Assembly: GCF_001571385.1 (NCBI RefSeq)
Contig: NZ_BCNW01000001.1
Coordinates: 1,116,001 to 1,180,000 of the forward strand
Direction: 5' to 3'
Length of the DNA: 64,000 bases
Source: Methanofollis ethanolicus
GTDB taxonomy: Archaea > Halobacteriota > Methanomicrobia > Methanomicrobiales > Methanofollaceae
Shown: piece after piece, positions 1-64,000 of the stretch
How positions within the stretch are numbered: the first letter of the stretch is position 1
Layout of the letters: every line of letters begins with the position of its first letter
Program-made: the position numbers and the translations under genes
The notes under the pieces: generated by a model
Told to the model about the DNA's origin: nothing
Database searches by the model: none
Seen by the model: the letters and a program-made list of their open reading frames with translations, nothing else

Positions 1-596
1 CCGGTCGCCGCCATCAGGTCGTGGTGCGAGAGGTCGTCGTCTCGGGAGAGGAGGTCGAGGATCACGCGGGCGTTTTCAGTGTGGAGGTAGGTGAGGAGGG
101 CCGCCTCCATTCTGCCGTAGTCTTTGTTCCTGGCATAGTAGTACCTGGACCCGTGATAGGAGCGGCAGACGATCATACCGTGGAGGTTCAGGAGTCCGAG
201 GTGGTAGCGTGCCGTCCCGTCATTCAGTCCTGTCTTTTCTCGAAGAGTGGAAAGGGATATTCCCGGATTGCCCCGGATCAGTTCATAGAGTTCACGTCTT
301 TCTTTATGGTCGAGGATGGTCTGCCTGGTGACCCGGTGAAACCCGAGGCACGAGACGAGAAAGAGTGAGGAGAGGATCTCCGCCGGAAGGATGAGTGCCG
401 GTGAGAGAAAGAGTGCCAGTTCGATGATCATCATCCTGGGAGGGAGATCAGAGAAGGAGATCTCGTCGAAGTCATGGTACTCCTGGTCGGGGATGTCATA
501 GGCCGGGGTGACGGTGTATCCTCCAAGGGCGGCGGCGGGGGGTGCGGTCAGGATACAGGACAGGACGAGGATGGAAAAAAGGAGGCGCTTCTCCAT
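1..596 (-). CDS. Membrane-anchored winged-helix transcriptional regulator (3' end outside window)
   Basis: Reads leftwards from an ATG at 596 and is still open at base 1, so the C-terminus is missing. Residues 1-24 form a signal-peptide or first membrane segment (MEKRLLFSILVLSCILTA), and residues about 60-80 form a second hydrophobic stretch. After residue ~90 comes a winged-helix domain, recognisable from RRELYELIRGNPGISLSTLR followed by TGLNDGTARYHLGLLNLHGM, the spacing of an ArsR/MarR-like HTH with a wing. A second HTH may begin near residue 175 (ILDLLSRDDDLSHHDLMA). Archaea have many membrane-bound one-component regulators of this build; the DNA-binding part is predicted to be cytoplasmic. 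Target and signal are unknown. It is transcribed away from the small exported gene at 1050. Confidence 0.8.
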   Translation of the reverse strand, partial: MEKRLLFSILVLSCILTAPPAAALGGYTVTPAYDIPDQEYHDFDEISFSDLPPRMMIIELALFLSPALILPAEILSSLFLVSCLGFHRVTRQTILDHKERRELYELIRGNPGISLSTLREKTGLNDGTARYHLGLLNLHGMIVCRSYHGSRYYYARNKDYGRMEAALLTYLHTENARVILDLLSRDDDLSHHDLMAAT

Positions 597-822
597 GCGA
601 TACCGATGGGGAGGCGACGGGATAACACCATCGGTTTTGCTCCCGCCGGGTGCGGGTCATCTTCCTCCGACACCCGGTGCGTCGGCGGAGGAGTTCGCGA
701 AGGACCGCTACGAACTGGCGCAGGCGCTGGAGACGTGGGGGAACAGGTAAGGATCAGAAAATTTTCTTTTTTTTGCGGGGTCGGACCCCTCTTGTGGGAC
801 GGCACGGGTGTGCGGGGCGTAC

Positions 823-1049
823 GGTTCCCCCGACGCGTAGACGATCTGCACAGAACAGACATATATAACGACAGAGATATTCTGGGTCGTGGATGCCTGA
901 AAAGGTGTCCCGCGAGGTGTCGAGCTGTTCGTTCTGCACACGGCGCCCGGCCCCTCGTGTACCCGGAGGCGATCGGGTTGTTGGATGTCATCAGAGATAG
1001 CCGTTGCGATCTGTTGCTCTTTCCGGGAGATGAAAAAGAGGTGTTGAAC
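823..1049 (+). promoter_or_regulatory. Duplicated promoter and leader, copy 1
   Basis: Bases 823-885 are identical over 63 nt to 3647-3709. Weaker similarity then continues up to the start codon of the next gene in both copies. The identical block contains a good archaeal TATA box (ATATATAA, 861-868), which would place transcription start near 890 and give an untranslated leader of about 160 nt. Both copies precede a small exported protein, so promoter, leader and signal peptide were probably duplicated together. Confidence 0.65.
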
Positions 1050-1484
1050 ATGAAAACAGAACATGGTCTAGGCTTTGCACTGGCGACACTGCTGCTTGCA
1101 AGCCTTGTTTTCGTTCCCGCAAGTGCGAATGATGGGATTCTGTCCTCAGATCCCGTACTCTCCATCGGGATTGACAGAAGCGGCGATGATTTCCTCAACT
1201 GTTACGCATATCTCTCCGGTGAACCGAACTGGATCAGGTATGGGGGATGGGGAAGAGCATCGGGAACTGCATATCACATGGAAGTCGTGGTCAAACTGAT
1301 AGACAAGAGAACTGGTCAAAAAGTACAGCAGACTGCATATAGTCTGTATAACACAAATTACGTCGAGCCACAGGAAAACCTCGCATCCCACCCTCCAAGC
1401 GGCACATACTATGCTTTTGCCACGGCGGAGACCATAAATCCTAACCATTATGCAACTTACAGAAGCAACGACCTCATCTATTGA
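1050..1484 (+). CDS. Small exported protein of unknown function
   Basis: 144 residues starting at an ATG preceded by AAAGAGGTG. A clear Sec signal peptide ends near residue 24 (ALATLLLASLVFVPASA). The mature part is mostly polar with scattered Tyr and one Cys, and has no domain I recognise. Longer upstream frames exist, but the signal peptide and the leader shared with the gene at 3859 fix this start. The leader and signal peptide resemble those of the protein at 3859 (MKTEHGLGFALATLLL versus MKKDYGFVLAALLLA), while the mature parts have diverged. Probably a secreted or surface protein; function not inferable. Confidence 0.7.
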   Translation: MKTEHGLGFALATLLLASLVFVPASANDGILSSDPVLSIGIDRSGDDFLNCYAYLSGEPNWIRYGGWGRASGTAYHMEVVVKLIDKRTGQKVQQTAYSLYNTNYVEPQENLASHPPSGTYYAFATAETINPNHYATYRSNDLIY

Positions 1485-1630
1485 CCAACGCGAAGGTCGC
1501 TGCCCTACTTATGGACAAACACAGGAGCAGGATAAAAAAAGGAATTTACATTGGTTACTTGAACCAGATCCAAATTTACCCATTTTTCAAAATTATGGCA
1601 AATTAATGAGTATTTCCGGAGAGAGAGAAA

Positions 1631-2593
1631 ATGAGCAAAAAAATTATAGGGATTCTTATCATAATCTGTGCAGTCCTTGCCCTTATCCTTATCGCGGTCC
1701 CCGGCCTTTCAGGTGCGGGAAACCCCATACCGCCTCCAAATCCTCCCACTACCGACATCCCGGCGACGACTCCCATCGCGAACGCGACCGGGATCACCGG
1801 AGATGAGGCGAAGGCGATCGCCATCGCCGCCTTCCCCGCGATCATCGGGGTCGACACGGCTGAATTCAGGCTCATCGACCAACCCCATTCCCGGCGCTCC
1901 TGGCAGGTCGACGACTTCAGCGCCGATCTCGGCATGCCGGGCACACGGAACGCCCAGGTCTGGGTCGACGCCAACACCGGCGAGATCTATCAGTTTGCCG
2001 TTCATGCCGGGAAACAGGGGAGACCGGTCGACCCTGCCATCACGATGGAGGAGGCATGTACGATTGCAGAGAGGTATATCGGGAACCGGAGCGACGGGGA
2101 ACCTCTGGAACTGCTGGTGAAAAGATATGATGCCGAAGAGTCGCCGCTCACCGGAAAAGTTGCCGGGACGTACTTCATCAGGTACGGCCGTCTCATTCAC
2201 AGCGTGCCCTCCGCTACCGATGGCCATACCGTCGAGGTCGATGCGGTCACCGGGGAGATCCGCCAGTTCAGCATTGACAGGGAGACAGACGAGGAGGCGT
2301 GCCGCGTCGCAACGGATCCGTCGGTATCGTCTGCACAGGCCGAAGAGGTACTGAAAAAATATCTTCAGGAGACCTACGGCGACCTTCCCGGCCTGACCAT
2401 CCATGAAACCGGCCTCAGGTGGGCCGTCCCGCGGGCGTACCCCGACTATCCGGATGGTGTCCCGCTGATCTGGCAGATCTCTTTCGACGACGACCACTAC
2501 CATTCTCTCACATGCCCGCATTACACCTACGCAGATATCGATGCCCACACCGGCGACGTGCTTTCCTGCTATTACCGGCCGGATGCGACCTGA
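1631..2593 (+). CDS. Exported PepSY/YcdB-like domain protein
   Basis: 320 residues with a strong ribosome binding site (GGAGAGAGAG) and an N-terminal membrane segment (IIGILIIICAVLALILIAV, residues ~5-23). A Pro/Thr-rich linker follows. Two PepSY-like units come next, each with the pattern of helix followed by a strand pair ending in a 'D..TGEIYQF' turn: VWVDANTGEIYQFAV near residue 115, VEVDAVTGEIRQF near 210, and YADIDAHTGDVLSCYY at the C-terminus. PepSY domains occur in peptidase propeptides and in free-standing exported proteins, usually as inhibitors or regulators. It is followed after 9 nt by the ABC-2 permease at 2603, so the two may be co-transcribed. It is a distant paralogue of the protein at 9886. 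Confidence 0.75.
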   Translation: MSKKIIGILIIICAVLALILIAVPGLSGAGNPIPPPNPPTTDIPATTPIANATGITGDEAKAIAIAAFPAIIGVDTAEFRLIDQPHSRRSWQVDDFSADLGMPGTRNAQVWVDANTGEIYQFAVHAGKQGRPVDPAITMEEACTIAERYIGNRSDGEPLELLVKRYDAEESPLTGKVAGTYFIRYGRLIHSVPSATDGHTVEVDAVTGEIRQFSIDRETDEEACRVATDPSVSSAQAEEVLKKYLQETYGDLPGLTIHETGLRWAVPRAYPDYPDGVPLIWQISFDDDHYHSLTCPHYTYADIDAHTGDVLSCYYRPDAT

Positions 2594-2602
2594 GGGGAGA
2601 TC

Positions 2603-3622
2603 ATGGAGACGGGACGCATTCTCATCATTGCCAGGAAGGAGTTCGCCGACACCCTGCGGGGGCGGCGTTTCCTCCTCGTCCTCGGCATGTTCCTCATCAT
2701 CGCCTTCATCGGCGCCCTGCAGGGCATTCAGAGTTACCATACCGCCCTTAACTCTTACTCAAAGATGCTGACCTTCGGCACCACCGGTGTCTCTCCCTTC
2801 TGGCTGGTGAAACCGACAGTTCTGGACGTCTTCTTCAGGATGGGGCAGACTGTCTCCCTCCTCGGTGCGGTGCTTGGCATCGCCGTCGGTTTCGACCTCT
2901 TCTCCCGCGAGAAGGAGGATCACTCCCTGAAGGTGCTCCTCTCCCACCCGGTGTACCGGGACGAGGTGATCACCGGCAAGGCCCTCGGCGGCGTGGCGAC
3001 GCTTGCCCTTGCGACCGTGCTTGCCATGGGCATTACCCTCTCCCTTCTCCTCATCTCCAGTCATGTCCCTCTCCCCGGAGAGTGCGGAATGATCGTCATC
3101 TTCGGGGTAGCGACCCTCCTCTATCTTGCCGGGTGCTTTGCGATCGCCCTTGCCATGTCGGTCGTCGCCGATCGGAGCGGGGAGGCGCTGATGTATGCCT
3201 TCATTGTCTTCTTCCTCCTCTCCCTCGTCCTGCCCGCTGCCGGGGTCGCCGCCGCCGACGCCGTTGTCGGGGATGGACCGGAAGAACCGACCGTTGCCGA
3301 CGACTCCGATATGGAAAAGTGGTACGCCTACCAGGAAGAGTGGCGGCGGCAGCATGGGATGAGGGACGCCGTCGTCCAGACTGTCCACCTCTTCTCGCCC
3401 GAGATCAACTACAACGAGATCACCCGGGCTGTCACCCAGCCAAACAAGTATCTGATCATGCACAGCCCCCCCGACGATCCCGACTATTACCGACCCGACA
3501 GCGAACCCGATTACACCGAGGTCCTCGGCCACCTCTGGAAGAACATAGTGGCACTCCTCCTCGTCCCGGCCATCTTCCTCGGTTATGCCTATATCCGCTT
3601 CCAGAGGCTTGATCTCAGGTGA
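2603..3622 (+). CDS. ABC-2 type permease subunit, orphan
   Basis: 339 residues. It starts with the N-terminal pattern of ABC-2/NosY-like permeases (ILIIARKEFADTLRGRRF) followed by a membrane helix. There are about six hydrophobic segments: residues ~25-42, 90-108, 130-160, 168-190, 197-220, and the C-terminal LLLVPAIFLGYAYIRF. A hallmark 'FDLFSREKEDHSLKVLLSHP' segment sits between helices. An extracellular loop of ~90 residues lies between the last two helices. Such subunits normally work with a cytoplasmic ATPase to export substrates, but no ATPase gene lies nearby. A paralogue with the same architecture is at 8260. Confidence 0.85.
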   Translation: METGRILIIARKEFADTLRGRRFLLVLGMFLIIAFIGALQGIQSYHTALNSYSKMLTFGTTGVSPFWLVKPTVLDVFFRMGQTVSLLGAVLGIAVGFDLFSREKEDHSLKVLLSHPVYRDEVITGKALGGVATLALATVLAMGITLSLLLISSHVPLPGECGMIVIFGVATLLYLAGCFAIALAMSVVADRSGEALMYAFIVFFLLSLVLPAAGVAAADAVVGDGPEEPTVADDSDMEKWYAYQEEWRRQHGMRDAVVQTVHLFSPEINYNEITRAVTQPNKYLIMHSPPDDPDYYRPDSEPDYTEVLGHLWKNIVALLLVPAIFLGYAYIRFQRLDLR

Positions 3623-3646
3623 GAAGAGCACTCCGGATCTTCATGG

Positions 3647-3858
3647 GGTTCCCCCGACGCGTAGACGATCTGCACAGAACAGACATATATAACGACAGAG
3701 ATATTCTGGACCGTGGATACCCGAACAGGCGTCCCACGAGTGGCCGGGCACCTGAACCTGCATGCACGGTTGCCCGGAGACTGATCGGTTAATGGATGAT
3801 ATCAGGATGACCATTGCAGTCCGCGGCCTTCCGGGGAGATGCAGAAAGAGGTGTGAAG
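3647..3858 (+). promoter_or_regulatory. Duplicated promoter and leader, copy 2
   Basis: Second copy of the element at 823-1049, identical for 3647-3709. Similarity continues through the leader: GATCGGTTAATGGATGATATCA here against GATCGGGTTGTTGGATGTCATCA there, and CTTCCGGGGAGATGCAGAAAGAGGTG against CTTTCCGGGAGATGAAAAAGAGGTG. The TATA box is ATATATAA at 3685-3692. It starts 25 nt after the stop of the permease gene and drives the exported protein at 3859. Confidence 0.65.
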
Positions 3859-4320
3859 ATGAAAAAAGACTATGGCTTTGTGCTGGCGGCACTGCTGCTT
3901 GCAGCCACGAGTATATCGGTGAGTGCCGTGCCCGGAGACCCGGACGGGATCGGGGTTCTGCCCGCAATACCTGTGGGGAATATATCCACGGACGGCGACG
4001 GCGATACGGCAGGCGTGTCCGTTGTGGGACCTCTTACCGCTCCGGCAGGACAGAACACCTTCACGGCGACGTACACCCATGCCAGCGACAGGAAATATGA
4101 CGGGCAGGGGGCAATCTTCCGCCTGACAGTCTATGATGCGCATGGCGTGGCGCACACGACCGAGAAAAAGGTCGACTCCGCGGCCAGCGGTGAAATCAGT
4201 GTGACTTTCAATTCGCAGGGCGGCGGCGATGCTCAGTATGAACTGTGGTGCGAGACGCACGACCTCTTCGATAGGGAGACGGCATCGGCCCTTGACTACA
4301 CCGATCTCGACTATGTCTGA
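3859..4320 (+). CDS. Small exported protein of unknown function
   Basis: 153 residues with ATG preceded by AGAGGTGTGAAG. The signal peptide is residues 1-22 (GFVLAALLLAATSISVSA). The mature part looks like a single beta-sandwich: alternating hydrophobic strands, with AGQNTFTATYTHAS, AIFRLTVYDAHGVAHTT and GEISVTFNSQGGGDAQYELW. The same pattern occurs in the next protein (TSTFTATW, AVFTLTVWDPVGVPHST, GTLSVSCSPHGSGEGRF), so the two are diverged tandem duplicates. Extracellular location is inferred; function unknown. Confidence 0.75.
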   Translation: MKKDYGFVLAALLLAATSISVSAVPGDPDGIGVLPAIPVGNISTDGDGDTAGVSVVGPLTAPAGQNTFTATYTHASDRKYDGQGAIFRLTVYDAHGVAHTTEKKVDSAASGEISVTFNSQGGGDAQYELWCETHDLFDRETASALDYTDLDYV

Positions 4321-4332
4321 AGGGTGATCTGT

Positions 4333-4821
4333 GTGAATGGCAAAATACTGTGCAGCATTGTCCTGGTCCTCGTCCTTGCCGGTGCCCTGGCATATGCGAT
4401 GTCGTACGCCAGGGAGGACGTTATCGTGGATACTTTCGAGTCCGGCGGCAGGGTCGTCTTTCATGACAACGACTCCCATGGTACCTTCCACCTCGGTGTG
4501 GCTTCTGCCGACTTCGATAAAAACGCAGTCTCTTCGAGTTCTCTCTCTTCAATCGAGACGGGAACGGGAACGAGCACCTTCACCGCCACATGGAGAAATG
4601 AAATGGAAAATGAACTTGGCGGTGTGAAGACGGCCGTCTTCACCCTGACTGTCTGGGACCCCGTGGGGGTGCCGCACAGCACTACCCGGGAGTCGCAAGG
4701 TGTCTCTTCCGGGACGCTGAGCGTCTCCTGCTCTCCGCATGGGTCCGGAGAGGGCCGGTTTCTGCTCACGTCGACTATCTCTGAGAGCAGGCTGAACGTT
4801 TCGACTCCCCTCTTCACATGA
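4333..4821 (+). CDS. Small exported beta-sandwich-like protein, tandem paralogue
   Basis: 162 residues from GTG at 4333, chosen because GGGTGATCT lies six bases upstream; an in-frame GTG at 4324 is less well placed. An N-terminal hydrophobic segment (SIVLVLVLAGALAYA) serves as signal or anchor. The body shares the pattern AVFTLTVWDPVGVPHST and GTLSVSCSPHGSGEGRF with the preceding protein. The gap to the preceding stop is 12 nt, so the two are probably co-transcribed from the duplicated promoter. Function unknown. Confidence 0.7.
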   Translation: MNGKILCSIVLVLVLAGALAYAMSYAREDVIVDTFESGGRVVFHDNDSHGTFHLGVASADFDKNAVSSSSLSSIETGTGTSTFTATWRNEMENELGGVKTAVFTLTVWDPVGVPHSTTRESQGVSSGTLSVSCSPHGSGEGRFLLTSTISESRLNVSTPLFT

Positions 4822-4898
4822 AAGTTGCTGTGCGTCGGGTGCGGCAGTTCTGGACCGCGTCCCTTCCGGGGATGTGCATGAATGAGGTGAAAAAAATC

Positions 4899-5012
4899 AT
4901 GGAATGGAAAAAAGTAATCGGGCCGGGTGGTGCTGCCCTTGTCGGCCTCCTCTTGGTCTGCATGGCGGCAGTGCCGGCCGGTGTGGAGGAGGGGCCGGTG
5001 GCCGAGGGGTGA
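4899..5012 (+). CDS. 37-residue signal-peptide-only ORF, probable gene remnant
   Basis: ATG at 4899 preceded by GAGGTGA at good spacing. The leader shows the same CTTCCGGGGATGTGC...GAGGTG string as the two exported genes upstream. The product is a signal peptide (GGAALVGLLLVCMAAVPAG) plus a short acidic tail, then stop. It looks like a third member of the exported family that has lost its mature domain. A longer frame from ATG 4818 (64 aa, overlapping the previous stop) is possible but adds nothing recognisable. Whether it is expressed is unknown. Confidence 0.4.
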   Translation: MEWKKVIGPGGAALVGLLLVCMAAVPAGVEEGPVAEG

Positions 5013-5265
5013 CCGATACGACTATTAGAGGTATTGATGCAATTATTTAACATTCGAATGGATGAAGATGGTTCATCACACCATTGGAAGATGAAATACT
5101 GAAAATAATTCAAGGATGAGATAAAAAGCGTCGCAGAGCCCCGGCGCGCCATCAATATGATAAAAATATCCGAAATGAGAGGGATATAACCTGGCAGCAA
5201 GAGGGGAGAGGGTCTTTTAAAATCCACAGGGATAAGTCGGAGGAGACCCAACCCGAGAGGCAAGA

Positions 5266-5838
5266 ATGGAGTACCAGCACGATCAGGTCTACGAACCTGC
5301 GGAGGACACGTTTCTCCTCCGCGACGCCGCCCTCGCGGAGGTGCGGCCCGACGACCGCGTCCTCGAAGTCGGGTGCGGGAGCGGCGCGGTTTCGACGTCC
5401 CTCCTCGACCGGGCAGCAAGCGTCGTCGCCACCGACATCAACCCCCACGCCGTCGGGGCGGGGTGGGAGAGGGGCGTCGAGACAGTCCGGACCGACCTGA
5501 TGGCAGGTCTCCGCGGCCCTTTCGATCTCGTCCTCTTCAACCCGCCGTACCTCCCGACGCAGCCGGAGGAGAGGATCGATGACTGGCTCGAATACGCACT
5601 GGACGGCGGCCCGACAGGGAGGGCGACGATCGAGCGCTTTGCCGCCGACGTCGGGCGGGTGCTTGCACCCTTCGGCCGCGTCCTCCTCCTCGTCTCCTCC
5701 CTCACCGATCCCGACGAGGTGCGGAAACTCTTCGCCTGCCTTGGCTATATCGTGCTCCTCGCCGCGGAGGAGAAGGCGGAGGACGAAGACCTCCTCGTGC
5801 TCCGGATCAGCCGCGACCTCTGCCGTCTCACACGGTGA
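5266..5838 (+). CDS. HemK/Mtq2-type class I methyltransferase, probably aRF1 glutamine methyltransferase
   Basis: 190 residues, the typical length of archaeal/eukaryal HemK2. The SAM-binding motif is VLEVGCGSGAVS (residues ~33-44), the acidic end of strand 2 is VVATDIN, and the catalytic NPPY tetrapeptide is in FDLVLFNPPYLPTQ (residues ~88-101). The N-terminal YEPAEDTFLL is characteristic of the HemK2/Mtq2 group, which methylates the glutamine of the GGQ motif in class I release factors. It is monocistronic, with a gene-free 250 nt upstream that contains AT-rich promoter-like sequence. Its stop overlaps the 3' end of the convergent kinase gene by 11 nt. Confidence 0.9.
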   Translation: MEYQHDQVYEPAEDTFLLRDAALAEVRPDDRVLEVGCGSGAVSTSLLDRAASVVATDINPHAVGAGWERGVETVRTDLMAGLRGPFDLVLFNPPYLPTQPEERIDDWLEYALDGGPTGRATIERFAADVGRVLAPFGRVLLLVSSLTDPDEVRKLFACLGYIVLLAAEEKAEDEDLLVLRISRDLCRLTR

Positions 5839-7549
5839 CGGCGTCTATTCCTGCGTGATCGGTCCTGAAGCACCCGGGCGGAACCGATATCTCGAACCTT
5901 GCCCCCTGTCCCGGCGTCCCGATCTCCCTGATCGTCATGCCGGTGATCCCGAGGATCTCCCTCACCATAAAGAGGCCGAGGCCCGTGTGCTTCCCGACAC
6001 CACGCCTGAAGATGATCTCCTTCTCCTCATCGGGAACGCCGATGCCATTGTCCTCCACGACGATGACCAGTCCATCGCTGGCGATCGTGCACGATATCCT
6101 GAACTCGGTTGCCGTCGCACTGTAGGCGACGGCATTGTGCGCCAGGTTGAAGAGGGTCCGCTCGATGAGGGGGTCGGCGTAGATCGTCACGCCGGTGCAG
6201 GATATACCGGTCCGCATGCCGTTCTGCCCGGCATAGACAAGTGCCGACTGCGCCGCAGCCACAAGATCGAACCACTGCGGACTTCCTCTTCCGAGAGAAG
6301 AATAGTCTCGGGCGAATTCAAGCTGGTGACGTACATTCTCCGCCGCGGCGCGCGACTTCCCGAGATCCCCTCTGATCTCAGCAATATCCTCCGATTCGAT
6401 AGCGAGGTCCATATATCCGGTGACCGCCGTGAGTTGATTGAGGATGTCGTGACGGGTGATATCCGCGAGAAGACCTAGTTTTTCATTGACCTTTTTCAAC
6501 GCCGCTTTTTCGTGCAACAGGTCGGTGACGTCGTGAAGGACGACAAGATACCCTGCCATATTGCGTGAAGTCTCCTTCATCCTCTGGCACCGACTGATGA
6601 AGACCCTGGCCTGGCCGATGACCGTCATCTCCACCTCGGCCTCGCTCCTCCCGGCCTCTTCGGTGCACCCGGCAACAACCGACTTCAGAGAGGGAAAGAC
6701 CCGATCGAAAGGCATCCCTATCGCAGCCTCTTCGGGAAGACCGGCGATCACAGCGGCAGAGGAGTTGACATCGACGATCCGCCCGGAGTCATCGAGCACG
6801 ATCATGCTGTCGGTCATGACCCCGGGCAGAAGGGAACGCGCCACAGGCGTGACGGAAAAGAATTGGTACCTGATCGTCGCCGCCTCCAGGGTCAGACCGG
6901 TGACGAGAAAACCCACCGGTGTCAGGTCAAGTCCGGGGACAGGGCCGGTCTTCAGGACGTAGAGAACATCGGCGATGAGCGGCACGATGCAGGCGATGAG
7001 AAGGAGACCGATCTGGCTCCTGTAGGCTGCCGGGGCATCAAGCAGATGCGTGATCAGGAGGACGAGTGCAGCGAGGATCAGGAGTGCGGCGATGATCCAG
7101 TATATCCAGAAGAGGGGGCCGTAATGGAACAGCCAGATCACGGCGCCGCCGTCGATAGAGGACGTGAACCCGGTGTAGTACAGATGATGAAGGTCATTGG
7201 AGAGCACCGCGATGATGGTGAGTGCCGGGAAGAGCGCAAGAAGGAGGACGCGACTCCTGGTAAGCAGATGTTCCCGCCCTGTATAGGAGAGGGCGAACGC
7301 GAGGAATGCCGGGGGAACGACCGCAATGCCGAAATATTCAATATCGGTAAAGAGGAGGTTCGATTCCAGGTCGGCAGCAGAGAGTTCCAGGGCATAGGCG
7401 GCGCTCCAGAGTGTGGCGGCGGAAAGAAAGATCGTCAGCGCCTTTCCGCCGGGCGACTGCCGATTTTTCCATGCGATGACCGACAGGACCGCCGTCAGAG
7501 CTGCCGATATGAGAAGGAGGGGAGGCAGAGGAGAGTATTGCCATATCAT
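5828..7549 (-). CDS. Membrane sensor histidine kinase with 7TM, PAS and HATPase domains
   Basis: 573 residues from ATG 7549, which has GTGATCT a few bases upstream; an in-frame ATG at 7612 would add a charged, non-hydrophobic extension. Seven hydrophobic segments fill residues ~5-220, the layout of the histidine-kinase N-terminal 7TM domain. A PAS domain follows (SMIVLDDSGRIVDVNSSAA). The phospho-acceptor box is DITRHDILNQL, with His near residue 370. The ATP-binding domain shows an N box (FNLAHNAVAYS) and a G1 box (VEDNGIGVP). No receiver or response regulator gene is adjacent, as is common in methanogens. Signal unknown. Confidence 0.9.
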   Translation of the reverse strand: MIWQYSPLPPLLLISAALTAVLSVIAWKNRQSPGGKALTIFLSAATLWSAAYALELSAADLESNLLFTDIEYFGIAVVPPAFLAFALSYTGREHLLTRSRVLLLALFPALTIIAVLSNDLHHLYYTGFTSSIDGGAVIWLFHYGPLFWIYWIIAALLILAALVLLITHLLDAPAAYRSQIGLLLIACIVPLIADVLYVLKTGPVPGLDLTPVGFLVTGLTLEAATIRYQFFSVTPVARSLLPGVMTDSMIVLDDSGRIVDVNSSAAVIAGLPEEAAIGMPFDRVFPSLKSVVAGCTEEAGRSEAEVEMTVIGQARVFISRCQRMKETSRNMAGYLVVLHDVTDLLHEKAALKKVNEKLGLLADITRHDILNQLTAVTGYMDLAIESEDIAEIRGDLGKSRAAAENVRHQLEFARDYSSLGRGSPQWFDLVAAAQSALVYAGQNGMRTGISCTGVTIYADPLIERTLFNLAHNAVAYSATATEFRISCTIASDGLVIVVEDNGIGVPDEEKEIIFRRGVGKHTGLGLFMVREILGITGMTIREIGTPGQGARFEISVPPGCFRTDHAGIDAVTV

Positions 7550-7666
7550 GCACAGATCACTGCTCGCATCAAAGGCTTCATCGCGTCGGGATAGATACCC
7601 TCTCGTTCTCACTCATTGCCCGATGCGTCTCGTTATCTCCCCGGAGAAAACACGGGCCCGGTCATG

Positions 7667-8074
7667 TCACGCCAGGCCGTGTTCTCTGAAGCACGCGGTA
7701 TAATGTGTGTCGCTCCCCCTGATGTGGCCTGCAACCCAGTCACGCAGGAACGTCATCACCTCGATGGAGAGGCCGAGTTTTTCAGCGGCATATGCCTCCT
7801 GAAAAGTAGCAATCTTTGTGACGAAGGCGACGTGCTCCTTCTTGTGGGGGGCATAGGCGGGATACCCGAACTTCTGCATGTACTCTTCTTCGGCGGTGAA
7901 GTGGTACTGCGTGTACGCCGCAAGTTCTCCGAGGATCTTTTCGAGGACGTCCTTCCCCTGCCCCGAGCGCATGGCGTCGTGGAGTGTGTTGATCTGGGCG
8001 ACGAGTTTCTTGTGCTGTTCGTCGATCTCGGAGACACCGACCGAGAGGTCGTCTGACCAGTTCATGTATGCCAT
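7667..8074 (-). CDS. Bacteriohemerythrin
   Basis: 135 residues, the normal family length. The di-iron ligand pattern is complete: WSDDLSVGVSEIDEQHKKL (His of HxxxE), HFTAEEEYM, HKKEHVAF and HIRGSDTHY. Cytoplasmic O2-binding protein, used in anaerobes for oxygen sensing or storage. No partner is adjacent except the kinase gene, transcribed in the same direction about 115 nt downstream; a functional link is only a guess. A Shine-Dalgarno site is not obvious, and an AT-rich stretch (ATAATTAGTACAAAT) just upstream may be the promoter. Confidence 0.93.
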   Translation of the reverse strand: MAYMNWSDDLSVGVSEIDEQHKKLVAQINTLHDAMRSGQGKDVLEKILGELAAYTQYHFTAEEEYMQKFGYPAYAPHKKEHVAFVTKIATFQEAYAAEKLGLSIEVMTFLRDWVAGHIRGSDTHYTACFREHGLA

Positions 8075-8259
8075 AGAATATTGTTCGCATTTGTACTAAT
8101 TATGTCGTCCGGTCAGGGGGGTTCTGGCGGACTTCTCCGGGCGTCGTTGTCCCATTTCCCGGGACACGGTTGCCCCGGGTCCTGATAGGGCGTTCCATCA
8201 AAAAAAAGGATAATGTCGGTCGAGACCGGCTCACGGATACCAGTCTCAGAGGGCGATGT

Positions 8260-9351
8260 ATGAATGTTTCCAGATGTATGATCATAGTGCAGAAGGAGTT
8301 TCCCGACCACCTCACCAGCAAACGCTTCTTTGTCATCCTGGCACTCTTCCTGATCATCTCGGTCATCGGGATCTCCCTGGGTATCGGAGAGTACGACAGA
8401 GACCTTGCAGCGTACCAGGAAAAGATAGCGGCTGTCGAAAGCAGCGGAGTAACCGGGTGGATGCCCGACAGACCTTCTGTGCTCTCCGTATATTCCTCCA
8501 TCTCAGACCAGAGCATCATTATCGAGGCGGTCCTTGCGATCGTGGCGGGTTTCGACCTGGTCTCAAAAGAGAAAGAGATGAAGACACTCAAGACCCTCCT
8601 CTCCCACCCGATCTACCGTGACGAGGTGATCAACGGCAAGGCGATCGGCGGGGGAGCGGCAATTGTCCTCGCAATCGGTCTGGCCCTCCTTGTCTCCCTT
8701 GCAATGCTCCTCATCGCCGGCATCATTCCGACCGTCGACGAGTTCTCCGCCATCGCCACCTTCGGGGCGGTCTCGATCCTCTTCCTCCTCATCTATTTCT
8801 CCCTCGCCCTCACCCTCTCCACTCTTGCACGGGACAGCGGGAGCGCGCTCATCGCCACCCTCGTCGTCTTCATCATCCTCTCATCCCTCCTGCCTCTCGC
8901 AGGCGAGATCGCCATCGACACATGGGCGGGTGAGCGACCAGATCCGCCGTACGTGCAGAAGATCATAATGTCTGAAAGCGGGGCCATGATCCCGGTCGAT
9001 ACGGATGAACAGGACCCTCAGGGAGAGAAAGAGGCGATGAAGACGTACGAGGCCGAAGCAAAGGTATACTATGAGAAGAAAGCGGCCGTCACCGCCATCG
9101 TCGAGGCGGCTTCCCCGCAGACCAATTATAAAAAGATCACGGAGGCGGTCATCGATCCCTATCGCGTCGTAAAGATGCAGAACAGTCCGCAGGGCCCGTT
9201 CGGAATAGTTGTCACCGACCCGGACGCCACGCCGCCGCACTTCACGGATGTCCTCGCAGGCCTCTGGGGGAACATCGCCCTGCTCCTCGCCCTTCCGGGC
9301 GTGCTCTTCCTCACCGCCTACCTCTGTTTCATGAGGATGGATGTGCGGTGA
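8260..9351 (+). CDS. ABC-2 type permease subunit, orphan paralogue
   Basis: 363 residues from ATG 8260, chosen because the family N-terminus (CMIIVQKEFPDHLTSKRFF) begins here; in-frame ATG 8170 would add 30 atypical residues. The topology is that of the protein at 2603: first helix, an extracellular segment, the hallmark FDLVSKEKEMKTLKTLLSHP loop, four central helices, a ~120-residue charged loop, and a C-terminal helix ending LPGVLFLTAYLCFMRMDVR. No ATPase gene is adjacent. Substrate unknown. Confidence 0.85.
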   Translation: MNVSRCMIIVQKEFPDHLTSKRFFVILALFLIISVIGISLGIGEYDRDLAAYQEKIAAVESSGVTGWMPDRPSVLSVYSSISDQSIIIEAVLAIVAGFDLVSKEKEMKTLKTLLSHPIYRDEVINGKAIGGGAAIVLAIGLALLVSLAMLLIAGIIPTVDEFSAIATFGAVSILFLLIYFSLALTLSTLARDSGSALIATLVVFIILSSLLPLAGEIAIDTWAGERPDPPYVQKIIMSESGAMIPVDTDEQDPQGEKEAMKTYEAEAKVYYEKKAAVTAIVEAASPQTNYKKITEAVIDPYRVVKMQNSPQGPFGIVVTDPDATPPHFTDVLAGLWGNIALLLALPGVLFLTAYLCFMRMDVR

Positions 9352-9392
9352 GACTCCGGAACAGGCACTGACATGCCCCCTCCCTGCCCCTC

Positions 9393-9641
9393 TCAGACGA
9401 TATATTCCAGCAGGATAAGGGCGAGGAAGAAGATGGCGGCGATTTTTACGCCGTCATAGAAAGAGTACCGCATCTGTGTCCGGTTTATCTCATCCTCATC
9501 GGGCGGCGGCGGGAGTTCCTCCTCCGACTCGACGACAAAAGACCCGGTGTACCCACACCTCTTGCACCTGTACATCGTCCCGGCATAGCCGCCGAGCACC
9601 TCATAGAGGTCGATGCTCCCACACTTCGGACACCTGAGCAT
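9393..9641 (-). CDS. Zinc-ribbon protein with C-terminal membrane anchor
   Basis: 82 residues. A four-cysteine zinc ribbon (CPKCG at residues 4-8, CKRCGYTG at ~26-33) is followed by an acidic, Pro-rich linker (EEELPPPPDEDEIN) and one C-terminal hydrophobic helix (IAAIFFLALILLEYIV). This implies a tail-anchored protein with the zinc ribbon in the cytoplasm. Stand-alone gene, convergent with the permease at 8260. Function unknown. Confidence 0.8.
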   Translation of the reverse strand: MLRCPKCGSIDLYEVLGGYAGTMYRCKRCGYTGSFVVESEEELPPPPDEDEINRTQMRYSFYDGVKIAAIFFLALILLEYIV

Positions 9642-9885
9642 GGGGGAAACTCTCGCTACAAGATTGTATAAAACTATAGAAGGGCGAGCTCTGGAAAGAC
9701 CCTCCAGATCGATCCCCTTTTCCTATTCACTCAGATCTTTCCTGATATGAGTAAGAATAAATGGACGAGTTCTGGATTTTTTTGTCTTTGAGGATCCTGT
9801 TGGGACAGGTGGAGAGAGGAAAAGGCCGTTCCAGATCATAGTGCAGGAAGGATCTGAGAACCCTCCCGCACCATAACCCTAGAAT

Positions 9886-10794
9886 CTATACAAAATAGGC
9901 TTTTTTGAGGAATTCACCAGAATGTGCATCGATCCATGCCGATCCGGGTTCGGCTTCATTTTCCTGGAGATACGAATCATTGAAACGTATCCACCACGTC
10001 AACCTGATATCATGACAATCATTCGTCCCTGTTAGATAATCCATATCAACCCAGACAAGTCTTGAGGAGATGACCGTGATATCGGTAGAATATTTCTCCT
10101 TCATCAGGTCCCGTACAATCTGTTGCGCCTGGCTGTCCTGTATGCCGGGCATCGCAGTGACTGCGATCTTTTCTTCAGGCATCGTCCAGGTCTTCTGATA
10201 ACTCATGACGTCGCCGGTTTCAGGATTGACGCCCACACGCACACCATCCGAAAGACAGGGAATTCCTTTGATGATCCTCCAGAAGTGAACAGAATATTTT
10301 CCAGCCAAATCTTTTGCACGAGGAGGCCTGTATTCAACCTCATCAAAGAGGAGTTCACCTTTGATATTCTGGGTCTTGATATAATCATCGGCAATTTGCT
10401 TTGCCTCATCAACCGTGATCTCTTCTCTCGTCACGGTCTTTTTATCTGCTTTTCCATAATAGAAATCAAGTTCTCCAGTTTTAGGATCAATCCCTACAAG
10501 TAGATTGTCACCCTCTCCGGTAATGACACTGAATTGCCAGATCTTCCCATAAACGTGATCCTGGATGAGCCCCCCAGTTACTTTTCTAATCGTTATATCT
10601 GGAATGCTCATCTCTGCACTCTTTATTGCATCCTCCTTAGTGATGGAAACCGCTTCATCGACAGGGTCCAGGTATAATGGTGTTTTTGGTGTTATCTCCG
10701 CTCCTACCCTATCAGGTGATGCAGATGAGAGTACAGGTACGGCCACTATAACCATACAAACGATAATAACTGCAATTATGATTTTACGCATCAT
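9886..10794 (-). CDS. Exported PepSY/YcdB-like domain protein
   Basis: 302 residues with a near-perfect ribosome binding site (GAGGTGAA) and a signal peptide (IIIAVIIVCMVIVAVPVLSS). PepSY-like units end in LVGIDPKTGELDFYYGK, VRVGVNPETGDVMSYQK and AWIDAHSGEFLKKAYF. It begins 6 nt after the stop of the possible peptidase at 10801, so the two form an operon. PepSY domains are known as inhibitory or folding modules of peptidases, which makes a pairing plausible but unproven. The gene is clearly AT-richer than its neighbours, suggesting transfer. Confidence 0.75.
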   Translation of the reverse strand: MMRKIIIAVIIVCMVIVAVPVLSSASPDRVGAEITPKTPLYLDPVDEAVSITKEDAIKSAEMSIPDITIRKVTGGLIQDHVYGKIWQFSVITGEGDNLLVGIDPKTGELDFYYGKADKKTVTREEITVDEAKQIADDYIKTQNIKGELLFDEVEYRPPRAKDLAGKYSVHFWRIIKGIPCLSDGVRVGVNPETGDVMSYQKTWTMPEEKIAVTAMPGIQDSQAQQIVRDLMKEKYSTDITVISSRLVWVDMDYLTGTNDCHDIRLTWWIRFNDSYLQENEAEPGSAWIDAHSGEFLKKAYFV

Positions 10795-10800
10795 TTCACC

Positions 10801-11496
10801 TCACCAATTCGAGGGGGCCAAACAAAGATTCGTATCCCCAATAATTTCATAATTCTCAGTACCACCCGGAGAACCAAGTTCATTTTCAACTCTACCTAAC
10901 GCATATTCAGCAGCATTTGATATTGGGATATCAAGATATTTCGCTCTCCCAAAGAATTCAGAACAGAACTTAGCAGTAAATATGGTCTGAACTGAATCTG
11001 AATAACCAAGATACGCGTTAAATCCCTTATCCACAAAGGCATCGCCAAGATCTGAATATTTTGCAGAATTACACGCACCAGCAAAGATAAAGTAGCCGCC
11101 AGAGTCCAAATAGGAATCTACGTCAGATGCACTCAGATAACTGCTATCTCCGAAAGTCAGATGGGAACTGGAACCAGATGTACCTCCATGGGACTGAACC
11201 GCAACGATGTTTGTACTGGACGACAAACCATTAATATGGCCAATAAAATCCTGATCTGTGCTAGAATAGGAGTAATCGGATACACCCTGCACCCAGAATA
11301 TATTGTAAATAGAACTTTTTGTTTCATCCATTCTGGCATTGATGTAATTTGTTAGGGCCGGTTCTGTCGGATCCTGATATGCTCGTGTTCGATCAACAAG
11401 GCAATCATTGTATGCACTCACGCAGGGTATTACAAAGATACACAGTAGTACCAGGATCATACCGAGAGCATATGCTCTCCTGTTTTTTTGCGCCAT
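10801..11496 (-). CDS. Exported protein with clan CD (caspase/gingipain-like) peptidase signature
   Basis: 231 residues with GGTGATATC before the ATG. The signal peptide is residues ~10-28 (LGMILVLLCIFVIPCVSA). The remainder shows the two blocks typical of clan CD peptidases: a hydrophobic strand ending in His-Gly (NIVAVQSHGGTSG, His near residue 101) and a second ending in Ala-Cys (GYFIFAGACNSAKYSD, Cys near residue 141), followed by a short helix. It is shorter than most C11/C25 enzymes and has no prodomain or anchor, so either a minimal secreted peptidase or an inactive relative. It is followed immediately by a PepSY gene. Base composition is AT-rich compared with the surroundings. Confidence 0.6.
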   Translation of the reverse strand: MAQKNRRAYALGMILVLLCIFVIPCVSAYNDCLVDRTRAYQDPTEPALTNYINARMDETKSSIYNIFWVQGVSDYSYSSTDQDFIGHINGLSSSTNIVAVQSHGGTSGSSSHLTFGDSSYLSASDVDSYLDSGGYFIFAGACNSAKYSDLGDAFVDKGFNAYLGYSDSVQTIFTAKFCSEFFGRAKYLDIPISNAAEYALGRVENELGSPGGTENYEIIGDTNLCLAPSNW

Positions 11497-11653
11497 GATA
11501 TCACCTATTTATCCGAAGATGGGTGCGACCCAAAGGAAAGGGCAACCTTTTCTGTCCTCAGGCCTGGTGCGAGCCTGGATCTCTGAGATTGGGGAGGAGA
11601 AACTCGCACACAAGGATACATAGGGGGAGACACACATAAACCCACGGAAAACC

Positions 11654-11669
11654 TTCGGAAATTTCCGAA
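11654..11669. promoter_or_regulatory. Perfect 16-bp palindrome between HTH and peptidase genes
   Basis: TTCGGAAATTTCCGAA is its own reverse complement. It lies 25 nt beyond the stop of the HTH gene and about 160 nt upstream of the peptidase start. It could be an operator for the peptidase operon, or a transcription-termination hairpin of the HTH gene; no long T-run follows it. Confidence 0.4.
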
Positions 11670-11693
11670 AGAAGAATCGAGGCTCGACACCAG

Positions 11694-12185
11694 TCACGCC
11701 GAAATTTTCCCTCTCCTGCGACAGAAGGCCAGGTAGCCCAGGAGCCCCCCTATTGCGAGAAGAGCGATCCCGACGATGAGAGGAGATAGGTTCGCGTCTC
11801 CATCCTGATACCAGCCGAGGTCCTTCGGCCCCAGGAGGTCATACAGGTACAGAGCGATTGTACTCAGTCCGGCAAAAACCGTGAGGGCCGCAGTTGCGAG
11901 GACGACGAGCACCTTCACCTGCTTGTTGGGATGGAGGATCGCCTTCCCGTCTGGAGTAAGCGCGTAATACACCCACCTGTGCCCGTCGTTCTCAGAGACC
12001 ACAAAGCCCGCTTCCACAAGATGAGTCATCTGCTCATGCACGGTCGAGAGGGCGAGATCACATTCTCCGGCAACCTCACTGAGACTCAGCCGGCGCCGGT
12101 CAAGGGCCTTGAGGATCGCCACCCGAGTCTGAGAAGCGAGCACTTTGCATCGGTTCCGGTCCAGGACGAGCGTTTCTTCGGGCAT
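11694..12185 (-). CDS. Membrane-bound ArsR-like winged-helix regulator
   Basis: 163 residues. The N-terminal winged helix spans residues ~10-85: LASQTRVAILKALDRRRLSL, then the recognition helix in LALSTVHEQMTHLVEAGFV, and the wing in HRWVYYALTPDG. Two C-terminal membrane helices follow (VLVVLATAALTVFAGLSTIALYL and LIVGIALLAIGGLLGYLAF) with a basic cytoplasmic end. This is the inverse topology to the regulator at the left edge. It is divergent from leuC, and the shared spacer (12186-12310) holds promoters both ways. Its targets may include the peptidase-PepSY operon directly downstream. Confidence 0.8.
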   Translation of the reverse strand: MPEETLVLDRNRCKVLASQTRVAILKALDRRRLSLSEVAGECDLALSTVHEQMTHLVEAGFVVSENDGHRWVYYALTPDGKAILHPNKQVKVLVVLATAALTVFAGLSTIALYLYDLLGPKDLGWYQDGDANLSPLIVGIALLAIGGLLGYLAFCRRRGKISA

Positions 12186-12310
12186 TCAGAGGAGGTACTC
12201 CCGGATATCCATAAAGATTTTTATCTCTGTTCTTTTCCGATCCTTGCACCGGCCGCCGCCGACCCCAAATAACTTAACTGCGAAAAACTCCTTATTTTGG
12301 TGATCACAGC

Positions 12311-13564
12311 ATGGGAGCAACTCTCGTAGAGAAAATTTTCTCCACCCGGTGCGGGAAGGAGATAGAGGCAGGCGATGTGGTGATGGCGGCCGTGGACCGC
12401 GCGATGATCCATGACATCACTGGCCCCCTTGCCATTCAAAAGTTCAGGGAGATGGGCGGAGAGAGGGTCTTTGACCCGGCACGTATCGTAATGCTCTTCG
12501 ACCACCAGGTCCCGGCTGATTCCATTCAGGCAGCCGAGAACCAGAAGTTCATGCGGGAGTTTGCACTTCGCCAGGGAATTCACAACTACGACCTCAGGGA
12601 GGGCGTCTGCCACCAGGTGGTCCTGGAGAAAGGGCATGCCGCACCGGGCGAGATCGTCGTCGGTTCGGATTCCCACACCTGTACCTACGGCGCTGCCGGC
12701 GCCTTCGCGACCGGCATCGGTTCGACAGACATGGGTTTCGTCCTCAAGTTCGGCGCCCTCTACTTCAGGGTGCCGGACTCGATCCGGGTCGAGGTGAACG
12801 GTGCCTTCGCTCCCCGTGTCGGGGCAAAGGACCTCATCCTCTCGATCGCCGGCGACATCGGTGCGGACGGCGCCACCTATCAGGCCCTGGAGTTCACCGG
12901 CGAGACCTTCGAGTCGATGCCGATGCCTGGCCGGATGACCTGCTCGAACATGGCGATCGAGATGGGGGCGAAGGCCGGCATCGTCCCGCCTGATGCGATC
13001 ACCTGGGAGTACCTCCGGGAACGCCGCCCCGAAGTCAGGCCCTTCCCCCTCAAAAGCGACGAGGACGCGACGTACTCGGAGATGCGCGAGTTCGATGTCA
13101 CTGATCTCGTGCCCCAGGTCGCGGTCCCGCACAACGTGGACAATGTCGTCGATGTCGATGAGGTCGCCGGCACCCACGTCGACCAGGTCTTCATCGGTTC
13201 CTGCACGAACGGCCGGTACGAGGACTTTGCCGAGGCTGCCGAAATTCTCGGCGACCGGAAGTTCTCCGACGATGTACGGGTGCTCATCATCCCGGCATCG
13301 CGGGACGAGTACATGAAGACCCTCAGGGCCGGACTGATCGAGAAGTTCGTTGAAGCAGGTGCGCTCGTCGAGGCACCCTGCTGCGGCCCCTGCATGGGCG
13401 GGTCCTTTGGCCTCCTCGCCCCCGGCGAGGTGTCTCTCTCCACGTCGAACAGGAACTTCAGAGGGCGGCAGGGGAGCACCGAGGCGGAGGTCTATCTCTG
13501 CTCCGCAGCGACGGCAGCGGCAAGTGCGATCACCGGCGAGATCACCGACCCGAGGGAGGTGTGA
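12311..13564 (+). CDS. leuC: 3-isopropylmalate/(homo)aconitate isomerase, large subunit
   Basis: 417 residues, the length of archaeal LeuC/HacA. The [4Fe-4S] ligands are present: IGSCTNGR (near residue 298) and APCCGPCMG (near 356). The substrate site [20 protein letters not shown] is also clear. It catalyses stereospecific dehydration/hydration of 2-isopropylmalate, (R)-citramalate or homocitrate-type acids with the small subunit. GGTGATCACAGC precedes the ATG and an AT-rich TATA-like CAAATAACTTAAC lies ~40 nt upstream. Methanogens use two such pairs, one for Leu/Ile and one for coenzyme B; which one this is cannot be fixed from sequence alone. Confidence 0.9.
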
Positions 13565-13566
13565 CG

Positions 13567-14064
13567 ATGCGGATCTGGAAGTTCGGCAACGACATCGATA
13601 CGGACGCGATCATCCCCGGGAGGTACCTCACCGAGTACGACCCGAAAAAGCTCGCGGAACATGTCTTCGAGGGGACGAGAGACGACTTCAGGATCGCGGT
13701 GAAGGAGGGCGATGTCGTCGTCGCCGGCAGGAACTTCGGCTGCGGGTCCTCGCGGGAGCACGCCCCTCTCGCCCTTCTCGGGGCGGGGGTGAAGATCGTC
13801 GTGGCAGAGTCCTTTGCCCGGATCTTCTACCGGAACTCGGTGAACACCGGTCTCCTCCCCCTCATCTGCCCTGACACCGGGGCGCTCCTTGAAGGGCACG
13901 ATCTGACGGTCGACCTTGCAGGTGGATCCCTGGAGTCTGAAGGGGCCAGGTACCCGTTCGAAGCGGTGCCGCCCTTCATGCAGGAGATCGTGGACGCGGG
14001 AGGGCTGGTTGAATATGCAAAACAGATGAAGGAGGTAGAACTGTGTACAAAGTCGCAGCAATAG
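13567..14064 (+). CDS. leuD: 3-isopropylmalate/(homo)aconitate isomerase, small subunit
   Basis: 165 residues, starting 2 nt after the leuC stop with GGAGGTG ahead of the ATG. Family motifs are [16 protein letters not shown] near the N-terminus and the active-site loop [15 protein letters not shown]. The specificity loop after the first motif reads YLTEYDP. Published work on methanogen homologues associates this loop with substrate choice (YLRT-like for homoaconitase); the sequence here is neither the classical isopropylmalate nor the exact homoaconitase form. The 3' end overlaps the next gene by 22 nt. Confidence 0.9.
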
Positions 14065-15155
14065 GCGGAGACGGCATCGGACCGGAGATCCTGGATGAAG
14101 GAAAGAAGGTCCTCGACGCTGCAGGAGAGAAATATGGATTCGACATACAGTGGGACGAGTTTGCCATAGGGGCCGACAGATATCTGGAGACCGGGGAACT
14201 CGTCACCGAGGATGAACTGAAAGAGCTCTCCAGATACCGGGCGATCTACTTCGGCTCCATCGGCGACGACCGCGTGACGCCCGGCATCCTGGAGAAGGGT
14301 ATCCTCCTGAAGATGCGGTTCGCCTTCGACGAGTATGTGAACCTGCGGCCTATCAGACTCCTGAACGGCGTCCAGACCCCTCTCGCCGGGAAGAAGCCCG
14401 AGGACATCGACTTTGTCGTGGTGCGGGAGAACACGGAGGACTTCTATGTCGGAATCGGCTCGCGCTTCAAAAAGACGGAGAAAAAGGAACTTGAAGTCGT
14501 CCGGGACCTGTATTCGGTGAAGTTCGGCCTTGATGTCGAGAGCGACGCCGAGGAGATCGCCTACCAGATCGGCGTCATCTCGCGGGAGGGGAGCAGGAGG
14601 GTGATGGAGTACGCCTTCGACCTGGCCGAACGCCGGGAGAAGCGGGTCACCTCGGTCGACAAGGCAAACGTCCTCTCCGACGTCTACGGCCTCTGGCGTG
14701 AGGTCTTCACCGAGGTCGCGAGTCGTCACCCGGGCGTTTCGACCGAGTTCAATTTCGTCGACGCCGTGACGATGTGGTTTGTCAAGAAACCGGAGTGGTT
14801 CGATGTCGTCGTCACACCGAATATGTTCGGCGACATCATCACCGACCTCGGTGCGATGATCCAGGGCGGCCTCGGCCTCGCGCCGGGCGGCAACATCAAC
14901 CCGAAAGGGACCTCGATGTTCGAGCCCATCCATGGGTCGGCCCCGAAGTACAAGGGCCTCGGCGTCGCGAACCCCATCGCCACCATCTGGGCCGGCGGCC
15001 TCCTCCTCGACCACCTCGGTGAGCACGAGGCGGCAGAAGGGATCGTGCGGGCGATCGAGGGGACGATTCACGATGGCGTGGTGACCCGCGACCTCGGTGG
15101 CGCGGCGAAGACCGCGGACGTCGGCGACCATATCGCAGCGCGGGTCAGGGAATAA
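14043..15155 (+). CDS. leuB: Isopropylmalate/methylmalate-type beta-decarboxylating dehydrogenase
   Basis: 370 residues from GTG 14043, with GGAGGT nearby. The isocitrate/isopropylmalate dehydrogenase fold is evident: GGDGIGPEI, then [34 protein letters not shown] and [12 protein letters not shown]. The substrate helix reads [20 protein letters not shown]. This resembles the malate/tartrate-type subgroup as well as archaeal LeuB, which in Methanocaldococcus acts on both isopropylmalate and methylmalate. It is translationally coupled to leuD. Likely step: NAD-dependent oxidative decarboxylation in leucine and citramalate-isoleucine synthesis; homoisocitrate in coenzyme B synthesis is an alternative. 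Confidence 0.85.
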
Positions 15156-15208
15156 ACCCCTGCCATAAATGGCGTAGAAAAAAAGATCTTGCGAGATATG
15201 CCCTGCCC

Positions 15209-16207
15209 TCAGGCAGGGAGGGGCGCCGGCCATCCCTCATGCCCCTTCCCGAACTCTGCAACCATGAATGCCATGAACTCGCGGGCAAGGTCGGGGTGGG
15301 GGGCGGAGTTCGGGACAGTCGCCGCATACACGATGGGGGTCCCGACGCGGTCGCTTCCTATGGAGCCGAACCGCTGGAAGCCGAGTCTGACGACGACCGT
15401 ACGGTAATTATCCTGACATGCCGCAGACCCAAGGTCTATCTCAGGCGGCAGGGTGACGTACTTCAGGCCGTGCTCCTCCGCAACGCTCAGGTATTCGAAG
15501 GCATAGTCCACCCCGCCGGCGTCCAGGAGCGAGAGGAGGAAGATGCTGCCGTCGCGGATCCTGACCTTCCCGGTCTCCTGCTTGAGCACCTCGGGTAGGG
15601 TGATGGACGTGACGCCGTCCTTTTCCTCCACTGTCACATTTGGCCTGAGATGGTTCCCGAGGACGGCGTCGAAGATCTCGTCGTCCCCGTAGTATCTCTC
15701 TGCAAGAGTCGTCACCATCAGCGCCCTGTAGCCTGCGGCGTCAAGCATCGGGTTCGAGATCCCGACGACGACGTCGGGCCTCGACAGCACTTCATACCAG
15801 TTCTCTGAGGTGATCGCGTCGGCATACCTGCTCTGGTTCGTGAAAGCGATCACGACCCTGTTAGTGGCGAAGGGGGTGTACGTGTCGGTGTAATTCCCCT
15901 CCCCGCCCTCGACCGACCTGTACATCAGGTCAGGGATGAGTTCCTCATCCGCAACGACCACCAGGTCGATGTCGCGGTGGAGGTCGGTCACCTGCCTGAT
16001 GCACTGGATAGAGCCGTGCCCCTCGACCTGCACGTCCACACCAGGGTGGGATGCCTCAAACTCTGCCTCAATTTCTTCCATAGGAAGAAGAAGACTCCCT
16101 GCGGGGACGATCTTCAGGGTTGTCGGGGTATCGTCACCACCGATGCACCCGGTCGCAAGGACACACAATCCCACAAGAGCGAGGAACATGAGGGGGATGC
16201 CCCTCAT
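15209..16207 (-). CDS. Tungstate/molybdate-type ABC substrate-binding lipoprotein (WtpA/ModA-like), orphan
   Basis: 332 residues. The lipobox is VLATGCIGG (Cys ~21). The mature protein starts TLKIVPAGSLLLPMEEIEAE and continues HGSIQCIRQVTDLHRDIDLV, the ModA/WtpA signature (A/G-S-L near the N-terminus, G-S-x-x-x-x-R-Q, D-x-D-L). The second lobe has VVVGISNPMLDAAGYRAL. WtpA-type proteins bind tungstate or molybdate and normally sit beside wtpB and wtpC, but no permease or ATPase gene is present here. It is the last gene of the exported-protein operon, with ATG overlapping the preceding stop (ATGA, 16204-16207). Confidence 0.85.
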   Translation of the reverse strand: MRGIPLMFLALVGLCVLATGCIGGDDTPTTLKIVPAGSLLLPMEEIEAEFEASHPGVDVQVEGHGSIQCIRQVTDLHRDIDLVVVADEELIPDLMYRSVEGGEGNYTDTYTPFATNRVVIAFTNQSRYADAITSENWYEVLSRPDVVVGISNPMLDAAGYRALMVTTLAERYYGDDEIFDAVLGNHLRPNVTVEEKDGVTSITLPEVLKQETGKVRIRDGSIFLLSLLDAGGVDYAFEYLSVAEEHGLKYVTLPPEIDLGSAACQDNYRTVVVRLGFQRFGSIGSDRVGTPIVYAATVPNSAPHPDLAREFMAFMVAEFGKGHEGWPAPLPA

Positions 16208-16779
16208 GGGCGTTTCACCTCGATCCTATCCACCCACTTCACCCAGGCGCTCCCCTCGGTGATAGTGTCCGGTTCATCGGTGCCGACCACCATCCGCAGG
16301 GGACCGCCGTCTCCGTCGGGGATCGCCGTTCCGTTGAACTCATAGGCAAGGACCACAGTAAGAGCAGGAGAAGGTTTCTCTTTGAGGTTCTGATCTAAGG
16401 TCACAAAACCCTTTCCGGCCATCTGCTCGTCATCGAAGACCCAGTAGTAGCCGTCAGGTGCTGATATCCCTACCTGATCGCCGTCTCCAGACCCACCAAC
16501 GCGATCGAGCAGCGTTGCGAGGGTTACGCCCTTGACCGTGTACGGTCCGTACTTGATTCCGACCGTGGAGACCGCATAGCCATAGCCCTCCCAGGCAGGG
16601 AGTTCTTTGATCTCGGAGAAGGAGAGCACCTCCTCATTGGTGCCGTCAGAGATCGTGAGGTTCCAGGATATGTCCTCACCTACCGGACTGGCAGGGTTGG
16701 TAGTCCCGGTGCACCCGCAGGCGGCTGCAGCGCAGATCAGAGCGAAAACTGCCATCAAACGGACGAAACGAGTTTTCAT
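16204..16779 (-). CDS. Lipoprotein with sulfite-oxidase-fold (molybdopterin-binding-like) domain
   Basis: 191 residues from ATG 16779, which overlaps the preceding stop as ATGA. The lipobox is CAAAACGCTG. The single domain follows the oxidoreductase molybdopterin-binding pattern: LTISDGTNEEVLSFSEIKEL, GVTLATLLDRVG, GDQVGISAPDGY, VLAYEFNGTAIPDGDGGPLR, and the closing KWVDRIEV. The cysteine that binds Mo in true sulfite oxidases is missing here, so it is probably a non-enzymatic binding domain. It is next to a tungstate/molybdate-type binding protein, which makes the fold choice suggestive. Confidence 0.75.
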   Translation of the reverse strand: MKTRFVRLMAVFALICAAAACGCTGTTNPASPVGEDISWNLTISDGTNEEVLSFSEIKELPAWEGYGYAVSTVGIKYGPYTVKGVTLATLLDRVGGSGDGDQVGISAPDGYYWVFDDEQMAGKGFVTLDQNLKEKPSPALTVVLAYEFNGTAIPDGDGGPLRMVVGTDEPDTITEGSAWVKWVDRIEVKRP

Positions 16780-17627
16780 CCCCGCATCCTCCATGCAAAG
16801 CAGGCAACACCAAGTCCGGCCAGGAGTCCAAAGAGCGGGCCAGGGCTCTGAGTGGCCTGCGCGGTCGTCGGGACCTCTGGTGTCTCAATTGCAGCAGATC
16901 CCTGGAGTGACTTAACCGGAACATTCTTCGCTCCACTATACCCCCCCTCATAGACCCTGACCTCGTCGATCCATTTCACGGTATAGCCTGAAGTCGAAGG
17001 ATAGAGGTCGTTAAAGAGGTGGAGGCGCTCAGGCGGGAAACATTCGCGCATATCCTGGTTGCCAAAGACATGTTTGCCCTCCGGGTTGGTGGAGTTGTCG
17101 GCAAAGAGGACCAGGCGCATCCCAACATGATAGTCCGGCGGATAGCCGACGCCCTGACGCTCGCCAACAGCTGCATCTTCGCCATTGTACCAGCAGAGCC
17201 CTATCGGCCCCTGGCGCGGATCGGGTTCATAGACGTTCGTGTACCCGAACTCAATATGATACCCGTCACCTGCTTTGACCATCATCTCATCGTCGGGCTG
17301 CATCCCGCCGACCAGGCCGCAGAGGTCCTTGATGTCGGTACCCTTCACCGCACCGCGGTCCTTGAAGTTCGTGGTCTCATTCCTGTCCCACTGGGTCTCT
17401 TTGTCATCGGCAAAGACCGGGCCCTGGTGGTAGTAGTGGGTCGTGCCGTCGCCGAGGACGGGGAGGTTTGCCTCCATCCACAGGTAGTCAACGGTCGTCT
17501 CATTGAGCACGGTGGTGCCGTCGTCTGCAATCTTTACTATATGCACCGAGGTCGTCGGTGCGGCCTGCACCCCTGCGATACAGGCGCAGAGGAACAGGAG
17601 CAGAAATACACTCTTTGTTACATTCAT
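16776..17627 (-). CDS. Exported protein with 'NLPVxGDG' module and C-terminal membrane anchor
   Basis: 283 residues. The signal peptide is residues 1-22. The body is one copy of a module shared by four proteins here: SVHIVKIADDGTTVLNETTV, WMEANLPVLGDGTTHYY, DIKDLCGLVGGM, KHVFGNQDMRE and the closing VKWIDEVRVYEG. The second half parallels the sulfite-oxidase fold (GVPL.DLL..., DGY, ...KWI..I), so I think it is a degenerate relative, but this is inference. The C-terminus is a Thr-rich linker, QSPGP, a hydrophobic helix and a basic end: a PGF-CTERM-like sorting tail. Its stop overlaps the next start (ATGA), and the gap to the preceding gene is 4 nt. Confidence 0.75.
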   Translation of the reverse strand: MNVTKSVFLLLFLCACIAGVQAAPTTSVHIVKIADDGTTVLNETTVDYLWMEANLPVLGDGTTHYYHQGPVFADDKETQWDRNETTNFKDRGAVKGTDIKDLCGLVGGMQPDDEMMVKAGDGYHIEFGYTNVYEPDPRQGPIGLCWYNGEDAAVGERQGVGYPPDYHVGMRLVLFADNSTNPEGKHVFGNQDMRECFPPERLHLFNDLYPSTSGYTVKWIDEVRVYEGGYSGAKNVPVKSLQGSAAIETPEVPTTAQATQSPGPLFGLLAGLGVACFAWRMRG

Positions 17628-17631
17628 ACAA

Positions 17632-18870
17632 TCATCTTCCTTTTTTCAGATGCAGGGCGACCATACCAGCCGCCGCGCATGCACAGAAGGGAGAGAGAGG
17701 GGCCTGTGCAGCGTTCTCCCCTTCTGCCTTCGGCGTCATTTCAATTGTCTCGAAAGTGCTGTTCAGGGGGTAGAGGCTCACAACCTCCCTGTTGTCCTCT
17801 GAGATCCTGGCCACAGGCACCATGTCGACCGTCACCGTCTCTCCGTCCACACTGACCCGCAGGTACGCGAGGGTGTGGTCGAGGCCGTTTTCAAAACCCG
17901 GCGCCTTCTTCTTGGCAAGAGGAAAGAGTTCCTCGCCGCCGCACGGAATCACGAAGTACGGCGTGCCGTTGATATCATAGCGTTCATAGGCATGGATATG
18001 CCCGTTGAAGACCGCCGTTACGTTGTAGCGGTCGAAGAGGGGCGCCCATTCCCGCTGCAGGACGCGGTCGCCGCCCCAGTGGCGTTCATTGGACGAGTAG
18101 ACCGGGTGGTGGAAGGCGACGAAGATCCGGCCCGAAGACCGGGCGAGGTCGGCCTCCAGCCAGGCAGTCTCTTCGTCGATCCTTCCCTTCGCCCAGTCGT
18201 TCGAGTCCAGGACGACGACATGCGCGTCGCCCCAGTCAAAGGAGTACCACTCGGGGACGCCGAACGCGTCATAGTACGGCGTCCTGTTCCCCTCGTGGTT
18301 GCCGAGGGACGGCACCAGGGTGGTGTTCGCAAGCATCCCCCTCGCCGCCGCGAAGTACTCGTCCCATTCAGCGAGGTCATTCCCGAAGGTGACGAAGTCG
18401 CCGCAGTGGATGACAAAGGAGAGGTTTTCCTCCTCTGCGATCCTGTCGGCAACGAGTCTGTGCCTCTCCATCTGGGTGAAGAGGGGGACCTGTCCCCTCG
18501 TGTCGCTGTACACCGCGAAGGCGAAAGGCCCCTGACCTGCGGTCATGAACCGGCAGTCAGGGCCCCTTGCATCCCGTGCAGTGACGACATAATGATACAT
18601 CGTCCCGGCTGTGAGGTTCGTAAGCCGCACATGGTGGAGGGTCACACCAGAAGGTTCGGCAACGGTGTGGACGTACTCCCCGGCATTTTCAAACTCATCG
18701 GCAGTCGCATAGGAGACATTCCCGCTGGACGGCCCTGCGGTCTTCCAGGAGACGACGGCCGTCGTCTCGTCGGTACCGGTGACATACGGCCCCCAGAGAA
18801 AGGTGGCATTCCCGGCAGCAACGGCTGAGGGGATGATCAGGAGGAGGAGGAAAGTTCCTGCCCCTCTCAT
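17632..18870 (-). CDS. Exported purple-acid-phosphatase-like metallophosphoesterase
   Basis: 412 residues from ATG 18870 (ATGA overlap with the preceding stop). A signal peptide is followed by an Fn3-like N-terminal domain (residues ~25-115). The calcineurin-like fold then shows YSDTRG, VIHCGDFVTFGNDL, LGNHEGN, FHHPVYSS and NGHIHAYER, covering all metal-binding blocks. The C-terminus has SPFCACAAAGMVALHLKKGR, a hydrophobic anchor. Purple acid phosphatases hydrolyse phosphate esters outside the cell; a nucleotide or phosphosugar substrate is possible. It lies in the middle of the exported-protein operon. Confidence 0.88.
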   Translation of the reverse strand: MRGAGTFLLLLIIPSAVAAGNATFLWGPYVTGTDETTAVVSWKTAGPSSGNVSYATADEFENAGEYVHTVAEPSGVTLHHVRLTNLTAGTMYHYVVTARDARGPDCRFMTAGQGPFAFAVYSDTRGQVPLFTQMERHRLVADRIAEEENLSFVIHCGDFVTFGNDLAEWDEYFAAARGMLANTTLVPSLGNHEGNRTPYYDAFGVPEWYSFDWGDAHVVVLDSNDWAKGRIDEETAWLEADLARSSGRIFVAFHHPVYSSNERHWGGDRVLQREWAPLFDRYNVTAVFNGHIHAYERYDINGTPYFVIPCGGEELFPLAKKKAPGFENGLDHTLAYLRVSVDGETVTVDMVPVARISEDNREVVSLYPLNSTFETIEMTPKAEGENAAQAPLSPFCACAAAGMVALHLKKGR

Positions 18871-21800
18871 CTCCTCAACCTGACCTCGCACGTTGTCACC
18901 TCGTCGGGTCTGACCAGCACGTCATCGACTGTCCGTGAGTCAGAACGGCCGACGACCTTGACCGAGTACCTGCCGAGGTCCATGCCGGTGAAGAGGTGGG
19001 GCGTCACCTCGCCGGTGTTCTGGCCGTAGAGATAGATCTTCGCTCCTTCAGTCGTGCTGTTCACGTACAGGGAACCACTGGCATAGGACGCAAGCATGAA
19101 CTTCACGTCCACCTCATCACTCCCCTTCGGGACGAGGACCACATCTTCCTTCGGCAGGTAGCCCGGTTTGGTGAGCATGACTCTGTGGCGCCCGGGAGAG
19201 ACATTCTCAACGACGTACGGGGTCGCACGCCCGGTGTCAAAGCCGTCCACGAAAATCTCGGCGCCCTGGGGGGTAGAGTCCACCCTGAGGGCGGTCAGTC
19301 CCCCGGTCTCCGGTCGGAGTGTCTGGGTGCTCCCGTCTTCGACAAAGTCGGAGATGGGCACCGAGATATAGGAACTGTTCCTGCTGAATGCGACAAAGGA
19401 ACTCAGGCCGCCGAACTTTATCTTCGCAGGCACCTTCTTCCCCGTATAGTAACCGTTGACCGAACAAGGTTCGCCCTTGTATCCCGGGATGTCGACAGTG
19501 AGTGTCTTTTGCATCCCATGCTCGTTCCGGTCAAAGCGTACAGGGATGACCACGCCCGGAGAGACCCAGACCTCCTTCGTGTCGATTTCATAGGAGGCCT
19601 TCGCCTTCTTCACCTTCACGCGGTGAAGGCCTTCTTTGAGGCCGTTGACCACCTGCGGGGTCTGTGCATCGATCTTTTTGTTGTCGATGTAGATGTCTGC
19701 CCCGTCGTCGCTCGCCTCCACATAGATGCCACCGGAGCGGGAGTTCATCCCCTGAATAGCGGCAAGGGTGAGGCAGAGGGGGTCGACATGGAGATTTTGG
19801 TTGCAGGGATCGAGGGAGACGGCAACATCTGTGTCCTCGTCGAGGTCGAAGGAGGTCTCGTAGGGACGATAGTTCTCCAGTTCGATCCTGAGTGTGTGGA
19901 CTCCTGCCGGGAGGTTGGGGAGAGATGCCGGGGTGACCAGACCGGTGTAGTCACCGTCCAGGAAGACCTGCGCACCTGCGGGGTGGGTGATGACGGTGAC
20001 CGCGGCATGGGAGGCCGCCGGCGTCGCCACAGGTGTGGGGGTCAGGGTCGGGCCGCCGACGTCCTGTTCTGTCCCGACCGGCGCCGGGGTTTTTTCATTC
20101 TCCTCAATGCCGAACCACCCGGCGATCATCGCCCACAACCCGGAAAAGAAACCCGAAGAGGTTTCGGGCTCTGTCGGTTGCACAGATGTCTCTACTGTTA
20201 CGGGAGCAGTGGTGATTTCAGCTGTTGTAACCGTCTCTGTCGGCGGCACTGTCGCGGTCGTGATCGGCAGGGCCCGGACAGACATCCGGGTTGCGGCAAT
20301 GAGGACAAGCCTGTTCTCCATGTAGTCGCCAGGATCGCCGGTCGGGATACTTACGATCTCGACTTTGTTCCCGGCATCCCTGAGATAGGGCGTCGCATCG
20401 GCCCTGCAGATACTGACGGCGTCCTCCCCACCGGTGAGGAGGTTGGTCCACTCACCACCATTGAGGGCGACGCGGTTTGTAAACGTGTCATTCCCGGCCG
20501 CACCGGTGCTGACGACAGACAGAGCAACGACAGTCCGGTCGTCTCTCCCTATCGGGTCGGTGAAGTCGGCGGTGGTGCAGGCGTCGTCCTCGGTGACCCC
20601 CCATGCGGGGTCTGCCTGGATGACATCGGCACCCTCGGCGATCCACCAGGAGGTGTGGTTGCCCGATGTGTCGGCGACCGGTGCGACGAGGACGCCGCCG
20701 GAGAGGGTGACCAAACCCTCTTTCTGACCTGCATTCCTGACATGGAGGGTATGGTTCGCCGGCGACAGCGTCTTCAGGGCATAGCACCAGGTCTCGACGG
20801 TAGGGTTGCGGCCGTCAGCGTCGTCGGCATAGTACGCATTGGCAGCGAGTCTCGTGTTCCCGAGGGAGACCTCAAGGTCGGTACCGTCGTCAGACGGACT
20901 GCCCGTGTTGTTCGTCCCGAAGAGGTAGAGGCGCACACCAGAGGTCTTCCCCATGCCGGTTGTGTTCAGGAAGAGAGTGCAGGAATCACCACTCTTCAGG
21001 GTGCAGAAACCTCCATCAGAGGGGATGACCTGCACCGTGCCGTTCACTGTGCCATGGTCGGCGACCGTGAGGTCAGAACCCTTGAATCCGTGGGGCCTGC
21101 TCACGCTGCTGTCAGAACCACCTGACCCGCCGGATCCTCCCTGAGAGGGGGAAAGCTGGCTGTGGATGGTGATCTGGTTGACCATCTGGACTGAAACACC
21201 ACTCGCAGAGGGATACTGACCATTGTAGTAGTACCAATACTCTTCATCCCAGGACTCGTGCATGTCCCAGTTGCCCCAGACATGCATCCCCTGCTCATTC
21301 GTTTCAGGGGTAAGGAAGTAGAGGCGCATGCCTTCCCGGAAGTTCTCATTCACGTAGCCGGTGTCCTTGCCATGGTACCACGCGATCACTATTGGTCCCT
21401 GCCTGGGGTTGGGGGTGTAGATGTACTCCGCCGGCCATGTCTTCGTCAGTCCGTCCGATGCCTTGATGGTTACCATATCGGTCGGTTCGGCACCGCCGAC
21501 AAGGTTGCAGAGGTCCTTCACGTCTGTGCCCATGAACTGACCGTGGTCCTTATAGACCAGGTTCACGTCTTCGGTCGGGTTCCAGCCGTCATAGGTCTCG
21601 CCCGGGTGAACTTCATCCCATGCCCCTTCAAAGATCGGCCCCTGCGTGTAATACATCGTCTCTCCGTCCCCCTGGACAGGGAGATTGTCCCGCATCCACT
21701 GCCAGTCGACCGTTTTTTCGGCGAGGACGGTGGTGTCGTCAGAGGCGATTTTGGTGATCTTCAGTTCTGTCGTCGCAATGGCCGACACCGGGATTGTCAT

Positions 21801-21884
21801 TGCCTCAACAACCAGAAGAACGACAAAAACAAAGAGAAATGTCTGATGTCGTTCAGATAGGGTCGTCTTCATATGTATCATCAT
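18867..21884 (-). CDS. Large exported multidomain protein: NLPVxGDG module, DUF3344-like domain, PEGA repeats
   Basis: 1005 residues. A signal segment is near residues 15-35. Domains: NLPVxGDG module (~40-242, KDLCNLVGG and HVWGNWDMHE); Gly/Ser linker; a DUF3344-like beta domain (~268-535; GTVNGTVQVI, VRLYLFGTNN, HTLHVRNAGQKEGLVTLSGG, ENRLVLIAA); a Thr/Pro linker with a short amphipathic patch (FFSGLWAMIAGWFGI); then about four PEGA domains (~627-1005), for example GAQVFLDGDYTGLVTP, GAEIFVDGFDTGRATP and GAKIYLYGQNTGEVTP. It lacks the usual C-terminal hydrophobic tail. The start at 21884 overlaps the preceding stop; ATG 21872 is an alternative. PEGA domains are typical of archaeal surface proteins. 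Confidence 0.8.
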   Translation of the reverse strand: MMIHMKTTLSERHQTFLFVFVVLLVVEAMTIPVSAIATTELKITKIASDDTTVLAEKTVDWQWMRDNLPVQGDGETMYYTQGPIFEGAWDEVHPGETYDGWNPTEDVNLVYKDHGQFMGTDVKDLCNLVGGAEPTDMVTIKASDGLTKTWPAEYIYTPNPRQGPIVIAWYHGKDTGYVNENFREGMRLYFLTPETNEQGMHVWGNWDMHESWDEEYWYYYNGQYPSASGVSVQMVNQITIHSQLSPSQGGSGGSGGSDSSVSRPHGFKGSDLTVADHGTVNGTVQVIPSDGGFCTLKSGDSCTLFLNTTGMGKTSGVRLYLFGTNNTGSPSDDGTDLEVSLGNTRLAANAYYADDADGRNPTVETWCYALKTLSPANHTLHVRNAGQKEGLVTLSGGVLVAPVADTSGNHTSWWIAEGADVIQADPAWGVTEDDACTTADFTDPIGRDDRTVVALSVVSTGAAGNDTFTNRVALNGGEWTNLLTGGEDAVSICRADATPYLRDAGNKVEIVSIPTGDPGDYMENRLVLIAATRMSVRALPITTATVPPTETVTTAEITTAPVTVETSVQPTEPETSSGFFSGLWAMIAGWFGIEENEKTPAPVGTEQDVGGPTLTPTPVATPAASHAAVTVITHPAGAQVFLDGDYTGLVTPASLPNLPAGVHTLRIELENYRPYETSFDLDEDTDVAVSLDPCNQNLHVDPLCLTLAAIQGMNSRSGGIYVEASDDGADIYIDNKKIDAQTPQVVNGLKEGLHRVKVKKAKASYEIDTKEVWVSPGVVIPVRFDRNEHGMQKTLTVDIPGYKGEPCSVNGYYTGKKVPAKIKFGGLSSFVAFSRNSSYISVPISDFVEDGSTQTLRPETGGLTALRVDSTPQGAEIFVDGFDTGRATPYVVENVSPGRHRVMLTKPGYLPKEDVVLVPKGSDEVDVKFMLASYASGSLYVNSTTEGAKIYLYGQNTGEVTPHLFTGMDLGRYSVKVVGRSDSRTVDDVLVRPDEVTTCEVRLRR

Positions 21885-22672
21885 CTCCGGAGAAGGATGC
21901 CTGCGACGAGAGCGGCAAGAACCGCGGCAATTCCAAGGGGGGCCTGTGGAGTCGGCGTTTCGGGGGTGTTTTCTCCTCCATTTGTCTCGTGGCCGGTATA
22001 GATCTCAAGATCGCTCACCTGCTTGACCGAAAGACCGCTCGTCGACGGCCATGTGCCGCTGAAGAAGTGCCACTCGCCCTCGGGCAGGGTCTCTTTCATG
22101 TCGGTGTCCCCGAAGACGTGCCTACCCCAGGGATTTGTCGAGGCGTCGGCAAAGAAGATCAGGCGCATGCCGTCATAATACTCCGGGACATAGCCCGATC
22201 CCTGCGGGTCACCGGTGACCGAGTCCTCACCGACATACCATGCAAGGCCCATCGTCCCCTTCCTTGGATTCTCGGCATAGACAGTTGCATGGGAGAAGTT
22301 CTTGTAAAACCCGTCCTCTGCCTTCACTTTGAGGGTGTCGCCTGACCCCATACCGCCGACGAGGCCGCAGAGATCCCTGACGGCCGTTCCTTTCACGGCG
22401 CCATAGTCCCTGCTCTCCACATTTTGGTACTCGGCCGGATCCCAGAGGTCTGACTCGTTGAAGGTCGGGCCCTGGTGGTAGTAATGGGTCGTCCCGTCAC
22501 CAAGGACGGGGAGGTTCGTCTCCATCCAGATATAGTTCACCGTCTTCTCGTTGAGGATGGTCGTGCCGTCTGGGGCATACCTGACGATATGGATGTCGCT
22601 CGTCGCCGTCGTCGGCAGGACTACAAGGTAAATGGCGAGAAGGGCGATCAGAACAAAGTTATGGTTTCTCAT
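21881..22672 (-). CDS. Exported protein with 'NLPVxGDG' module and C-terminal anchor
   Basis: 263 residues from ATG 22672, preceded by a strong GGAAGGTGATG site. The signal peptide is FVLIALLAIYLVVLPTTA. It is a close paralogue of the protein at 16776: IHIVRYAPDGTTILNEKTV, WMETNLPVLGDGTTHYYHQG, VRDLCGLVGGMGSGD, RHVFGDTDMKE, VKQVSDLEIYTG. The C-terminal tail is TPQAPLGIAAVLAALVAGIL with RR, an anchor or sorting tail. It is 35 nt from the preceding giant gene and its stop overlaps the next start. Confidence 0.75.
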   Translation of the reverse strand: MRNHNFVLIALLAIYLVVLPTTATSDIHIVRYAPDGTTILNEKTVNYIWMETNLPVLGDGTTHYYHQGPTFNESDLWDPAEYQNVESRDYGAVKGTAVRDLCGLVGGMGSGDTLKVKAEDGFYKNFSHATVYAENPRKGTMGLAWYVGEDSVTGDPQGSGYVPEYYDGMRLIFFADASTNPWGRHVFGDTDMKETLPEGEWHFFSGTWPSTSGLSVKQVSDLEIYTGHETNGGENTPETPTPQAPLGIAAVLAALVAGILLRR

Positions 22673-22707
22673 TTTTTCATCACCTTCCAAGGCAAAAAAA
22701 GAGAATA

Positions 22708-25700
22708 TCATCTCCTCCTGAGGAGGAGAAGGGCGCCGAAGGCGATGAAGGGCAGGGCCCAGAAGACCGGCGACTGTTGCGGGGTCGTGGGAGTGGGTGT
22801 CGCTGCCGTTGTCTCATTGATCGCCGGTGTCGGGGCCGTGACCTCTCCCACCGGTGCCTGCACATCGTCGGGGGCCACTGCCGAACCTTTCTCTGCCGTG
22901 ATGGCAAAGAAGGAGAAGCCCGGGGACTCGGCCGAATAATATGCCTTGCCTTCCTTCTCCTCGATAAAGGTCGTCTGCAGACGGATCCACTCTCCATTCA
23001 CGTGCCGCAGGAGGGCCACGTCGCCGGCCGAAACGCCCTGGGCCTTCAGCCACGCGGCTTCAACGGCAAACTCGATTGTAACTCCTTCGATCGCCAAAGG
23101 GTCGGTCTTGTAAAGTGTGACCTCCTGGATCTCGTAGACCGCACCCTCTGGTGCCGGGGCGCCCTTCGGCAGGCTTGCCTTCTTCACCGTAAAGAGGAAG
23201 TGTTCGATCCGGTCATAGGCGCTGACCGTGATCGTTGAGAACGCGGTCTCGGTCACGGAGAAGGACTTCGATTCACCTGCCGGGATGGAGCCGGAAACAG
23301 CTGAGACCGCGGAGGTGCTGCCGCTAGAGGATGAGTGGCTGTACGAGGGCGACGGAGTCGGGGCTGGGGCCGCAACGCCGCCGACCGCGAAGTAACAAAA
23401 TCCTGGTGTGGTTGCACTAAAGTACGCCCTTCCATTCTCCTCTTTGATAAATGTTGTTGGGAGACCCTGCCATGCACCATTCGTGTACCGCAGCAGCCTC
23501 ACATCGGTGACCGCCATCCTGTGGGAGTTCAGCCAGGTGAGAGGGAGGTCAAAGGCGATGACTGCCTCGTCGATGGTGTTTTCAGGGGCAGGGTAGACGA
23601 TATGGAGGTACTGGAAGATGTTCTCAGCAGGTGTGTCGATGTAGTTCGGGAGTTCATCGGGGACGTCAATGGCCAGTTCTCCATCCCTGACGTCTCCGGC
23701 GGCCTTGATGGTTATTTTTGAGACTGCACCCTTCTCAAGATCCAGTGCCTTCTCGCCGCCAGCACTGATGTTCCCGAGGGAGACGATGTTACCCTGCAGG
23801 TTCGGCGGGATGAAGGAGACCTTGACGACACCCTTGATGGTGTCCATACCGCTGACATTCTCGCCCACAAGGCGGAGGGGCCAGTTCTCGTCGTCACCGG
23901 CAATATGCATGCCGTTCAGAGAGTTGGCAAGGATGTACTTGTCGCTGTACATCGCGTCGCGGCTGTCTATGATAGTCTCCGAACCGTCTTTACCGACGAT
24001 ATGGATGGCATAGCCTTCGGCCGCGAGGGTGTCATTGAATGACTTACCTGTATGGAAGTTCTCGTCATCGACATAGCCGAGGAGGAACCAGAGAGGCATG
24101 CCTGACCATTCTCTGCCCTTGCTGTCTGTGTAGGACTTCTCGTGGTTGGCGCCCATGGTGCAGGCAAGACCGCTCTCGAAGTAGCCCTTGCTGATGGTCT
24201 TGTCGATTGCTCCGTCGAGCTGGAGGTTCCAGGTGGGTTCTGCTACGTCGTAGATCCTGATCTCAGAGATATATTTGGCCGAGAGCCCGGCGCAGGACGG
24301 GAGACCTGAGTTGTAGTGCCAGTATTTCTCGTCGATGCACTCGTGCATGTTCCACTGCCCGAAGACGTGGTCGTCGGGCGCAAAAAAGAGCCGGTAGCCG
24401 TCGGCATAGTCGGGGACATAGCCCTGCCGTCCGGTGTACCACACCAGGACAGCCTCGCCCTGCTGCTCCTCGGGGGCATAGATGTTGCCGTAATGGAGGG
24501 ACGTCTCCCATCCGTCAGGGGCTGCGAAGGTGATCTCAGTGTCAGGGCCCATGCCGCCGGCGAGGTTGCAGAGGTCACGCACGGAGGTTCCCTTGATCTG
24601 CTCATCGATCTTCAAACCACCTGGATAGGTCTCGGCCTGATCCCAGGGGTCCGCGGGCGGGAAGTTCAGTCCCTCGAAGTAGTAGTGCGTCTCGCCGTCA
24701 CCGTACACCGGGAATTTTTCTTCCATGTACCTGTAGTCGATGGTCTTCTCGCTGAGGACCGTCGTGCGGTCGGCAGCGTACTTGACGATCCGCACTGAAG
24801 GGATCTCGGTCGGTTTCTGGAACGCGGTCAGTTCGATGCTTTCGATACTTGCCACACTCTGCGACCCTTCGGTCAGCGCAGAACCGACCAGCCTGACAGG
24901 GTAACCATTTTCGTTGGTCAGAAGGGTTCCGTTCAGTTTGTTGGCGATGATGAAGTCGTTGTTCTGGGAAACGATTTTGCTGCTGAACTCCTTGCTGTAG
25001 TCTCCTGACCCGGTGACGATCACCGTGTAGCCCTGTGCAGCAAGTTTGCTGTTAAATGCGCCAGACCCGTGGATGGTATAGTCGTCAACCCAGCCGCAAA
25101 GGCTCCAGAGCGGGATACCCGACCATTCGCGGTTCTTGTCGTCGGTCCAGGTGACGGTGTGGTGCGAACATGCTGCGGCCGCCTCGAACTCGCTCTGTGT
25201 GATGGTGTCGGTGATCTCACCCTTCAGGGTGAGCGTCCATTCACCGGGCTTCGGTCCTCCCGGCAGGCCGACGAGTGAGATTTCACTGATTGTTCCGACT
25301 TTCTGTTTCCCGGATGTGACGTTCTTTCCGACAAGTTTGAGCGGGAAGTCCCCTTCTGCAAGAGGCTGCCCGTTGAGGGTGTTGGCCACGATATAGTCGG
25401 AACTCTTTGCGACATTTGCACTGGCGAAGGTGGCGTTGAAACCGTCAGATGCACTCACCCTCACGGTATAGCCGTCTGCGGCGAGCTGGGTGTTGAATGC
25501 GCCAGACCCGTGGATGGTGTGGTCGTCGACCCATCCGGTGAGGTACCAGAGGGGCATGCCCTTCCACTCACCGGCCTCGTCTGTGTAGGTGACGCCGTGG
25601 CACCGCACAGATTCTTCGAAGTACGCCTGGGTGAAGGTGTCTTCGATGTCGCCTTTCAGGGTGAGGGTCCAGCCTTCGGAGGGTTCGGGGAGGCCGACGA

Positions 25701-28119
25701 GTTCGATCGCGCCGATGTTCCCGATCTTTTTGCCCATCGTGACATCAGAACCCACCATCTGGAGCGGCCAGCAGGGTTTGCCTCCTGAGGTCAGTTCTGG
25801 GAGAGGCTGCCCGTTGAGGGTGTTGGCCACGATATAGTTGTTGTTCCTGGCAATGGCTGCGCTCGGGAAGTTGATGTCGTACGGATGTGTCAGGTTCCGG
25901 TCGGTGACCTTCACCGAGTACCCTTCGGCTGCCAGTTCGTTGTTGAATGTGTAGTGGCTGCCGGTATCCTCGTCGTCGACCGCTCCCACGAGGTACCAGA
26001 GGGGCACGCCCTTCCATTCGCCGTCTCCGTCAGTGTAGGTGGCGACATGGCCGCAGTCCACCGCATCTTCAAACTGTGCCTTGGTGAACGAGACGGTGGT
26101 CTTGCCCTTCAGGGTGAGAGCCCAGTCACCGGGTGCGGATGCGACCTTAACGGTGGCCTGTATGATTGCCAGGGCGTTCTCCCGTGTCGTCGAGCCGTCA
26201 GGACCATACAGGAAGAGTACGACGTCACCATTCTGGAGAGGCTGGTCGGCACTGTTATAGGCGGCTGAACGGGCTTCACCGTTCACAGAGCAGGCCCAGG
26301 CCTCCTTGTAGGTGTCATTCACCTTGTTGTAGCGATAGGTGCCGATGTCATCAAGGAGCAACTGGCCATATTGCCACTTCTTATTGGTGAAGTTATAGAG
26401 GAAGCCTTTTTCCTGTGCGGCGGCATCAAGGGCGCCGAGAGGGGTGAGGGCCGGAATGCTGTGCGTGGTGCCCTGGCTTGCGGTCACGGTGACGTTGCCC
26501 GCGCCGAGCGTAACTTCGCCATTGTAGACGATGTCAGCATTTGTGAGGCGTGCCGTGATAAGTACCGCTGCTTCAGCGTTCTCCGGAGTGGTCGCACCTT
26601 TTGGGCCGTAGTAAAAGTTCACCCTGTCGCCGTCGACGAGGACACGTTTGTTCAGGCCGTCGGTGCTCGGCTTGCCGTAATCATCAAGGGCCACATCGTT
26701 CACGTAGCAGGTCCAGCTCTTCTGGCTCTTGATGAATGGGTAAGAATCGATGTCATCGAGCATCAGGATGCCAGAATCGATCCACTTCCTGTCGGTGACC
26801 TTATAGGTGAAGCTCTCAGCCTTTGCAACGGTGTCGAGGGCGCCAAGTGGAGTCCGGTATGGGATCTGGTAGGAAGAACCCTGACTTGAAGTCACAGTGG
26901 CTTCCCCTTTGGGGAGGAAAACATCTCCATCATAGAGGAGATCCGCACCTGTAGGCGCTGTCGTCACCGTCACATCCGCGGTACCCTCGACAGTCTCGTT
27001 TGTTGCGGTGACCGTCGTCGTGCCCGCCGCGTGTGCAGTGAAGTATCCGGTCTCGTTCACGGTCCCGACAGTTTCATTGCTGCTCGACCACTCGAAGGTG
27101 AGGCCGGTCATCGGCCGGTCATTCTGGTCGAGGGCAGCGGCGGTGAACTGCTGCTTTTCGTTCACCTTCAGGTCGGCGACAGCGGGAGTAACATTGATCG
27201 AGGTCAGAATTGGCTTGATGCCGGTCACAGCATAACCAGACGCACCACCCGCACTCAGGGGGTTAGTCCAGCGGACGCCCTGACCCTGGTTCGAGGAAAC
27301 AGTATAGACATAGGCGTTGAAGGCTGCAAAGGTCTCCAGATTCTCGAATGAGTACTCGACCTTAATAGCACCTTTGTCGTTGATCGCCTGTCCGGAGAAG
27401 TCAGGCTGTGAAAGCGTATTCTTTCCGAGGATACCTGCGTTCAGGTCGATGAACATGATTGAGAAGGTGTTCCCGGTATCGGTCATGTCCTGTCTGTCGA
27501 AGATCGGGTAATTGACCGCCGGACAGGGCCTCCAGATCTGTGGTCCATAAAGGAAATCATCCTTTGTGAACGTCTCGTCCAGTGCTTCAGGCACATAGGT
27601 GATGTTCTCGAATGCCGGGAAATTGCCCTTCTGAACCGGTGTCCACTGATAACCGCTCGCCTTGATGTTGACTCTGAAGTCATCGGGAATGGTGCCGTTG
27701 ACTGCCAGCATCAGGATGCCATTGTCGTCCCAGCCGCGGCCACCTGTGTCGTTGATATAAAAGACACCAGACTGGTCGTTGCTGAATACAACTTGGCTGC
27801 TGAAGTTCAAAGCATCAGTCGTAATATGAAGTGCGTTCAGACCCTGTGTGCCACTCTGAGTCGGGCTGAAGAAATGATAGGTGTTGTTGCCGTAATCGTT
27901 GAAACGGGCAGCACCATCATTTGAAACGTGTAGTATAACATTACTATTCGAAGGAATCACCTTGTAGGTGCTGGAATCAGCATCCGAACCAGCGGTCTCA
28001 CTCAGTTCCAGCGGTTCGGCCACCGCCGGGGCAATACAGAAAGCCGAAAGCAGGAGGAGAAGGAGGGCCAACCCCCATTTCCACTGCATGCGGCCTAAAT
28101 CAGTCGTACATATTGTCAT
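22708..28119 (-). CDS. Giant surface protein: A/B module, Big_2, two DUF4430-like, four sulfite-oxidase-fold repeats, PGF-pre-PGF
   Basis: 1803 residues. A signal peptide is within the first 35 residues (ATG at 28089 is an alternative start). Domain order: surface module A/B (~70-300; GLNALHIT, FLYGPQIWRP, MFIDLNAG); Big_2 (~302-386); two DUF4430/transcobalamin-like domains (~387-657; TPLGALD twice, YYGPKG, LYGPDG); three sulfite-oxidase-fold repeats (~664-1099); one NLPVxGDG module (~1107-1292); a fourth sulfite-oxidase-fold repeat (~1295-1436); two PGF-pre-PGF domains (~1450-1583, 1610-1742); Thr/Pro linker; QQSPVFW plus a hydrophobic helix and RRR. First gene of the seven-gene exported operon. 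Likely anchored at the cell surface; ligand unknown. Confidence 0.8.
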   Translation of the reverse strand: MTICTTDLGRMQWKWGLALLLLLLSAFCIAPAVAEPLELSETAGSDADSSTYKVIPSNSNVILHVSNDGAARFNDYGNNTYHFFSPTQSGTQGLNALHITTDALNFSSQVVFSNDQSGVFYINDTGGRGWDDNGILMLAVNGTIPDDFRVNIKASGYQWTPVQKGNFPAFENITYVPEALDETFTKDDFLYGPQIWRPCPAVNYPIFDRQDMTDTGNTFSIMFIDLNAGILGKNTLSQPDFSGQAINDKGAIKVEYSFENLETFAAFNAYVYTVSSNQGQGVRWTNPLSAGGASGYAVTGIKPILTSINVTPAVADLKVNEKQQFTAAALDQNDRPMTGLTFEWSSSNETVGTVNETGYFTAHAAGTTTVTATNETVEGTADVTVTTAPTGADLLYDGDVFLPKGEATVTSSQGSSYQIPYRTPLGALDTVAKAESFTYKVTDRKWIDSGILMLDDIDSYPFIKSQKSWTCYVNDVALDDYGKPSTDGLNKRVLVDGDRVNFYYGPKGATTPENAEAAVLITARLTNADIVYNGEVTLGAGNVTVTASQGTTHSIPALTPLGALDAAAQEKGFLYNFTNKKWQYGQLLLDDIGTYRYNKVNDTYKEAWACSVNGEARSAAYNSADQPLQNGDVVLFLYGPDGSTTRENALAIIQATVKVASAPGDWALTLKGKTTVSFTKAQFEDAVDCGHVATYTDGDGEWKGVPLWYLVGAVDDEDTGSHYTFNNELAAEGYSVKVTDRNLTHPYDINFPSAAIARNNNYIVANTLNGQPLPELTSGGKPCWPLQMVGSDVTMGKKIGNIGAIELVGLPEPSEGWTLTLKGDIEDTFTQAYFEESVRCHGVTYTDEAGEWKGMPLWYLTGWVDDHTIHGSGAFNTQLAADGYTVRVSASDGFNATFASANVAKSSDYIVANTLNGQPLAEGDFPLKLVGKNVTSGKQKVGTISEISLVGLPGGPKPGEWTLTLKGEITDTITQSEFEAAAACSHHTVTWTDDKNREWSGIPLWSLCGWVDDYTIHGSGAFNSKLAAQGYTVIVTGSGDYSKEFSSKIVSQNNDFIIANKLNGTLLTNENGYPVRLVGSALTEGSQSVASIESIELTAFQKPTEIPSVRIVKYAADRTTVLSEKTIDYRYMEEKFPVYGDGETHYYFEGLNFPPADPWDQAETYPGGLKIDEQIKGTSVRDLCNLAGGMGPDTEITFAAPDGWETSLHYGNIYAPEEQQGEAVLVWYTGRQGYVPDYADGYRLFFAPDDHVFGQWNMHECIDEKYWHYNSGLPSCAGLSAKYISEIRIYDVAEPTWNLQLDGAIDKTISKGYFESGLACTMGANHEKSYTDSKGREWSGMPLWFLLGYVDDENFHTGKSFNDTLAAEGYAIHIVGKDGSETIIDSRDAMYSDKYILANSLNGMHIAGDDENWPLRLVGENVSGMDTIKGVVKVSFIPPNLQGNIVSLGNISAGGEKALDLEKGAVSKITIKAAGDVRDGELAIDVPDELPNYIDTPAENIFQYLHIVYPAPENTIDEAVIAFDLPLTWLNSHRMAVTDVRLLRYTNGAWQGLPTTFIKEENGRAYFSATTPGFCYFAVGGVAAPAPTPSPSYSHSSSSGSTSAVSAVSGSIPAGESKSFSVTETAFSTITVSAYDRIEHFLFTVKKASLPKGAPAPEGAVYEIQEVTLYKTDPLAIEGVTIEFAVEAAWLKAQGVSAGDVALLRHVNGEWIRLQTTFIEEKEGKAYYSAESPGFSFFAITAEKGSAVAPDDVQAPVGEVTAPTPAINETTAATPTPTTPQQSPVFWALPFIAFGALLLLRRR

Positions 28120-28331
28120 GTTCTTCAGTCCTCAGACTTTCATTTCTAGAATTCCCGTGGGGAACGGGGGAGTTAAACAAACTTTTTTAACATTTTGTGG
28201 ATATTCAGGGCTACTTTTTGCAAGACAACGATATTAATATTCTGAATTGCCTGAAGAGTTAATTGTGTGTGGTTAACGCCGCCGCGGAGGGCCGAAGAGG
28301 AGACGACAGAAAAAAAGAGGGGAGTATCCTG

Positions 28332-30572
28332 TCAGTGCCGCCGTAGCAACATGAGGAGAGAGAAGGCGGCGACAAGAGGGAACCAGCCTGCCGGCGACTT
28401 CTGAGGTGCGGTGGTCGCACTCGCTACCGGTGTAGTCTTCGTCTCTGAAACAATTGCTCCATTTCCAGCCTTCCCGCCGATCACAAAGAGCGAGAGCCTC
28501 TCAGCCTGTGCCGTGAACTCGACCGACCCATCTTTCTCCTCTCCGGCAACAGTCGGGAAGGCCTGCCATTCTCCTCCGACCCGGCGCATCAGCACGATAT
28601 CCTCTGCCTTCAGACCATGGTCGGCGATCCATGCAGAGGGGACACGGAAGGTGAGGGCAAGAAATGTGGGTTCGGCCTTCGCACCCTCGAGTCTGAGCTT
28701 CAGGTAGCGGTAGACCTCACCCTCGGGCGGCGCACCTCCGCCGGCCGTCTCCGCATCCTCCACCGTCACCAGGAAGGGGGAACGCTGTTCGGGGAGGGTC
28801 ACCGCAACCTGGGATACCACAGGGTTGTCAATGAGGAATGCCTTCGTCATTGTCGGGACAGTTCCCGCAGCTACCCCGGCATCGGCACTGACAGGTGTGC
28901 CGCGGGTTGTGACCAGGACGGCAAGACGGTTCACCAGGACCCCGCCGTCCCCGACATTTTTCTGCGCACGGACGGTGACGGTGTTCTCGCGGGGGAGGAG
29001 CGAGCGGGTGGCATCGAGGTCGGCCAGCAGCATGGAACCGTTCCGACCGAAGGCACCGGGCCACTCCCGATCATTGAGGCCGACCCTGCCGCCGCCGTCG
29101 GTCCATGCACCGGGCCCGGTGCCGACGACGTACAGTCTCGCCGCACCGACGCAGTCGAGGTCGAGATGCTCGTCGAGGATCATCTTCGTCACGACGTCTT
29201 CTTCATAGATCCCGTTATCGTCGTCGATCGCGACGGCATCGCACCCTTCGGCGACCTGCCAGATGACCTGGGAGAGGGCCGGATCCTCGCACACGACAAG
29301 GAGGGCACCGCCGTCAAGGGTGCAGACAGCACCCTGCGTACCTGTGTTTGTGACCTCGATGGAGAGGGCGCCCTCAGGGAGACGGTCCATGTCGAAGGAA
29401 TAGGTGGCGGCGACCGGGGCGTCCTTCCCGCCCTCGCGGTCGGTGACTGTGCGGTCGGGAGAGACCGACCGCCCATTGAGCGTGAATCTCAGGGCAGGGT
29501 CAATCCCTATGTCATCCTGTTTCGACCCGTCCACGAAGAGGTAGAGGGTCGCCTTTTTCACGGTTTCCGTACCGGCCGGAGGAACAAGGGATAGTGTCGC
29601 ACTCCCTCCCCCGTCAAGGAGGGCCGGGGCACTGTTGGTCGTTACAAGGGCCACATGACCATTCACCTCCCCGCTTTCCTGCTTGGTGAACTCAGATCCA
29701 GATAATCCGGAAGAGGCACCTGTATCTGAACCCTCACCGCTGCCCGGTGCCACGTCGCCTCCCTGCGGCGCCGTCCCGATGACCGCGTAGCCGCTCGACC
29801 CCTCACCGACAATCCGGTTTGTCCAGGAGATGCCCTGACCCTGGTTTGACTGGTTACACCAACCATAAGAATTGAAAGCTGCAAAGGTTCCGAAGTTCTC
29901 GAACTCGTACTCGATCTTCACGGCACCCATATCCTTCAGGCCATCGATCTGGGAATTTTTGCCAATATTACCGACATTGAGGTCGATATAGACGGTATGG
30001 AAGGGGTTCGAACCGTCGGAGACGTCCTGACCATAGTAGATGGGATATGCCCCGGGTAGATTGTTCCCGGCAGGCTTCCAGGTCTGTGGGCTGTACTTGA
30101 AGTTTTCCTTCGTGATCGTTCCCTCATAGGCCCCGTCGACGTACTCGATCTGATCCGCTGTGGGCGGCATGTTCAACGCCGGTGTCGGGGTCCACCTGTA
30201 TCCGCTCGCCCTGATATGGAGGGCGAAGTCGTCAGGAACGGCGCCATTGACAGCGACCATCAGGATCATATCGTCAAAAAAGCCGCGCCCGCCTGTTTCT
30301 GAGAGATAGAAGACACCAGACTGTTCTTCAGTTGTCGTTACCTGCCCATAGGGCTCGGACTCGGGATCGGTTGTGACATGGAGGGCGTTGAGTCCGCCGC
30401 CTTCGAACTTGAAGAACTTGGTCATCCCGTCTGAGAGGATGAGATCGAAATTGCTGGTGCCAGGCATCGTGATCCCGCCGACGTCGTCGGCAACCGCGGG
30501 GGCGATGCAGACGGCAGCCAGAAGCATGGCCAGAGCCAGAAACACATGTCGTGATTTTATTCCCTGATTCAT
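28332..30572 (-). CDS. Surface protein: A/B module, DUF3344-like domain, PGF-pre-PGF and PGF-CTERM-like tail
   Basis: 746 residues with AAAGGAGATTATC before the ATG. The signal peptide ends near residue 28 (AVCIAPAVA). Module A/B occupies ~35-265 (GLNALHVTTDP, GVFYLSETGGRGF, FKYSPQTWKP, VYIDLNVGNIG, NSYGWCNQSNQGQGISW). A DUF3344-like domain follows (~290-565; ESGEVNGHVAL, KKATLYLFVDG, ENTVTVRAQ). A PGF-pre-PGF domain covers ~590-705. The tail is QKSPAGWFPLVAAFSLLMLL with RRH. It is separated by 212 nt from the next gene, so it has its own promoter. Unknown ligand. Confidence 0.78.
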   Translation of the reverse strand: MNQGIKSRHVFLALAMLLAAVCIAPAVADDVGGITMPGTSNFDLILSDGMTKFFKFEGGGLNALHVTTDPESEPYGQVTTTEEQSGVFYLSETGGRGFFDDMILMVAVNGAVPDDFALHIRASGYRWTPTPALNMPPTADQIEYVDGAYEGTITKENFKYSPQTWKPAGNNLPGAYPIYYGQDVSDGSNPFHTVYIDLNVGNIGKNSQIDGLKDMGAVKIEYEFENFGTFAAFNSYGWCNQSNQGQGISWTNRIVGEGSSGYAVIGTAPQGGDVAPGSGEGSDTGASSGLSGSEFTKQESGEVNGHVALVTTNSAPALLDGGGSATLSLVPPAGTETVKKATLYLFVDGSKQDDIGIDPALRFTLNGRSVSPDRTVTDREGGKDAPVAATYSFDMDRLPEGALSIEVTNTGTQGAVCTLDGGALLVVCEDPALSQVIWQVAEGCDAVAIDDDNGIYEEDVVTKMILDEHLDLDCVGAARLYVVGTGPGAWTDGGGRVGLNDREWPGAFGRNGSMLLADLDATRSLLPRENTVTVRAQKNVGDGGVLVNRLAVLVTTRGTPVSADAGVAAGTVPTMTKAFLIDNPVVSQVAVTLPEQRSPFLVTVEDAETAGGGAPPEGEVYRYLKLRLEGAKAEPTFLALTFRVPSAWIADHGLKAEDIVLMRRVGGEWQAFPTVAGEEKDGSVEFTAQAERLSLFVIGGKAGNGAIVSETKTTPVASATTAPQKSPAGWFPLVAAFSLLMLLRRH

Positions 30573-30712
30573 GATAATCTCCTTTAGGTCATGGTATCAA
30601 GCAGAAACGAAGGTTATACATCCATATTCTGGATTGTGTACAGATTATTCTTATGATCTGAAAAATGTTCATCAGATCTCGTTAACCTTGCCTGGCCAGA
30701 AAAAAAGAGGAT

Positions 30713-33700
30713 TCAATCCCTCTTCAGGAGGAAGAGGGCCCCGATAGCGACAAGAGAGAGGAACCACGGTACCGGCGACTTCTGTGTCGTCGGGGTAGTG
30801 GTTGCCGGGGCGGTCGTCTCCGCGGCGTCGGTCGCCGTCACGGTCGGCGTGACCGTCTCTCCGGCCTGCTGACCGGCAGAGGCGGTCGTGCCCGCGGCGA
30901 TCGCGAAGTACGAAAAGCCGGAGGCTTCGGCCGAGTACAGGGCCTGGCCGTTCTCTTCCTTCAGGAAAGAGGTCTTGAGCGGCTTCCAGGCACCCTTCTC
31001 GTAACTGAGGAGGACGATGCTGTCGGCGGAGAGGCCGTGCTTCTTGATCCAGGCCGTCGGCACCGCGAATTCGAGGGTCATGCCGTCGATCACGGAGGGG
31101 TCGGCCCGGTAGAGTGTGGTCTCGATGACCTCGAAGGTCGCCTGGCCGGGGGCGTCCATGCCCGTCGGCAGGGAGGCCTTCCCCACCGTCACCAGCATGT
31201 CATCGATCGCGTCCCAGGCAGCGACCGTGATCCTGGTGATCGCTGTTTCTCTCACCACAAAGGTCTGTGTTTCCCCGGCAGGGATGGAGCCCGAGATCGC
31301 GGCGACGTCTGAGTTTCCACCGCTGGATGACGAGTGTGAGGAACCAGTCTCCCCGCCGCTCGTTGTGGGTGAGACTGCAGTCAGGCCGAAGACCGAGAGG
31401 CCGTTCGGGGAATACGCCTCGAAGACCAGGTTGCCGTCGGCGTCGGTGCCGACGAGCACGGTCTTCAAGACTTCCTTCGTGCCGTCCTCGGCCCACCGGA
31501 TGATCCGCACCGCATCGACGCCGCCGTGGGCGTTGACCCATGCCGGACTCGCGGTCATGCGGATCGTGGCGTTGGAGACGTCCTGGCCGTTCGTCAGGTT
31601 CGTCTTGACGATATTCATCGTGTAGGCGACGGCGTTCACGTTCAGACCGTCGCTGGAGGCGGCGATCTGGAAGGCGCTCTGTGCGTCGGCCGAGACGTTT
31701 GCGGAGACGGTGGTCTGCAGGCCGGCGCCTGAGGGGATGCCGGTCAGGTTCGCCGAGACGGAGGCGGTAACCGTACCGATGCCGTCAAGGACCGTGGTGA
31801 TCGGCGTGGTGGTGAGGGTGATCCCGGCGACCGTGCCGTTCACGGTGCCGTTCACGACGGTGGGAGCGCCTTCAGTCCTGATGTTGAGGCTGAAGGTGCC
31901 CTCCTCAATCCGGATGGTGTTCCCGGAGACGGTGGCGTTGGTGGCGGAGGTGTTGACCCGGACCTCCTGCTTCCCATCGCCATTCGTCGTCATGTTGCAG
32001 CCCGGGACGTTCAGGGGCAAGTCTTTCGTCTGGTCACCGTGCGGCGGCGTCACCGTCACTGTGGCCGTGCCGACCGCACCATTCGCCCCGGCGCTGACCG
32101 TGGTCGTGCCGATCTTATGGGCGGTGAAGTATCCGGTGGCGTTCACCGTGCCGACGGTGGCGTCGGACGACGTCCACCCGAAGGCGAGGGGCGAGATCTC
32201 AGCGCCGTTGTCGTCATAGGCGACGGCGCTGAACGTCAGGACGTCGCCGGGGGTAAGCGAAGACGTCTGCGGTGTAAGGACGATCGAGGCCGGAGCGAGA
32301 ATAACGCCGTCCTTCCAGGGGCCGCACAGGGGGTAATTGTCGATCTGTGTCGACGACGACGTCGTGATGACGAAGCGTTCGTCGCCGATACCGTCGGTAT
32401 TCGAGTCGTTACAGGTAAAGGAGGAGCCCCAGAAGTTTCCGAGGTACGAGGGCCGCGCCTCACCGTGGACCATATAGGTCACTGGTTCGGTGGAGTTCCA
32501 CTGCCAGGATGCAGCAGGTTGATTGGCTATCCATCCATGTGCAGATGGTGTGTTGAACGTGTTGAGGTATGCGATGTTTGAACCGCCTCTCCTGATGAAC
32601 ATTGCATATTGCCCGCCCGTGAACGTGTTGGAGACGAAGAGGTTGTCGGTGGCGAAATACGCCTCAATGCCTCCGACACTGATATTTCTGAACTGGTTTC
32701 CTGAGACGATATTCGATTCCGAGGAAAGTATGGACAATCCATAGTCGCCGCTGTCATGGATCTCGTTCCCTGTGATAGTGTTATCCGTGGCATACCTGAC
32801 GCATATCGGACCGAAGAGATCTGTTGCATCGGTGATGTTATAGAGAACATTGTTGGAGATCGTGTTCCCGCTTGATCCCCTGACGCTATTGTCCCATAGG
32901 GACGCCTGACCATCCAGCCAGATCCCTCTGTAGGTCACATCATGAATGGTATTTCCGGTGATGGTGGAGTTGTGCGCCATCCTGACGCTAATGCCCAGAT
33001 AGTCGTCGAAAACATCATTTCCTGCAATGGTAAGGTTATCGCATTCATAGGAATAGACGGCATTTCGCACGTACCACTTACCGACAGAATAAGTAAGGTC
33101 CGTCCCGGTGAGGGAGAATCCCTCGACGGTGACATTATCTGATCGTATCGTGACGATGTTGTCGTTCGTATCCGCCGGCCGGATGATCGTCGATGACGAC
33201 CCGTTCATCGATCCAAGGTACACCGACCGGTCGAGGACGACATTTTCAACATAGGTGCCGTCCCTGACGATGATGCGGTCGCCATCGAACGCCGCGTCGA
33301 CGGCCGCCTGGATGGTGGTGAAATCTCCTCCGCCGGAGGCATCGACGTACAGGGTGATCGGACTGTCGGGGTGGACGGTGATGGTGGTGTTGCCTTTCAC
33401 CGTGCTGTTTGAGGCGGTGACCACCGTTTTGCCGGCGGTAAGGGCGGTGAAGTGCCCGGTGGCGCTCACCGTGCCGACCGTCTCGTTGCTGCTCGTCCAG
33501 GCGAAGACGAACCCCTCCATCTGGTTCCCGTACTGGTCGATGGCCGTTGCATTGAGCGAGAGTCCATCCCCTTTGAGGACGAGGGGGTTCTTCGGCACAA
33601 GAGAGATTGTGGTGAGTTTGGGCGCGGTGTTCTCGGTAATCGCATAGAGTTTACTGTCGCTCGACCCGACGTAGATAGTGCCGTCCGCACCGATGGAGGG

Positions 33701-36700
33701 TGCGTAGAAGAACCGCGAGGTGGTATTCGGATTGGCGAACGACCACTTCAGGGTGCCGTCTGAACCGATCGCATAGAGGTTCCGATCGTTCATGTCGGTG
33801 GACGGGATATAGACGGTACCTTCGGCATCGACGGCCGGTGCCTCCGTGATGGTGCCGGTGGTCGTATAGGACCACTTTAAGGTGCCGTCGGGGTTCACGG
33901 CGTTGACGGTCTTGCTGGCCGAACCCACGTAGATCGTGCCGTCGCTACCGATCGCCGGGGACGCAACGGCGCCGCCGGCGGCGTACGACCACTTCAGGGT
34001 GCCGTCGGGATTCAGGGCATAGAGGCTGCCGTCGGCCGAACCGGTGTAGATCGTGCCGTCGGAACCGATCGCAGGGGCTGTGTTGACCGCACCGCCGGTG
34101 GTGTACGACCATTTCAGGGTGCCGTCTGGGTTCAGAGCATAGACCTTCATGTCGGCCGAACCGGCATAGATCGTACCGTCCGAACCGATCGCCGGGGCCG
34201 AGGAGACGGCACCGCCGGCCGTGTACGACCATTTCTCCGTGCCGTCAGGATTGAGGGCGTGGATCTTCTTGTCGGCGGAGCCGGCATAGATCGTGCCGTC
34301 GGACCCGAACGCCGGGGCCGAGGAGACGGCGCCGCCGGTCGCGAAAGTCCACTTCAGAGTGCCGTCGGAGTTGACGGCATAGATCTTCATGTCACGGCAG
34401 CCGAAGTAGACGGTGCCGTTGCTGTCGATCGCCGCCGCCGTATAGATCTGGTGACCTGCGGCGTACGACCACTTCAGCGTGCCGTCGGGGTTGACGGCGT
34501 GGAGTTTTCTGTCCCGGGAGCCGACATAAATCGTTCCGTTCCGGTCGATCACAGGCTGAACCGTGAGGAAACCGGCCGTCTTGTACGACCATTTCTGCAT
34601 CGGGTCGCTCGGTCCGATATAGGGACTCTGCCCGGTATGTCTCAGGTCATGCCCTGCCATCGGCCACGCCGAGTCGGCAAGGCCGCCCGACTGCTCGGTG
34701 ACGGTCACCGCCGCCGTGCCCTCGACCGCACCGTACGAGGCGGTGACATTCGTCGTGCCGGCGGCGATGGCGGTGAAGGTGCCGCTGGCGTTCACCGTGC
34801 CCACGGTCTCATTCGAACTCGACCAGACAACGGTGATGCCGGTCATGGCGTTGTCGGCGGCGTCATAGGCCGTGGCGGTGAACTGCTGGTCGTCGCCGAC
34901 GGCAAGGGCGGCTATGGCCGGGGCGACCTCGATCCTGGAGGGAGCGGGGCCGGACCCTGCGCCGATAACCGAGTAGCCGCTCGTCTCCTTGCCCGTCGCG
35001 CCCGTCAGGAGGGCGTTGCTCCAGGCGACCATATTGTCGCCGTTGTTCGAGTTCTTGCAGTAGCCGTAGACATTGAAGGCCGCGAAGGACTCCAGGTTCT
35101 CGAAGGAGTAATTGATCCGCACCGCACCCCGATTTTCGAGGTCAGCGTTCGGGGCGAGCACGCCGGCGTTCAGGTCGATGAACATCATCTGGAAGGTGTT
35201 CGACGTGTCGTTCATGTCCTGACCGAAATAGATCGGGTAGTCGAAACCGTTGCCGGTCGGCTTCCAGATCTGCGGGCCGTACCTGAAGTCCTCCTTCGTG
35301 AAGACCTCGTCGAGGGCAACGGGCTGGTAGGTCACGGTGTCAAGGGGCGGGGCCTGGTTGCTCACCGGGTTCGGGGTCCAGGTGTAGCCGTCGGCCTTCA
35401 CACGCAGCCTGAAGTCGTCGGGGACCGTGCCGTTCACCGCGACCATCAGGATGATCTCGTCCTCGTAGTGCTTGCCGCCAGAGTCGGTCGCATAGAAGGT
35501 GCCGCTCTGGTTCTCGGAGACGGTCACCTGACCGAAGTTTGCCGCAGGGTCGGTGGAGATATGCAGGGCGTTGAGGCCGCGGTCGTAGCCTTCGAACCTG
35601 ACATTGTAGGTGTTGTTCCCGAAGGCGTTGTACTTCACGCCGGCGTCGTTGACGACGGTGAAGAAGACATTGTTGTAGTCGGGGAGGGGCTGGATGCCGG
35701 AGGGGGCCGCCCCGGTGACGGTCACATCGGCAGTACCCTCGAAAGTGCCGTTCGCAGCGGTGAGCGTGGTCGTGCCTGTGGCAAGGGCCGTGAAGTAGCC
35801 GGTCTCATTTACCGTGCCGACCGTCTCGTCGCTGCTCGACCATGCGATGGCTATGTCTCTCATAGGCCGGTCGTTCTGGTCGAGGGCAGTGGCAGTGAAC
35901 TGCATCGAGGTGCCGATCCCGACGTCAGCGCTTGCAGGAGTGACATTGATCGAGGTCAGAACCGGAGGAATGCCGGCGACGGAATACCCGCTCGTACCCG
36001 CGTTGGTCCCGCCAGCGGCGTTCACCATGTTGGTCCAGGAGATGCCCTGGGCCTGGAAAGAGGCGAGGCACCAGCCGTAGCCGTTGAAGGCGGCGAAGGT
36101 CTCAAGGTTCTCGAAGGAGTACTCCACCTTTGCATCGCCGTTGTCGGTGAAGGTGGCGCCGCTGAACTTCGAAGGTTCGATGTTCCCGACCTTCAGGTCG
36201 ATGAACATCAGGCTGAAGGTGTTGTTGGTGTCGCTCACGTCCTGGTACTCGTAGAGGGGCAGGCCGGGCGGCAGATAGGGCTCGGCATTGCCCGGACCGG
36301 GCTTCCAGGTCTGCGGACCGTACAGGAAGTCTTCCTTCGTGAAGGTCTCGTCCACCGCACCATCGACGTAGGTGTAGTTGGTCGGGAGCTGGTTGACGAC
36401 TGAGGAAGGCGTCCAGGTGTAGCCGCTCGTCTTGATGTGCACGGCGAAGTCGTCCGGGACCGTGCCGTTCACGGCAAGGAGGAGGACGATGGTGTCGTCA
36501 AAGCCGCGGCCGCCGGTGTTGGATACGTAAAAGACGCCGGACTGGTCGTTGCTCGTCGTCACCTGTCCACGATCGGCGCTGGTGTCGGCGGTGATGTGGA
36601 GTTCGTTCAAACCTCCGCCGTCGGCCTTGATGTAGTAAGTGCCGTTGTTTCCTGTACCATACACGCCGCCATCGAGATCGTACTTTATACCTCCATCATT

Positions 36701-36844
36701 TGACACATTGATGAAGACGTGGCGCGTTTGTTCGAGGGGCTCGGCCGAAGCCGGGGCGATACTGATGATCAGAAAGAGCAGGATGAGCGCTGCGGCGATC
36801 CACCGCAGGCGCCCACCGCCGCGTCCGGAATAATCTGTTATCAT
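30713..36844 (-). CDS. Giant surface protein: two A/B modules, four Big_2, PQQ-like propeller, NosD-type beta-helix, PGF-pre-PGF
   Basis: 2043 residues from ATG 36844, chosen for the GGGAGGAATCAC site and the signal peptide right after it (WIAAALILLFLIISIAPASA). Domains: A/B module (~42-292); Big_2; second A/B module (~395-630); Big_2; eight-repeat PQQ-like propeller (~727-1072; repeats of KWSYTTGGAV...GTIYAGSAD); Big_2; NosD/right-handed beta-helix (~1160-1480; GDFTTIQAAVDAAFDGD); Big_2; beta-rich region; PGF-pre-PGF; then QKSPVPWF, a hydrophobic helix and KRD. The longest protein in the window. Built as a repeated adhesin-like array; a binding role at the envelope is inferred. Confidence 0.82.
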   Translation of the reverse strand: MITDYSGRGGGRLRWIAAALILLFLIISIAPASAEPLEQTRHVFINVSNDGGIKYDLDGGVYGTGNNGTYYIKADGGGLNELHITADTSADRGQVTTSNDQSGVFYVSNTGGRGFDDTIVLLLAVNGTVPDDFAVHIKTSGYTWTPSSVVNQLPTNYTYVDGAVDETFTKEDFLYGPQTWKPGPGNAEPYLPPGLPLYEYQDVSDTNNTFSLMFIDLKVGNIEPSKFSGATFTDNGDAKVEYSFENLETFAAFNGYGWCLASFQAQGISWTNMVNAAGGTNAGTSGYSVAGIPPVLTSINVTPASADVGIGTSMQFTATALDQNDRPMRDIAIAWSSSDETVGTVNETGYFTALATGTTTLTAANGTFEGTADVTVTGAAPSGIQPLPDYNNVFFTVVNDAGVKYNAFGNNTYNVRFEGYDRGLNALHISTDPAANFGQVTVSENQSGTFYATDSGGKHYEDEIILMVAVNGTVPDDFRLRVKADGYTWTPNPVSNQAPPLDTVTYQPVALDEVFTKEDFRYGPQIWKPTGNGFDYPIYFGQDMNDTSNTFQMMFIDLNAGVLAPNADLENRGAVRINYSFENLESFAAFNVYGYCKNSNNGDNMVAWSNALLTGATGKETSGYSVIGAGSGPAPSRIEVAPAIAALAVGDDQQFTATAYDAADNAMTGITVVWSSSNETVGTVNASGTFTAIAAGTTNVTASYGAVEGTAAVTVTEQSGGLADSAWPMAGHDLRHTGQSPYIGPSDPMQKWSYKTAGFLTVQPVIDRNGTIYVGSRDRKLHAVNPDGTLKWSYAAGHQIYTAAAIDSNGTVYFGCRDMKIYAVNSDGTLKWTFATGGAVSSAPAFGSDGTIYAGSADKKIHALNPDGTEKWSYTAGGAVSSAPAIGSDGTIYAGSADMKVYALNPDGTLKWSYTTGGAVNTAPAIGSDGTIYTGSADGSLYALNPDGTLKWSYAAGGAVASPAIGSDGTIYVGSASKTVNAVNPDGTLKWSYTTTGTITEAPAVDAEGTVYIPSTDMNDRNLYAIGSDGTLKWSFANPNTTSRFFYAPSIGADGTIYVGSSDSKLYAITENTAPKLTTISLVPKNPLVLKGDGLSLNATAIDQYGNQMEGFVFAWTSSNETVGTVSATGHFTALTAGKTVVTASNSTVKGNTTITVHPDSPITLYVDASGGGDFTTIQAAVDAAFDGDRIIVRDGTYVENVVLDRSVYLGSMNGSSSTIIRPADTNDNIVTIRSDNVTVEGFSLTGTDLTYSVGKWYVRNAVYSYECDNLTIAGNDVFDDYLGISVRMAHNSTITGNTIHDVTYRGIWLDGQASLWDNSVRGSSGNTISNNVLYNITDATDLFGPICVRYATDNTITGNEIHDSGDYGLSILSSESNIVSGNQFRNISVGGIEAYFATDNLFVSNTFTGGQYAMFIRRGGSNIAYLNTFNTPSAHGWIANQPAASWQWNSTEPVTYMVHGEARPSYLGNFWGSSFTCNDSNTDGIGDERFVITTSSSTQIDNYPLCGPWKDGVILAPASIVLTPQTSSLTPGDVLTFSAVAYDDNGAEISPLAFGWTSSDATVGTVNATGYFTAHKIGTTTVSAGANGAVGTATVTVTPPHGDQTKDLPLNVPGCNMTTNGDGKQEVRVNTSATNATVSGNTIRIEEGTFSLNIRTEGAPTVVNGTVNGTVAGITLTTTPITTVLDGIGTVTASVSANLTGIPSGAGLQTTVSANVSADAQSAFQIAASSDGLNVNAVAYTMNIVKTNLTNGQDVSNATIRMTASPAWVNAHGGVDAVRIIRWAEDGTKEVLKTVLVGTDADGNLVFEAYSPNGLSVFGLTAVSPTTSGGETGSSHSSSSGGNSDVAAISGSIPAGETQTFVVRETAITRITVAAWDAIDDMLVTVGKASLPTGMDAPGQATFEVIETTLYRADPSVIDGMTLEFAVPTAWIKKHGLSADSIVLLSYEKGAWKPLKTSFLKEENGQALYSAEASGFSYFAIAAGTTASAGQQAGETVTPTVTATDAAETTAPATTTPTTQKSPVPWFLSLVAIGALFLLKRD
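33620..34660 (-). repeat. DNA-level tandem repeat coding for eight propeller blades
   Basis: Inside the giant surface gene, about eight units of ~120 nt code for KWSY...GSDGTIYAGSAD...LNPDGT blades. The central four units are close to identical at DNA level, which points to recent duplication or gene conversion. The span is given by converting protein positions to bases and is approximate. Confidence 0.75.
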
Positions 36845-37076
36845 ACCTGTGATTCCTCCCGTTTGAGGATAAAATATCGAATAATATACCGACTCAAGGT
36901 AATAGATCCTATTTAATTGCCCCAAATAGGTAATGATTGTACTATCGGGAAACAACAGAATAAATATCTTATTATTTTCAGACAAGTATATCAAATTTAG
37001 TTAACATGCGATGCGGTTGACGGACGCACCGACCGATGGAGAGAGATAAAAAAAGAGGAATTCGGGATTTACACGC

Positions 37077-37889
37077 TCAAAGGCTCACGGTGTAACCGCT
37101 GCTGCCCGCATCCAGGACCCTGTTGGTCCAGGAGATGCCCTGATCCTGATTGGACTGGTTGCACCAGGCATAGGCATTGAAGGCGCAGAAGCCGTCGAAG
37201 TTGCTGAGGGTGTAATCAACCTTCGCCATGCCATTACCTTCAAAGGAACTGTTGACGCCGAGCGCACCGACGTTCAGGTCGATGAACATGAACTTGAATG
37301 TGTTGGTAGTGTCGCTCATGTTCTGGCCGTAGAAGATGGGATACACCATAACACTCGACGATTTGTTTATCTGGTAACCATACGTGAAGTTGACATTTGT
37401 GAAGGTGTCATTCAGCGCTCCTGCCATGTAGTCGTCTACGGGGTCTACAACAGGTATGGAACCATCGCCCGTCGGCGTCCACTGGTAGCCACTCGAGTTA
37501 ATAGCGAGAGTGAAGTCGGTGTCTGAACTGTTCGTAGCGAACATCAGAATGATGTCGTCGTCATAGCCCCTGCCGCCGGTGTCCGAGACGTAGAACGTGC
37601 CGGTATCGACCGTCGAGTTGGTTACCTGCCCATAAGCGCTGTTAGGGCTGGTGGTGATATGGAGGGCGTTGAGGCCGCCGCCGTCGAACTTCATGTAGTA
37701 GGTTTTGTCCGGTCCGTCGTACGTGGCGCCGTCCAGATTAAATCTCACTCCGTTGTCGTTTGCCACTGAAATAAAGCAATGCCTGTACGGCAGTGGAGTC
37801 AACGCAGCCGCCGGTGCGACCGTGATCGCAAGCATCATCAGGGCCACGGCAACCATGACCAGGCTCCTGATACCAGTGTTTTCTTTCAT
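37077..37889 (-). CDS. Secreted stand-alone A/B module protein
   Basis: 270 residues from ATG 37889 (GAGGTGAAAACC upstream). The signal peptide is SLVMVAVALMMLAITVAPAAA. The entire mature protein is one A/B module: A part GLNALHITTSPNSAYGQVTN and TFYVSDTGGRGYDDDIILMF; B part FTYGYQINKSSS, YPIFYGQNMSDTTNTF, MFIDLNVGALGV, FNAYAWCNQSNQDQGISW and SSGYTVSL. No C-terminal anchor, so probably released or bound by another component. Shows the minimal size of this module (~240 residues). A palindrome (37933-37946) sits in its promoter region. Confidence 0.75.
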   Translation of the reverse strand: MKENTGIRSLVMVAVALMMLAITVAPAAALTPLPYRHCFISVANDNGVRFNLDGATYDGPDKTYYMKFDGGGLNALHITTSPNSAYGQVTNSTVDTGTFYVSDTGGRGYDDDIILMFATNSSDTDFTLAINSSGYQWTPTGDGSIPVVDPVDDYMAGALNDTFTNVNFTYGYQINKSSSVMVYPIFYGQNMSDTTNTFKFMFIDLNVGALGVNSSFEGNGMAKVDYTLSNFDGFCAFNAYAWCNQSNQDQGISWTNRVLDAGSSGYTVSL

Positions 37890-37932
37890 GGTTTTCACCT
37901 CTTTGCTCATTTTTTCGACCGGGTCACGCAAG

Positions 37933-37946
37933 TCAACAATTGTTGA
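37933..37946. promoter_or_regulatory. Operator-like palindrome upstream of the secreted A/B module gene
   Basis: TCAACAATTGTTGA is a perfect 14-bp palindrome, directly followed by TTAAC. It lies ~45 nt upstream of the start codon at 37889, between a TATA-like ATGATATTTTTG and the gene. The core AACAATTGTT is the same as in the palindrome at 61120-61135. Confidence 0.5.
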
Positions 37947-38697
37947 TTAACTGAGCGGATCAATCAACAAAAATATCATGAAGCGGACGAGATATAAAAA
38001 TCATCCGATATTATATTCTCGATACTACAGAATAAAGACAAAATAAAAAGATCAAAAACTGCGTATCAGGCCTAAAATCAATTCTATCGTAGAAAAATAT
38101 AACCCAAACTTTGAAAGCCGGTTCGGGTAAACGCTAGGCAAAGGCCCCTGTGAAAAAACGCGGCCATTTTGAGACCCTGCACAAACGCGACGCTGCCCTC
38201 TACCCTCTCTGCCCCTTTTTCATAGCACATCTCGATCAAGGGGGAAAGACCACACCTGCTGATTCGGAGACATCTCTTCACAACAGGATCTGCAAAACCG
38301 CATGATCTGGTATCCGACAGAGAAGAAGGGAAAACCTCTAGATGGAAGAACACCGGAGCGTTCCACCGTCCCCTGAAGATGAAAGCGGACGAAACTCCGG
38401 AGACTGAACGTGCAACCGAATGAGGTCGATAGGGGTGACCAGGTTGCGGCCCTTCCCCCTACATCCATAGAAACAACGAGAAATGCGGTGCGGGCGGAAA
38501 AACTCCATACAATAGCAAGGCAAGAGGAGAACAGATACCGATCAGGGGAGCAGGGGAAGGAGGGTGAGAACCCGAACCTGGATATGGCAATGCAGTGCAG
38601 AAGGTATGCCCGCGGCCGGAATGCCGCTGATCTCTTTCCGGTCGATGGGCCATGGAGTACCTGCTCCCGATCGTGCTTGCTCCGAGGTTTATATTTG

Positions 38698-38722
38698 TTG
38701 ATTAACAGAAAGTGTTAATCAA
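38698..38722. promoter_or_regulatory. Inverted repeat at the MoxR operon promoter
   Basis: TTGATTAACA, five-base spacer GAAAG, TGTTAATCAA: a perfect 10-bp inverted repeat immediately downstream of the TATA-like TTTATATT (38689-38696), hence near the expected transcription start. Position and shared TTAACA half-site suggest a repressor operator. Confidence 0.5.
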
Positions 38723-38917
38723 ACAAAAGAATTTGATAACTCCTGAAACCTTATAGTTTTCGCTTTGGCTCTCCGGGCATACCGGCCGCCGTAGCATCCC
38801 GGTCTGGTGCGATCTATATCCGAAAAAAGGCTGACTACAGAGATAGTTAAGTCAACAGGATTTATTGAACCAATATGGGGAAATCAACAGTGTAATAACG
38901 GCCACTCGCCATACCTG

Positions 38918-39934
38918 ATGTCATATGGCTGTGATCCCGTGGAGATAACCGATTCGAAGAGAGATGACCTCACCGGGGAGGCGGAGGCGTGCAGACAGAT
39001 GCTCCTCCCGGTGAAGGAGGAGATGCAGAAGGTGATCGTCGGACAGGAGGAGACGATCGACGGCCTCCTCACCGCCCTCGTGGCAGGGGGCAACGTCCTC
39101 CTCGAAGGGGTGCCCGGACTTGCAAAGACCCTCATCGTCCGGTCCCTCGCCTCCTGCATCGACTGCTCCTGCGCCCGCATCCAGTTCACCCCCGACCTCC
39201 TCCCCTCGGACATCACGGGGACGACGGTGTACAACCAGAAGGACGGCACCTTCTCCCTTGTCAGGGGCCCGGTCTTCCACAACATCATCCTCGCGGACGA
39301 GATCAACAGGGCGCCGCCGAAGGTGCAGTCCGCGCTCCTCGAAGCGATGCAGGAGAGGCAGGTGACGATCCAGGGCGAGACCCTGCCCCTCCCCGACCCC
39401 TTCTTTGTCCTCGCCACCCAGAACCCCCTCGAGTCAGAGGGCACCTATCCCCTCCCTGAGGCGCAGACAGACCGTTTCCTCTTCAAACTCCTCATCGACT
39501 ACCCGACAGTCGCGGACGAGGTCGAGATCCTGGACAGGTACGCCTCAGGAACCAGCATCGCCCCGGCCTGCGTCCTCTCTGTCCGGGACCTCCAGAGAGT
39601 GCGGGCGGCGGCACGGGCCGTCCACGCCGACACCGCGGTGCGGGAGTACGCGGCCAGGGTGGTGGACGCCACGCGCCACCCGGCCGCGTACTGCCTCGAC
39701 CTTGCAGACACCGTCACATGGGGGGCCTCGCCGCGGGCGACCATCGCCCTCGTCCTCGGAGCAAAATCCCGTGCCCTCCTCGCCGGCAGGGGCTACATCG
39801 TCCCCCATGACATCAAGGCCGTCGCCCACGCCGCCCTCCGCCACCGTATCCTCCTCACCTATGCCGCCGAGGCCGCGGGCACAGGTACCGATACGGTCGT
39901 CGACACCGTCCTTGAGGCCGTCGAGGTACCGTGA
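38918..39934 (+). CDS. MoxR-family AAA+ ATPase
   Basis: About 338 residues. Walker A is EGVPGLAKT, Walker B is ILADEINRAPPK, sensor 1 is FVLATQNPLE, followed by TYPLPEAQTDRFLFK. MoxR ATPases act as chaperones that work with VWA-domain proteins, and the next genes supply these. The N-terminus is uncertain: ATG 38918, GTG 38939 and ATG 38807 are in frame; 38918 was chosen as the shortest ATG form. First gene of a four-gene operon (moxR, DUF58, VWA, BatD-like) with 1-4 nt overlaps. Confidence 0.9.
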   Translation: MSYGCDPVEITDSKRDDLTGEAEACRQMLLPVKEEMQKVIVGQEETIDGLLTALVAGGNVLLEGVPGLAKTLIVRSLASCIDCSCARIQFTPDLLPSDITGTTVYNQKDGTFSLVRGPVFHNIILADEINRAPPKVQSALLEAMQERQVTIQGETLPLPDPFFVLATQNPLESEGTYPLPEAQTDRFLFKLLIDYPTVADEVEILDRYASGTSIAPACVLSVRDLQRVRAAARAVHADTAVREYAARVVDATRHPAAYCLDLADTVTWGASPRATIALVLGAKSRALLAGRGYIVPHDIKAVAHAALRHRILLTYAAEAAGTGTDTVVDTVLEAVEVP

Positions 39935-40794
39935 TGGAGGAGGACATCGCCGCCCTGATCCGGGGGGTGCGGCCGGTGCCCCTCCAGGCCCTCCTCCCTG
40001 TCGGCGGCATGCAGGCAGGCAGGCACCGCTCCTGTCTCACCGGGCAGGGGGTCGAGTTTGCCGGGATCAGGGCCTATGTCCCGGGCGACGACGTCCGCAC
40101 CATCGACTGGAAGGTGACCGCACGCCGGGGCGTCCCCTATGTGCGGGAGTACGCGGAGGACAGGGAGACGACCCTGTACCTCGCCGTCGACGTCTCGGCC
40201 TCTGCCGGTTTTTGCGGCACGGCAGGCAAGGAAGAGGCGATCATCGAGGCGGCGGCAGCGCTCGCCCTCGGCGCGGGGGAGAACGGCGACCGGGTCGGCC
40301 TCTGCCTCTTCTCAGACAGGGTGGAGACGTTCATCCCGGCGCGGCGGGGGAAGAGGCACATCGCCGCCGTCCTCTCCGCACTCCTCGACCGCCTCCCCTT
40401 CTCGGGGGGGACAGATATCGCCGCACCCCTCAGGTTCATCGCCGCCGCCGTCCCGAGGCGCTCCACCGTCGCCGTCGTCTCGGACTTCTTCGGAGACCCC
40501 TTCTTCGACGACCTCGCCATCCTGCGGCGGCGCCACGAGACCGTGCTCGTCAGGGTCGTCGACGCCGCGGAGGACGCGGTCCCTGATGTCGGCCTCATCT
40601 CCCTGGAGGACCCGGAGACAGGAGAGCAGATCCTCGCCGACACCTCAGACCCTGTCTTCAGGGCCGGGTACAGGGAGGCCGCAGAGGAGGAGGCGCGTGC
40701 CCTCGCCATCGGCGCCGGCACCTGCAGGACACCTCTCCTGCCCCTCAGGGCAGGGGACGACCTCTCCGATGCCGTAACGGGGAGGAGGAGGTAG
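39934..40794 (+). CDS. DUF58 domain protein (VWA-like)
   Basis: 286 residues; ATG overlaps the MoxR stop by one base. Typical DUF58 block: EFAGIRAYVPGDDVRTIDWK near residue 47, followed by ARRGVPYVREYAEDRETTLY. A VWA-like fold then has the MIDAS-type start AVDVSASAGF and SGGTDIAAPL. DUF58 proteins co-occur with MoxR and VWA proteins in envelope-related or complex-assembly systems. Cytoplasmic; no membrane helix. Confidence 0.88.
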   Translation: MEEDIAALIRGVRPVPLQALLPVGGMQAGRHRSCLTGQGVEFAGIRAYVPGDDVRTIDWKVTARRGVPYVREYAEDRETTLYLAVDVSASAGFCGTAGKEEAIIEAAAALALGAGENGDRVGLCLFSDRVETFIPARRGKRHIAAVLSALLDRLPFSGGTDIAAPLRFIAAAVPRRSTVAVVSDFFGDPFFDDLAILRRRHETVLVRVVDAAEDAVPDVGLISLEDPETGEQILADTSDPVFRAGYREAAEEEARALAIGAGTCRTPLLPLRAGDDLSDAVTGRRR

Positions 40795-41739
40795 ATGCCA
40801 GGCTTTACTCATCCCCTCTGGCTCCTCGGCCTCCTCGGCCTCCCCATTCTTTACATCCTGTACCTGCGGGCGCAGAAGAGGCGGAAGACGGAGGCACTCC
40901 CCTTCTCCCGCGTCGCCCTCGTAAAGGCGGCCCTCCCGCGGCCGTCACAGCGGCCTCTCGCCCTCTTCCTCTTCACCCTCCTTGCGATCGGCCTCATCGT
41001 CACCGGCCTTGCCGGCCCGCACGTCCCCTTCGCCGGCGTCCACGAGGGGGTGAGCGTCGTCCTCGCCATCGACACCTCGGGGAGCATGGCCGCGGCCGAC
41101 TATCCTCCGAACAGGCTTGAGGCCGCAAAGGCCGCCGGAGGCACCCTCCTCTCCGGCCTCGAAGAGGGCGACTATGCCGGCGTCGTCACCTTCGAGGCCG
41201 GGGCGATGAGCGCCGCCTACCTCTCCCCGGACCTGGCGCGGGTGGAGGGCAAACTCGCTACCGTCAGACTGAAGGACGGCCCGACCGCCCTCGGCGACGG
41301 CCTCGCCCTCGCGGTGGACATGGCCGACGCCATCCCGAACAGGAAGAAGGTCGTCGTCCTCCTCTCCGACGGCGTGAACAACGCGGGCATCATCACGCCC
41401 TTGGAGGCGGCGGCCTTCGCGCAGGAGCGCAACGTGCAGGTCTTCACCGTCGGGCTCGGTTCTGCCGCCCCCGCCGCCTTCGGGCCGACAGAGGACGGGA
41501 CGATGCAGTACGCGGACCTCGACGAGGAGACCCTGCGGAGGATCGCGGAGGCGACAGGCGGGACCTATTATCGGTCTGTGGACGGCGGCACCCTGCAGGA
41601 GATCTATGCCTCCCTCCCGGGTGCGATCGCGCGGGAGCCCGAGGAGACAGACATCGCCGCACTCTTCTTCGCCGCCGCGGCCCTCGTCCTCCTCGCGGAG
41701 TGCTGGCTCAGGTACGGGCGGGGGCGGATCCTCCCGTGA
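40795..41739 (+). CDS. Membrane VWA-domain protein (BatA-like)
   Basis: 314 residues, directly abutting the DUF58 gene. N-terminal helices WLLGLLGLPILYILYL and LALFLFTLLAIGLIVTGLAG (Aerotolerance regulator N-terminal pattern), then a VWA domain with the MIDAS motif DTSGSM near residue 95 and DGVNNAGIITP. A last helix at the C-terminus (ALFFAAAALVLLAECWL). Corresponds to BatA/BatB of aerotolerance operons. Predicted partner of the MoxR ATPase. Confidence 0.9.
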   Translation: MPGFTHPLWLLGLLGLPILYILYLRAQKRRKTEALPFSRVALVKAALPRPSQRPLALFLFTLLAIGLIVTGLAGPHVPFAGVHEGVSVVLAIDTSGSMAAADYPPNRLEAAKAAGGTLLSGLEEGDYAGVVTFEAGAMSAAYLSPDLARVEGKLATVRLKDGPTALGDGLALAVDMADAIPNRKKVVVLLSDGVNNAGIITPLEAAAFAQERNVQVFTVGLGSAAPAAFGPTEDGTMQYADLDEETLRRIAEATGGTYYRSVDGGTLQEIYASLPGAIAREPEETDIAALFFAAAALVLLAECWLRYGRGRILP

Positions 41740-43169
41740 TCAGGAAGGTCCTCCTCCTTCTGTTCCTCCTCACGGCCGTCCAGACCTGCAGCGCCGGGGA
41801 GGTCGTCCTCACCGTGGCGGAGAGCGAGTACACCTTCCAGGTCGGTACCCCGGCCGGGATCGAGGTGTCGGCCGCGAACACCGCCGGCACGGAGACGAGG
41901 GGCACCCTCACCGTGGCGCTCAGGCCGGAGGGGAGCACGACGGGACGGACGCAGGTACGGGGTGTCGTCCTCAATCCTGGCACGACCGCCGTCCCGGTGG
42001 CCCTCGGCACCTTCGACACCCCGGCGACCTGCAGTCTTGAGGTTACCTTCGCCTCCGCAGACGGGAAGGCCGCAGCCCTCAGGGGGATCACCATCCACTT
42101 TGTCGAGGAGGTGGAACAGGTCGAGGAGAAAGAGACCGGTGGGCCTGTCAGTTCTGTACCAGAAAATGCCGGAGAGACAGGGGAGCGGTCGCCGCCCCCG
42201 GGCAGGGGCGGCACGACCGACCGTGAGATCCAGGCCGGGCAGGCGGCACAGGACGCGGCCGCTCTCAAGGAAGTGCTCCAGAGTGAGACAGGTCTGAAGA
42301 AGAAGGCAGAAAACGATCTTCTTGCACGAGCAGAGGCCGACACCCTGGTCAGGGACTTCTACCGCCTGCTCAAGGCAGAGGGTTTTGCACAGGCCGGCCG
42401 GTCTGCAGATCCAGACTCCGGCGCCTTCGCCCTCGCCTACAGGCGCGGGGGAGATGAGGCGGCTGTCAGGGGAGTGATGGAGGAGACGCTCGCCTATGCT
42501 GTCCTTGAGACCGGCGCACCCCTCAGGGTGCCTGCAGTGCTCGAAGAAAACGCAACATTCGAGGACTATGCGGCCACCCTCACCACCGAAGGACTCTCCA
42601 GAGGGCGGACAGTCATCAATACAACCCAAGAACAGAGTACCATAACCCTGGCGTGGGGGGAGGCGGCGGCCTGGATCAATGCCACCGTCGTCGGCGGGGA
42701 GGTGACAGAGGTGGCCCTCCACAGGCACCTGAACTGGTTGCCCCTTGCCGCCCTGATGGCGACCCTCGTCGCCGTGCTGGCGGCGGCCCTGCGGGCAGGC
42801 GGGCCGTCCGAGGGCTCAGGGCAGGGAGAGGAGGAAGAGAAACAGGACACAGCCTCCCCCTCACCGACCGCCATCCTTGCGCGGGCGCGTGAGGAGTTCA
42901 GGAAGGGGGAGACAACCCTCGCATACCGGGGTGCAGCCCGGGCGCTCAGGGTGCATATCTCGCAGAGCCACGGCAGGGGGACCGAAATCACCGACGAGGA
43001 GGCACTGGTCCTCCTTGCAGGAGACGATGCGGCGGCACCGTGGGTGCGCGACGCCCTGCAGGTCTGTAGCAGAGTCGCCTTCGCGGGGCGGTTCCCGTCT
43101 GATGAGGAGTTTATCCGTATCACAGAAAAGATCGGGCGGCATCTCGGTGGCCGCGAGGAGTTTAAATGA
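41736..43169 (+). CDS. Membrane protein with exported N-terminal part, BatD-like position
   Basis: 477 residues from GTG 41736, which overlaps the VWA stop as GTGA. The signal peptide is KVLLLLFLLTAVQTCSA. A beta-rich extracellular part (~20-120) is followed by an acidic, Pro-rich linker and a transglutaminase-like-length mixed region. One membrane helix is at ~345-365 (WLPLAALMATLVAVLAAAL), then a cytoplasmic helical domain. Position and topology match BatD-like subunits of MoxR/VWA operons, but sequence similarity to BatD is not evident to me. Confidence 0.65.
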   Translation: MIRKVLLLLFLLTAVQTCSAGEVVLTVAESEYTFQVGTPAGIEVSAANTAGTETRGTLTVALRPEGSTTGRTQVRGVVLNPGTTAVPVALGTFDTPATCSLEVTFASADGKAAALRGITIHFVEEVEQVEEKETGGPVSSVPENAGETGERSPPPGRGGTTDREIQAGQAAQDAAALKEVLQSETGLKKKAENDLLARAEADTLVRDFYRLLKAEGFAQAGRSADPDSGAFALAYRRGGDEAAVRGVMEETLAYAVLETGAPLRVPAVLEENATFEDYAATLTTEGLSRGRTVINTTQEQSTITLAWGEAAAWINATVVGGEVTEVALHRHLNWLPLAALMATLVAVLAAALRAGGPSEGSGQGEEEEKQDTASPSPTAILARAREEFRKGETTLAYRGAARALRVHISQSHGRGTEITDEEALVLLAGDDAAAPWVRDALQVCSRVAFAGRFPSDEEFIRITEKIGRHLGGREEFK

Positions 43170-43284
43170 TCTATTTAACCCGGGCGTGGCGGCCTCCAGC
43201 CGCACGTCGTATCTTCCCCCTTTTCAGGACCAATTCCGCAGGTTTTTATCCGAGCAACAGCGAAAACGAGTACAGGAGATTTCT

Positions 43285-43989
43285 ATGACAGTCTATGTTG
43301 CAATGGACGACACCGACAACCTCGAGTCACGCGGGACCGGGCGGCTTGCACGGGCCGTCGCCGCCGCCCTCGCGGAGACCTATACCGTGTACGGTGTCAC
43401 CCGCCACCAGCTCTTCTTCAATGAAGCGATCCCCTACACCTCCCACAACTCCTGTGCGGTCGTCCACCTCCCCGGGGAAGGGAAGGCCAACATCCCGGAG
43501 ATCTTCGAGACGACAAAGGAGATCATGCTCGGAGACTTCGTCGAGGGAAGCGACCCCGGCCTTGCGGTCGCCGCGGCAGAACAGATCTCTCCTGCCCTCG
43601 TCGCCTTTGGCAAGGACGCAAAATGTACCGTGCTTACCCAGGAGAAAGCGCGGACACTCTCCCGCAACCTCGGCATCAGGCTCGAAGGGCTCGGCGGCAC
43701 AGAGGACGGCGTGATCGGGTCTATGGCCGGGATCGGACTTGCCTCCACAGGGAACGACGGGAGGTTCCTCCAGATTGGTCGGGTCAGGGAGATCACAGGC
43801 CCCGCAGAGGTCGACACTCTTCTCGGCGCCGGCATCGATATGATCTGCACCCTTGACGGCAGACCGGTCGACGGCGGAACAATCTGGTGCAAAGAGGGCA
43901 AGTCTGTCAAACCCTGTCCGATCGGTGGCAGGGCCGTCCTCTACGTCGAAGAGAAGGACGGGCAACTCTGGGGAGTAAAGAGAGACTGA
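43285..43989 (+). CDS. Short TiaS-like protein (tRNA-Ile2 agmatinylcytidine synthase paralogue)
   Basis: 234 residues with ACAGGAGATTTCT before the ATG and a TATA-like TTTTTATCC ~45 nt upstream. The N-terminal VAMDDTDNLESRGTGRLAR matches the start motif of TiaS-type proteins, which use ATP to attach agmatine to tRNA. Full-length TiaS is about 420 residues with OB-fold and zinc domains; this protein has only the N-terminal region and a C-terminal end PCPIGGRAVLYVEEKDG. It is likely a paralogue with another role. One base separates it from the next gene, placing it at the head of the ECF operon. Confidence 0.7.
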   Translation: MTVYVAMDDTDNLESRGTGRLARAVAAALAETYTVYGVTRHQLFFNEAIPYTSHNSCAVVHLPGEGKANIPEIFETTKEIMLGDFVEGSDPGLAVAAAEQISPALVAFGKDAKCTVLTQEKARTLSRNLGIRLEGLGGTEDGVIGSMAGIGLASTGNDGRFLQIGRVREITGPAEVDTLLGAGIDMICTLDGRPVDGGTIWCKEGKSVKPCPIGGRAVLYVEEKDGQLWGVKRD

Positions 43990-43990
43990 C

Positions 43991-44788
43991 ATGGAGTTCC
44001 GGACGCGCGTCATCGCCGGTTTCGCCGTTCTGGCCGTGATCGCTGTCCTTGCGGTGGCAGTCCAGATCATGGCGGAGTCCCTCTGCATGACCGATGACGA
44101 GACACCGCTCCCGATCATCTCGTCAGAGATGACCTTCACGCGGTCCGACTTCCTGTACGGCCCCGCGGAATACAGGCCGTACGCCCATCCCCTCTCCCTG
44201 AACACCCTGACAGGCGACCCCGATGGCCAGTGGTACCTCATGTACGTCATGCTGAACGAAACACCGCAGGGGGGCAACCCCTTCCTCTTCAAAGTACAGT
44301 CTGTCGCCGTCGACTACGAGTTCACCGACCTTGCCGGCACGGCCGCCGTCTCCGTCTACGGGGCGCGGCCCTTCGGTGGGGCGGCATGGACGAACAGGCA
44401 GGACGGTTATGGCTCATGCGGGTATTTTGTCCAGGGCACGGCCGACGTGGGCGAGGACATGCCCTGGACAGTCCCCCTCAAGGCTGGCAACCCGGCTATG
44501 GTCCGCCTCTCCAACACCCACGGCCTCGGCCCCGACGAGATCCCGACAGGCACCGTTACCTTCGTGTTCGAGCGGGACGGGAGCGGGCTTGACGCTCTCC
44601 ATATCACGACCGACCCGGCCCAGAGGAAGGGCGGAGTCACGCGCGACGCCCCCGAGACCGGGCGGTTCTACCTCACACACACGGGCGGGAGCGCCGTCGG
44701 GTCGGTCTACCTCCTCATCGCGGTGGACCGCCCCCAGCCCGACACTTTCTCCCTGAAACTCACGACACAGTACGCGGAGGTGGCATGA
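43991..44788 (+). CDS. Exported protein with surface module in swapped B-A order, upstream of ECF S component
   Basis: 265 residues. An N-terminal membrane helix or signal (VIAGFAVLAVIAVLAVAVQI) is followed first by the B half of the surface module (SDFLYGPAEYRP, YLMYVMLNETPQGGNPFLF, AVDYEFTDLAGTAAVSVYG, AAWTNRQDGYGSCGYFVQG) and then by the A half (VTFVFERDGSGLDALHITTD, GRFYLTHTGGSAVGSVYLLI). All other copies in this window have A before B, so this is a circular permutation. It overlaps the S-component start by ATGA. A ligand-capturing partner of the transporter is the simplest inference. Confidence 0.75.
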   Translation: MEFRTRVIAGFAVLAVIAVLAVAVQIMAESLCMTDDETPLPIISSEMTFTRSDFLYGPAEYRPYAHPLSLNTLTGDPDGQWYLMYVMLNETPQGGNPFLFKVQSVAVDYEFTDLAGTAAVSVYGARPFGGAAWTNRQDGYGSCGYFVQGTADVGEDMPWTVPLKAGNPAMVRLSNTHGLGPDEIPTGTVTFVFERDGSGLDALHITTDPAQRKGGVTRDAPETGRFYLTHTGGSAVGSVYLLIAVDRPQPDTFSLKLTTQYAEVA

Positions 44789-45333
44789 TGGCGGTGAAAG
44801 ATCCCTACTTTTCCCTGTATGAGACTGCCCTCCTTTCCCTCTGCGGGGCGTTTGTCTTCGTCGCGAAGACCATGGTCAAGATCCCCCTCCACGTGCCGGG
44901 CCACTCCGGGATCTTCATCGCGATCCCTTTCATCATCGGTGCCGGGCTCGTCAAAAAGCCCGGGGCCGCCACCTATATCGGGCTGATCTCAGGTCTCCTA
45001 TTCTCCTTCTTCGGCCTTGAACCTCTCCACCTCTTCGATGTCTTCAAGTACGTGGCAATGGGCCTCGTCGTCGACGCCGTCTCCGTTCTCTTCGCCTTCC
45101 GCATGGAAAACCCGGCCGTCGGCTTCATCGCCGGGGCGGCCGGCAACATCGCGAAGATGGCGGTGAACTACAGCGTCCACATTCTCCTCGGTGTCCCGGC
45201 CACCTTCATCATCCTCGGCATCGGCATCTCTTCGGTGACCTTTCTGATCTGCGGCGGGATCGGTGGGGCGATCGGCGCTCTTGTCATCGGCCGCCTCCTC
45301 AGGGCCGGAGTGATCGGAGGCCATGGTACCTGA
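44785..45333 (+). CDS. ECF transporter S component (substrate-binding membrane subunit)
   Basis: 182 residues, about six hydrophobic segments, the normal size for ECF S components. The N-terminus has ETALLSLCGAFVFVAKTMVK, and the first loop IPLHVPGHSGIFIAIPFIIG. A helix pattern with Ala/Gly (FIAGAAGNIAKMAVNYS) is typical of the surface that contacts the T subunit. The substrate cannot be read from sequence; candidates are a vitamin, corrinoid precursor or metal. Translationally coupled at both ends. Confidence 0.8.
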   Translation: MMAVKDPYFSLYETALLSLCGAFVFVAKTMVKIPLHVPGHSGIFIAIPFIIGAGLVKKPGAATYIGLISGLLFSFFGLEPLHLFDVFKYVAMGLVVDAVSVLFAFRMENPAVGFIAGAAGNIAKMAVNYSVHILLGVPATFIILGIGISSVTFLICGGIGGAIGALVIGRLLRAGVIGGHGT

Positions 45334-46759
45334 CGCGATCCTCATCGAGGGACTCTCGGTCTCCTATCCGCCCGACAGGTCGGGGCAGGAGAGGCGAGCA
45401 CTCAAGGGCGTCTCCTTTGCCGTCAGGGAGGGGGAGTTCGTCCTCCTTGCCGGCCCCTCGGGATCGGGCAAGTCCACATTGCTGCGGTGCATCAACGGCC
45501 TCATTCCCCACTCGCACCGGGGGACGGCAGAGGGCCGGGTCGTCGTCCGCGGCCACGAGGTGAGGGACTGTCAGGTCTGCCGCCTTGCCCTTGAGGTCGG
45601 GACAGTTTTCCAGGACCCCGACCACCAGCTCTTCACCACCAGTGTCGAGGCCGAACTCGCCTTCGGGCTCGAACAGATCGGCCTCTCCCACCTGGAGATG
45701 GAGGCACGGATCAGTCATGCGGCCGGGACGATGGGGATCGACTATCTCCTGAAGAGGGATGTGGACGCCCTCTCCTGGGGGGAGAAACAGCGGGTGGCGA
45801 TCGCGGCGGTCCTTGCGATGGAGCCCTCCGTTCTCCTCCTCGACGAGCCCACATCAGGGCTCGACGTCGACGCCTCCCGGAGGCTTGTTGCAGTCCTCTC
45901 CCACCTGAACAGGGAGAGGAGCCTGACCATCGTCGTCGCGGAGCACCGCACCGCCCCCTTCCTGCAAGTCTGCACGCGTGTCGTCGGCATCAGGGACGGG
46001 ACGGTCGTATCCGACGGCCCTCCCGTGGCATCTGCCGGACCCCTACCTGAGGCATTTTCGGCCGTCACCGCACCCGGCACCGGAAACCTCCTCCTCGCTT
46101 TCGAAGGAGTGACCTATACCTACCCGGGCCAGGACCACCCGGCCCTCGACAGCGTGACCTTCGGGGTCGGTGCCGGCGAGATCGTCCTCCTCACCGGGCC
46201 GAACGGCTCGGGGAAGAGCACTCTCCTGCGGCATGCGAACGGGCTTCTCCGACCGGACCGGGGGAAGGTTATCGTGAACGGTCGGGAGACGGTTTCCCTC
46301 ACCGTGGCCGCGGCCGCCCGCTCAATCGGGCTCCTTGCCCAGCACGCCGACACGCAACTCTTCGCGGAGACGGTCAGGGACGAGATCGCCTTTGCACCTG
46401 AAAACCTTGGATATGCCCCGGAAAAAACCGGCCTCTGCGTGCAAAGGGCGCTGAAGATACTCGGCCTTGAGAGGATAGGCACGGACACGCCCCCTCTCAA
46501 CCTCTCGGTGGGGGAGAAGCAGCGCGTCGCCATCGCGAGCATCCTTGCCATGGACACGCCCGTCCTCGTCCTGGACGAACCGACGCTCGGCCTCGACCCT
46601 GCACGCAAGACCGAACTTGCCGCCCTGCTGAGAGACCGCACCGGCGCCGGGTGTGCCGTCCTCGTCGCCACCCATGACCCGGAGTTCGCCGCGTTCTGTG
46701 GCGGCCGGAGGGTCGCTCTCAGGGGGGGACGGATCGTGGCGGAGGGAGACGAAGGATGA
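45323..46759 (+). CDS. Fused ECF transporter ATPase (EcfA-EcfA')
   Basis: 478 residues with two complete ABC ATPases in tandem. First: Walker A GPSGSGKST, signature LSWGEKQRVAIA, Walker B VLLLDEPTSGLD. Second: GPNGSGKST, LSVGEKQRVAIA, VLVLDEPTLGLD. Energises vitamin or metal uptake with the S and T subunits. The ribosome binding site GATCGGAGG sits inside the end of the S gene, which it overlaps by 11 nt. Confidence 0.95.
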   Translation: MVPDAILIEGLSVSYPPDRSGQERRALKGVSFAVREGEFVLLAGPSGSGKSTLLRCINGLIPHSHRGTAEGRVVVRGHEVRDCQVCRLALEVGTVFQDPDHQLFTTSVEAELAFGLEQIGLSHLEMEARISHAAGTMGIDYLLKRDVDALSWGEKQRVAIAAVLAMEPSVLLLDEPTSGLDVDASRRLVAVLSHLNRERSLTIVVAEHRTAPFLQVCTRVVGIRDGTVVSDGPPVASAGPLPEAFSAVTAPGTGNLLLAFEGVTYTYPGQDHPALDSVTFGVGAGEIVLLTGPNGSGKSTLLRHANGLLRPDRGKVIVNGRETVSLTVAAAARSIGLLAQHADTQLFAETVRDEIAFAPENLGYAPEKTGLCVQRALKILGLERIGTDTPPLNLSVGEKQRVAIASILAMDTPVLVLDEPTLGLDPARKTELAALLRDRTGAGCAVLVATHDPEFAAFCGGRRVALRGGRIVAEGDEG

Positions 46760-47535
46760 CAAAAAAAGGCGTCTATTTCGTGCCGGGGAACACCTGGCTC
46801 CACCGCCTCGACCCGGCGACAAAGACCGCGGCCCTGGTCATCGTCAGTGCGACTGCTCTCCTCACCGAAGAGCCCCTGCCCGTCTTCGCCCTCTGTGCAG
46901 GTGTCGCCCTCATCGCTACACTCTCCCACCTATTCAGACCATTTGTACGGTCGCTACGCTTTCTGACGCCCCTCTTTCTTTTCGTCCTGATCATCGACGC
47001 CTTCTTCCCCCGCGCCGTCTCCGGCGCTGTCTACGTCACCACCGGTATCGGACCCCTCCAGCTCATCCTCTCTGAAGGCGGCATCCTTTTCGCCCTTGCA
47101 ATGGGACTCCGCCTCCTTGCCATCGGCGGCTACTCTTTCCTCTTCATCATGACGACGCCCTTCTCAGAATTTGTCGGGAGCATGCGTTCTCTCGGCCTCC
47201 CGAACACCCTCGCCTTCTCCCTGGGCTATGCGCTCCGCTCCATCTCGGCTCTCACCGCAGACGTCGCCGGGATCATGGACGCCCAGAGGTCGCGGGGCCT
47301 TGAATTCGACAGGGGAAATCTGCTGGAAAATAGGCACAAGATCCTGGCGCTATTTGTCCCGGCGACGGTCTTGGTCCTTTCACGGGCGCGGCAGGTCTCG
47401 GAGGCGATGGAGTGCCGGGGATTCGGCTGCACAGACCACCCGACGCGGTACGGCAAGAGGAGCGTCACACCGGAGGACGCATACCTGATTCTGCTCGTTC
47501 TCGCCTGCGCTGCCCTTGCGGCCGCTCTCTCATAA
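46756..47535 (+). CDS. ECF transporter T component (EcfT/CbiQ-like)
   Basis: 259 residues, ATGA overlap with the ATPase gene. Starts WLHRLDPATKTAALVI, a hallmark of CbiQ/EcfT, with about five membrane helices and two cytoplasmic coupling helices: IMDAQRSRGLEFD and AMECRGFG, the paired Ala/Cys-Arg-Gly motifs that bind the ATPases. The gene ends at 47535 and overlaps the 3' end of the convergent nitrogenase-like gene by 6 nt. Confidence 0.93.
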   Translation: MTKKGVYFVPGNTWLHRLDPATKTAALVIVSATALLTEEPLPVFALCAGVALIATLSHLFRPFVRSLRFLTPLFLFVLIIDAFFPRAVSGAVYVTTGIGPLQLILSEGGILFALAMGLRLLAIGGYSFLFIMTTPFSEFVGSMRSLGLPNTLAFSLGYALRSISALTADVAGIMDAQRSRGLEFDRGNLLENRHKILALFVPATVLVLSRARQVSEAMECRGFGCTDHPTRYGKRSVTPEDAYLILLVLACAALAAALS

Positions 47536-48636
47536 CCTTTTCGTCTCCTGGCAGGCATTGAGGACGTCGTCCATCAGGGAGAGCGAGCCCTCGATCCCGG
47601 CAAGGGTGCGGGCCCGCAGGCGGACCCGGCCGCGCTGCGGGAAGGTGATCCCCACGTAGGGGACATCAGGGGCGACCGCATGCTCGAAGGACGACCCCAG
47701 GATCAGGCCGGGCTCGGTCTCCAGGATCATGTCCCTGATCGCGTTGAGGGAGGTGACCGCGCCCTCTCCGTTCCGCGGGGCACGGACGACGACCTCGGCG
47801 TCGAGATAACGGACGAGGGCGTCGGAGACGAAGGTGGCGTATGCCGCCTCCCCGAAGACGGCGACAGTCGGGGGGTCAGAGCGGGAGAGGAACTTGTCTG
47901 AGGCGCGGCCGATCCTCTCCTCCGCGGCGTCGGCTTCGTCGAGCACGGCCCCGACATCGAGGCCGCGGAGATCGGCGAGTCTCTCGAAGGCCGTCTCTGT
48001 CGCGGGGATGCCGAGGAGGGATCCGGCAGGTGTCCCGATACCGGACGCAAGGCCCGGGTTGGTCTGGAGGACGGCCGCACCGCATCGGCGGAGACTGTTG
48101 AGAGGGCCCGCGGCGATGGCAGCGGCGACGGTCCCCCCGGCCGCGCCGACCAGTCTTTCGGCCTCCAGCATGTTCCCCCGCCAGAAGGGGTCGATCGGGT
48201 TCAGGCCGTCGATGGTGACGCCGGTTTCGCCGGGATCGACGGTCGGGGCAAGAGCGGAGATCGCCCGCCTGTACCCCTCCTCCATGCCGCCGGTAAAACC
48301 CGGACTGTCGACGACAAACGCCTCTATCCCCTCAAGGGCCTTTCCGATGTCCTCCCCCATCACGGCAGGGACGCAGCTCTGGACCACCGCCACTGGTCTG
48401 CCCGTACCCGCGATCTCGCCGACCACCCGGCGCAGGCGCTCCTCCGCCCCGAAGATCACCTCCTCCTCCACGATGAGGGTGGCATGGATGGGCGTCTGGA
48501 GAAGAGAGGCCGGATAAAAGTAACAGCCCGAAGAGCCGTGGATCACCACGTCAAGGCCGGAAAAGCCGGAAAGGCAGGACGCGGCGCCGCACATTGCGCA
48601 GGGCCAGACCGGGTTTGAGCAGAGACGTTCAGGCAT
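47530..48636 (-). CDS. Nitrogenase component 1-like subunit (second, NifK/E-type position)
   Basis: 368 residues from ATG 48636, which overlaps the preceding stop by 8 nt; a longer in-frame ATG at 48711 would run through the neighbouring gene. P-cluster-type cysteines: an N-terminal Cys patch (NPVWPCAMCGAASCLSGF), VVIHGSSGCYFY and VVQSCVPAVMGEDI. About 120-150 residues shorter than NifD/NifK and comparable to CfbD. No FeMo-cofactor His/Cys ligands are recognisable. With the next two genes it should form a two-component reductase. Related known enzymes are CfbCD (coenzyme F430), BchNB/ChlNB and methylthio-alkane reductase; no group can be assigned by eye. Confidence 0.85.
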   Translation of the reverse strand: MPERLCSNPVWPCAMCGAASCLSGFSGLDVVIHGSSGCYFYPASLLQTPIHATLIVEEEVIFGAEERLRRVVGEIAGTGRPVAVVQSCVPAVMGEDIGKALEGIEAFVVDSPGFTGGMEEGYRRAISALAPTVDPGETGVTIDGLNPIDPFWRGNMLEAERLVGAAGGTVAAAIAAGPLNSLRRCGAAVLQTNPGLASGIGTPAGSLLGIPATETAFERLADLRGLDVGAVLDEADAAEERIGRASDKFLSRSDPPTVAVFGEAAYATFVSDALVRYLDAEVVVRAPRNGEGAVTSLNAIRDMILETEPGLILGSSFEHAVAPDVPYVGITFPQRGRVRLRARTLAGIEGSLSLMDDVLNACQETKRL

Positions 48637-49672
48637 GGATCTGCCTCCTCCAGCGGTGGAGCAGTCGCCTGACCCCGGCCGTCCCGACAGGCGGACTGTA
48701 CGGGAGGGCAAGGCCGGCGCCGCCGGTGTCGGCCTTCAGGTCGAGCGCCTCCATAACCCGGCGCACAGGTGCATATTCCACGGCATGAAGGGTCATGGGG
48801 CCAGGGGAGAAGGCCGCCCCCCGCATGTCTGCAAAGGAGGCGAGCATCTCCTGCTGCCTCTCCTCCTCCGCGGCGACGGCGTCGTCCGACGGCATGCCGA
48901 GGGCCGACCCTGCTTCCTTCAGGAAGCTGATGCTCCCCTCCATCCCGATGGGAAATGACGAGATGTACGGGGTGCCGAAACGCTTCTTCAGTGCCTCGCC
49001 GACAGGGGCGAGGGCAGGTTCCCTGAGGATGTTCAGCCGCCCGGCCCCGATTTTCGCGAGGTCGGCGAACCTGACCTCTCGCACAAAGCGCAGGCCGACA
49101 TCGACACCAAGGGCAGCAAGGAGTCTTTCGACCTCCCTGTAATTCTCCTCGACCTCGAACTCCAGGTTCTTCTCCCCGATGATCGTCACCGTCTCTGTCT
49201 CGGCAGGCACCGGGTCCGCCGCACCGGCAAGGGCCGTCAGGGCCGCATGCAGCCCGTCCGTAAAGACACCGCCGAGGAAACCGGCCGTCGGCACAGGGAC
49301 GACAGGCACGCCGAAGTCGGTGGCACAGACAGAGGCGACATCGTCTCCGATCGTCCCGGCGATGCAGGTCGTGAGGACAAAGACCGCAGCCGCCCCGCCG
49401 TCGACAACCCGCCTGACCGTCCTCTCCAGCGCCTCCTCGCCGCCGAAGATGATATCGCGCTCGCCCAGGTCGGTGGAGACCACTGACGGGAGGCGCAGAC
49501 AGCCCTGGTCGGCCATGACGGCATGGAGGAGAGAAAAATTGTGGTGGGCGCACCCGGCAGGACCGTGCACGACGGTGACGGCGTCCTCTACCTGTGTGGT
49601 GACCGAGAGAGCGCCTGTGAGGGTGCAGCCCTCATACCGGCGTGAACTGGAGGGCGAGGTCTTCAAGTTCAT
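48629..49672 (-). CDS. Nitrogenase component 1-like subunit (first, NifD-type position)
   Basis: 347 residues from ATG 49672; a TTG at 49681 is in frame. Three cysteines at the expected spacing: [10 protein letters not shown] (~16), [14 protein letters not shown] (~41) and [13 protein letters not shown] (~102). [18 protein letters not shown] is typical of nitrogenase-like component 1. It differs clearly from the second subunit, so a heteromer rather than the CfbD homodimer is expected. It overlaps the NifH-like gene by 41 nt and the next gene by 8 nt, consistent with translational coupling. Confidence 0.85.
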
Positions 49673-50450
49673 CCATCTCAAGGGGTGTCGGTATCGAACT
49701 CCGGGTGTTTGCTGTCACCTGTGCGGCAAGACTCCGGTAGACGGCGGCCTGCTCCGATGCAGGGGCATACTCCATCACCGTCTGCCTGTGGATCTCGGCA
49801 AGCTGCACGGTCCGGGACCGCGGGATATAGGCGACCATCTCGGAGTTGATCCGCCGGGCAAACTCGCGGACAAGTTCCTCCTCGCCCTCGGTGTTCTTCG
49901 CGTTGCAGATGACCCCGGCGAGGCTGCACGAACTCCGCGACCTCTGGGAAAGCCGTGCGATCGCCTTGGCGATGTTGTTGGCGGCGTACAGGGCCATCAG
50001 TTCCCCGGACGTGACAAGATAGACCTCCTGCGCATATCCCTCCCGCATCGGCATCGCAAACCCGCCGCAGACGACGTCACCCAGGACGTCATAGACGATC
50101 ACGTCACCTTTCAGGGCCCCGAGACGTTCGAGGAGCTGGAAGGTGGCGATGATCCCCCGGCCAGCACAGCCGATGCCGGGCTCGGGGCCGCCGGCCTCGA
50201 CGCACCTGACACCCGCATACCCGGTAAAGACCACCTCGTCGGTGGTGATCTCGCCTTCGCCCCGTTCCCTGACAAGGTCGAGGACGGTCGGTATCCATGC
50301 CCCGTGCATCAACATCCTGGTAGAATCGTGCTTCGGGTCACAGCCGATCTGCAGGACGTCAAGGCCGACCTCTCCGAGAGCCGCTGAGAGGTTTGCCGAC
50401 GTGGTGGATTTGCCGATCCCTCCCTTGCCGTACAGGGCGATCTGTTTCAT
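49632..50450 (-). CDS. NifH-like Fe protein (nitrogenase-type reductase component)
   Basis: 272 residues from ATG 50450 ([16 protein letters not shown], the canonical NifH/BchL beginning); ATG 50471 adds seven residues. P-loop GKGGIGKST; switch [11 protein letters not shown]; the two [4Fe-4S] ligands in [13 protein letters not shown] and [13 protein letters not shown]. Transfers electrons ATP-dependently to the component 1-like pair. First gene of the nitrogenase-like operon. TATATA lies just upstream at 50474-50481, which would put transcription start at or near ATG 50450 (possibly leaderless). No nifB, nifE or nifN-like maturation genes are present in the window. Confidence 0.93.
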
Positions 50451-50652
50451 CCCTCTTTCATGGGCCTGCATCAGATATATAGTGCGTTGGTTTTAATACA
50501 AATTGCCTGAGGTTGTCCGGGACACGGTCAGACTTCCTGAGGTCATCCCAGAACACTCGTTCATTCCTCTTATCTCTGCATGGGGAATCGGGAGAAAATC
50601 CCCTGTTCTGATCGATGCCCTTCTCGACTCCTTGCAGTCGTCACTCGAAAAT

Positions 50653-50719
50653 AGGATTGGCCCCGGGAAGAGAGAACGGAGATCCAGAGGGGGGAGACTG
50701 CCCTCCACCCCCGATCCTG
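50653..50719 (+). repeat. Dispersed ~67-nt intergenic repeat, copy 1
   Basis: AGGATTGGCCCCGGGAAGAG and the following ~45 nt align with 53449-53513 in the same orientation at roughly three matches in four bases (AGGATTGG, GGGAAGAG, GAAC, ATCCAGAGG, CC.CC, ATCCT). It lies beyond the trkH stop. No coding potential seen. Confidence 0.5.
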
Positions 50720-50723
50720 ACAC

Positions 50724-52184
50724 TCAGTCAAACCCCTTGACAAGGCCGACGAAGAGGACGAGCACCGGCACAATCTCCAGCCTCCCGAACCACATCAGGA
50801 AGATGAAAACCCATTTCGTGGGGAGATTCATATCGGGGTTGACAAAACCGGTGGAGATTCCGTTGTTGCAGAAGGCGGAGGTGATCTCGAAGATGACATT
50901 CGAAGACTCGAAGGAGGTCTGAGGCTCGAAGTGGAGGACGGCAACAGTGCAGAGAAAAATCGTCAGGAAGTACATGATGATGATGAGCATGTTCTTCGAG
51001 ACCTCCACCTCGGCGATGTTCTTCTGCACCGTCCGTCCCTCGTGCCTGAAGGGAATAATTGCCTTGCCGGAGACGAAGATCCGCCTGAACCACCAGAGAA
51101 GACTCTCCAGGCCGAGGAGGACACGGGAGATCTTGAGGCCGCCGGCGGTCGAACCCGACGAACCCCCGATCAGCACCAGGATGATCAGAAAGAGGGTCGT
51201 TACCGGTGGCCATAGACTGGGAGAAGCAGTCTGGAAACCTGTACTCGATATCCCGGCCGCCGCCATGAATATCCCCCGGCGCATCGCGGTCAGCAGGTCT
51301 GTGCCGGTGAGGACGAAGAGGTCGAGGGTGAGGACGACAAAACCGCTGAGGGCGAGGATCAGGAGAGTGAAGGCCTGACGGTCCCCGAAGATGCTGAAGG
51401 TCCTGTGATGATACATCAGGTAATAGAGTTTGAAGGGCATGGCTCCGGCGAGCATCACGATCACGAGAGAGAGTTCGAGAAGGACGTTGTTGTAGTCTGA
51501 TATGCCCCCTGACGTAACCGAGAAACCGCCGGTGGCGATCGCCGTCATGGTCAGGTTCATTGCATCCCAGACAGGCACGCCTGAGAGGAGGACGAGCCCG
51601 AAAGAGAGGAGGGTGATGATGATATAGATCCGCCACATGGCCATGCCGGTGCCGACGACGCTCGGCATGAAGGCCTCGGAGCGTGCTTCAGAGCGGTACA
51701 GCCCGCGCTGGACAAGGCCGGACCTGCTCGCGAGGGCGACGGTGAAGGCGACGATCCCGATGCCGCCGAGCCACTGCATGAATGAACGCCAGAAGAGGAG
51801 GGTTTTCGGGGCGGCGCCGACATCGGAGAGGAGGGTCAGGCCCGTATCAGTCCAGCCAGACATTGCCTCGAAGATGCTGTCTGTCACCGACATGTGCAGG
51901 CCGATAATGAAGGGGACCGATCCGATCAATGCCGAAATGAGCCAGATCAGGGCAACCGCCATCAGCGCAACGGAGAGGCGCGGCTCCCGCGCCGGCCGCG
52001 GCACCTGCGCAAGCAGGCTGCCGACGATGATGAAGAGGAGAGGGACGAGGCCCATCGGGACAAACATCTCCCATTCCGAGTAAGCGACGGTGACGATGAG
52101 GGGGATGGCGGCGATCAGGCCCATGAACCTCAGGATCTTCCCCATATCCCCTGAGACGCTGGAGAAATACTCGAATCGGTCCAT
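50724..52184 (-). CDS. trkH: TrkH/KtrB-type potassium uptake membrane protein
   Basis: 486 residues with ~10 membrane helices. Four pore-loop motifs with glycine filters: EAMSGWTDTGLTLL, TAIATGGFSV, AAAGISSTGFQTA and SAFCNNGISTGF. IGGSSGSTAGGLKISR is typical of TrkH. Potassium translocating subunit; the gating subunit TrkA is not adjacent. Start at 52184 gives the usual N-terminus. Convergent with nothing; the 39-nt spacer to the kinase gene suggests possible co-transcription with it. Confidence 0.95.
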   Translation of the reverse strand: MDRFEYFSSVSGDMGKILRFMGLIAAIPLIVTVAYSEWEMFVPMGLVPLLFIIVGSLLAQVPRPAREPRLSVALMAVALIWLISALIGSVPFIIGLHMSVTDSIFEAMSGWTDTGLTLLSDVGAAPKTLLFWRSFMQWLGGIGIVAFTVALASRSGLVQRGLYRSEARSEAFMPSVVGTGMAMWRIYIIITLLSFGLVLLSGVPVWDAMNLTMTAIATGGFSVTSGGISDYNNVLLELSLVIVMLAGAMPFKLYYLMYHHRTFSIFGDRQAFTLLILALSGFVVLTLDLFVLTGTDLLTAMRRGIFMAAAGISSTGFQTASPSLWPPVTTLFLIILVLIGGSSGSTAGGLKISRVLLGLESLLWWFRRIFVSGKAIIPFRHEGRTVQKNIAEVEVSKNMLIIIMYFLTIFLCTVAVLHFEPQTSFESSNVIFEITSAFCNNGISTGFVNPDMNLPTKWVFIFLMWFGRLEIVPVLVLFVGLVKGFD

Positions 52185-52222
52185 TGATTACAGATCTCTG
52201 CTCTGGAGGACTTATCCTTTTC

Positions 52223-53197
52223 TTATTCTGTGCGTTGTGTATCCCCCTGCAGCACGAACCAGCGGTTGAGGATCCGCCAGGCAAGGATGAGTTCGGCAAC
52301 CTCGCCGGCGGTGACGTACTGCCTGTCGCAGTAGACCCTGATGCCCTCGGCCTTTGTCTGCCGTCCGAGGTTCCTCGCCAATCTCCGGATCGCCGAGTGG
52401 TTGATCTCGCCGTCGAAGGTGAGGGCGCTCATCTCCTGACCGTCGACGTTTGATATCCCGTACTCGAGGAGAAAGGGCCGGTTAGAGAGCGTGAGGAGTT
52501 CCCCGAGATCGATGGAGAGCCCGATCTCCATCATCTGCCGAACAAGTTTTTTCTGGAGCACTGTGACCCGGTAGATATTCCTCACCTCGCTTGCCTCCGC
52601 GCCGTAGCCCGAATAGGCGATCTTCACCACGGCGTCAGCAAAGCGGCGTTGCGGGGCGATATACCGCGCATAGTCGGACTCCCGCGCCTTCATTTCGGCA
52701 ATGACCTCCTCTCTCGCGTATCCCCGCCCCTCCATATCACGGCGCAGTTTCCAGAGTCTTTTGACACACGGGTCAGGGTCCACAAAGATGGAGACGTCGA
52801 TAAGGCTGCGCAGGTCGGGGGTGAAGAAGGTGTGGAGGCCTTCGAGGATGAGCACCTTCGAGGGCCGGAAGGACACAGGTTGGTCAAAAGTCCCGTTGTC
52901 ATGGTTGTAGACCGGTTTCATGATGCACTCGCCCCGTTTCAGGGCCCGGATATGGTCTGCCAGCAGGTCGAGATCGTTCGCCTCGGGAATCAGGGGGGTG
53001 ATCCCCCGTTTACGCCGTTCCTGCCGGTCATAGCGGTGGTAGTCGTCGAGGGTGATGGTGGAGACGAGGTCGTCGCCCAGGATCTCCCTGATCGCGCGGG
53101 TGAAGGTCGTCTTCCCCGACCCGCTGTCGCCTGCGACGCCGATGACGAAGACTGAAGAGGAAGCGGCGATCCTCTCCCTGAATACGGGGGTGTCCAT
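52223..53197 (-). CDS. Archaeal phosphoribulokinase/uridine-kinase-like enzyme
   Basis: 324 residues from ATG 53197; a longer frame adds a non-conserved leader. P-loop GVAGDSGSGKTTFTRAI (~20-36), TLDDYHRYDRQERRKRG, then VYNHDNGTFDQP and VLILEGLHTFF, the PRK signature. The C-terminal extension beyond uridine kinase length and FRVNP-free composition match the phosphoribulokinase described for Methanospirillum hungatei, which makes ribulose-1,5-bisphosphate in the reductive hexulose-phosphate pathway together with a form III-type RuBisCO. RuBisCO is not in the window. Uridine kinase is a less likely alternative. Confidence 0.82.
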   Translation of the reverse strand: MDTPVFRERIAASSSVFVIGVAGDSGSGKTTFTRAIREILGDDLVSTITLDDYHRYDRQERRKRGITPLIPEANDLDLLADHIRALKRGECIMKPVYNHDNGTFDQPVSFRPSKVLILEGLHTFFTPDLRSLIDVSIFVDPDPCVKRLWKLRRDMEGRGYAREEVIAEMKARESDYARYIAPQRRFADAVVKIAYSGYGAEASEVRNIYRVTVLQKKLVRQMMEIGLSIDLGELLTLSNRPFLLEYGISNVDGQEMSALTFDGEINHSAIRRLARNLGRQTKAEGIRVYCDRQYVTAGEVAELILAWRILNRWFVLQGDTQRTE

Positions 53198-53349
53198 CGT
53201 TCCGGAGATGCGGGGGCGGGGAGTTAAAGGTTGCGAAAAGGTCCGGGGTGTGGAAAAAAAGGGGTGAAACTCTGTTGAAATTCTCATGCCCTGAGTGATG
53301 TCTCCCCCGCGATTCACAGGGACAGAGAACCTCTGCCTCCCCCCCCCTC

Positions 53350-53590
53350 CAGTTTGCCGGGGGACTACAGCGAAACCTTTGGTTTCTTGACCTCACTTCA
53401 TTCTGTCCTCGACAGCTGGCTTTCTCGTTGCCCCCGGACCCCCGCTCAGGATTGGTCCGGGGAAGAGTGAACACGATATCCAGAGGAGGAGCCAGTCCGC
53501 CCTCTATCCTAATGGTGGGGGGACCGGGGGCAGAGCCCCCCGGAGGAGATACACATGCACTACCTTCCCTACTGGTCCCCCGGCAAACTG
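53350..53590. mobile_element. Possible MITE: 241-bp element with 16-bp terminal inverted repeats
   Basis: CAGTTTGCCGGGGGAC (53350-53365) is exactly complementary to GTCCCCCGGCAAACTG (53575-53590). The interior is non-coding, G/C-strand-biased and contains further hairpins (GGGGGACCGGGGGCAGAGCC region) plus copy 2 of the dispersed repeat. No transposase and no clear target-site duplication were seen, so it may be a MITE remnant or simply a large cruciform. Confidence 0.5.
53449..53513 (+). repeat. Dispersed intergenic repeat, copy 2
   Basis: AGGATTGGTCCGGGGAAGAG and following bases, matching 50653-50719. It lies inside the possible MITE, while copy 1 has no flanking inverted repeats, so the two elements may be unrelated or copy 1 truncated. 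The remaining bases 53591-53843 show no gene. Confidence 0.5.
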
Positions 53591-53843
53591 TAGGGCAAGA
53601 TGGTGGATTGACACTTCATCTCATAGGACCAGGCAAATGAATCGATCCCGGGTATGAAGGTTCCTGCAGAGTTGACCTGTCGAACTCACTCGCGTTCGTC
53701 GGTGGATGAAGGCAGCGTGTCCGTACTTGCACCATTAAACGCGGAAAAATCCCCGGAGAAGTATGAAAACCCTCCCAGATTCCCCTCTAAAAAAAGAGAT
53801 CGAGAACCGCTCAAGAAACCATTTCCTGAGCGGCTCTGCAACA

Positions 53844-54224
53844 TTATTTCCTGTTCGTCCAGAGGCCGTGGATATTGCAGTAGATCCGGGTCTTTGCGTT
53901 GACGTCGTCGATGTGGAAGACGGCCTCGGGGGCGTCGCCGGGCTTGAGCTTGTGGACATAGAGTTTACGCCCCTTCCGCACCTCGACCCACTCGATATAG
54001 TGTTTCTCCTCCATTGGGTGCGGGACGCCGCCCACCTTCACTCTGATCCCCGTCTCCGTCTTCTCGAGGACGGGGACGTGCTTCTCCTTCCCGACGTCGG
54101 AGGTCTTCTCCTCCATCTTCACCATCGGCGCTCCGCAGCAGACCAGCTGCCCGTCGCCGGCATGTGCGATCTTCACGACATTCCCGCACTTTTCACATTT
54201 ATAAACGTCCAGCAGTTCGGTCAT
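53844..54224 (-). CDS. dfx: Desulfoferrodoxin (superoxide reductase)
   Basis: 126 residues. The N-terminal rubredoxin-like center has YKCEKCGNVV and LVCCGAPM (four Cys). The catalytic Fe(His)4Cys site is formed by EKHVPVLE, GVPHPMEEKHYIEW and YCNIHGLW. Reduces superoxide to peroxide in the cytoplasm without releasing O2. Last gene of the oxygen-defence cluster, 15 nt after the flavodiiron gene. Confidence 0.97.
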   Translation of the reverse strand: MTELLDVYKCEKCGNVVKIAHAGDGQLVCCGAPMVKMEEKTSDVGKEKHVPVLEKTETGIRVKVGGVPHPMEEKHYIEWVEVRKGRKLYVHKLKPGDAPEAVFHIDDVNAKTRIYCNIHGLWTNRK

Positions 54225-54239
54225 CCGTGATCCTCCCTT

Positions 54240-55427
54240 CTACGGTTCTGTCACTATGCCCTCATGCTTCTTAACAATTGTGTCGGCGAGGTCGGTGAGC
54301 GCGGAAAGGTCCTCCGGTCCGGGATAACCGCGGACATAGACGGGATCGATCATCTCAGCTTTGAGGGGAGCGAGGGTATCGGTGATGTACTGCACGGCCC
54401 TGCCGCCCCAGCCAAAGGAGCCGATGACCGAGACGAACTTCGTCTTCGGCTTCAGGGCGCCGAGGAGATAGGCCGCATGGACTGCCGCCGGGTGAGGGCC
54501 GAAGAGGACGGTCGGCGCTGCAATGACGATCGTCGCCGCGTCGACGGATGTCATCGCCACCTCGCCGAGGTCTGCTCGCGTCAGGTCGTACGGCCGCACC
54601 TCAACCCCCCGCTCGATGAGGGCGTCGGTAAAGAACGAGACCATCTTCGCCGTGCTCCCGTGCATCGAAACGTACGGGATCAGAACGAGGTTCTTCACGG
54701 CGTCCGAGGTCCAGTCCTCATAGGCACCGAGGATGAGCGAGGGGTCGCGGTACAGCGGGCCGTGGCTCGGAGCGATGATCGCCACATCTCTCTCGGCTGT
54801 CTTCTGCATCGCCGCCTTCACGCTCGTCCTGAAGGGCATCATGATCTCGGCGTAGTAGCGTTTCGCCGCGTGGTAGACCGTCGTGAAATCCCTCACGAAG
54901 AGTTCGCTTGTGGCGAGGTGGGAGCCGAAGAGGTCGCAGGAAAAGAGGATACCGTCCTCCTTCTCAAAGGTGAGCATCGTCTCGGGCCAGTGGACCCACG
55001 GCGTGACAAGGAACTCGAGCGTCTTTCCGCCGAGGTCAAGGGTGTCGCCGTCCTTCACCATCTGGATCCTCTCGGGCGGGATCTGCAGGAGGCGGTCGAG
55101 GAGGTCGCAGCACTTCTCGTCAGCGATGACCGTCGCTCCGGGGAACATCTCCAGGAGGAGAGGCAGGGTGCCCGAGTGGTCCTGTTCGGCATGGTTGATG
55201 ACGATGTAGTCCAGGGACGACATGCCGAGCTTCATCAGGTTCTTCAGGAGTTCTTCATCGAACTTCGGGTCGACGGTGTCGATGAGTGCGGTCTTCTCCG
55301 TCCCCCTGACCACGAAGGCATTGTAACTCGTCCCCTCGGGGGTGCCGATCAGGGCGTCGAAGAGCCGCAGGTCCCAGTCGACGACACCCACCGAGTAGAC
55401 ATCAGGCACAATCTCCCGTACGGCCAT
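54240..55427 (-). CDS. fprA: Flavodiiron protein, F420H2 oxidase type (FprA)
   Basis: 395 residues from ATG 55427, one base after the preceding rubredoxin stop; upstream in-frame codons run through rubredoxin DNA. The metallo-beta-lactamase-like diiron domain has INHAEQDHSGTLP, VTPWVHWPETM and SCDLFGSHL; SHGPLYRDP follows. The flavodoxin domain begins LVLIPYVSMHGSTAKMV. Reduces O2 to water; methanogen homologues take electrons from F420H2. Sits between two rubredoxins and superoxide reductase, its usual electron partners. Confidence 0.95.
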   Translation of the reverse strand: MAVREIVPDVYSVGVVDWDLRLFDALIGTPEGTSYNAFVVRGTEKTALIDTVDPKFDEELLKNLMKLGMSSLDYIVINHAEQDHSGTLPLLLEMFPGATVIADEKCCDLLDRLLQIPPERIQMVKDGDTLDLGGKTLEFLVTPWVHWPETMLTFEKEDGILFSCDLFGSHLATSELFVRDFTTVYHAAKRYYAEIMMPFRTSVKAAMQKTAERDVAIIAPSHGPLYRDPSLILGAYEDWTSDAVKNLVLIPYVSMHGSTAKMVSFFTDALIERGVEVRPYDLTRADLGEVAMTSVDAATIVIAAPTVLFGPHPAAVHAAYLLGALKPKTKFVSVIGSFGWGGRAVQYITDTLAPLKAEMIDPVYVRGYPGPEDLSALTDLADTIVKKHEGIVTEP

Positions 55428-55428
55428 G

Positions 55429-55590
55429 TCATGCCACCGGTTTGAATTTTGTCTTCGCAGCCCCGCAGACCGGGCAGATCCAGTCGTCGGCAAGGTCTGC
55501 AAATGCAATGCCCGCTTCGATCTTCTGTTTCGGTTCTCCCTTTGCCGGGTCATAGACATGACCGCAGATCATACACTGATATTTTTCCAT
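55429..55590 (-). CDS. Rubredoxin (first of two)
   Basis: 53 residues: MEKYQCMICGHVYDP at the start and WICPVCGAAKTKF near the end, giving the CxxC...CPxCG iron site. Cytoplasmic one-electron carrier for flavodiiron protein or superoxide reductase. The stop is one base before the fprA start, so the pair is coupled. It carries a four-residue insert (KGEPKQKIEAG) relative to its neighbour. Confidence 0.95.
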   Translation of the reverse strand: MEKYQCMICGHVYDPAKGEPKQKIEAGIAFADLADDWICPVCGAAKTKFKPVA

Positions 55591-55680
55591 AGTCTCTCCT
55601 CACTCGGCCTTTTCCTCTATAAGTCTTCGCCTTATGGCAAAAATAACGTTTGGAGCATCCCCGAAGGGATCAAGCCCCTC

Positions 55681-55845
55681 TCACTCGTCCATCCGAACAA
55701 AGTTGCTCTTCTGTGCACCGCAGACCGGGCAAACCCAGTCTTCGGGGAGGTTGTCAAAGAATGTTCCGGGAGCAATCCCACTGTCGGGGTCTCCCTTTTC
55801 CGGGTCATAGATATACCCGCAGACCATGCACTGATACCGATCCAT
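55681..55845 (-). CDS. Rubredoxin (second of two)
   Basis: 54 residues: [20 protein letters not shown] and [14 protein letters not shown] classical rubredoxin, including the [15 protein letters not shown] segment. The ribosome binding site is GGTGACC, with an AT-rich TATA-like AAAAATATATGAG ~40 nt upstream. 90 nt separate it from the next rubredoxin, and a possible second promoter (ACTTATAGAG) lies in that gap. Confidence 0.95.
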
Positions 55846-55907
55846 AGGTCACCAGTGAAGAACTGGCGCCTTTTCTCATATATTTTTACCGAATGATGCG
55901 TGACACT

Positions 55908-57059
55908 TCAGATCAGGAGCAGCCACCCGGTGTAGACCGCCGCCTGGAGGAGGGTGAGAGGCATGCCGATCTTCATGAAACCGAAGAAATCCAGGGTGAC
56001 CCCTCGCCTTTCGGCGCCCTGTACGATGATGACGTTGCTCGCAGCCCCGGCAATGGTCAGATTCCCGGCGATGGTGCTCCCGGCCGCGAGGGCGAGCACC
56101 CCGGCCTCTCCTGTCCCGGCATTGGTGAGGATGGGGAGGGCGAGAGCGACGAAAGGGACATTGGATATGAACTGGCTGAGGATAATGCCCCCGACCATGA
56201 TCGTCGGGATGGATGGTGCGGCCTCGCCGGTACCTGCCATCAGGTCGGTGAGGGCGCCGCTTTCCCGCACGCCGGCCATGACGACGAAGAGGGCGGCGAA
56301 GAAGACGAGCGTCGCCCAGTCGACTTTCTTCACGAGTTCAGTCCTGCGGGGAGAGAGGACCAGGAGGGGAACAGCGGCGGCGACGGCGATGGCAATGAGA
56401 GGGATGTCGGTCCCGGGTGCGACCGCAAAGATGACGATTTTTGCGATGATCAGGGCGACGACGACGATAAGGGAGGTCCGGGCAAGGGTCGTGAGGGCGG
56501 TGTCTCCGATACACGCGGGCGGTGCCGGGGCGTCGAGCATTTTTCCCCACTCCTCCCTGAAGACGGCGAAGAGGACGGCGCAGACGAGAAGGAGGGCGAG
56601 GACGGTCGGAGGCGCAAGGACGGTGAGGAACGCCGCAAGCGGGTCGGCAAAACCGCCCTTCGTGGCGACGAGAAGGTTCTGCGGGTTCCCGATCGGACTT
56701 GCGACGCTCCCCGTGGTCACGGCGAAGGCAAGGGCAAGGAGGAGGGCCTGCGACCTGATCCCGTAGCGCACCGCGTACCCGAGGACGAGGGGTGTCCCGA
56801 TGACGGCGAGGGTGTCGTTCATCAGGAGGGCGGAACCGATGCCGGCAAAGATGACGAGGAGGACGATGAGGCCCCCTACCGTTTTTGCACGGCAGAGGAG
56901 GGTCGTGCTCAGGGTGACGAGGTAGCCACTCTCTTCCAGGGCGACGCCGACGAGGAACATGCAGAAGAGGAAGATCATGACGTCGGGATCGATCGCCAGG
57001 AATGCCGACACCGGGTCGACCGAGCCTGAAAGGAGCATGGCAACCGCTCCGCCGAGCAT
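55908..57059 (-). CDS. ArsB/SLC13-like anion or arsenite permease
   Basis: 383 residues from ATG 57059 with ~10 membrane helices. The ion transporter superfamily hairpin motif GSVASPIGNPQNLLVATK is clear, with a second inverted motif IAGNLTIAGAASNVIIVQGA. Family includes ArsB, NhaD and SLC13 carriers; substrate uncertain. The frame stays open to 57170 and would add a typical first membrane helix (HIALVIVGAVFLLIAFRQTL), but no ATG, GTG or TTG occurs there. Either the annotated short start or a non-standard start is used. Confidence 0.85.
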   Translation of the reverse strand: MLGGAVAMLLSGSVDPVSAFLAIDPDVMIFLFCMFLVGVALEESGYLVTLSTTLLCRAKTVGGLIVLLVIFAGIGSALLMNDTLAVIGTPLVLGYAVRYGIRSQALLLALAFAVTTGSVASPIGNPQNLLVATKGGFADPLAAFLTVLAPPTVLALLLVCAVLFAVFREEWGKMLDAPAPPACIGDTALTTLARTSLIVVVALIIAKIVIFAVAPGTDIPLIAIAVAAAVPLLVLSPRRTELVKKVDWATLVFFAALFVVMAGVRESGALTDLMAGTGEAAPSIPTIMVGGIILSQFISNVPFVALALPILTNAGTGEAGVLALAAGSTIAGNLTIAGAASNVIIVQGAERRGVTLDFFGFMKIGMPLTLLQAAVYTGWLLLI

Positions 57060-57192
57060 GATCTGCCAGATGGAAATTTTTACGCCGAGTGTCTGCCTGA
57101 AGGCGATGAGGAGGAAGACGGCACCGACGATGACGAGGGCGATGTGCGTGAAAAAGAGTGTTTTTTCTCTCTATATTTCCCTTCCGGCAGGA

Positions 57193-57675
57193 TCACGGGT
57201 TGAGGGTCCAGACCGCCCACGTGAGGTAGGTGGCAAAACTCACCCAGAGGAGGTACGGCAGGAGGAGCCATGCGGCCGGTTTCGAGACGCGGGCGGCGAG
57301 GACGATGGTGGCGAGGATCGCACCCCAGAGGAGGAGGATCTCACAAAACCCGAGAAGAGGCGACTGCAGGCCGAAGAAGAGGACGGACCAGAGAATGTTG
57401 AGCGCAAGTTGCACGCCGAAGGCGAGGAGGGCAACCCGCACCTCAGGTCGTCCTGTCCCCTCACGCCAGATCAGAAAGAGTGAGATACCCATCAGGATGA
57501 AAAGGACAGTCCAGACGGGGCCGAAGACCCATGCAGGCGGGTTCAACGGGGACTTTGCAAGCCCGGAATACCATCCGGGGATCTGTGGCGCCGTAAAGAT
57601 CGAACCGACGAAACCGGCAAGGAGGGTCAGGACGACAGAAACGACGAGGCGGACAGGATCGGAGAGAGTGGCCAT
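57193..57675 (-). CDS. tspO: TspO/MBR family membrane protein
   Basis: 160 residues with five hydrophobic helices, the family standard. PPAWVFGPVWTVLFILMGIS and ALNILWSVLFFGLQSPLLG are the conserved blocks, and PYLLWVSFATYLTWAVWTLN closes the fold. TspO proteins bind porphyrins and take part in tetrapyrrole or stress handling. Ends 134 nt before the start of the ArsB-like gene. Confidence 0.93.
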   Translation of the reverse strand: MATLSDPVRLVVSVVLTLLAGFVGSIFTAPQIPGWYSGLAKSPLNPPAWVFGPVWTVLFILMGISLFLIWREGTGRPEVRVALLAFGVQLALNILWSVLFFGLQSPLLGFCEILLLWGAILATIVLAARVSKPAAWLLLPYLLWVSFATYLTWAVWTLNP

Positions 57676-57710
57676 GAGGGAGGATTGTCATCCTCCTATA
57701 TGAGTGTTCA

Positions 57711-58535
57711 TCAGAGGGGGAGACCGAGGATGGAGAAGACCCCGATCATCCGCAGACCGATATAGGTGGTGAGCACGACAAAAATTCCCTTCAGGAGCCG
57801 CGCCGGCATGCGGTGAGAGATGAGGGCACCCGCCTGCGCCGCCGGGATGCTCGCAGCGGCCAGCACAGCGGCCTGGAAGAAGTCCACGTAGCCGACAGCA
57901 AGGGGCGGGAGGCCAACAACTCCCTGCCCGAGGACCATGTACGTGGCAAGACCGCCGCTGGCGGCGGCGAGCATCACGACCGTTGAGGTGGCGACGGCGC
58001 GGTGCATCGGGAAGCGGAGGGCCACGGTCAGGATAGGTACCAGGATGACGCCGCCGCCGATGCCTGCAAGGCCGGAGACCAGGCCGACCGGGACGCCCCA
58101 GAGGAGGTACCGCGTTGCCGGGACCTCTGGCACCCCATTACTCTCTGCGGGGGCGAGGAAGGTGCGTGCTCCTGCGGCGAGAACGACAAGGCCGAAAAAA
58201 GTTTCGAGGGGCGCGGCAGGGAGGAGTGTGGCAAGCCATGCGCCGAAGACTGCTGCCGGCACGGCCGCAACACCGAGGAGCGTCCCGGCCCGCCAGACGA
58301 CGGCGCCTTTCCTCTGGTGGCCGACGGCGCTGCTCAGGGCGGTGGGGAGGATGACGGCGAGGCTTGTTGCAAAGGCGAGCCTGAGAGCGACCTCGTCCGA
58401 ATAGCCGGATGTGGAATAGAGCCAGAACTGCACCGGGACCATAATGAAGCCGCCGCCCACGCCGAGCATGCCGGAGAGAAGGCCGGCACAGATGCCGATC
58501 AGCACAAGCACAAGAAGGGATAGGAGGTCGATCAT
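57711..58535 (-). CDS. TauE/SafE family sulfite/sulfonate exporter-like protein
   Basis: 274 residues with AGGAGAGC before the ATG. Two homologous halves with the family motif: GLLSGMLGVGGGFIMVPVQF and GLVSGLAGIGGGVILVPILT. About eight membrane helices. Members export sulfite, sulfoacetate or related sulfur compounds, or import sulfate-type anions. 35 nt from the tspO start, so probably co-transcribed. Confidence 0.92.
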   Translation of the reverse strand: MIDLLSLLVLVLIGICAGLLSGMLGVGGGFIMVPVQFWLYSTSGYSDEVALRLAFATSLAVILPTALSSAVGHQRKGAVVWRAGTLLGVAAVPAAVFGAWLATLLPAAPLETFFGLVVLAAGARTFLAPAESNGVPEVPATRYLLWGVPVGLVSGLAGIGGGVILVPILTVALRFPMHRAVATSTVVMLAAASGGLATYMVLGQGVVGLPPLAVGYVDFFQAAVLAAASIPAAQAGALISHRMPARLLKGIFVVLTTYIGLRMIGVFSILGLPL

Positions 58536-59277
58536 GCTCTCCTACACCTGTTGCATCTCCCTGTACATAGTGTTCGGCACGGACCGATCCCTTCGCGTAA
58601 AAAAGGCATTGTCCGGCATGGGGAAAAAGGATCCTGGAATTGTCATGACGCTATATTTCATATATCCCTTATTTCCCGGAAATTCCCCGGAGAACAGCCC
58701 GGAAACTCCCTGATGCGCCGCAACCGCAGAGGGGAGATGGAGGAAGTTGGCGACAGAGAGTGCCGGGATAGTACGAGAAAGATGCTTTTCAGGTGCCTGT
58801 TGATGTATCAATATATTTTTAAACCTCTGTTGATGAAACTGAATATTTTTCGTCAATTTTTTCGTGCGGGTAAAGGTAATGGGCCCGGCCATGCGAAACA
58901 TTTATCATCACAGCGGGATATTAGCGGAATGCCCCTGAGCGGGTAAGACTCGTGGACGTGGGGGGACACGTTTCTTCGTCTATGACGGGGCACAAACAGG
59001 TACAAAGGGAAGTACAGGCTTGCTAGGTCTGCCATAAGGTTCAAAAGACCGGTATGCAGGGGGTCGCACCTCTGCAGACTGGCAGATGGCCACACATGCT
59101 GGTTGCCGGAGTTCATCACTGTCCCGCCCTGTGAGGGCGTGCAGGATATCAGCAGGATGGATTCTTTTCGATCACTCCGGATCCTGCTGGCGGAACAGGG
59201 ATGTGGTTCATACTGGGGGGGCGTGGACCACAACCCTTCTGTCTCTGCCCAGCGCACCTGACTTCTATTTTTCTTTT
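58536..59277. other. 740 bp without a supported gene
   Basis: Contains the promoter region of the TauE-like gene and AT-rich stretches near 58650-58690 and 58800-58860. Short frames on both strands lack motifs, signal peptides or ribosome binding sites. No tRNA- or rRNA-like structure was noticed. Confidence 0.5.
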
Positions 59278-59556
59278 TTATCCGCCGCCGACAGGCGGGA
59301 AGAGCGAGATCACGTTGCGGTCCGCGACGACTGTCTGCAGGCCCTCTTCGAAGTGGATGTTCCTCCCGTTCCTCAGAATGTTGACATGGTCCTGGAGGAC
59401 GCCGGGTGCGGCGAAGATCTCGTCCCTGAGGGCCGGCCTCTCTGCAATGAGCATCTCGACGATATCCCCGACCGTCGCACCCTCCGGACACTCGACCTCC
59501 CTCTCGTTCTCCAGGATCTTTCTAAATGTCGCAAACGATCTCACAATGACTTTCAT
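59278..59556 (-). CDS. MoaD/ThiS-like ubiquitin-fold sulfur carrier
   Basis: 92 residues from ATG 59556, overlapping the preceding stop (ATGA). Beta-grasp pattern: VIVRSFATFRKILENERE, VGDIVEMLIAERP, HVNILRNGRNIHFEEG, and the functional C-terminal di-glycine (VISLFPPVGGG). Carries sulfur as a thiocarboxylate for molybdopterin or tungstopterin synthesis or a related pathway. Last gene of the fdhD operon, fitting a pterin-cofactor role. Confidence 0.88.
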   Translation of the reverse strand: MKVIVRSFATFRKILENEREVECPEGATVGDIVEMLIAERPALRDEIFAAPGVLQDHVNILRNGRNIHFEEGLQTVVADRNVISLFPPVGGG

Positions 59557-59825
59557 TTTTTCGCCCTCAGTTTCTGTATCTCCTCTTTCCCTTCGACCCT
59601 CAGCACGAAGGTGCCGTGGCACGGTTTCGTATACGGGAAGATCACATAATCGCCGTCCACACCGATCGGGATCGGGGGGACGCCGATAAGAGCGAGGTCA
59701 AAGATGCGGTACCCGGGCATCACCTCATGGTACTCCCGGTAGTTCTTCTTGATAAATTCCCTGTACTCCTTGAAGGAACAGTTCCTGAGGAGAATTTCAT
59801 AGTTAAGCGCCTCTACGCATCCCAT
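59553..59825 (-). CDS. DUF1894-like small methanogen protein
   Basis: 90 residues, beginning within the end of the upstream gene (13-nt overlap) and overlapping the MoaD-like start. Conserved-looking stretch: NCSFKEYREFIKKNYREYHE, VPPIPIGVDGDYVIFPYTKP and CHGTFVLRV. I recognise it as the methanogen family DUF1894, usually next to DUF1890. Function unknown; two Cys could bind a metal. Confidence 0.65.
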   Translation of the reverse strand: MGCVEALNYEILLRNCSFKEYREFIKKNYREYHEVMPGYRIFDLALIGVPPIPIGVDGDYVIFPYTKPCHGTFVLRVEGKEEIQKLRAKK

Positions 59826-60292
59826 CCCATCACCCTGTCAATGTCCTTTGAGAGTGGCAGAACATTATGGACGGCCTTCGCCACCACCCGCTCGCACGGG
59901 AAGTCGATGAGTCCGGCAAGTTCCCCTGCCTCCTTCCCGAAGACGACCGCCACAAGGCGCCCGGCAGAGACGCTGCCGACCGTCCCCGCATAACTAACGC
60001 CGCTCTCCCTGTGTATGAGCACGAAAGAGACGGCATAGTCCTTTTCATGTGCCACAAGCGCTTCAATGCAGGCGTCGAGGTCAACCATCTCTCCGACATA
60101 ATGCCGGTCGGGATCGGCCATCGCCACGAGCGACCGCGCCGAAGGGTTGCCGGCGACGACCGGTACAAGGCCCATCTTTCGGAGGCCGTGTGCAATGTGG
60201 AGGGCCACGCTCACCTGTGCCGCGGCTTCCGGGCACCCGAGCATGATCAGTCCCTCTTTCTGTCCTTCAGATCCCCTGTCTATCCCTGTCAT
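59813..60292 (-). CDS. DUF1890-like methanogen protein
   Basis: 159 residues from ATG 60292 (GAGGAGACCGGA upstream). Rossmann-like alternation: LIMLGCPEAAAQVSVALHIA, GLVPVVAGNPSARSLVAMAD, VLIHRESGVSYAGT. The C-terminus ALHNVL-like segment reads KAVHNVLPLSKDIDR. Matches my recollection of DUF1890, found in methanogens beside DUF1894. The GCP motif suggests nucleotide or cobalamin-like binding, but this is a guess. Starts 10 nt after fdhD. Confidence 0.6.
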   Translation of the reverse strand: MTGIDRGSEGQKEGLIMLGCPEAAAQVSVALHIAHGLRKMGLVPVVAGNPSARSLVAMADPDRHYVGEMVDLDACIEALVAHEKDYAVSFVLIHRESGVSYAGTVGSVSAGRLVAVVFGKEAGELAGLIDFPCERVVAKAVHNVLPLSKDIDRVMGWDA

Positions 60293-60302
60293 TCCGGTCT
60301 CC

Positions 60303-61046
60303 TCATTCGTCCCGGTCCATCCGGCCGACACCCTCGATACGCTCCGGGTGGGTGTAGACGGTGAAACGTTCCCCCCGCGAGAAGCAGACAAGGGTGAGCC
60401 CGGCCTCTCGTGCGGTCGCAATCCCCTCGGAGGTGGACGCGGCACGCGAGATGACGATCGGTATCCCGGCACGGGCCGCCTTTGCCACCATCCCGGCAGG
60501 CTGACGGCCGGTGCAGCCAAGGACGCAGCGCGACCGGTCGAGACCCGCGAGAACGGCGTGCCCGATCACCTTGTCCACCGTGTTGTGACGGCCGACATCG
60601 CAGGCCTTCGCGCAGAGTTCCCCATCGCAGAAGAGGACGGAGCAGTGGAGACCCCCCGTCCTCTGCCATTCGTCCGACTCGATGGCGGCGGTCATCCGGT
60701 AGACATCGTCGATGCCGATCCGCAGGTCCGATACGACCCGCGGGATCTCACGGAGATACGCCGTCCCGCCCGACGACTCGACCACCTGCTCACAGGACGG
60801 GGCAGGGACCGCTTCGATCCTGATCTCGTCCCCGGTAACCTCGACAGAGACGACCTCGGTGGCAAGACCCTCGGTGATCGCAAAACCCGCCCCGTACTCC
60901 CTGAGGGCATCGTCGGACGCCACTATTCTGGTGACCGGGGCGCCGTTCATCACGAGGAGGTAGCGATGCTCGACGCAGACCTCGTCGTCGATCTCCCTCG
61001 GTTCCCCTCTTCGTACCTGAATTCCTGTATAGGTTTGCAGATCCAT
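60303..61046 (-). CDS. fdhD: FdhD sulfurtransferase for formate dehydrogenase maturation
   Basis: 247 residues. FdhD landmarks: HRYLLVMNGAPVTRIVASDD near the N-terminus, EGLATEV, the catalytic cysteines in CDGELCAKACDVGRHNTVDK, and GCTGRQPAGMVAKAARAGIP. Transfers sulfur from IscS-type desulfurase to the Mo/W-bisPGD of formate dehydrogenase. Leads the operon fdhD, DUF1890-like, DUF1894-like, MoaD-like. Divergent from the HTH regulator at 61168 with a 121-nt spacer containing a perfect palindrome. Confidence 0.95.
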   Translation of the reverse strand: MDLQTYTGIQVRRGEPREIDDEVCVEHRYLLVMNGAPVTRIVASDDALREYGAGFAITEGLATEVVSVEVTGDEIRIEAVPAPSCEQVVESSGGTAYLREIPRVVSDLRIGIDDVYRMTAAIESDEWQRTGGLHCSVLFCDGELCAKACDVGRHNTVDKVIGHAVLAGLDRSRCVLGCTGRQPAGMVAKAARAGIPIVISRAASTSEGIATAREAGLTLVCFSRGERFTVYTHPERIEGVGRMDRDE

Positions 61047-61119
61047 CACATTTTCCCTTCCCGGTCACGCCCTGCCTGTAGGTGTACTGGCATGTTCCCA
61101 ACTCTTATATGATATACCC

Positions 61120-61135
61120 ATTAACAATTGTTAAT
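61120..61135. promoter_or_regulatory. Perfect 16-bp palindrome in the fdhD / HTH divergent promoter
   Basis: ATTAACAATTGTTAAT equals its reverse complement. It follows directly after a TATA-like TTATATGATATA (61106-61117) that faces the HTH gene, so it overlaps the expected transcription start. This is the usual position of an archaeal repressor site; autoregulation by the HTH gene is inferred. Confidence 0.6.
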
Positions 61136-61167
61136 CCGAACTCTCTCAATTTATGGATTGTGATCTC

Positions 61168-61545
61168 ATGAAACTCCCCTGCGAGACTGGCGTCTGGCTT
61201 ATCCTCCCATGCATCCGTGCATGCCTCGTGCAGGAACTGATGGAAAAAGGGCTGTCGCAGAGGAAGGTCTCGACCATGCTCGACATTACCCCGGCTTCCG
61301 TCTCCCAGTACGCCTCCAAAAAACGCGGCTGCTCGATAGAACTGGGCGACAATGCGGTATCGTCCATAAGGCAACTTGCCGAGGACCTCGTCTGCGAAAA
61401 TGTCGGGCATATGAGCCTGCGGATGTGCGACATCTGCATGCAGGTCCGCGCCCAGGGAAATATTGCTGATGACGACGGCGCCCCCTGCCCTCGCGACCTC
61501 GTCTGCAATATCTCCTCCTCCCGGGACCCGACACACGCGCCCTGA
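61168..61545 (+). CDS. HTH regulator with C-terminal Cys motif
   Basis: 125 residues from ATG 61168 with GTGATCTC upstream. HTH in residues ~24-55 (LVQELMEKGLSQRKVSTMLD, then ITPASVSQYASKKRG). The C-terminal part has several Cys (SLRMCDICMQVR, APCPRDLVC), likely a metal or Fe-S site. This is a small family in archaea often linked to metal or cofactor sensing. Divergent from fdhD, so it may control formate dehydrogenase maturation in response to Mo/W, iron or redox state. Confidence 0.8.
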   Translation: MKLPCETGVWLILPCIRACLVQELMEKGLSQRKVSTMLDITPASVSQYASKKRGCSIELGDNAVSSIRQLAEDLVCENVGHMSLRMCDICMQVRAQGNIADDDGAPCPRDLVCNISSSRDPTHAP

Positions 61546-61652
61546 ATATTCCCTGCGCCCCCGGACAGAGTGAGGGCGTCATTTCGACAGTTTTTCCCGG
61601 CTTCTATGGCCGGGCACGAAATTAATTATTCTAGCCCTGCAATAGTAGAGCG

Positions 61653-62801
61653 ATGTACTCGCAGAGACTGGAAAACCTGCCGCCATACCTTTTCGCTCGT
61701 ATCGATGCAATGAAGGCCCGGAAGAGGAAAGAGGGAGTCGACATCATCGACCTCGGTGTCGGCGACCCTGACCTCCCGACGCCGGCCCATATCGTCGAGG
61801 CGATAGTCAGGGCGGTGAAGGAACCGAAAAACCACCACTACCCTGCCTACGAGGGAATGGCCGCCTACCGCAAGGCGGTTGCAGAGTGGTACGGGAAACG
61901 TTTTTCCGTCTCCCTCGATGCGGACAGGGAAGTCCTCGCCCTGATGGGCTCGAAGGACGGCATCGCCCATATCCCGGAAGCCTTCGTCAATCCCGGCGAC
62001 TACGTCCTCGTCCCCGACCCCGGTTATCCGGTCTACAAGACCTCGACGCTCTTTGCCGAGGGGAAGACGCACCTCATGCCCCTCACCGCGGAGAATAACT
62101 TCCTCCCTGTCCTCGACGACATCCCGAGGGATGTCCTGAAGAAGGCGAAACTCTTCTTCTTCAACTACCCAAACAATCCGACCGCGGCGATCGCCCCGAA
62201 GGCGTTCTTCGAGGAGGTCGTGGACTTCGCCCGCGACAACGACCTCGTCGTCGTCCACGACAACGCCTACTCGGAGATCACCTTCGACGGCTACAAAGCT
62301 CCCTCCTTCCTGGAAATCGACGGGGCAAAGGAAGTCGGCGTGGAGATGCACTCTCTCTCCAAGACCTACAACATGACGGGGTGGCGGATCGGCATGGCCG
62401 TCGGCAACCCGGAGATCCTGGCGGGGCTCGGCCGGGTGAAGTCGAACGTGGACTCAGGCGTCTTCGACGCCGTGCAGGAAGCGGGAGTCGCCGCGCTCAC
62501 CGGTTCCCAGCAGTGCGTCGCGGACGCCTGCGCCGTGTACCAGGAGCGCCGGGACGTCCTCGTAAAGGGCCTCAACGACCTCGGCTTCGACGTCCGTGCG
62601 CCGAAGGCGACCTTCTATGTCTGGATGCCGGTCGAAGACTGCATGAAGACGGCGGCGCAGTTCCTCAACGAGGCCGGCATCGTCGTGACACCGGGCGTCG
62701 GGTTCGGCGAGAGCGGGGACGGGTACGTGCGTTTCGCCATCACCCGTTCGGTCGAACGGATCGAGGAGGCGCTCGAACGCATCAGGAGGATTGCACCATG
62801 A
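61653..62801 (+). CDS. dapL: LL-diaminopimelate aminotransferase
   Basis: 382 residues, class I/II PLP aminotransferase: DLGVGDPDLPTP, YPAYEGMAAYRKAVAEWYG, FFNYPNNPTAA, VVHDNAYSEITFDGYKAPSF and the Schiff-base lysine in SLSKTYNMTGWRIG. The last stretches identify the DapL group, which converts tetrahydrodipicolinate directly to LL-diaminopimelate. TATA-like AATTAATTATT ~25 nt upstream and no ribosome binding site: probably leaderless. Followed by lysA with ATGA overlap. Confidence 0.9.
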   Translation: MYSQRLENLPPYLFARIDAMKARKRKEGVDIIDLGVGDPDLPTPAHIVEAIVRAVKEPKNHHYPAYEGMAAYRKAVAEWYGKRFSVSLDADREVLALMGSKDGIAHIPEAFVNPGDYVLVPDPGYPVYKTSTLFAEGKTHLMPLTAENNFLPVLDDIPRDVLKKAKLFFFNYPNNPTAAIAPKAFFEEVVDFARDNDLVVVHDNAYSEITFDGYKAPSFLEIDGAKEVGVEMHSLSKTYNMTGWRIGMAVGNPEILAGLGRVKSNVDSGVFDAVQEAGVAALTGSQQCVADACAVYQERRDVLVKGLNDLGFDVRAPKATFYVWMPVEDCMKTAAQFLNEAGIVVTPGVGFGESGDGYVRFAITRSVERIEEALERIRRIAP

Positions 62802-64000
62802 AACTCCCGTCACACCTGACAGTCAGGGACAGCCGCCTCCATCTCGGCGGCGTTGACTGCGTCTCCCTTGCAGAGGAATACGGCACGCCCCTGTACGTCA
62901 CTGACCTCGACCGGGTCACCGGCAACTTCAGGCGTTTCCACGCGGCCCTCGCCGCCCACTACCCTGACGTGCAGGTGCTCTTCGCGGCGAAGGCGAACGG
63001 CAACCTTGCGGTGATCCGGGCCCTCGCCGCCGAAGGGGCCGGTGCAGACGTCTTTTCGCCGGGCGAACTCGAACTGGCCATTCGTGCCGGGATGAAACCC
63101 GAACGTCTTCTCTTCAACGGGAGTTCCAAGAGCCGTGCAGACCTCGCCCTCGCCGTCGAAAAAGGAGTGCGGGTCTCGGTCGACTCTCTGGACGAACTCC
63201 ACCAGCTCGACGCCGTTGCCGGGGAGGCGGGAAAGACCGCGGAGATCGCCTTCAGGGTGAACCCGGCCCTCGAAGTCCCGACCCACCCGAAGATCGCTAC
63301 CGGGCTTGCGACGAGCAAGTTCGGCATCCCGGCGCAGGAGATCATCGGCGCATACAGGGAGGCCCTGGCCTGCGAGCATATCGAACCTGTCGGTATCCAC
63401 TGCCACATCGGCTCCCAGATCCTGGAGGTCGAACCCTTCGCCCGTTCGGCCGAGGTGATGGTGCGGGTCGCGAAGGAGGTCACCGACCTCGGCGTCCACC
63501 TGGAGTTCCTCGACATCGGCGGCGGCCTCGGCATCCCGTATCACCATGACACCGACCCGGCGCCGACGCCCGCGGACTATGCGGCCGCCGTGATGCCGGT
63601 CTTCCTGAAGGGTATCAGGGAGTGCGGGATCGACCCGGCCCTCTGGGTGGAGCCCGGCCGCTGGCTCGTCGGCGACTCCTCGGTCCTCCTCACCCGCGTG
63701 AACTCGGTGAAGAAGGCCCACAAGACTTTCGTGAATGTGGACGCCGGTTTCAACCTGCTCATTCGGCCGGCGATGTACGACTCCTATCACGAGGTACTCG
63801 TCGCGGACCGCGCCGATCTCCCGGCCGACGGCACCTATACGGTGGCGGGCCCGATCTGCGAGACCGGCGACATCCTGGCCCATGACCGCGCCCTCCCGAC
63901 CCCGAAGGCCGGCGACGTTATCGCAGTCCTCGACGCGGGCGCCTACGGCTATGCGATGTCCTCGCAGTACAACAGCCGGCCGCGCTGTGCGGAGGTGGCG
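62798..64000 (+). CDS. lysA: Diaminopimelate decarboxylase (3' end outside window)
   Basis: 401 residues visible, the frame still open at the window end; start overlaps the dapL stop. Fold III PLP enzyme: VLFAAKANGNLAVIRALAAE (PLP lysine), GADVFSPGELELAIRAG, GIHCHIGSQI, FLDIGGGLGIPY, VEPGRWLVGD and GPICETGDILA. The last visible block AGAYGYAMSSQYN is near the C-terminus, so only ~25 residues are missing. Final step of lysine synthesis. Diaminopimelate epimerase would be expected next. Confidence 0.95.
   Translation, partial: MKLPSHLTVRDSRLHLGGVDCVSLAEEYGTPLYVTDLDRVTGNFRRFHAALAAHYPDVQVLFAAKANGNLAVIRALAAEGAGADVFSPGELELAIRAGMKPERLLFNGSSKSRADLALAVEKGVRVSVDSLDELHQLDAVAGEAGKTAEIAFRVNPALEVPTHPKIATGLATSKFGIPAQEIIGAYREALACEHIEPVGIHCHIGSQILEVEPFARSAEVMVRVAKEVTDLGVHLEFLDIGGGLGIPYHHDTDPAPTPADYAAAVMPVFLKGIRECGIDPALWVEPGRWLVGDSSVLLTRVNSVKKAHKTFVNVDAGFNLLIRPAMYDSYHEVLVADRADLPADGTYTVAGPICETGDILAHDRALPTPKAGDVIAVLDAGAYGYAMSSQYNSRPRCAEVA

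Follow-up and report, generated by a model that had tools for sequence, protein, structure and literature searches.

The minus strand of the 64,000-nt window, the whole stretch of Methanofollis ethanolicus DNA analysed here, carries seven linked open reading frames, g1 to g7, running from 28119 to 15209. The first, g1 (22708-28119), encodes a predicted surface protein of 1803 aa. It is followed by g2 (21881-22711; 276 aa; alternative ATG at 22672), an NLPV-module protein with a signal sequence and a C-terminal hydrophobic segment; by g3 (18867-21884; 1005 aa), in which an NLPV module (about 21150-21770) is joined to DUF3344 and four PEGA domains; and by g4 (17632-18891; 419 aa; likely start ATG 18870), an exported calcineurin-like or purple-acid-phosphatase-like metallophosphoesterase. 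The last three genes are the core members: g5 (16776-17627; 283 aa), a further NLPV-module protein; g6 (16204-16794; 196 aa; likely start ATG 16779), a lipoprotein of the sulfite-oxidase (SUOX) fold; and g7 (15209-16207; 332 aa), a tungstate/molybdate-type substrate-binding lipoprotein that we denote WtpA2.

Organization and conservation of the locus

The tight coupling of these genes, as described in a first-pass annotation of this DNA, is borne out by the open reading frames, with no gap longer than 35 nt. Overlaps of 4 nt join g1 to g2 (ATGA; a 35-nt gap results if g2 starts at 22672), g2 to g3, g3 to g4 (with ATG 18870; 25 nt with GTG 18891), g5 to g6 (with ATG 16779; 19 nt with 16794) and g6 to g7, and a 4-nt gap separates g4 from g5. 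The sole long gap of the set is the 212 nt 5' of g1 (28120-28331), a putative promoter region from which all seven genes may be co-transcribed. By inspection, each of g1-g7 starts with a hydrophobic N-terminal signal, in keeping with the earlier view that all are exported, and g6 and g7 have lipoboxes; the WtpA-like, sulfite-oxidase-fold-like, NLPV and acid-phosphatase-like assignments made at that stage likewise hold. An Rfam scan of the window for riboswitches or other RNA control gave no match above the gathering score, and a tRNA search of the window found none. Upstream on the same minus strand lies a gene for a surface protein with WKP-type, DUF3344 and PGF-pre-PGF regions (28332-30572); it is also found 5' of g1 in six other Methanofollis loci (L003-L007, L036), and its membership of the system is uncertain.

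All nine loci fetched from the same genus in which the last gene is present keep the seven-gene order intact, which contradicts the possibility, raised in the first pass, of an arrangement not conserved beyond this strain. Among the matches listed for 11 other same-genus genomes, two (G003 and the 88% complete G057) showed no WtpA2. Within the order Methanomicrobiales, for which locus counts were drawn from 68 WtpA2 sequences, a SUOX lipoprotein gene stands immediately 5' of WtpA2, in the same orientation, in 64 of the 65 loci whose upstream sequence reaches 700 bp, and an NLPV gene lies two or three genes 5' in 62 of 63; the phosphoesterase is absent within six genes in 17 of the 55 loci with enough sequence. 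Genes of relatives were called with a greedy ORF script and home-made profiles, which may overlook genes or misplace their starts; short-contig loci were excluded under a length threshold set for each count, and loci duplicating already counted genome records were kept out of the counts for the order. For co-occurrence, the WtpA2 set was defined by match length and the WtpA tree. Among the matches listed for 199 genomes of the order, in counts that ignore relatedness, 68 have WtpA2, all 68 of them with NLPV; another 12 have NLPV but no counted WtpA2 (one of them, G023, carries a broken WtpA2), and 119 have neither. Beyond the order, the core of NLPV protein, SUOX lipoprotein and WtpA2 was found in 15 other archaeal loci, including those of methane- and alkane-oxidising archaea, and on four contigs binned as bacteria, which may reflect binning errors, in particular for L099. 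Because this triad is conserved across groups, a chance neighbourhood of a WtpA paralogue was rejected. The genes downstream in Methanoculleus (447, 436 and 144 aa), considered as further members, encode AMP-binding enzymes and an ACT protein and are unrelated.

WtpA2 and the WtpBC importer

The product of g7 scores 338.9 bits against the WtpA model TIGR03730, above its equivalog cut-off of 242.75, and aligns end to end with solved WtpA proteins (2onr, 3cij, 3k6u, 3cfz), but it falls short of the cut-off of a second curated model, PRK04168 (304.5 bits against 355). In a WtpA tree, WtpA2 forms a distinct clade of 91 sequences (support 0.806). Asp153 and Glu218, which we take to be the carboxylate ligands of WtpA (A. 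fulgidus numbering), were mapped onto WtpA2 with an offset of our own setting; the Asp153 equivalent is retained in all 91 sequences and the Glu218 position is Ser in all 91, as it also is in the canonical wtpABC-encoded substrate-binding protein (SBP) of the window genome and of others in the order. WtpA2 thus appears not to have the two-carboxylate ligand set of a standard WtpA, and we therefore limit the claim to a protein that probably works like WtpA and belongs to a separate clade. WtpA2 further differs from the WtpABC transporter in its nearly invariable position 3' of a SUOX lipoprotein and an NLPV protein. In the window genome it is an orphan: no permease or ATPase gene lies next to g7, and about 77 kb separate it from the canonical wtpABC. 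The statement that the set ends in a tungstate/molybdate-type binding protein stands as regards the protein family, for a locus that has no permease of its own.

In several other genera, wtpBC adjoins WtpA2. Of 63 loci, 12 have the pair wtpB-wtpC directly 3' of WtpA2; of 68, 21 have a WtpB no more than six genes away (ten genera, four families), two of these WtpB genes being part of an adjacent canonical wtpABC. No wtpBC was found beside WtpA2 in the window genome or in the 10 Methanofollis, 18 Methanoculleus (f4g4) and 12 f2 loci counted. Among the matches listed, WtpA2 is the lone WtpA match (E<=1e-30) in 20 genomes, 18 of which have WtpB (at least 49% identity), near the cluster in 12 and elsewhere in six. 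Five of these six, all Methanoculleus-type, were inspected, and their wtpBC has no adjacent SBP. A family search run on one of the five showed, beside this wtpBC, both a molybdate transporter of the MOT1 type (PF16983; 178 bits against a cut-off of 30) and, with scores below the NCBIfam cut-offs, Tup-like genes; the SBP and permease families of TupABC and MOT1 differ from those of WtpA2 and WtpBC. WtpA2 is also the only WtpA of Methanocorpusculum parvum, a species for which the available part of one source cites tungsten incorporation and growth promotion (PMC8772805). Since WtpA2 is the sole WtpA in 20 genomes, 18 of them with WtpB, and since wtpBC is SBP-less in five, WtpA2 most likely feeds WtpBC, which would make the cluster a surface system for acquiring tungstate or molybdate. 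The oxyanion ligand guessed in the first pass gains support from the same findings, from the distinct clade and from the wtpBC genes adjoining WtpA2 in several genera.

SUOX-fold modules and the phosphoesterase

NLPV (NLPVxGDG) modules occur in g1, g2, g3 and g5, and those of g2 and g5 matched nothing in Pfam or NCBIfam. The predicted structure of the g5 module is a SUOX fold whose top match among the Foldseek hits is PruR (Z 12.2 over 132 residues, 2.9 A); the structural match lists (VIA) are a second look at those hits, and families outside them may match as well. Searched by sequence against solved structures, the module gave insignificant matches (best E 0.28), and an alignment to PruR by way of a g1 SUOX repeat gave no usable match. 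PruR (7kom, 7kp2, 7kos, 7rkb) is a small exported SUOX-fold protein without the cysteine that ligates the molybdenum cofactor (Moco); the NLPV module shares the predicted fold, its proteins have an export signal by inspection, and it may likewise lack that cysteine. The module and PruR share 8% identity. PruR also has a DcpA-type partner, whereas none was seen for the cluster, which has an archaeal surface context.

The one Pfam match of g6 is PF00174 (Oxidored_molyb), the fold that g6 and the g1 repeats share with the Moco domain of sulfite oxidase, SoxC and SorT. The predicted structure of g6 matches SoxC and chicken sulfite oxidase with Z 15.9 and PruR with Z 15.3. The g6 domain contains no Cys at all, with Val at the Cys position in the SorT alignment, and in eight of 66 homologues a Cys lies one column away from that position. 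Since g6, unlike sulfite oxidase, SoxC and SorT, has neither the Moco cysteine nor the dimerisation domain, a catalytic sulfite oxidase was ruled out.

The large protein g1 carries a WKP-type N-terminal region, Big_2 and two DUF4430-like domains (about 26155-26949), followed by three PF00174 repeats (about 24799-26154), an NLPV module (about 24160-24798), a fourth SUOX-like repeat (about 23770-24159) as well as a PGF-pre-PGF domain and a C-terminal hydrophobic anchor, an architecture consistent with a place at the cell surface. The known range of the SUOX/PruR fold lacking a cysteine metal ligand would thereby grow to include tandem arrays on surface proteins of archaea. DUF4430, presumably a transcobalamin-like domain, scores 17.5 bits in g1 (PF14478, E=0.0057), below the cut-off of 23.8, and of 41 DUF4430-like domains, 20 reach E<=0.1 against Pfam, the strongest with 8e-6. 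Corrinoid capture has little beyond this weak resemblance in its favour.

In g4, a Pfam scan found Metallophos and a purple-acid-phosphatase N-domain, and the D, GD, GNH, HH and HxH motif residues show at least 90% retention across 67 homologues. Residues 210-306 align with purple acid phosphatases (6ofd, 2qfp), but GDxxY, which we take to be the purple acid phosphatase motif, is replaced by GDF. By its domains and metal-ligand motifs, g4 is a predicted purple-acid-phosphatase-like metallophosphoesterase.

Probable tungsten and molybdenum acquisition and competing readings

The first step of CO2 reduction in hydrogenotrophic methanogens depends on tungsten or molybdenum enzymes. Biogas methanogens can be tungsten-limited, according to the available part of PMC8772805. 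We consider it probable, at roughly 0.6 and judging from sequence, that the seven genes constitute a cell-surface system for acquiring tungsten and/or molybdenum. The ligand and order of hand-over would be as follows. The cofactor-less SUOX/PruR-fold proteins (g6, g2, g5, g1 and g3) would capture or present a W- or Mo-containing ligand at the cell wall or within it, the exported phosphoesterase g4 would process that ligand or its phosphate-like competitors, and WtpA2, tethered to the membrane, would collect tungstate or molybdate and pass it to a WtpBC importer encoded elsewhere in the genome. Such a system would bear on the capture of scarce tungsten and molybdenum by archaea that lack an outer membrane, would link the 'molybdopterin-binding' surface proteins, which are widespread, with Wtp import and would account for methanogens with WtpBC but no WtpA beside it; it also names specific proteins in culturable Methanofollis, Methanoculleus and Methanocorpusculum as testable. 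A literature search with sparse coverage of subscription papers found no description of this cluster; in the texts available, WtpA together with 'oxidoreductase molybdopterin binding' led to a Thaumarchaeota context that does not describe it, and WtpA with metallophosphoesterase returned nothing. No cluster gene has a known action on tungsten.

A possible but considerably less probable reading is salvage of extracellular tungsto- or molybdopterin, in which the SUOX/PruR folds would catch cofactor from dead cells, the phosphoesterase would cleave its phosphate or nucleotide, and the metal would reach WtpBC through WtpA2. In its favour are the predicted SUOX fold of the NLPV module with PruR as best match, which also supports the pterin ligand suggested in the first pass, and the resemblance of g6 to SoxC, sulfite oxidase and PruR; PruR binds pterins in the periplasm, as the accessible part of PMC13259868 has it. 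Among 75 distinct phosphoesterase proteins, NLPV fusions number 13, and fusions of NLPV with SUOX-lipo-type domains number five. Both kinds point the same way, the former lending weak support to the phosphorylated ligand also proposed in the first pass, and the link to WtpBC fits as the downstream step. A fold match, however, says nothing about the ligand, the PruR site is described in the same partial source as truncated and probably unable to hold Moco (PMC13259868), no dithiolene-breaking enzyme is recognisable in the cluster, and we found no precedent in the texts available for extracellular cofactor salvage. If true, the pathway would be common to methanogens, ANME, alkane-oxidising archaea and apparently some bacteria.

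It is improbable that the proteins are structural or adhesive (S-layer-like, PEGA, PGF-pre-PGF) and merely adjoin a WtpA paralogue. General surface-protein domains are indeed present in g1 and g3, and NLPV modules also occur at genome loci without WtpA (L037-L039); genome G000 has seven NLPV matches, four of them inside the operon. Yet the triad is kept across families, other archaea and bacteria-labelled contigs, far beyond chance, and among the matches listed WtpA2 never occurs without NLPV (68 of 68). We give very little credence to a sensor of tungsten, molybdenum or pterins resembling PruR in proteobacteria, which the PruR-like fold and the WtpA2 without an adjacent permease in the window genome would suit, as the conserved cluster shows no kinase or cyclase partner and, among the matches listed, 20 genomes have no WtpA other than WtpA2. 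Surface capture of a corrinoid or other tetrapyrrole is just as remote, for although g1 has DUF4430-like domains below the cut-off and an ECF transporter lies at 44785-47535, the core triad has no DUF4430 and the conserved transport partner is WtpBC, not BtuCD or ECF genes.

Organization and gene families of the operon

The window (G000:C1:1116001-1180000) is part of a 2.71-Mb archaeal genome of the genus Methanofollis and contains seven minus-strand genes, g1 to g7, running from 28119 to 15209. Their junctions comprise 4-nt overlaps, one 4-nt gap and a gap of at most 35 nt, with the choice of start codon deciding between these; the sole long gap is the 212 nt found 5' of g1. The last gene, g7, encodes a WtpA protein (TIGR03730; score 338.9 bits, cut-off 242.75), and g6 a lipoprotein with an Oxidored_molyb domain, denoted the SUOX lipoprotein for its sulfite-oxidase fold. 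The product of g4 is a phosphoesterase that combines a calcineurin-like domain with a purple-acid-phosphatase N-domain. The other four proteins share a module with the motif NLPVxGDG (NLPV module), which in g3 accompanies DUF3344 and PEGA domains and in g1 follows Big_2, a weak DUF4430 match and Oxidored_molyb repeats and precedes a PGF-pre-PGF domain; g2 and g5 are single-module proteins with no Pfam or NCBIfam match, even at E<=1. Next to the operon lies a gene (30713-36994, minus strand) for a 2093-aa surface protein with PQQ-type beta-propeller, NosD-like beta-helix and Big_2 domains.

The window genome has two WtpA genes. The better-scoring one, at G000:C1:1208397, is followed by wtpB and then wtpC; g7 has no transporter partners beside it and converges with an isocitrate/isopropylmalate-dehydrogenase-type gene. 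Thus, g7 is the second, orphan WtpA of this genome. Of seven NLPV matches in the genome, four fall inside the operon. Because NLPV proteins are also encoded at loci devoid of WtpA (L037-L039), the module may have wider uses. One of these loci, L039 (G000:C1, about 1.07 Mb), is a second such locus in the window genome, with further NLPV/SUOX proteins, no WtpA and a 1519-aa fusion of NLPV and phosphoesterase domains at locus positions 6013-10572.

Conservation within and beyond the order

Gene finding in relatives was heuristic, and several of the counts derive from draft genomes. Matches to the NLPV profile occur in 80 of the 199 genomes from the order Methanomicrobiales, representing 24 of its 38 genera, and in 48 of the 392 genomes sampled across the phylum. 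At all nine fetched same-genus loci that carry a g7-type WtpA (WtpA2), the seven-gene order is intact. Across the order, neighbourhoods were counted for 68 WtpA2 sequences, which represent 21 genus groups. Of the 65 loci with 700 bp or more of upstream sequence, 64 encode the SUOX lipoprotein directly upstream of WtpA2; of the 63 with 1.6 kb or more, 62 encode an NLPV protein at the second or third gene upstream; and of the 55 with 6 kb or more, 38 have the phosphoesterase within six genes. Among the matches listed, WtpA2 was counted in 68 of the 199 genomes, every one of which also has NLPV. A further 12 genomes have NLPV but no counted WtpA2, and the remaining 119 lack both; this co-occurrence yields a Fisher p of ~3e-41 in a test that ignores relatedness.

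A scan outside the order (genome_contigs, 69 loci) revealed WtpA2 at 15 further archaeal loci, from Methanophagales, Argoarchaeum, ANME-2c, other Methanosarcinales and Methanosaeta, and on four contigs binned as bacteria (Omnitrophota, Bacillota, Anaerolineales and Dehalococcoidia). NLPV is encoded upstream of WtpA2 at all 19 loci, 15 archaeal and 4 bacteria-labelled, and the SUOX lipoprotein at 18, with L132 the exception. On the bacteria-labelled contigs L130, L132 and L136, the wtpB and wtpC genes follow that of WtpA2. The presence of the cluster, or of its beginning, on L128, L130, L132 and L136 (binned as Dehalococcoidia, Bacillota or Anaerolineales; wtpBC is present on three of the four) would reflect either gene transfer or binning error; the bacterial labels of cluster-bearing contigs may be such errors.

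WtpA2 and the WtpBC transporter

WtpA2 proteins form a single clade (91 sequences, support 0.806) that excludes canonical WtpA and the solved proteins of A. fulgidus and M. acetivorans. The equivalent of Asp153 is present in 91 of 91 WtpA2 sequences, and the equivalent of Glu218 is Ser in all 91; these two residues, numbered here with an offset of our own, are the carboxylate ligands of the solved WtpA proteins. Judged by sequence, the octahedral Asp-plus-Glu site of the solved proteins is ruled out for WtpA2. Canonical WtpA proteins of the order also have Ser at the Glu218 position, and hence this residue does not by itself argue against tungstate.

At 12 of the 63 loci whose downstream sequence extends for 2.2 kb or more, WtpA2 is directly followed by the wtpB-wtpC pair. 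WtpB is encoded within six genes of WtpA2 at 21 of 68 loci, from ten genera and four families, including two loci (L012 and L054) where it belongs to an adjoining canonical wtpABC. In 20 genomes, exactly one WtpA is found at E<=1e-30 among the matches listed, and it is WtpA2. A WtpB search of these genomes and the window genome identified the permease, at 49% identity or higher, in 18 of the 20, near the cluster in 12 and elsewhere in 6; in G131 and G159 (87% and 80% complete), it returned weaker permeases only. Five of the six distant wtpBC loci were fetched (genomes G004, G010, G099, G022 and G150), and in none does a WtpA reside beside wtpB-wtpC, down to a 25-bit threshold. Next to wtpBC in G022 lie TupA- and TupB-like genes that score under the NCBIfam cut-offs, together with genes for an ABC ATPase and for the molybdate transporter MOT1 (PF16983; 178 bits, cut-off 30). 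In the simplest interpretation, WtpA2 acts as the binding protein for WtpBC, and the cluster would be a tungstate/molybdate system.

In Methanocorpusculum parvum (L116), WtpA2 is the only WtpA, and wtpBC is convergent to its gene. PMC8772805 cites evidence that M. parvum incorporates tungsten and that its growth is strongly promoted, and it also describes Methanoculleus as favoured by tungsten in digesters. At locus L027, a 649-aa protein (891-2840) composed of PBP_like_2 and then a WtpA-type SBP domain is encoded upstream of an NLPV-SUOX-WtpA2-B-C cluster; other Methanoregulaceae genomes contain WtpA matches inside 638-673-aa frames.

Fold of the surface modules and the likely ligand

An AlphaFold model of the NLPV module, computed from an alignment of 95 modules (mean pLDDT 97.0, pTM 0.92), finds its best VIA-align match, among those listed, in the periplasmic protein PruR (7kom; Z 12.2, 2.9 A, 132 residues, 8% identity), followed by chicken sulfite oxidase (Z 11.0, 4.3 A, 144 residues), with the first clearly unrelated rows at about Z 6. 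The g6 model (66 input sequences, pLDDT 96.0) scores Z 15.9 against both SoxC and sulfite oxidase and Z 15.3 against PruR, with clearly unrelated rows below 5. PruR binds pterins in the periplasm without the Moco cysteine, and its site is thought to be too small for Moco (PMC13259868). The g6 domain contains zero cysteines; in a profile alignment, the Moco cysteine of SorT pairs with a valine of g6, and 8 of 66 g6 homologues have a cysteine one column off that position. A nearly invariant cysteine does occur in the g1-type SUOX repeats (g1 residues about 656-1450; 127 of 140 repeats), within the pattern CxH...D...WxGxPLW...VDD, a possible metal- or oxyanion-binding motif. By inspection, this cysteine precedes the strand rather than lying at its end, and is therefore probably not at the Moco position.

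Among 75 distinct phosphoesterase proteins, 13 are fusions with NLPV, and five fusions join NLPV to SUOX-lipoprotein-type domains, which lends support to the view that the fused modules may act jointly on one ligand. Genomic links suggest that WtpA2, probably tethered to the membrane, would pass tungstate or molybdate to WtpBC. Farther from the membrane, capture or presentation of the metal ligand would fall to the SUOX lipoprotein, probably tethered next to WtpA2, and to the anchored NLPV and multi-module proteins. We rate plain surface-assisted acquisition highest, with a free oxyanion as the ligand; salvage of metal from extracellular tungsto- or molybdopterin, such that the ligand would be pterin-bound metal, appears unlikely.

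Plus-strand genes at 43991-47535 encode a predicted ECF importer with a g1-like surface protein. The surface protein, P0011, is of the WKP type and by eye resembles g1 in its N-terminal part; the importer genes are those for an ABC_cobalt-type membrane protein, a double ECF ATPase and a CbiQ-type protein. Convergent with them are three nitrogenase-like genes (47530-50471, minus strand) of Oxidored_nitro, NifE-like and CfbC-NifH-like types, which score below the NifD/K/E cut-offs, the last gene scoring above that for CfbC.

Follow-up and report, generated by a model that had tools for sequence, protein, structure and literature searches.

The stretch of DNA analyzed here (the window) spans 64 kb, C1:1116001-1180000 of a 2.71-Mb archaeal genome. 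Seven genes on its minus strand run from a large tandem-repeat surface protein to a WtpA-type lipoprotein, and each junction between them lies between a 25-bp overlap and a 4-bp gap. The gene order is tandem SUOX protein, KY protein, KY-DUF3344-PEGA protein, metallophosphoesterase, P0003, P0002 and P0004 (Table 1), where SUOX stands for the sulfite-oxidase fold. The group is called an operon on the basis of gene order and overlap. An ORF behind wtpA (13827-15233, minus strand) was discarded as antisense to a leuB-type gene, and no Rfam elements were found in the 9-48 kb part of the window. A divergent cluster on the plus strand (38807-47535) encodes MoxR, DUF58 and VWA proteins and an ECF-type transporter, comprising an S-like component (44785-45333), a dual ATPase (45323-46759) and a likely T component (46756-47535). 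A surface protein (43991-44788) shares sequence with neighboring surface proteins. In genomes of the same genus, the MoxR/ECF cluster stays beside the tandem operon.

Table 1. The tandem gene, the domains of its product and the other genes of the operon, in window coordinates.
Feature	Position	Strand	Basis or remark
Tandem SUOX-fold surface protein, 1803 aa	22708..28119	-	ORF list of the 64-kb window; orthologues with the same arrangement in 10/12 genomes of the genus
Big_2 Ig-like domain, residues 306-385	26965..27204	-	Pfam PF02368, E 8.2e-12
Two DUF4430-like repeats, about residues 391-655	26155..26949	-	PF14478, 17.5 bits, weak, below cut-off; internal repeat visible in the sequence
SUOX-fold repeat R1, residues 663-812; Cys689, His691, His722; Asp at Mo-ligand position	25684..26133	-	
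SUOX-fold repeat R2, residues 813-959; Cys840, His841, His870	25243..25683	-	
SUOX-fold repeat R3, residues 960-1106; Cys984, His987, His1017; Asp993/994 at Mo-ligand position	24802..25242	-	
Fifth, divergent SUOX-fold domain (KY domain), residues 1107-1294	24238..24801	-	No Pfam match; model of the homologous P0003 domain
SUOX-fold repeat R4, residues 1294-1437; Cys1320, His1326, His1356	23809..24240	-	
PGF-pre-PGF surface domain, residues 1614-1742, then TM anchor and RRR	22894..23280	-	NCBIfam TIGR04213, E 2.4e-42, two stretches
KY-domain surface protein, 276 aa	21881..22711	-	4 bp overlap with the tandem gene
KY, DUF3344 and PEGA-repeat surface protein, 1005 aa	18867..21884	-	
Secreted metallophosphoesterase, purple-acid-phosphatase-like, 419 aa	17632..18891	-	PF00149, E 4.8e-14; PF16656, E 5.5e-10
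KY-domain anchored protein P0003, 283 aa	16776..17627	-	
SUOX-fold lipoprotein P0002, 196 aa; without Mo Cys, keeps DGY and W-V-K-W	16204..16794	-	PF00174, E 3.8e-12; hhalign probability 96.8
WtpA-type tungstate/molybdate-binding lipoprotein P0004, 332 aa	15209..16207	-	TIGR03730

From its N terminus, the tandem protein consists of a Sec-type signal, an N-terminal surface domain, a Big_2 domain, two DUF4430-like repeats, the series R1-R2-R3-KY-R4, a PGF-pre-PGF stalk and a C-terminal TM anchor. The signal is Sec-like and no twin arginine is present in its sequence, in agreement with the original prediction of a Sec-type surface protein. Four repeats with W-x-G-x-PLW blocks, each preceded by a cysteine, had likewise been predicted, and they are present, with the blocks at 702, 852, 999 and 1338 and the cysteines at 689, 840, 984 and 1320. 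Pairwise identity among R1-R4 is 36-54%, and the whole protein matches Pfam family PF00174 (69.6 bits, E 3.2e-19); taken together, the match and the inter-repeat identity indicate that the repeat pattern did not arise by chance. All four cysteines are kept in the 10 orthologues of the genus. The DUF4430-like pair, which represents transcobalamin-type domains, lies directly upstream of R1, and its ligand could be a corrinoid or another small molecule.

The predicted sulfite-oxidase fold of the repeats is borne out by modeling. An AF2 model of R3, built from 28 related repeats, reached a pLDDT of 88.8, and its best structural match is chicken sulfite oxidase (Z 14.1, 127 aligned residues, 2.8 A), while the PruR proteins match with Z 11.5-12.4. 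A Foldseek search with the same model is in agreement (PruR 7KOS, E 3e-6). PF00174 matches R3 alone with E 2e-9, and 12 of the 28 related repeats match individually. The repeats share with the sulfite oxidase family (PF00174; 1SOX, YedY 1XDQ, SorA 2BLF) the fold and the motifs W-x-G-x-PL, A-x-x-x-N-G and PL-x-L-V. They differ from it in the loss of the Mo-ligand cysteine and of W-x-K-W, and in an extra loop of 10-15 residues that carries the second of two conserved histidines.

The count of four repeats stood, but it had missed a fifth SUOX-fold domain between R3 and R4. A Pfam scan of residues 1107-1294 gave no match. The homologous domain of P0003 was modeled with a pLDDT of 88.9 and matches both PruR (Z 11.2) and sulfite oxidase (Z 11.0), and the tandem protein therefore has five SUOX-fold domains. 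The KY domains of the other operon proteins are 42-45% identical to the copy in the tandem protein, and from this identity we infer the same fold for those other than the P0003 domain. Counted in this way, the operon would encode at least nine SUOX-fold domains: five in the tandem protein and one each in the proteins encoded at 21881-22711 and 18867-21884, in P0003 and in P0002.

The original prediction placed the repeat cysteines where sulfite oxidase binds molybdenum, and this assignment did not hold: they lie apart from the cofactor site, an outcome that the prediction itself had named as refuting it. A direct PDB sequence match aligned sulfite oxidases over the C-terminal half only; since the register of the cysteine could not be settled in this way, Cys-bearing archaeal relatives were used instead. 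The Cys-bearing PF00174 proteins of the same order read ...FPHY-KVVTLxCVEGWDVTILWEG.... In the hhalign alignment of the repeat profile with Cys-bearing archaeal PF00174 proteins (probability 96.5, E 7.7e-10), A-C-S-H-H-T-V-T-W-T-D of the repeats is matched to the residues that lead up to and include the Mo cysteine. The repeat cysteine thereby falls 9-12 residues upstream of the Mo cysteine, with the strand between the two positions. The offset is a range because the Mo-Cys column falls at a gap beside Asp. The R3 model also places the cysteine away from the cofactor site: it lies at the C-terminal end of helix 18-26, strand 32-35 follows, and the Mo-ligand position comes only after the strand. 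This position is occupied by Asp in 229 and by Asn in 9 of the 251 repeats with a readable residue. The hhalign register, the R3 model and the Asp/Asn at the Mo position thus rule out the repeat cysteines as Mo ligands. The cofactor-anchoring motif W-x-K-W is found in 0/263 repeats, compared with 25 of 30 archaeal Cys-bearing proteins. Both the Mo-ligand cysteine and W-x-K-W are thus gone from the repeats, and the five SUOX-fold domains are very probably not molybdoenzymes.

A true surface molybdo- or tungstoenzyme, loaded with its cofactor during or after export and perhaps ligated by Asp at the Mo position, is accordingly very unlikely. The fold, the conserved Asp/Asn and the nearby W transport genes would suit such an enzyme, but the repeats have neither a cysteine at the Mo position nor W-x-K-W, and the protein has no twin-arginine signal. 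To our knowledge, moreover, Asp ligation of Mo does not occur in the SUOX family. Only two PF00174 loci were identified in the genome, both in the tandem-protein operon, and a genome search found no Cys-bearing SUOX protein of the CVEGW type. Membrane-anchored SUOX proteins with the Mo cysteine (CVEGW; L053-L082) are common in the order.

The cysteine of the repeats belongs to a different conserved set of residues. In all four repeats, the 10 orthologues keep the cysteine, a histidine 1-7 residues later and a loop histidine after VDD. The same pattern extends across 263 distinct repeats: the loop histidine is present in 210/210 Cys-bearing repeats, and both histidines, including the one on the strand, are present in all 208 Cys-bearing repeats checked with a stricter pattern. 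Among the Cys-less repeats, 37 are without the loop histidine and 16 retain it. A histidine takes the place of the cysteine in 6 of these 16, compared with 0 of the 37 (p = 3.5e-4). When the repeats are clustered at 60% identity, the association between the cysteine and the loop histidine persists (p = 4.6e-13). In one family (L086, L087, L092, L093), the two residues disappeared together from the orthologous third repeat, and joint loss is seen again in other families. Beyond the order, genomes of an Argoarchaeum-type family have repeats with the same triad residues. In one genus (L146, L147, L148, L152, L131), Trp replaces the cysteine of the first repeat and both histidines are kept.

A putative metal site is proposed in R1-R4 on two grounds: the cysteine and the loop histidine disappear jointly, and histidine replaces the cysteine only in repeats that retain the loop histidine. 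Judged from this pattern, the Cys/His-His-His triad, which is separate from the Mo site, most likely serves to bind a metal ion. The alternative offered in the original prediction, that the cysteine was kept for another ligand, is thereby supported. One conserved cysteine per repeat could also point to disulfides between repeats or between molecules instead of a metal site. We give this explanation almost no weight, as the cysteine never occurs without the loop histidine, histidine replaces it in six repeats, and the cell surface is anaerobic.

The closest small structures to the R repeats and the KY domain are those of PruR (7KOS/7KP2/7KOM/7RKB), a secreted, periplasmic SUOX-fold protein that has no Mo cysteine and binds reduced pterins through a site that includes Tyr104 and Trp160 in the A. 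tumefaciens numbering (PMC13259868). The proteins are alike in combining the SUOX fold, secretion and the loss of the Mo-ligand cysteine. PruR, with one domain of about 170 aa, is paired with DcpA in Proteobacteria, whereas the domains described here are tandem, surface-anchored, archaeal and Wtp-linked; R1-R4 carry a Cys-His-His triad in addition and lack the Trp/Lys part of the pterin pocket. As possible counterparts of Tyr104 and Trp160, the repeats sometimes show Tyr/Phe and have no W-x-K-W, and the lipoprotein family conserves DGY and W-V-K-W; direct alignment with PruR stops short of these residues.

The relatives of P0002 are strongly conserved in the motifs G-x-G-Y-A-V-S-T-V-G, A-P-D-G-Y-x-W-V-F, G-G-P-x-R and S-x-W-V-K-W-V-D-R-I-E-V. 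Of the cofactor pocket they retain DGY and W-V-K-W, and their Mo-Cys column is mostly Ala. A search among them for relatives that retain the Mo cysteine found Cys in the aligned column (GYCVST) in only 4 of 45. These four (GYCVSTTG; L135, L138, L139, L145) belong to one family (f5). Since R1-R4 are without the Trp/Lys end of the pterin pocket, the P0002-type lipoproteins appear to be better pterin-binding candidates than the repeats. Lipoproteins with 51-56% identity also occur on contigs labeled Omnitrophota and Clostridiaceae (L241, L213), which are probably mis-binned archaeal contigs.

The binding of free pterin outside the cell, also raised in the original prediction, has a precedent in PruR (PMC13259868), but the incomplete pocket of R1-R4 speaks against it for the repeats. 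In its general form, this explanation holds that the domains bind free pterins or tungstopterin extracellularly, for signaling or salvage. It draws on the structural proximity to PruR and on the D-G-Y and W-V-K-W retained in the P0002 relatives. The state of the R1-R4 pocket and the lack of a diguanylate cyclase partner count against it; the scan of neighboring window proteins gave no diguanylate cyclase/phosphodiesterase of the DcpA type. We consider it unlikely and rank it after the structural explanation discussed below.

The link between the operon and tungstate uptake, absent from the original prediction, comes through P0004. With 338.9 bits against TIGR03730, P0004 is above the WtpA equivalog cut-off of 242.75, and solved archaeal homologues match it down to E 8e-73. 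The gene for WtpA lies directly downstream of that for the SUOX lipoprotein in 45 of the 45 Methanomicrobiales loci fetched. The pair is also found in 8/8 loci outside the order, some of them with WtpB and WtpC. Among the 45 loci of the order, a KY gene lies upstream in 43, the phosphoesterase in 27 and the tandem protein within 16 kb in 31; some of the loci without these neighbors sit near contig ends, and many genomes are fragmented. WtpB and WtpC follow downstream in the same direction in nine loci; in nine further loci they are encoded nearby on the opposite strand. Both names are the best NCBIfam matches, which fall below the equivalog cut-offs of those models. Among the named relatives are Methanoculleus, Methanogenium, Methanocalculus, Methanocorpusculum, Methanoregula, Methanolinea, Methanospirillum and Candidatus Argoarchaeum, and SUOX domains beside a WtpA-type lipoprotein gene form an operon structure in at least seven archaeal families. 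Strong tandem repeats were found in 71 of the 78 lipoprotein-bearing genomes (Fisher p = 8e-37 over 232 genomes of the order, ignoring relatedness). Neither the locus counts nor the repeat counts are independent, and both are inflated by relatedness. SUOX-fold surface genes are thus linked to the tungstate-uptake gene wtpA.

The operon resembles the WtpABC transporter in that its WtpA passes the WtpA equivalog cut-off and wtpB and wtpC follow in nine relatives. Known wtp operons are described as consisting of A, B and C (PMC5517513); here, unlike in those operons, wtpA comes after genes for surface SUOX-fold proteins, KY proteins and a phosphoesterase, and wtpB and wtpC lie elsewhere. No wtpB or wtpC beside the operon's WtpA was found in the window. 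The only clear WtpB of the genome is at C1:1209369, about 77 kb from the operon, where it adjoins a second WtpA (the two together at C1:1208397-1210103, outside the window). This separation is a point against W or Mo uptake. A second such point is that the surface-type genes upstream could serve adhesion or envelope structure.

The main rival explanation develops this second point. The SUOX fold would have been reused for spacing or adhesion, each copy would be stabilized by a zinc site of the Cys-His-His type, and WtpA would be linked to it through a co-regulated cell-envelope operon. Tandem repetition and the PGF-pre-PGF stalk agree with a structural or adhesive role, as does the upstream neighborhood, which is largely ordinary surface-protein material (Big_2, PQQ, NosD and DUF3344). 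So do the repeat number, which differs from genome to genome, and the existence of repeats without the triad. Envelope structure alone, however, hardly explains a lipoprotein-WtpA pair that is present in 53/53 loci, with WtpB/C in the same operon in several families. We regard this rival as rather doubtful, though it deserves to be weighed.

Our preferred reading, held with about even confidence, is that the tandem protein is not an enzyme and forms the large surface part of an operon whose function is the acquisition of W or Mo. Hydrogenotrophic methanogens need W or Mo for their formylmethanofuran and formate dehydrogenases. In such an acquisition system, the tandem protein, the KY proteins, the secreted phosphoesterase and the lipoprotein would display SUOX-fold domains outside the membrane, beside the WtpA-type lipoprotein. 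W or Mo would be captured extracellularly as an oxyanion, a thio-oxyanion or a pterin-bound form. The captured metal would then be handed to WtpA and from there to the WtpBC importer. A more specific proposal is offered tentatively, as a possibility well short of even confidence: Methanomicrobiales and Argoarchaeum-type archaea may possess an extracellular W/Mo acquisition apparatus, composed mainly of cofactor-free SUOX folds, in which the surface Cys-His-His arrays and the pterin-pocket lipoprotein capture a W/Mo species such as thiotungstate or tungstopterin, and the phosphoesterase and WtpA release it to WtpBC. If true, W would have its own surface receptor system, as iron and cobalamin do, and this system would be constructed from an enzyme fold that normally uses the metal.

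We know of no W/Mo capture system described outside the membrane beyond WtpA/ModA/TupA, and the open-access literature searched yielded no description of this operon or of a surface SUOX/tungstate system. The presence of many cofactor-free SUOX-fold surface domains ahead of a tungstate importer, in a conserved operon, makes extracellular W/Mo capture directly testable. It also shows how a catalytic fold for a metal cofactor can be reused as a repeat unit carrying a new putative metal-type site, and it is a warning against the automatic annotation of such proteins as molybdopterin oxidoreductases. At one locus outside the order (L187:19150-19926), an FdhD-like ORF, recognized by eye from the motif SGCGG, lies about 7 kb beyond WtpC and is a possible Mo/W cofactor context.

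Follow-up and report, generated by a model that had tools for sequence, protein, structure and literature searches.

Three overlapping genes of Methanofollis ethanolicus, designated H, D and K, appear to encode a nitrogenase-like reductase that is specific to the Methanomicrobiales and would act on a tetrapyrrole-type molecule. The Fe protein, H, would also serve as electron donor to CfbD, and the ECF transporter genes beside the set form a separate, genus-level neighborhood. We assign this reading as a whole a probability of about 0.5. Nitrogenase-like enzymes act on substrates that are hard to reduce, and a function has been assigned to only a few of them; CfbCD, Mar and Isr belong to group IV (PMC11423573), and a 2012 study described a class of nitrogenase-like pairs that lack FeMo-co ligands and have three cysteines in each subunit (PMC3464626). 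The near-universal, order-specific presence of HDK in major environmental methanogens hints at an unrecognized reduction in their core metabolism. In the literature that we searched, we found no description of an order-wide HDK, of an H shared with CfbD, of a genome lacking D and K, or of the tie to the fused system described below.

The genes lie in a 64,000-nucleotide stretch of contig NZ_BCNW01000001.1 (the window). All six genes of positions 43285-50450 (H, D, K and the S, A-A' and T components of the ECF transporter) are open, and a further coding sequence lies upstream of the ECF operon:

43288-43989, plus strand: protein weakly similar to methanogenesis marker 11/a TiaS domain, upstream of the ECF operon
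44785-45333, plus strand: ECF S component (PF09819, 27.1 bits, just above the cut-off of 25.2)
45323-46759, plus strand: ECF fused A-A' ATPase (two ABC_tran domains; TIGR04521 and TIGR04520 over cut-off)
46756-47535, plus strand: ECF T component, CbiQ family (PF02361, 100 bits)
47530-48636, minus strand: K, component-1 beta-like subunit, 368 aa (PF00148, 103.5 bits)
48629-49681, minus strand: D, component-1 alpha-like subunit, 350 aa (PF00148, 199.6 bits)
49632-50450, minus strand: H, NifH/CfbC-like Fe protein, 272 aa (PF00142, 362 bits)

The true start of K is at 48636, rather than at the first TTG (48711), and frames overlap by 41-50 nt between H and D and by 8 nt between D and K. A preliminary description of the window had recognized a NifH-like Fe protein with both cluster cysteines, two different component-1-like subunits with three P-cluster-type cysteines each, and a convergent ECF operon overlapping K by 6 nt, and each of these features was confirmed. 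In H, the P-loop GKGGIGKS and the cluster cysteines C95 and C128 are invariant among 21 orthologues. The cysteines at the P-cluster positions (C19, C44 and C106 in D; C13, C38 and C88 in K) are likewise invariant in alignments of 22 orthologues, as is an additional cysteine of K, Cys6. The S, A-A' and T components are encoded in one operon, and the stops of the T gene and K overlap at 47530-47535. An Rfam search of the window returned no matches, and no relatives were found among viral contigs.

HDK is a core trait of the Methanomicrobiales and specific to this order. The D family is present in 61 of 62 sampled genomes of the order, scoring at least 380 bits in all of them; outside the order, none of 234 genomes of the phylum has it, the highest score there being 187 bits. 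Among named relatives, those closest to D all belong to the Methanomicrobiales: Methanofollis first (89%), then Methanoregula, Methanoculleus and others. In the loci examined, H, D and K occur together as overlapping genes; within one family, some genomes have K displaced by a few kb, in most cases onto the opposite strand. Since the triad is kept across an archaeal order, the locus lies far beyond chance. One genome (G050, 99% complete) lacks D and K and retains H and cfbD. Its H is still flanked by TrkH, desulfoferrodoxin-like and flavodiiron-type genes, as in its relatives; D and K were lost in place.

The sequences of D and K set them apart from the characterized component-1 proteins. In 13 of 13 D sequences the FeMo-co ligand Cys275 is replaced by Glu or Asp and His442 by a gap, which rules out N2 fixation and argues against clusters of the nitrogenase, NifEN or Mar type. 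Neither subunit exceeds the cut-off of any curated NCBIfam family: D and K each score 38 bits against TIGR03282 (CfbD, cut-off 268), and D reaches at most 72 bits against the BchN, BchB and BchL families (cut-off 490). In the component-1 tree, D and K form separate clades (100/100), outside Nif, Bch and CfbD. The sister of D is the E part found in a fused H-E protein (99/93), and that of K, with moderate support (92/71), is the separately encoded partner of the fused protein. The TIGR03282 scores and the tree position exclude D/K as a CfbD. Thus, the earlier proposal of a nitrogenase-like reductase that neither fixes N2 nor is CfbD, lying outside the characterized Nif, Bch and CfbD clades of the superfamily tree, holds for D and K.

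The sister system offers an indication of substrate class. A fused nifH/nifE gene accompanied by a nifN-like gene was noted earlier (Dos Santos 2012; PMC3464626). We found the fused H-E protein and its partner encoded with CobN, ChlI/ChlD-like, CbiK and CbiZ proteins and with a PBP/FecCD/ATPase (BtuFCD-type) importer, an arrangement that points to a candidate metal-tetrapyrrole pathway. These clusters (L183-L188, e.g. L186:646-16467) occur in Methanosarcinaceae-type genomes and in a few Methanomicrobiales. The two systems are sister clades, both from methanogens and both devoid of FeMo-co ligands. They differ in that fusion of H and E, and adjacent CobN, ChlID, CbiZ and importer genes, are seen in the fused system only, and its partner protein has Asp, Cys and Pro in place of three cysteines. 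Because the sister system is encoded with chelatase- and cobalamin-type genes, we infer tetrapyrrole-type chemistry for D/K as well. Co-distribution of D/K with CobN itself was considered and rejected as patchy, CobN being present in only 28 of 54 genomes of the order and absent from many that have D/K.

Structure prediction is consistent with this assignment. BchB of DPOR is the best structural match of both AlphaFold models: for D (pLDDT 85) with a Z score of 29.1 (3.7 Å over 322 residues; NifN, 27.1), and for K (pLDDT 88.5) with a Z score of 37.6 (2.4 Å over 360 residues; MarK, 33.9; NifK/N, ∼32). On these models the lead of BchB is small for D and clear for K, and the likeness may stem partly from compact size. 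DPOR (BchLNB) also shares the H-D-K architecture and the lack of FeMo-co, but it belongs to a separate clade and to phototrophs, and BchB does not have the three-cysteine set. The sister system with its CobN, ChlID, CbiK and CbiZ genes and the DPOR-like predicted folds independently support a tetrapyrrole-type substrate; the preliminary description had suggested a cofactor-like molecule.

Most likely, then, judging by analogy with the sister system and by the modeled folds, D/K reduces a tetrapyrrole-type molecule. An H dimer carrying one [4Fe-4S] cluster would use ATP to deliver low-potential electrons to a putative D2K2 tetramer, whose six conserved cysteines would hold an Fe-S cluster at the P-cluster position. 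Given that the FeMo-co and L-cluster ligands are absent, D/K would have no such cofactor, and an open, BchB-like pocket may bind and reduce the tetrapyrrole-type molecule. Besides the patchy distribution of CobN and the lack of a conserved tetrapyrrole gene beside HDK in loci of the window's type, two observations count against this reading: the full six-cysteine set is common to NifDK/MarDK and NifEN and is not found in DPOR, and NifE is the nearest curated family of D by sequence.

The first of these observations would fit a reductase whose substrate is something other than a tetrapyrrole, for instance another methanogen cofactor or a C-S bond, on which the methylthio-alkane and isethionate reductases (Mar and Isr) act. 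Mar and Isr share the HDK operon, the six P-cluster-type cysteines of NifDK are reported for MarDK as well (PMC12552129), and no conserved tetrapyrrole gene was found beside HDK in loci of the window's type across the order. However, MarDK holds an [Fe8S9C] cluster (PMC12552129), whereas D lacks the cofactor-ligating cysteine and the histidine of FeMo-co-type sites. Furthermore, unlike MarB and IsrB, no radical-SAM B gene adjoins the operon in the window, and none is conserved among 41 loci. We consider this alternative rather unlikely.

The second observation raises the possibility that D/K is not catalytic but works as a NifEN-like scaffold, holding or maturing the L-cluster made by NifB, for example on behalf of the complex that activates methyl-coenzyme M reductase (MCR). 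D scores 122 bits against NifE and finds NifEN as its best PDB match by sequence, the 3+3 cysteines are arranged as in NifEN, and MCR activation in methanogens depends on NifB and L-clusters (PMC12176620). D/K nevertheless forms a clade apart from NifEN, and D has Glu or Asp where NifE retains the L-cluster cysteine (LVQC). The L-cluster requirement is moreover universal in methanogens, whereas D/K is confined to one order and is dispensable in G050. A scaffold role is accordingly unlikely, somewhat more so than reduction of a non-tetrapyrrole substrate.

The Fe protein probably links the locus to coenzyme F430 synthesis. H scores 418 bits against the F430_CfbC model NF033200 (cut-off 402) and 225 bits against the BchL family, below its cut-off of 345. 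Fe proteins adjoining nif-type component-1 genes (L216, L214, L215) also pass NF033200; the passing of H is therefore weak evidence for CfbC, and the model, which does not tell CfbC from nif-type NifH, over-annotates CfbC. In an Fe-protein tree that contained no class I methanogen CfbC sequences, H stands as a separate clade (100/98), apart from both the cfbD-linked CfbC (100/99) and NifH (100/100). AU tests rejected neither canonical CfbC (p = 0.37) nor the H portion of the fused proteins (p = 0.30) as the sister of H. With p = 0.37, H fits both recruitment and divergence of CfbC, and a firm claim that H displaced the ancestral CfbC is not upheld.

The M. ethanolicus genome encodes a canonical CfbD elsewhere, beside cfbE, and no separate cfbC was found in it. 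Hence, of cfbC and cfbD, only cfbD was found elsewhere in the genome, and H is probably the CfbC of this organism. The only other NifH-like gene, at C1:705230, was rejected as a second genuine nifH: it is a broken nifH remnant (G000:C1:703730-707326, minus strand, ∼1474-2100) that lacks the N-terminal portion with the P-loop and is frameshifted close to its C-terminus. No nifDK was found in the genome. Across the order, cfbD is present over cut-off in 7 of 7 genomes tested, and 58 of 61 genomes have a single copy of H, which is the sole Fe-protein match in 39. The extra Fe proteins of the order score best with NifH or H-like models or are parts of fused proteins, and the model of cfbD-linked CfbC from Methanosarcina-type genomes was never the best for any of them. 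As H is the only candidate in most genomes and is kept where D/K was lost, it most likely serves CfbD in F430 synthesis besides D/K. These genomes are most simply explained if H acts as the CfbC of the order, with D/K as a second, dispensable partner. If so, one Fe protein would donate electrons to two catalytic partners, which bears on the evolution of partner specificity. The earlier argument that two distinct subunits speak against a simple CfbCD is thus correct for D/K but incomplete, since H is probably also CfbC. CfbCD resembles HDK in its NifH-like donor, component-1 fold, Fe-S-only cofactors and occurrence in methanogens. It differs in that CfbD is a homodimer with its own clade and two of the three cysteines, whereas D and K are two different subunits with three cysteines each, and cfbD-linked CfbC falls in a different clade from H.

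A common Fe protein, restriction to methanogens and the compact, BchB-like predicted fold could also suggest that D/K is an auxiliary F430 reductase, adding to or replacing CfbD for part of the six-electron reduction. This is improbable: the genome encodes intact CfbD and CfbE, CfbCD suffices elsewhere, and G050 lives without D/K. A bolder extension of the preferred reading, that of a tetrapyrrole-type reductase sharing its Fe protein with CfbD, is that the order lost canonical CfbC, that both homodimeric CfbD and heterotetrameric D/K depend on a single Fe protein, which was recruited together with the D/K operon, and that the product of D/K is an as yet unseen reduced tetrapyrrole standard in the Methanomicrobiales. 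We put this forward tentatively, as a speculation that could well be wrong.

The preliminary description had further proposed that the reductase acts on an imported molecule, and here the comparison across the order went against it. ECF genes adjoin HDK in 8 of 9 Methanofollis loci; of the 32 loci belonging to other genera of the order, none has them there. The S component is present in 18 of 54 genomes of the order; outside the genus (8 genomes) it is located elsewhere in the genome, unlinked to HDK, and 34 sampled genomes have D/K without it. The ECF-HDK pairing is a recent, genus-level neighborhood and not a conserved pathway; with linkage limited to the genus and the S component absent from most HDK genomes, the link is incidental. 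That transporter and reductase form one pathway for a vitamin-like molecule, as the 6-nt convergent overlap, the linkage within the genus and the FecCD/BtuC-type importer adjoining the sister system might suggest, is therefore refuted as an order-wide mechanism and is highly improbable even as the explanation of this locus. The S component had no useful match in PDB. Among known transporters, the operon is closest to the YkoEDC-type ECF systems, which likewise combine an S component of the PF09819 family with a T component and a fused A-A' ATPase in a single operon; the window's operon bears no relation to HDK outside one genus.

Several further arrangements were seen among the loci. Lone component-1 homologues of ∼390-430 aa, with no second subunit adjacent, occur in several Methanomicrobiales and relatives (L196, L197, L199). 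Two genomes of family f6 carry NifH and two component-1-like genes beside PBP, FecCD permease and ATPase genes (L272:1-5700, L273). In six genomes of family f2, a NifX/FeMo-co-binding-like protein with a zinc-ribbon tail, recognized by eye without a family search (L069:5699-6217, L070, L072, L074), is convergent to HDK. The protein at 43288-43989 of the window, which scores 31.5 bits against TIGR03280 (cut-off 255.8) and 19.8 bits against PF22641 (cut-off 27), is kept across the genus.
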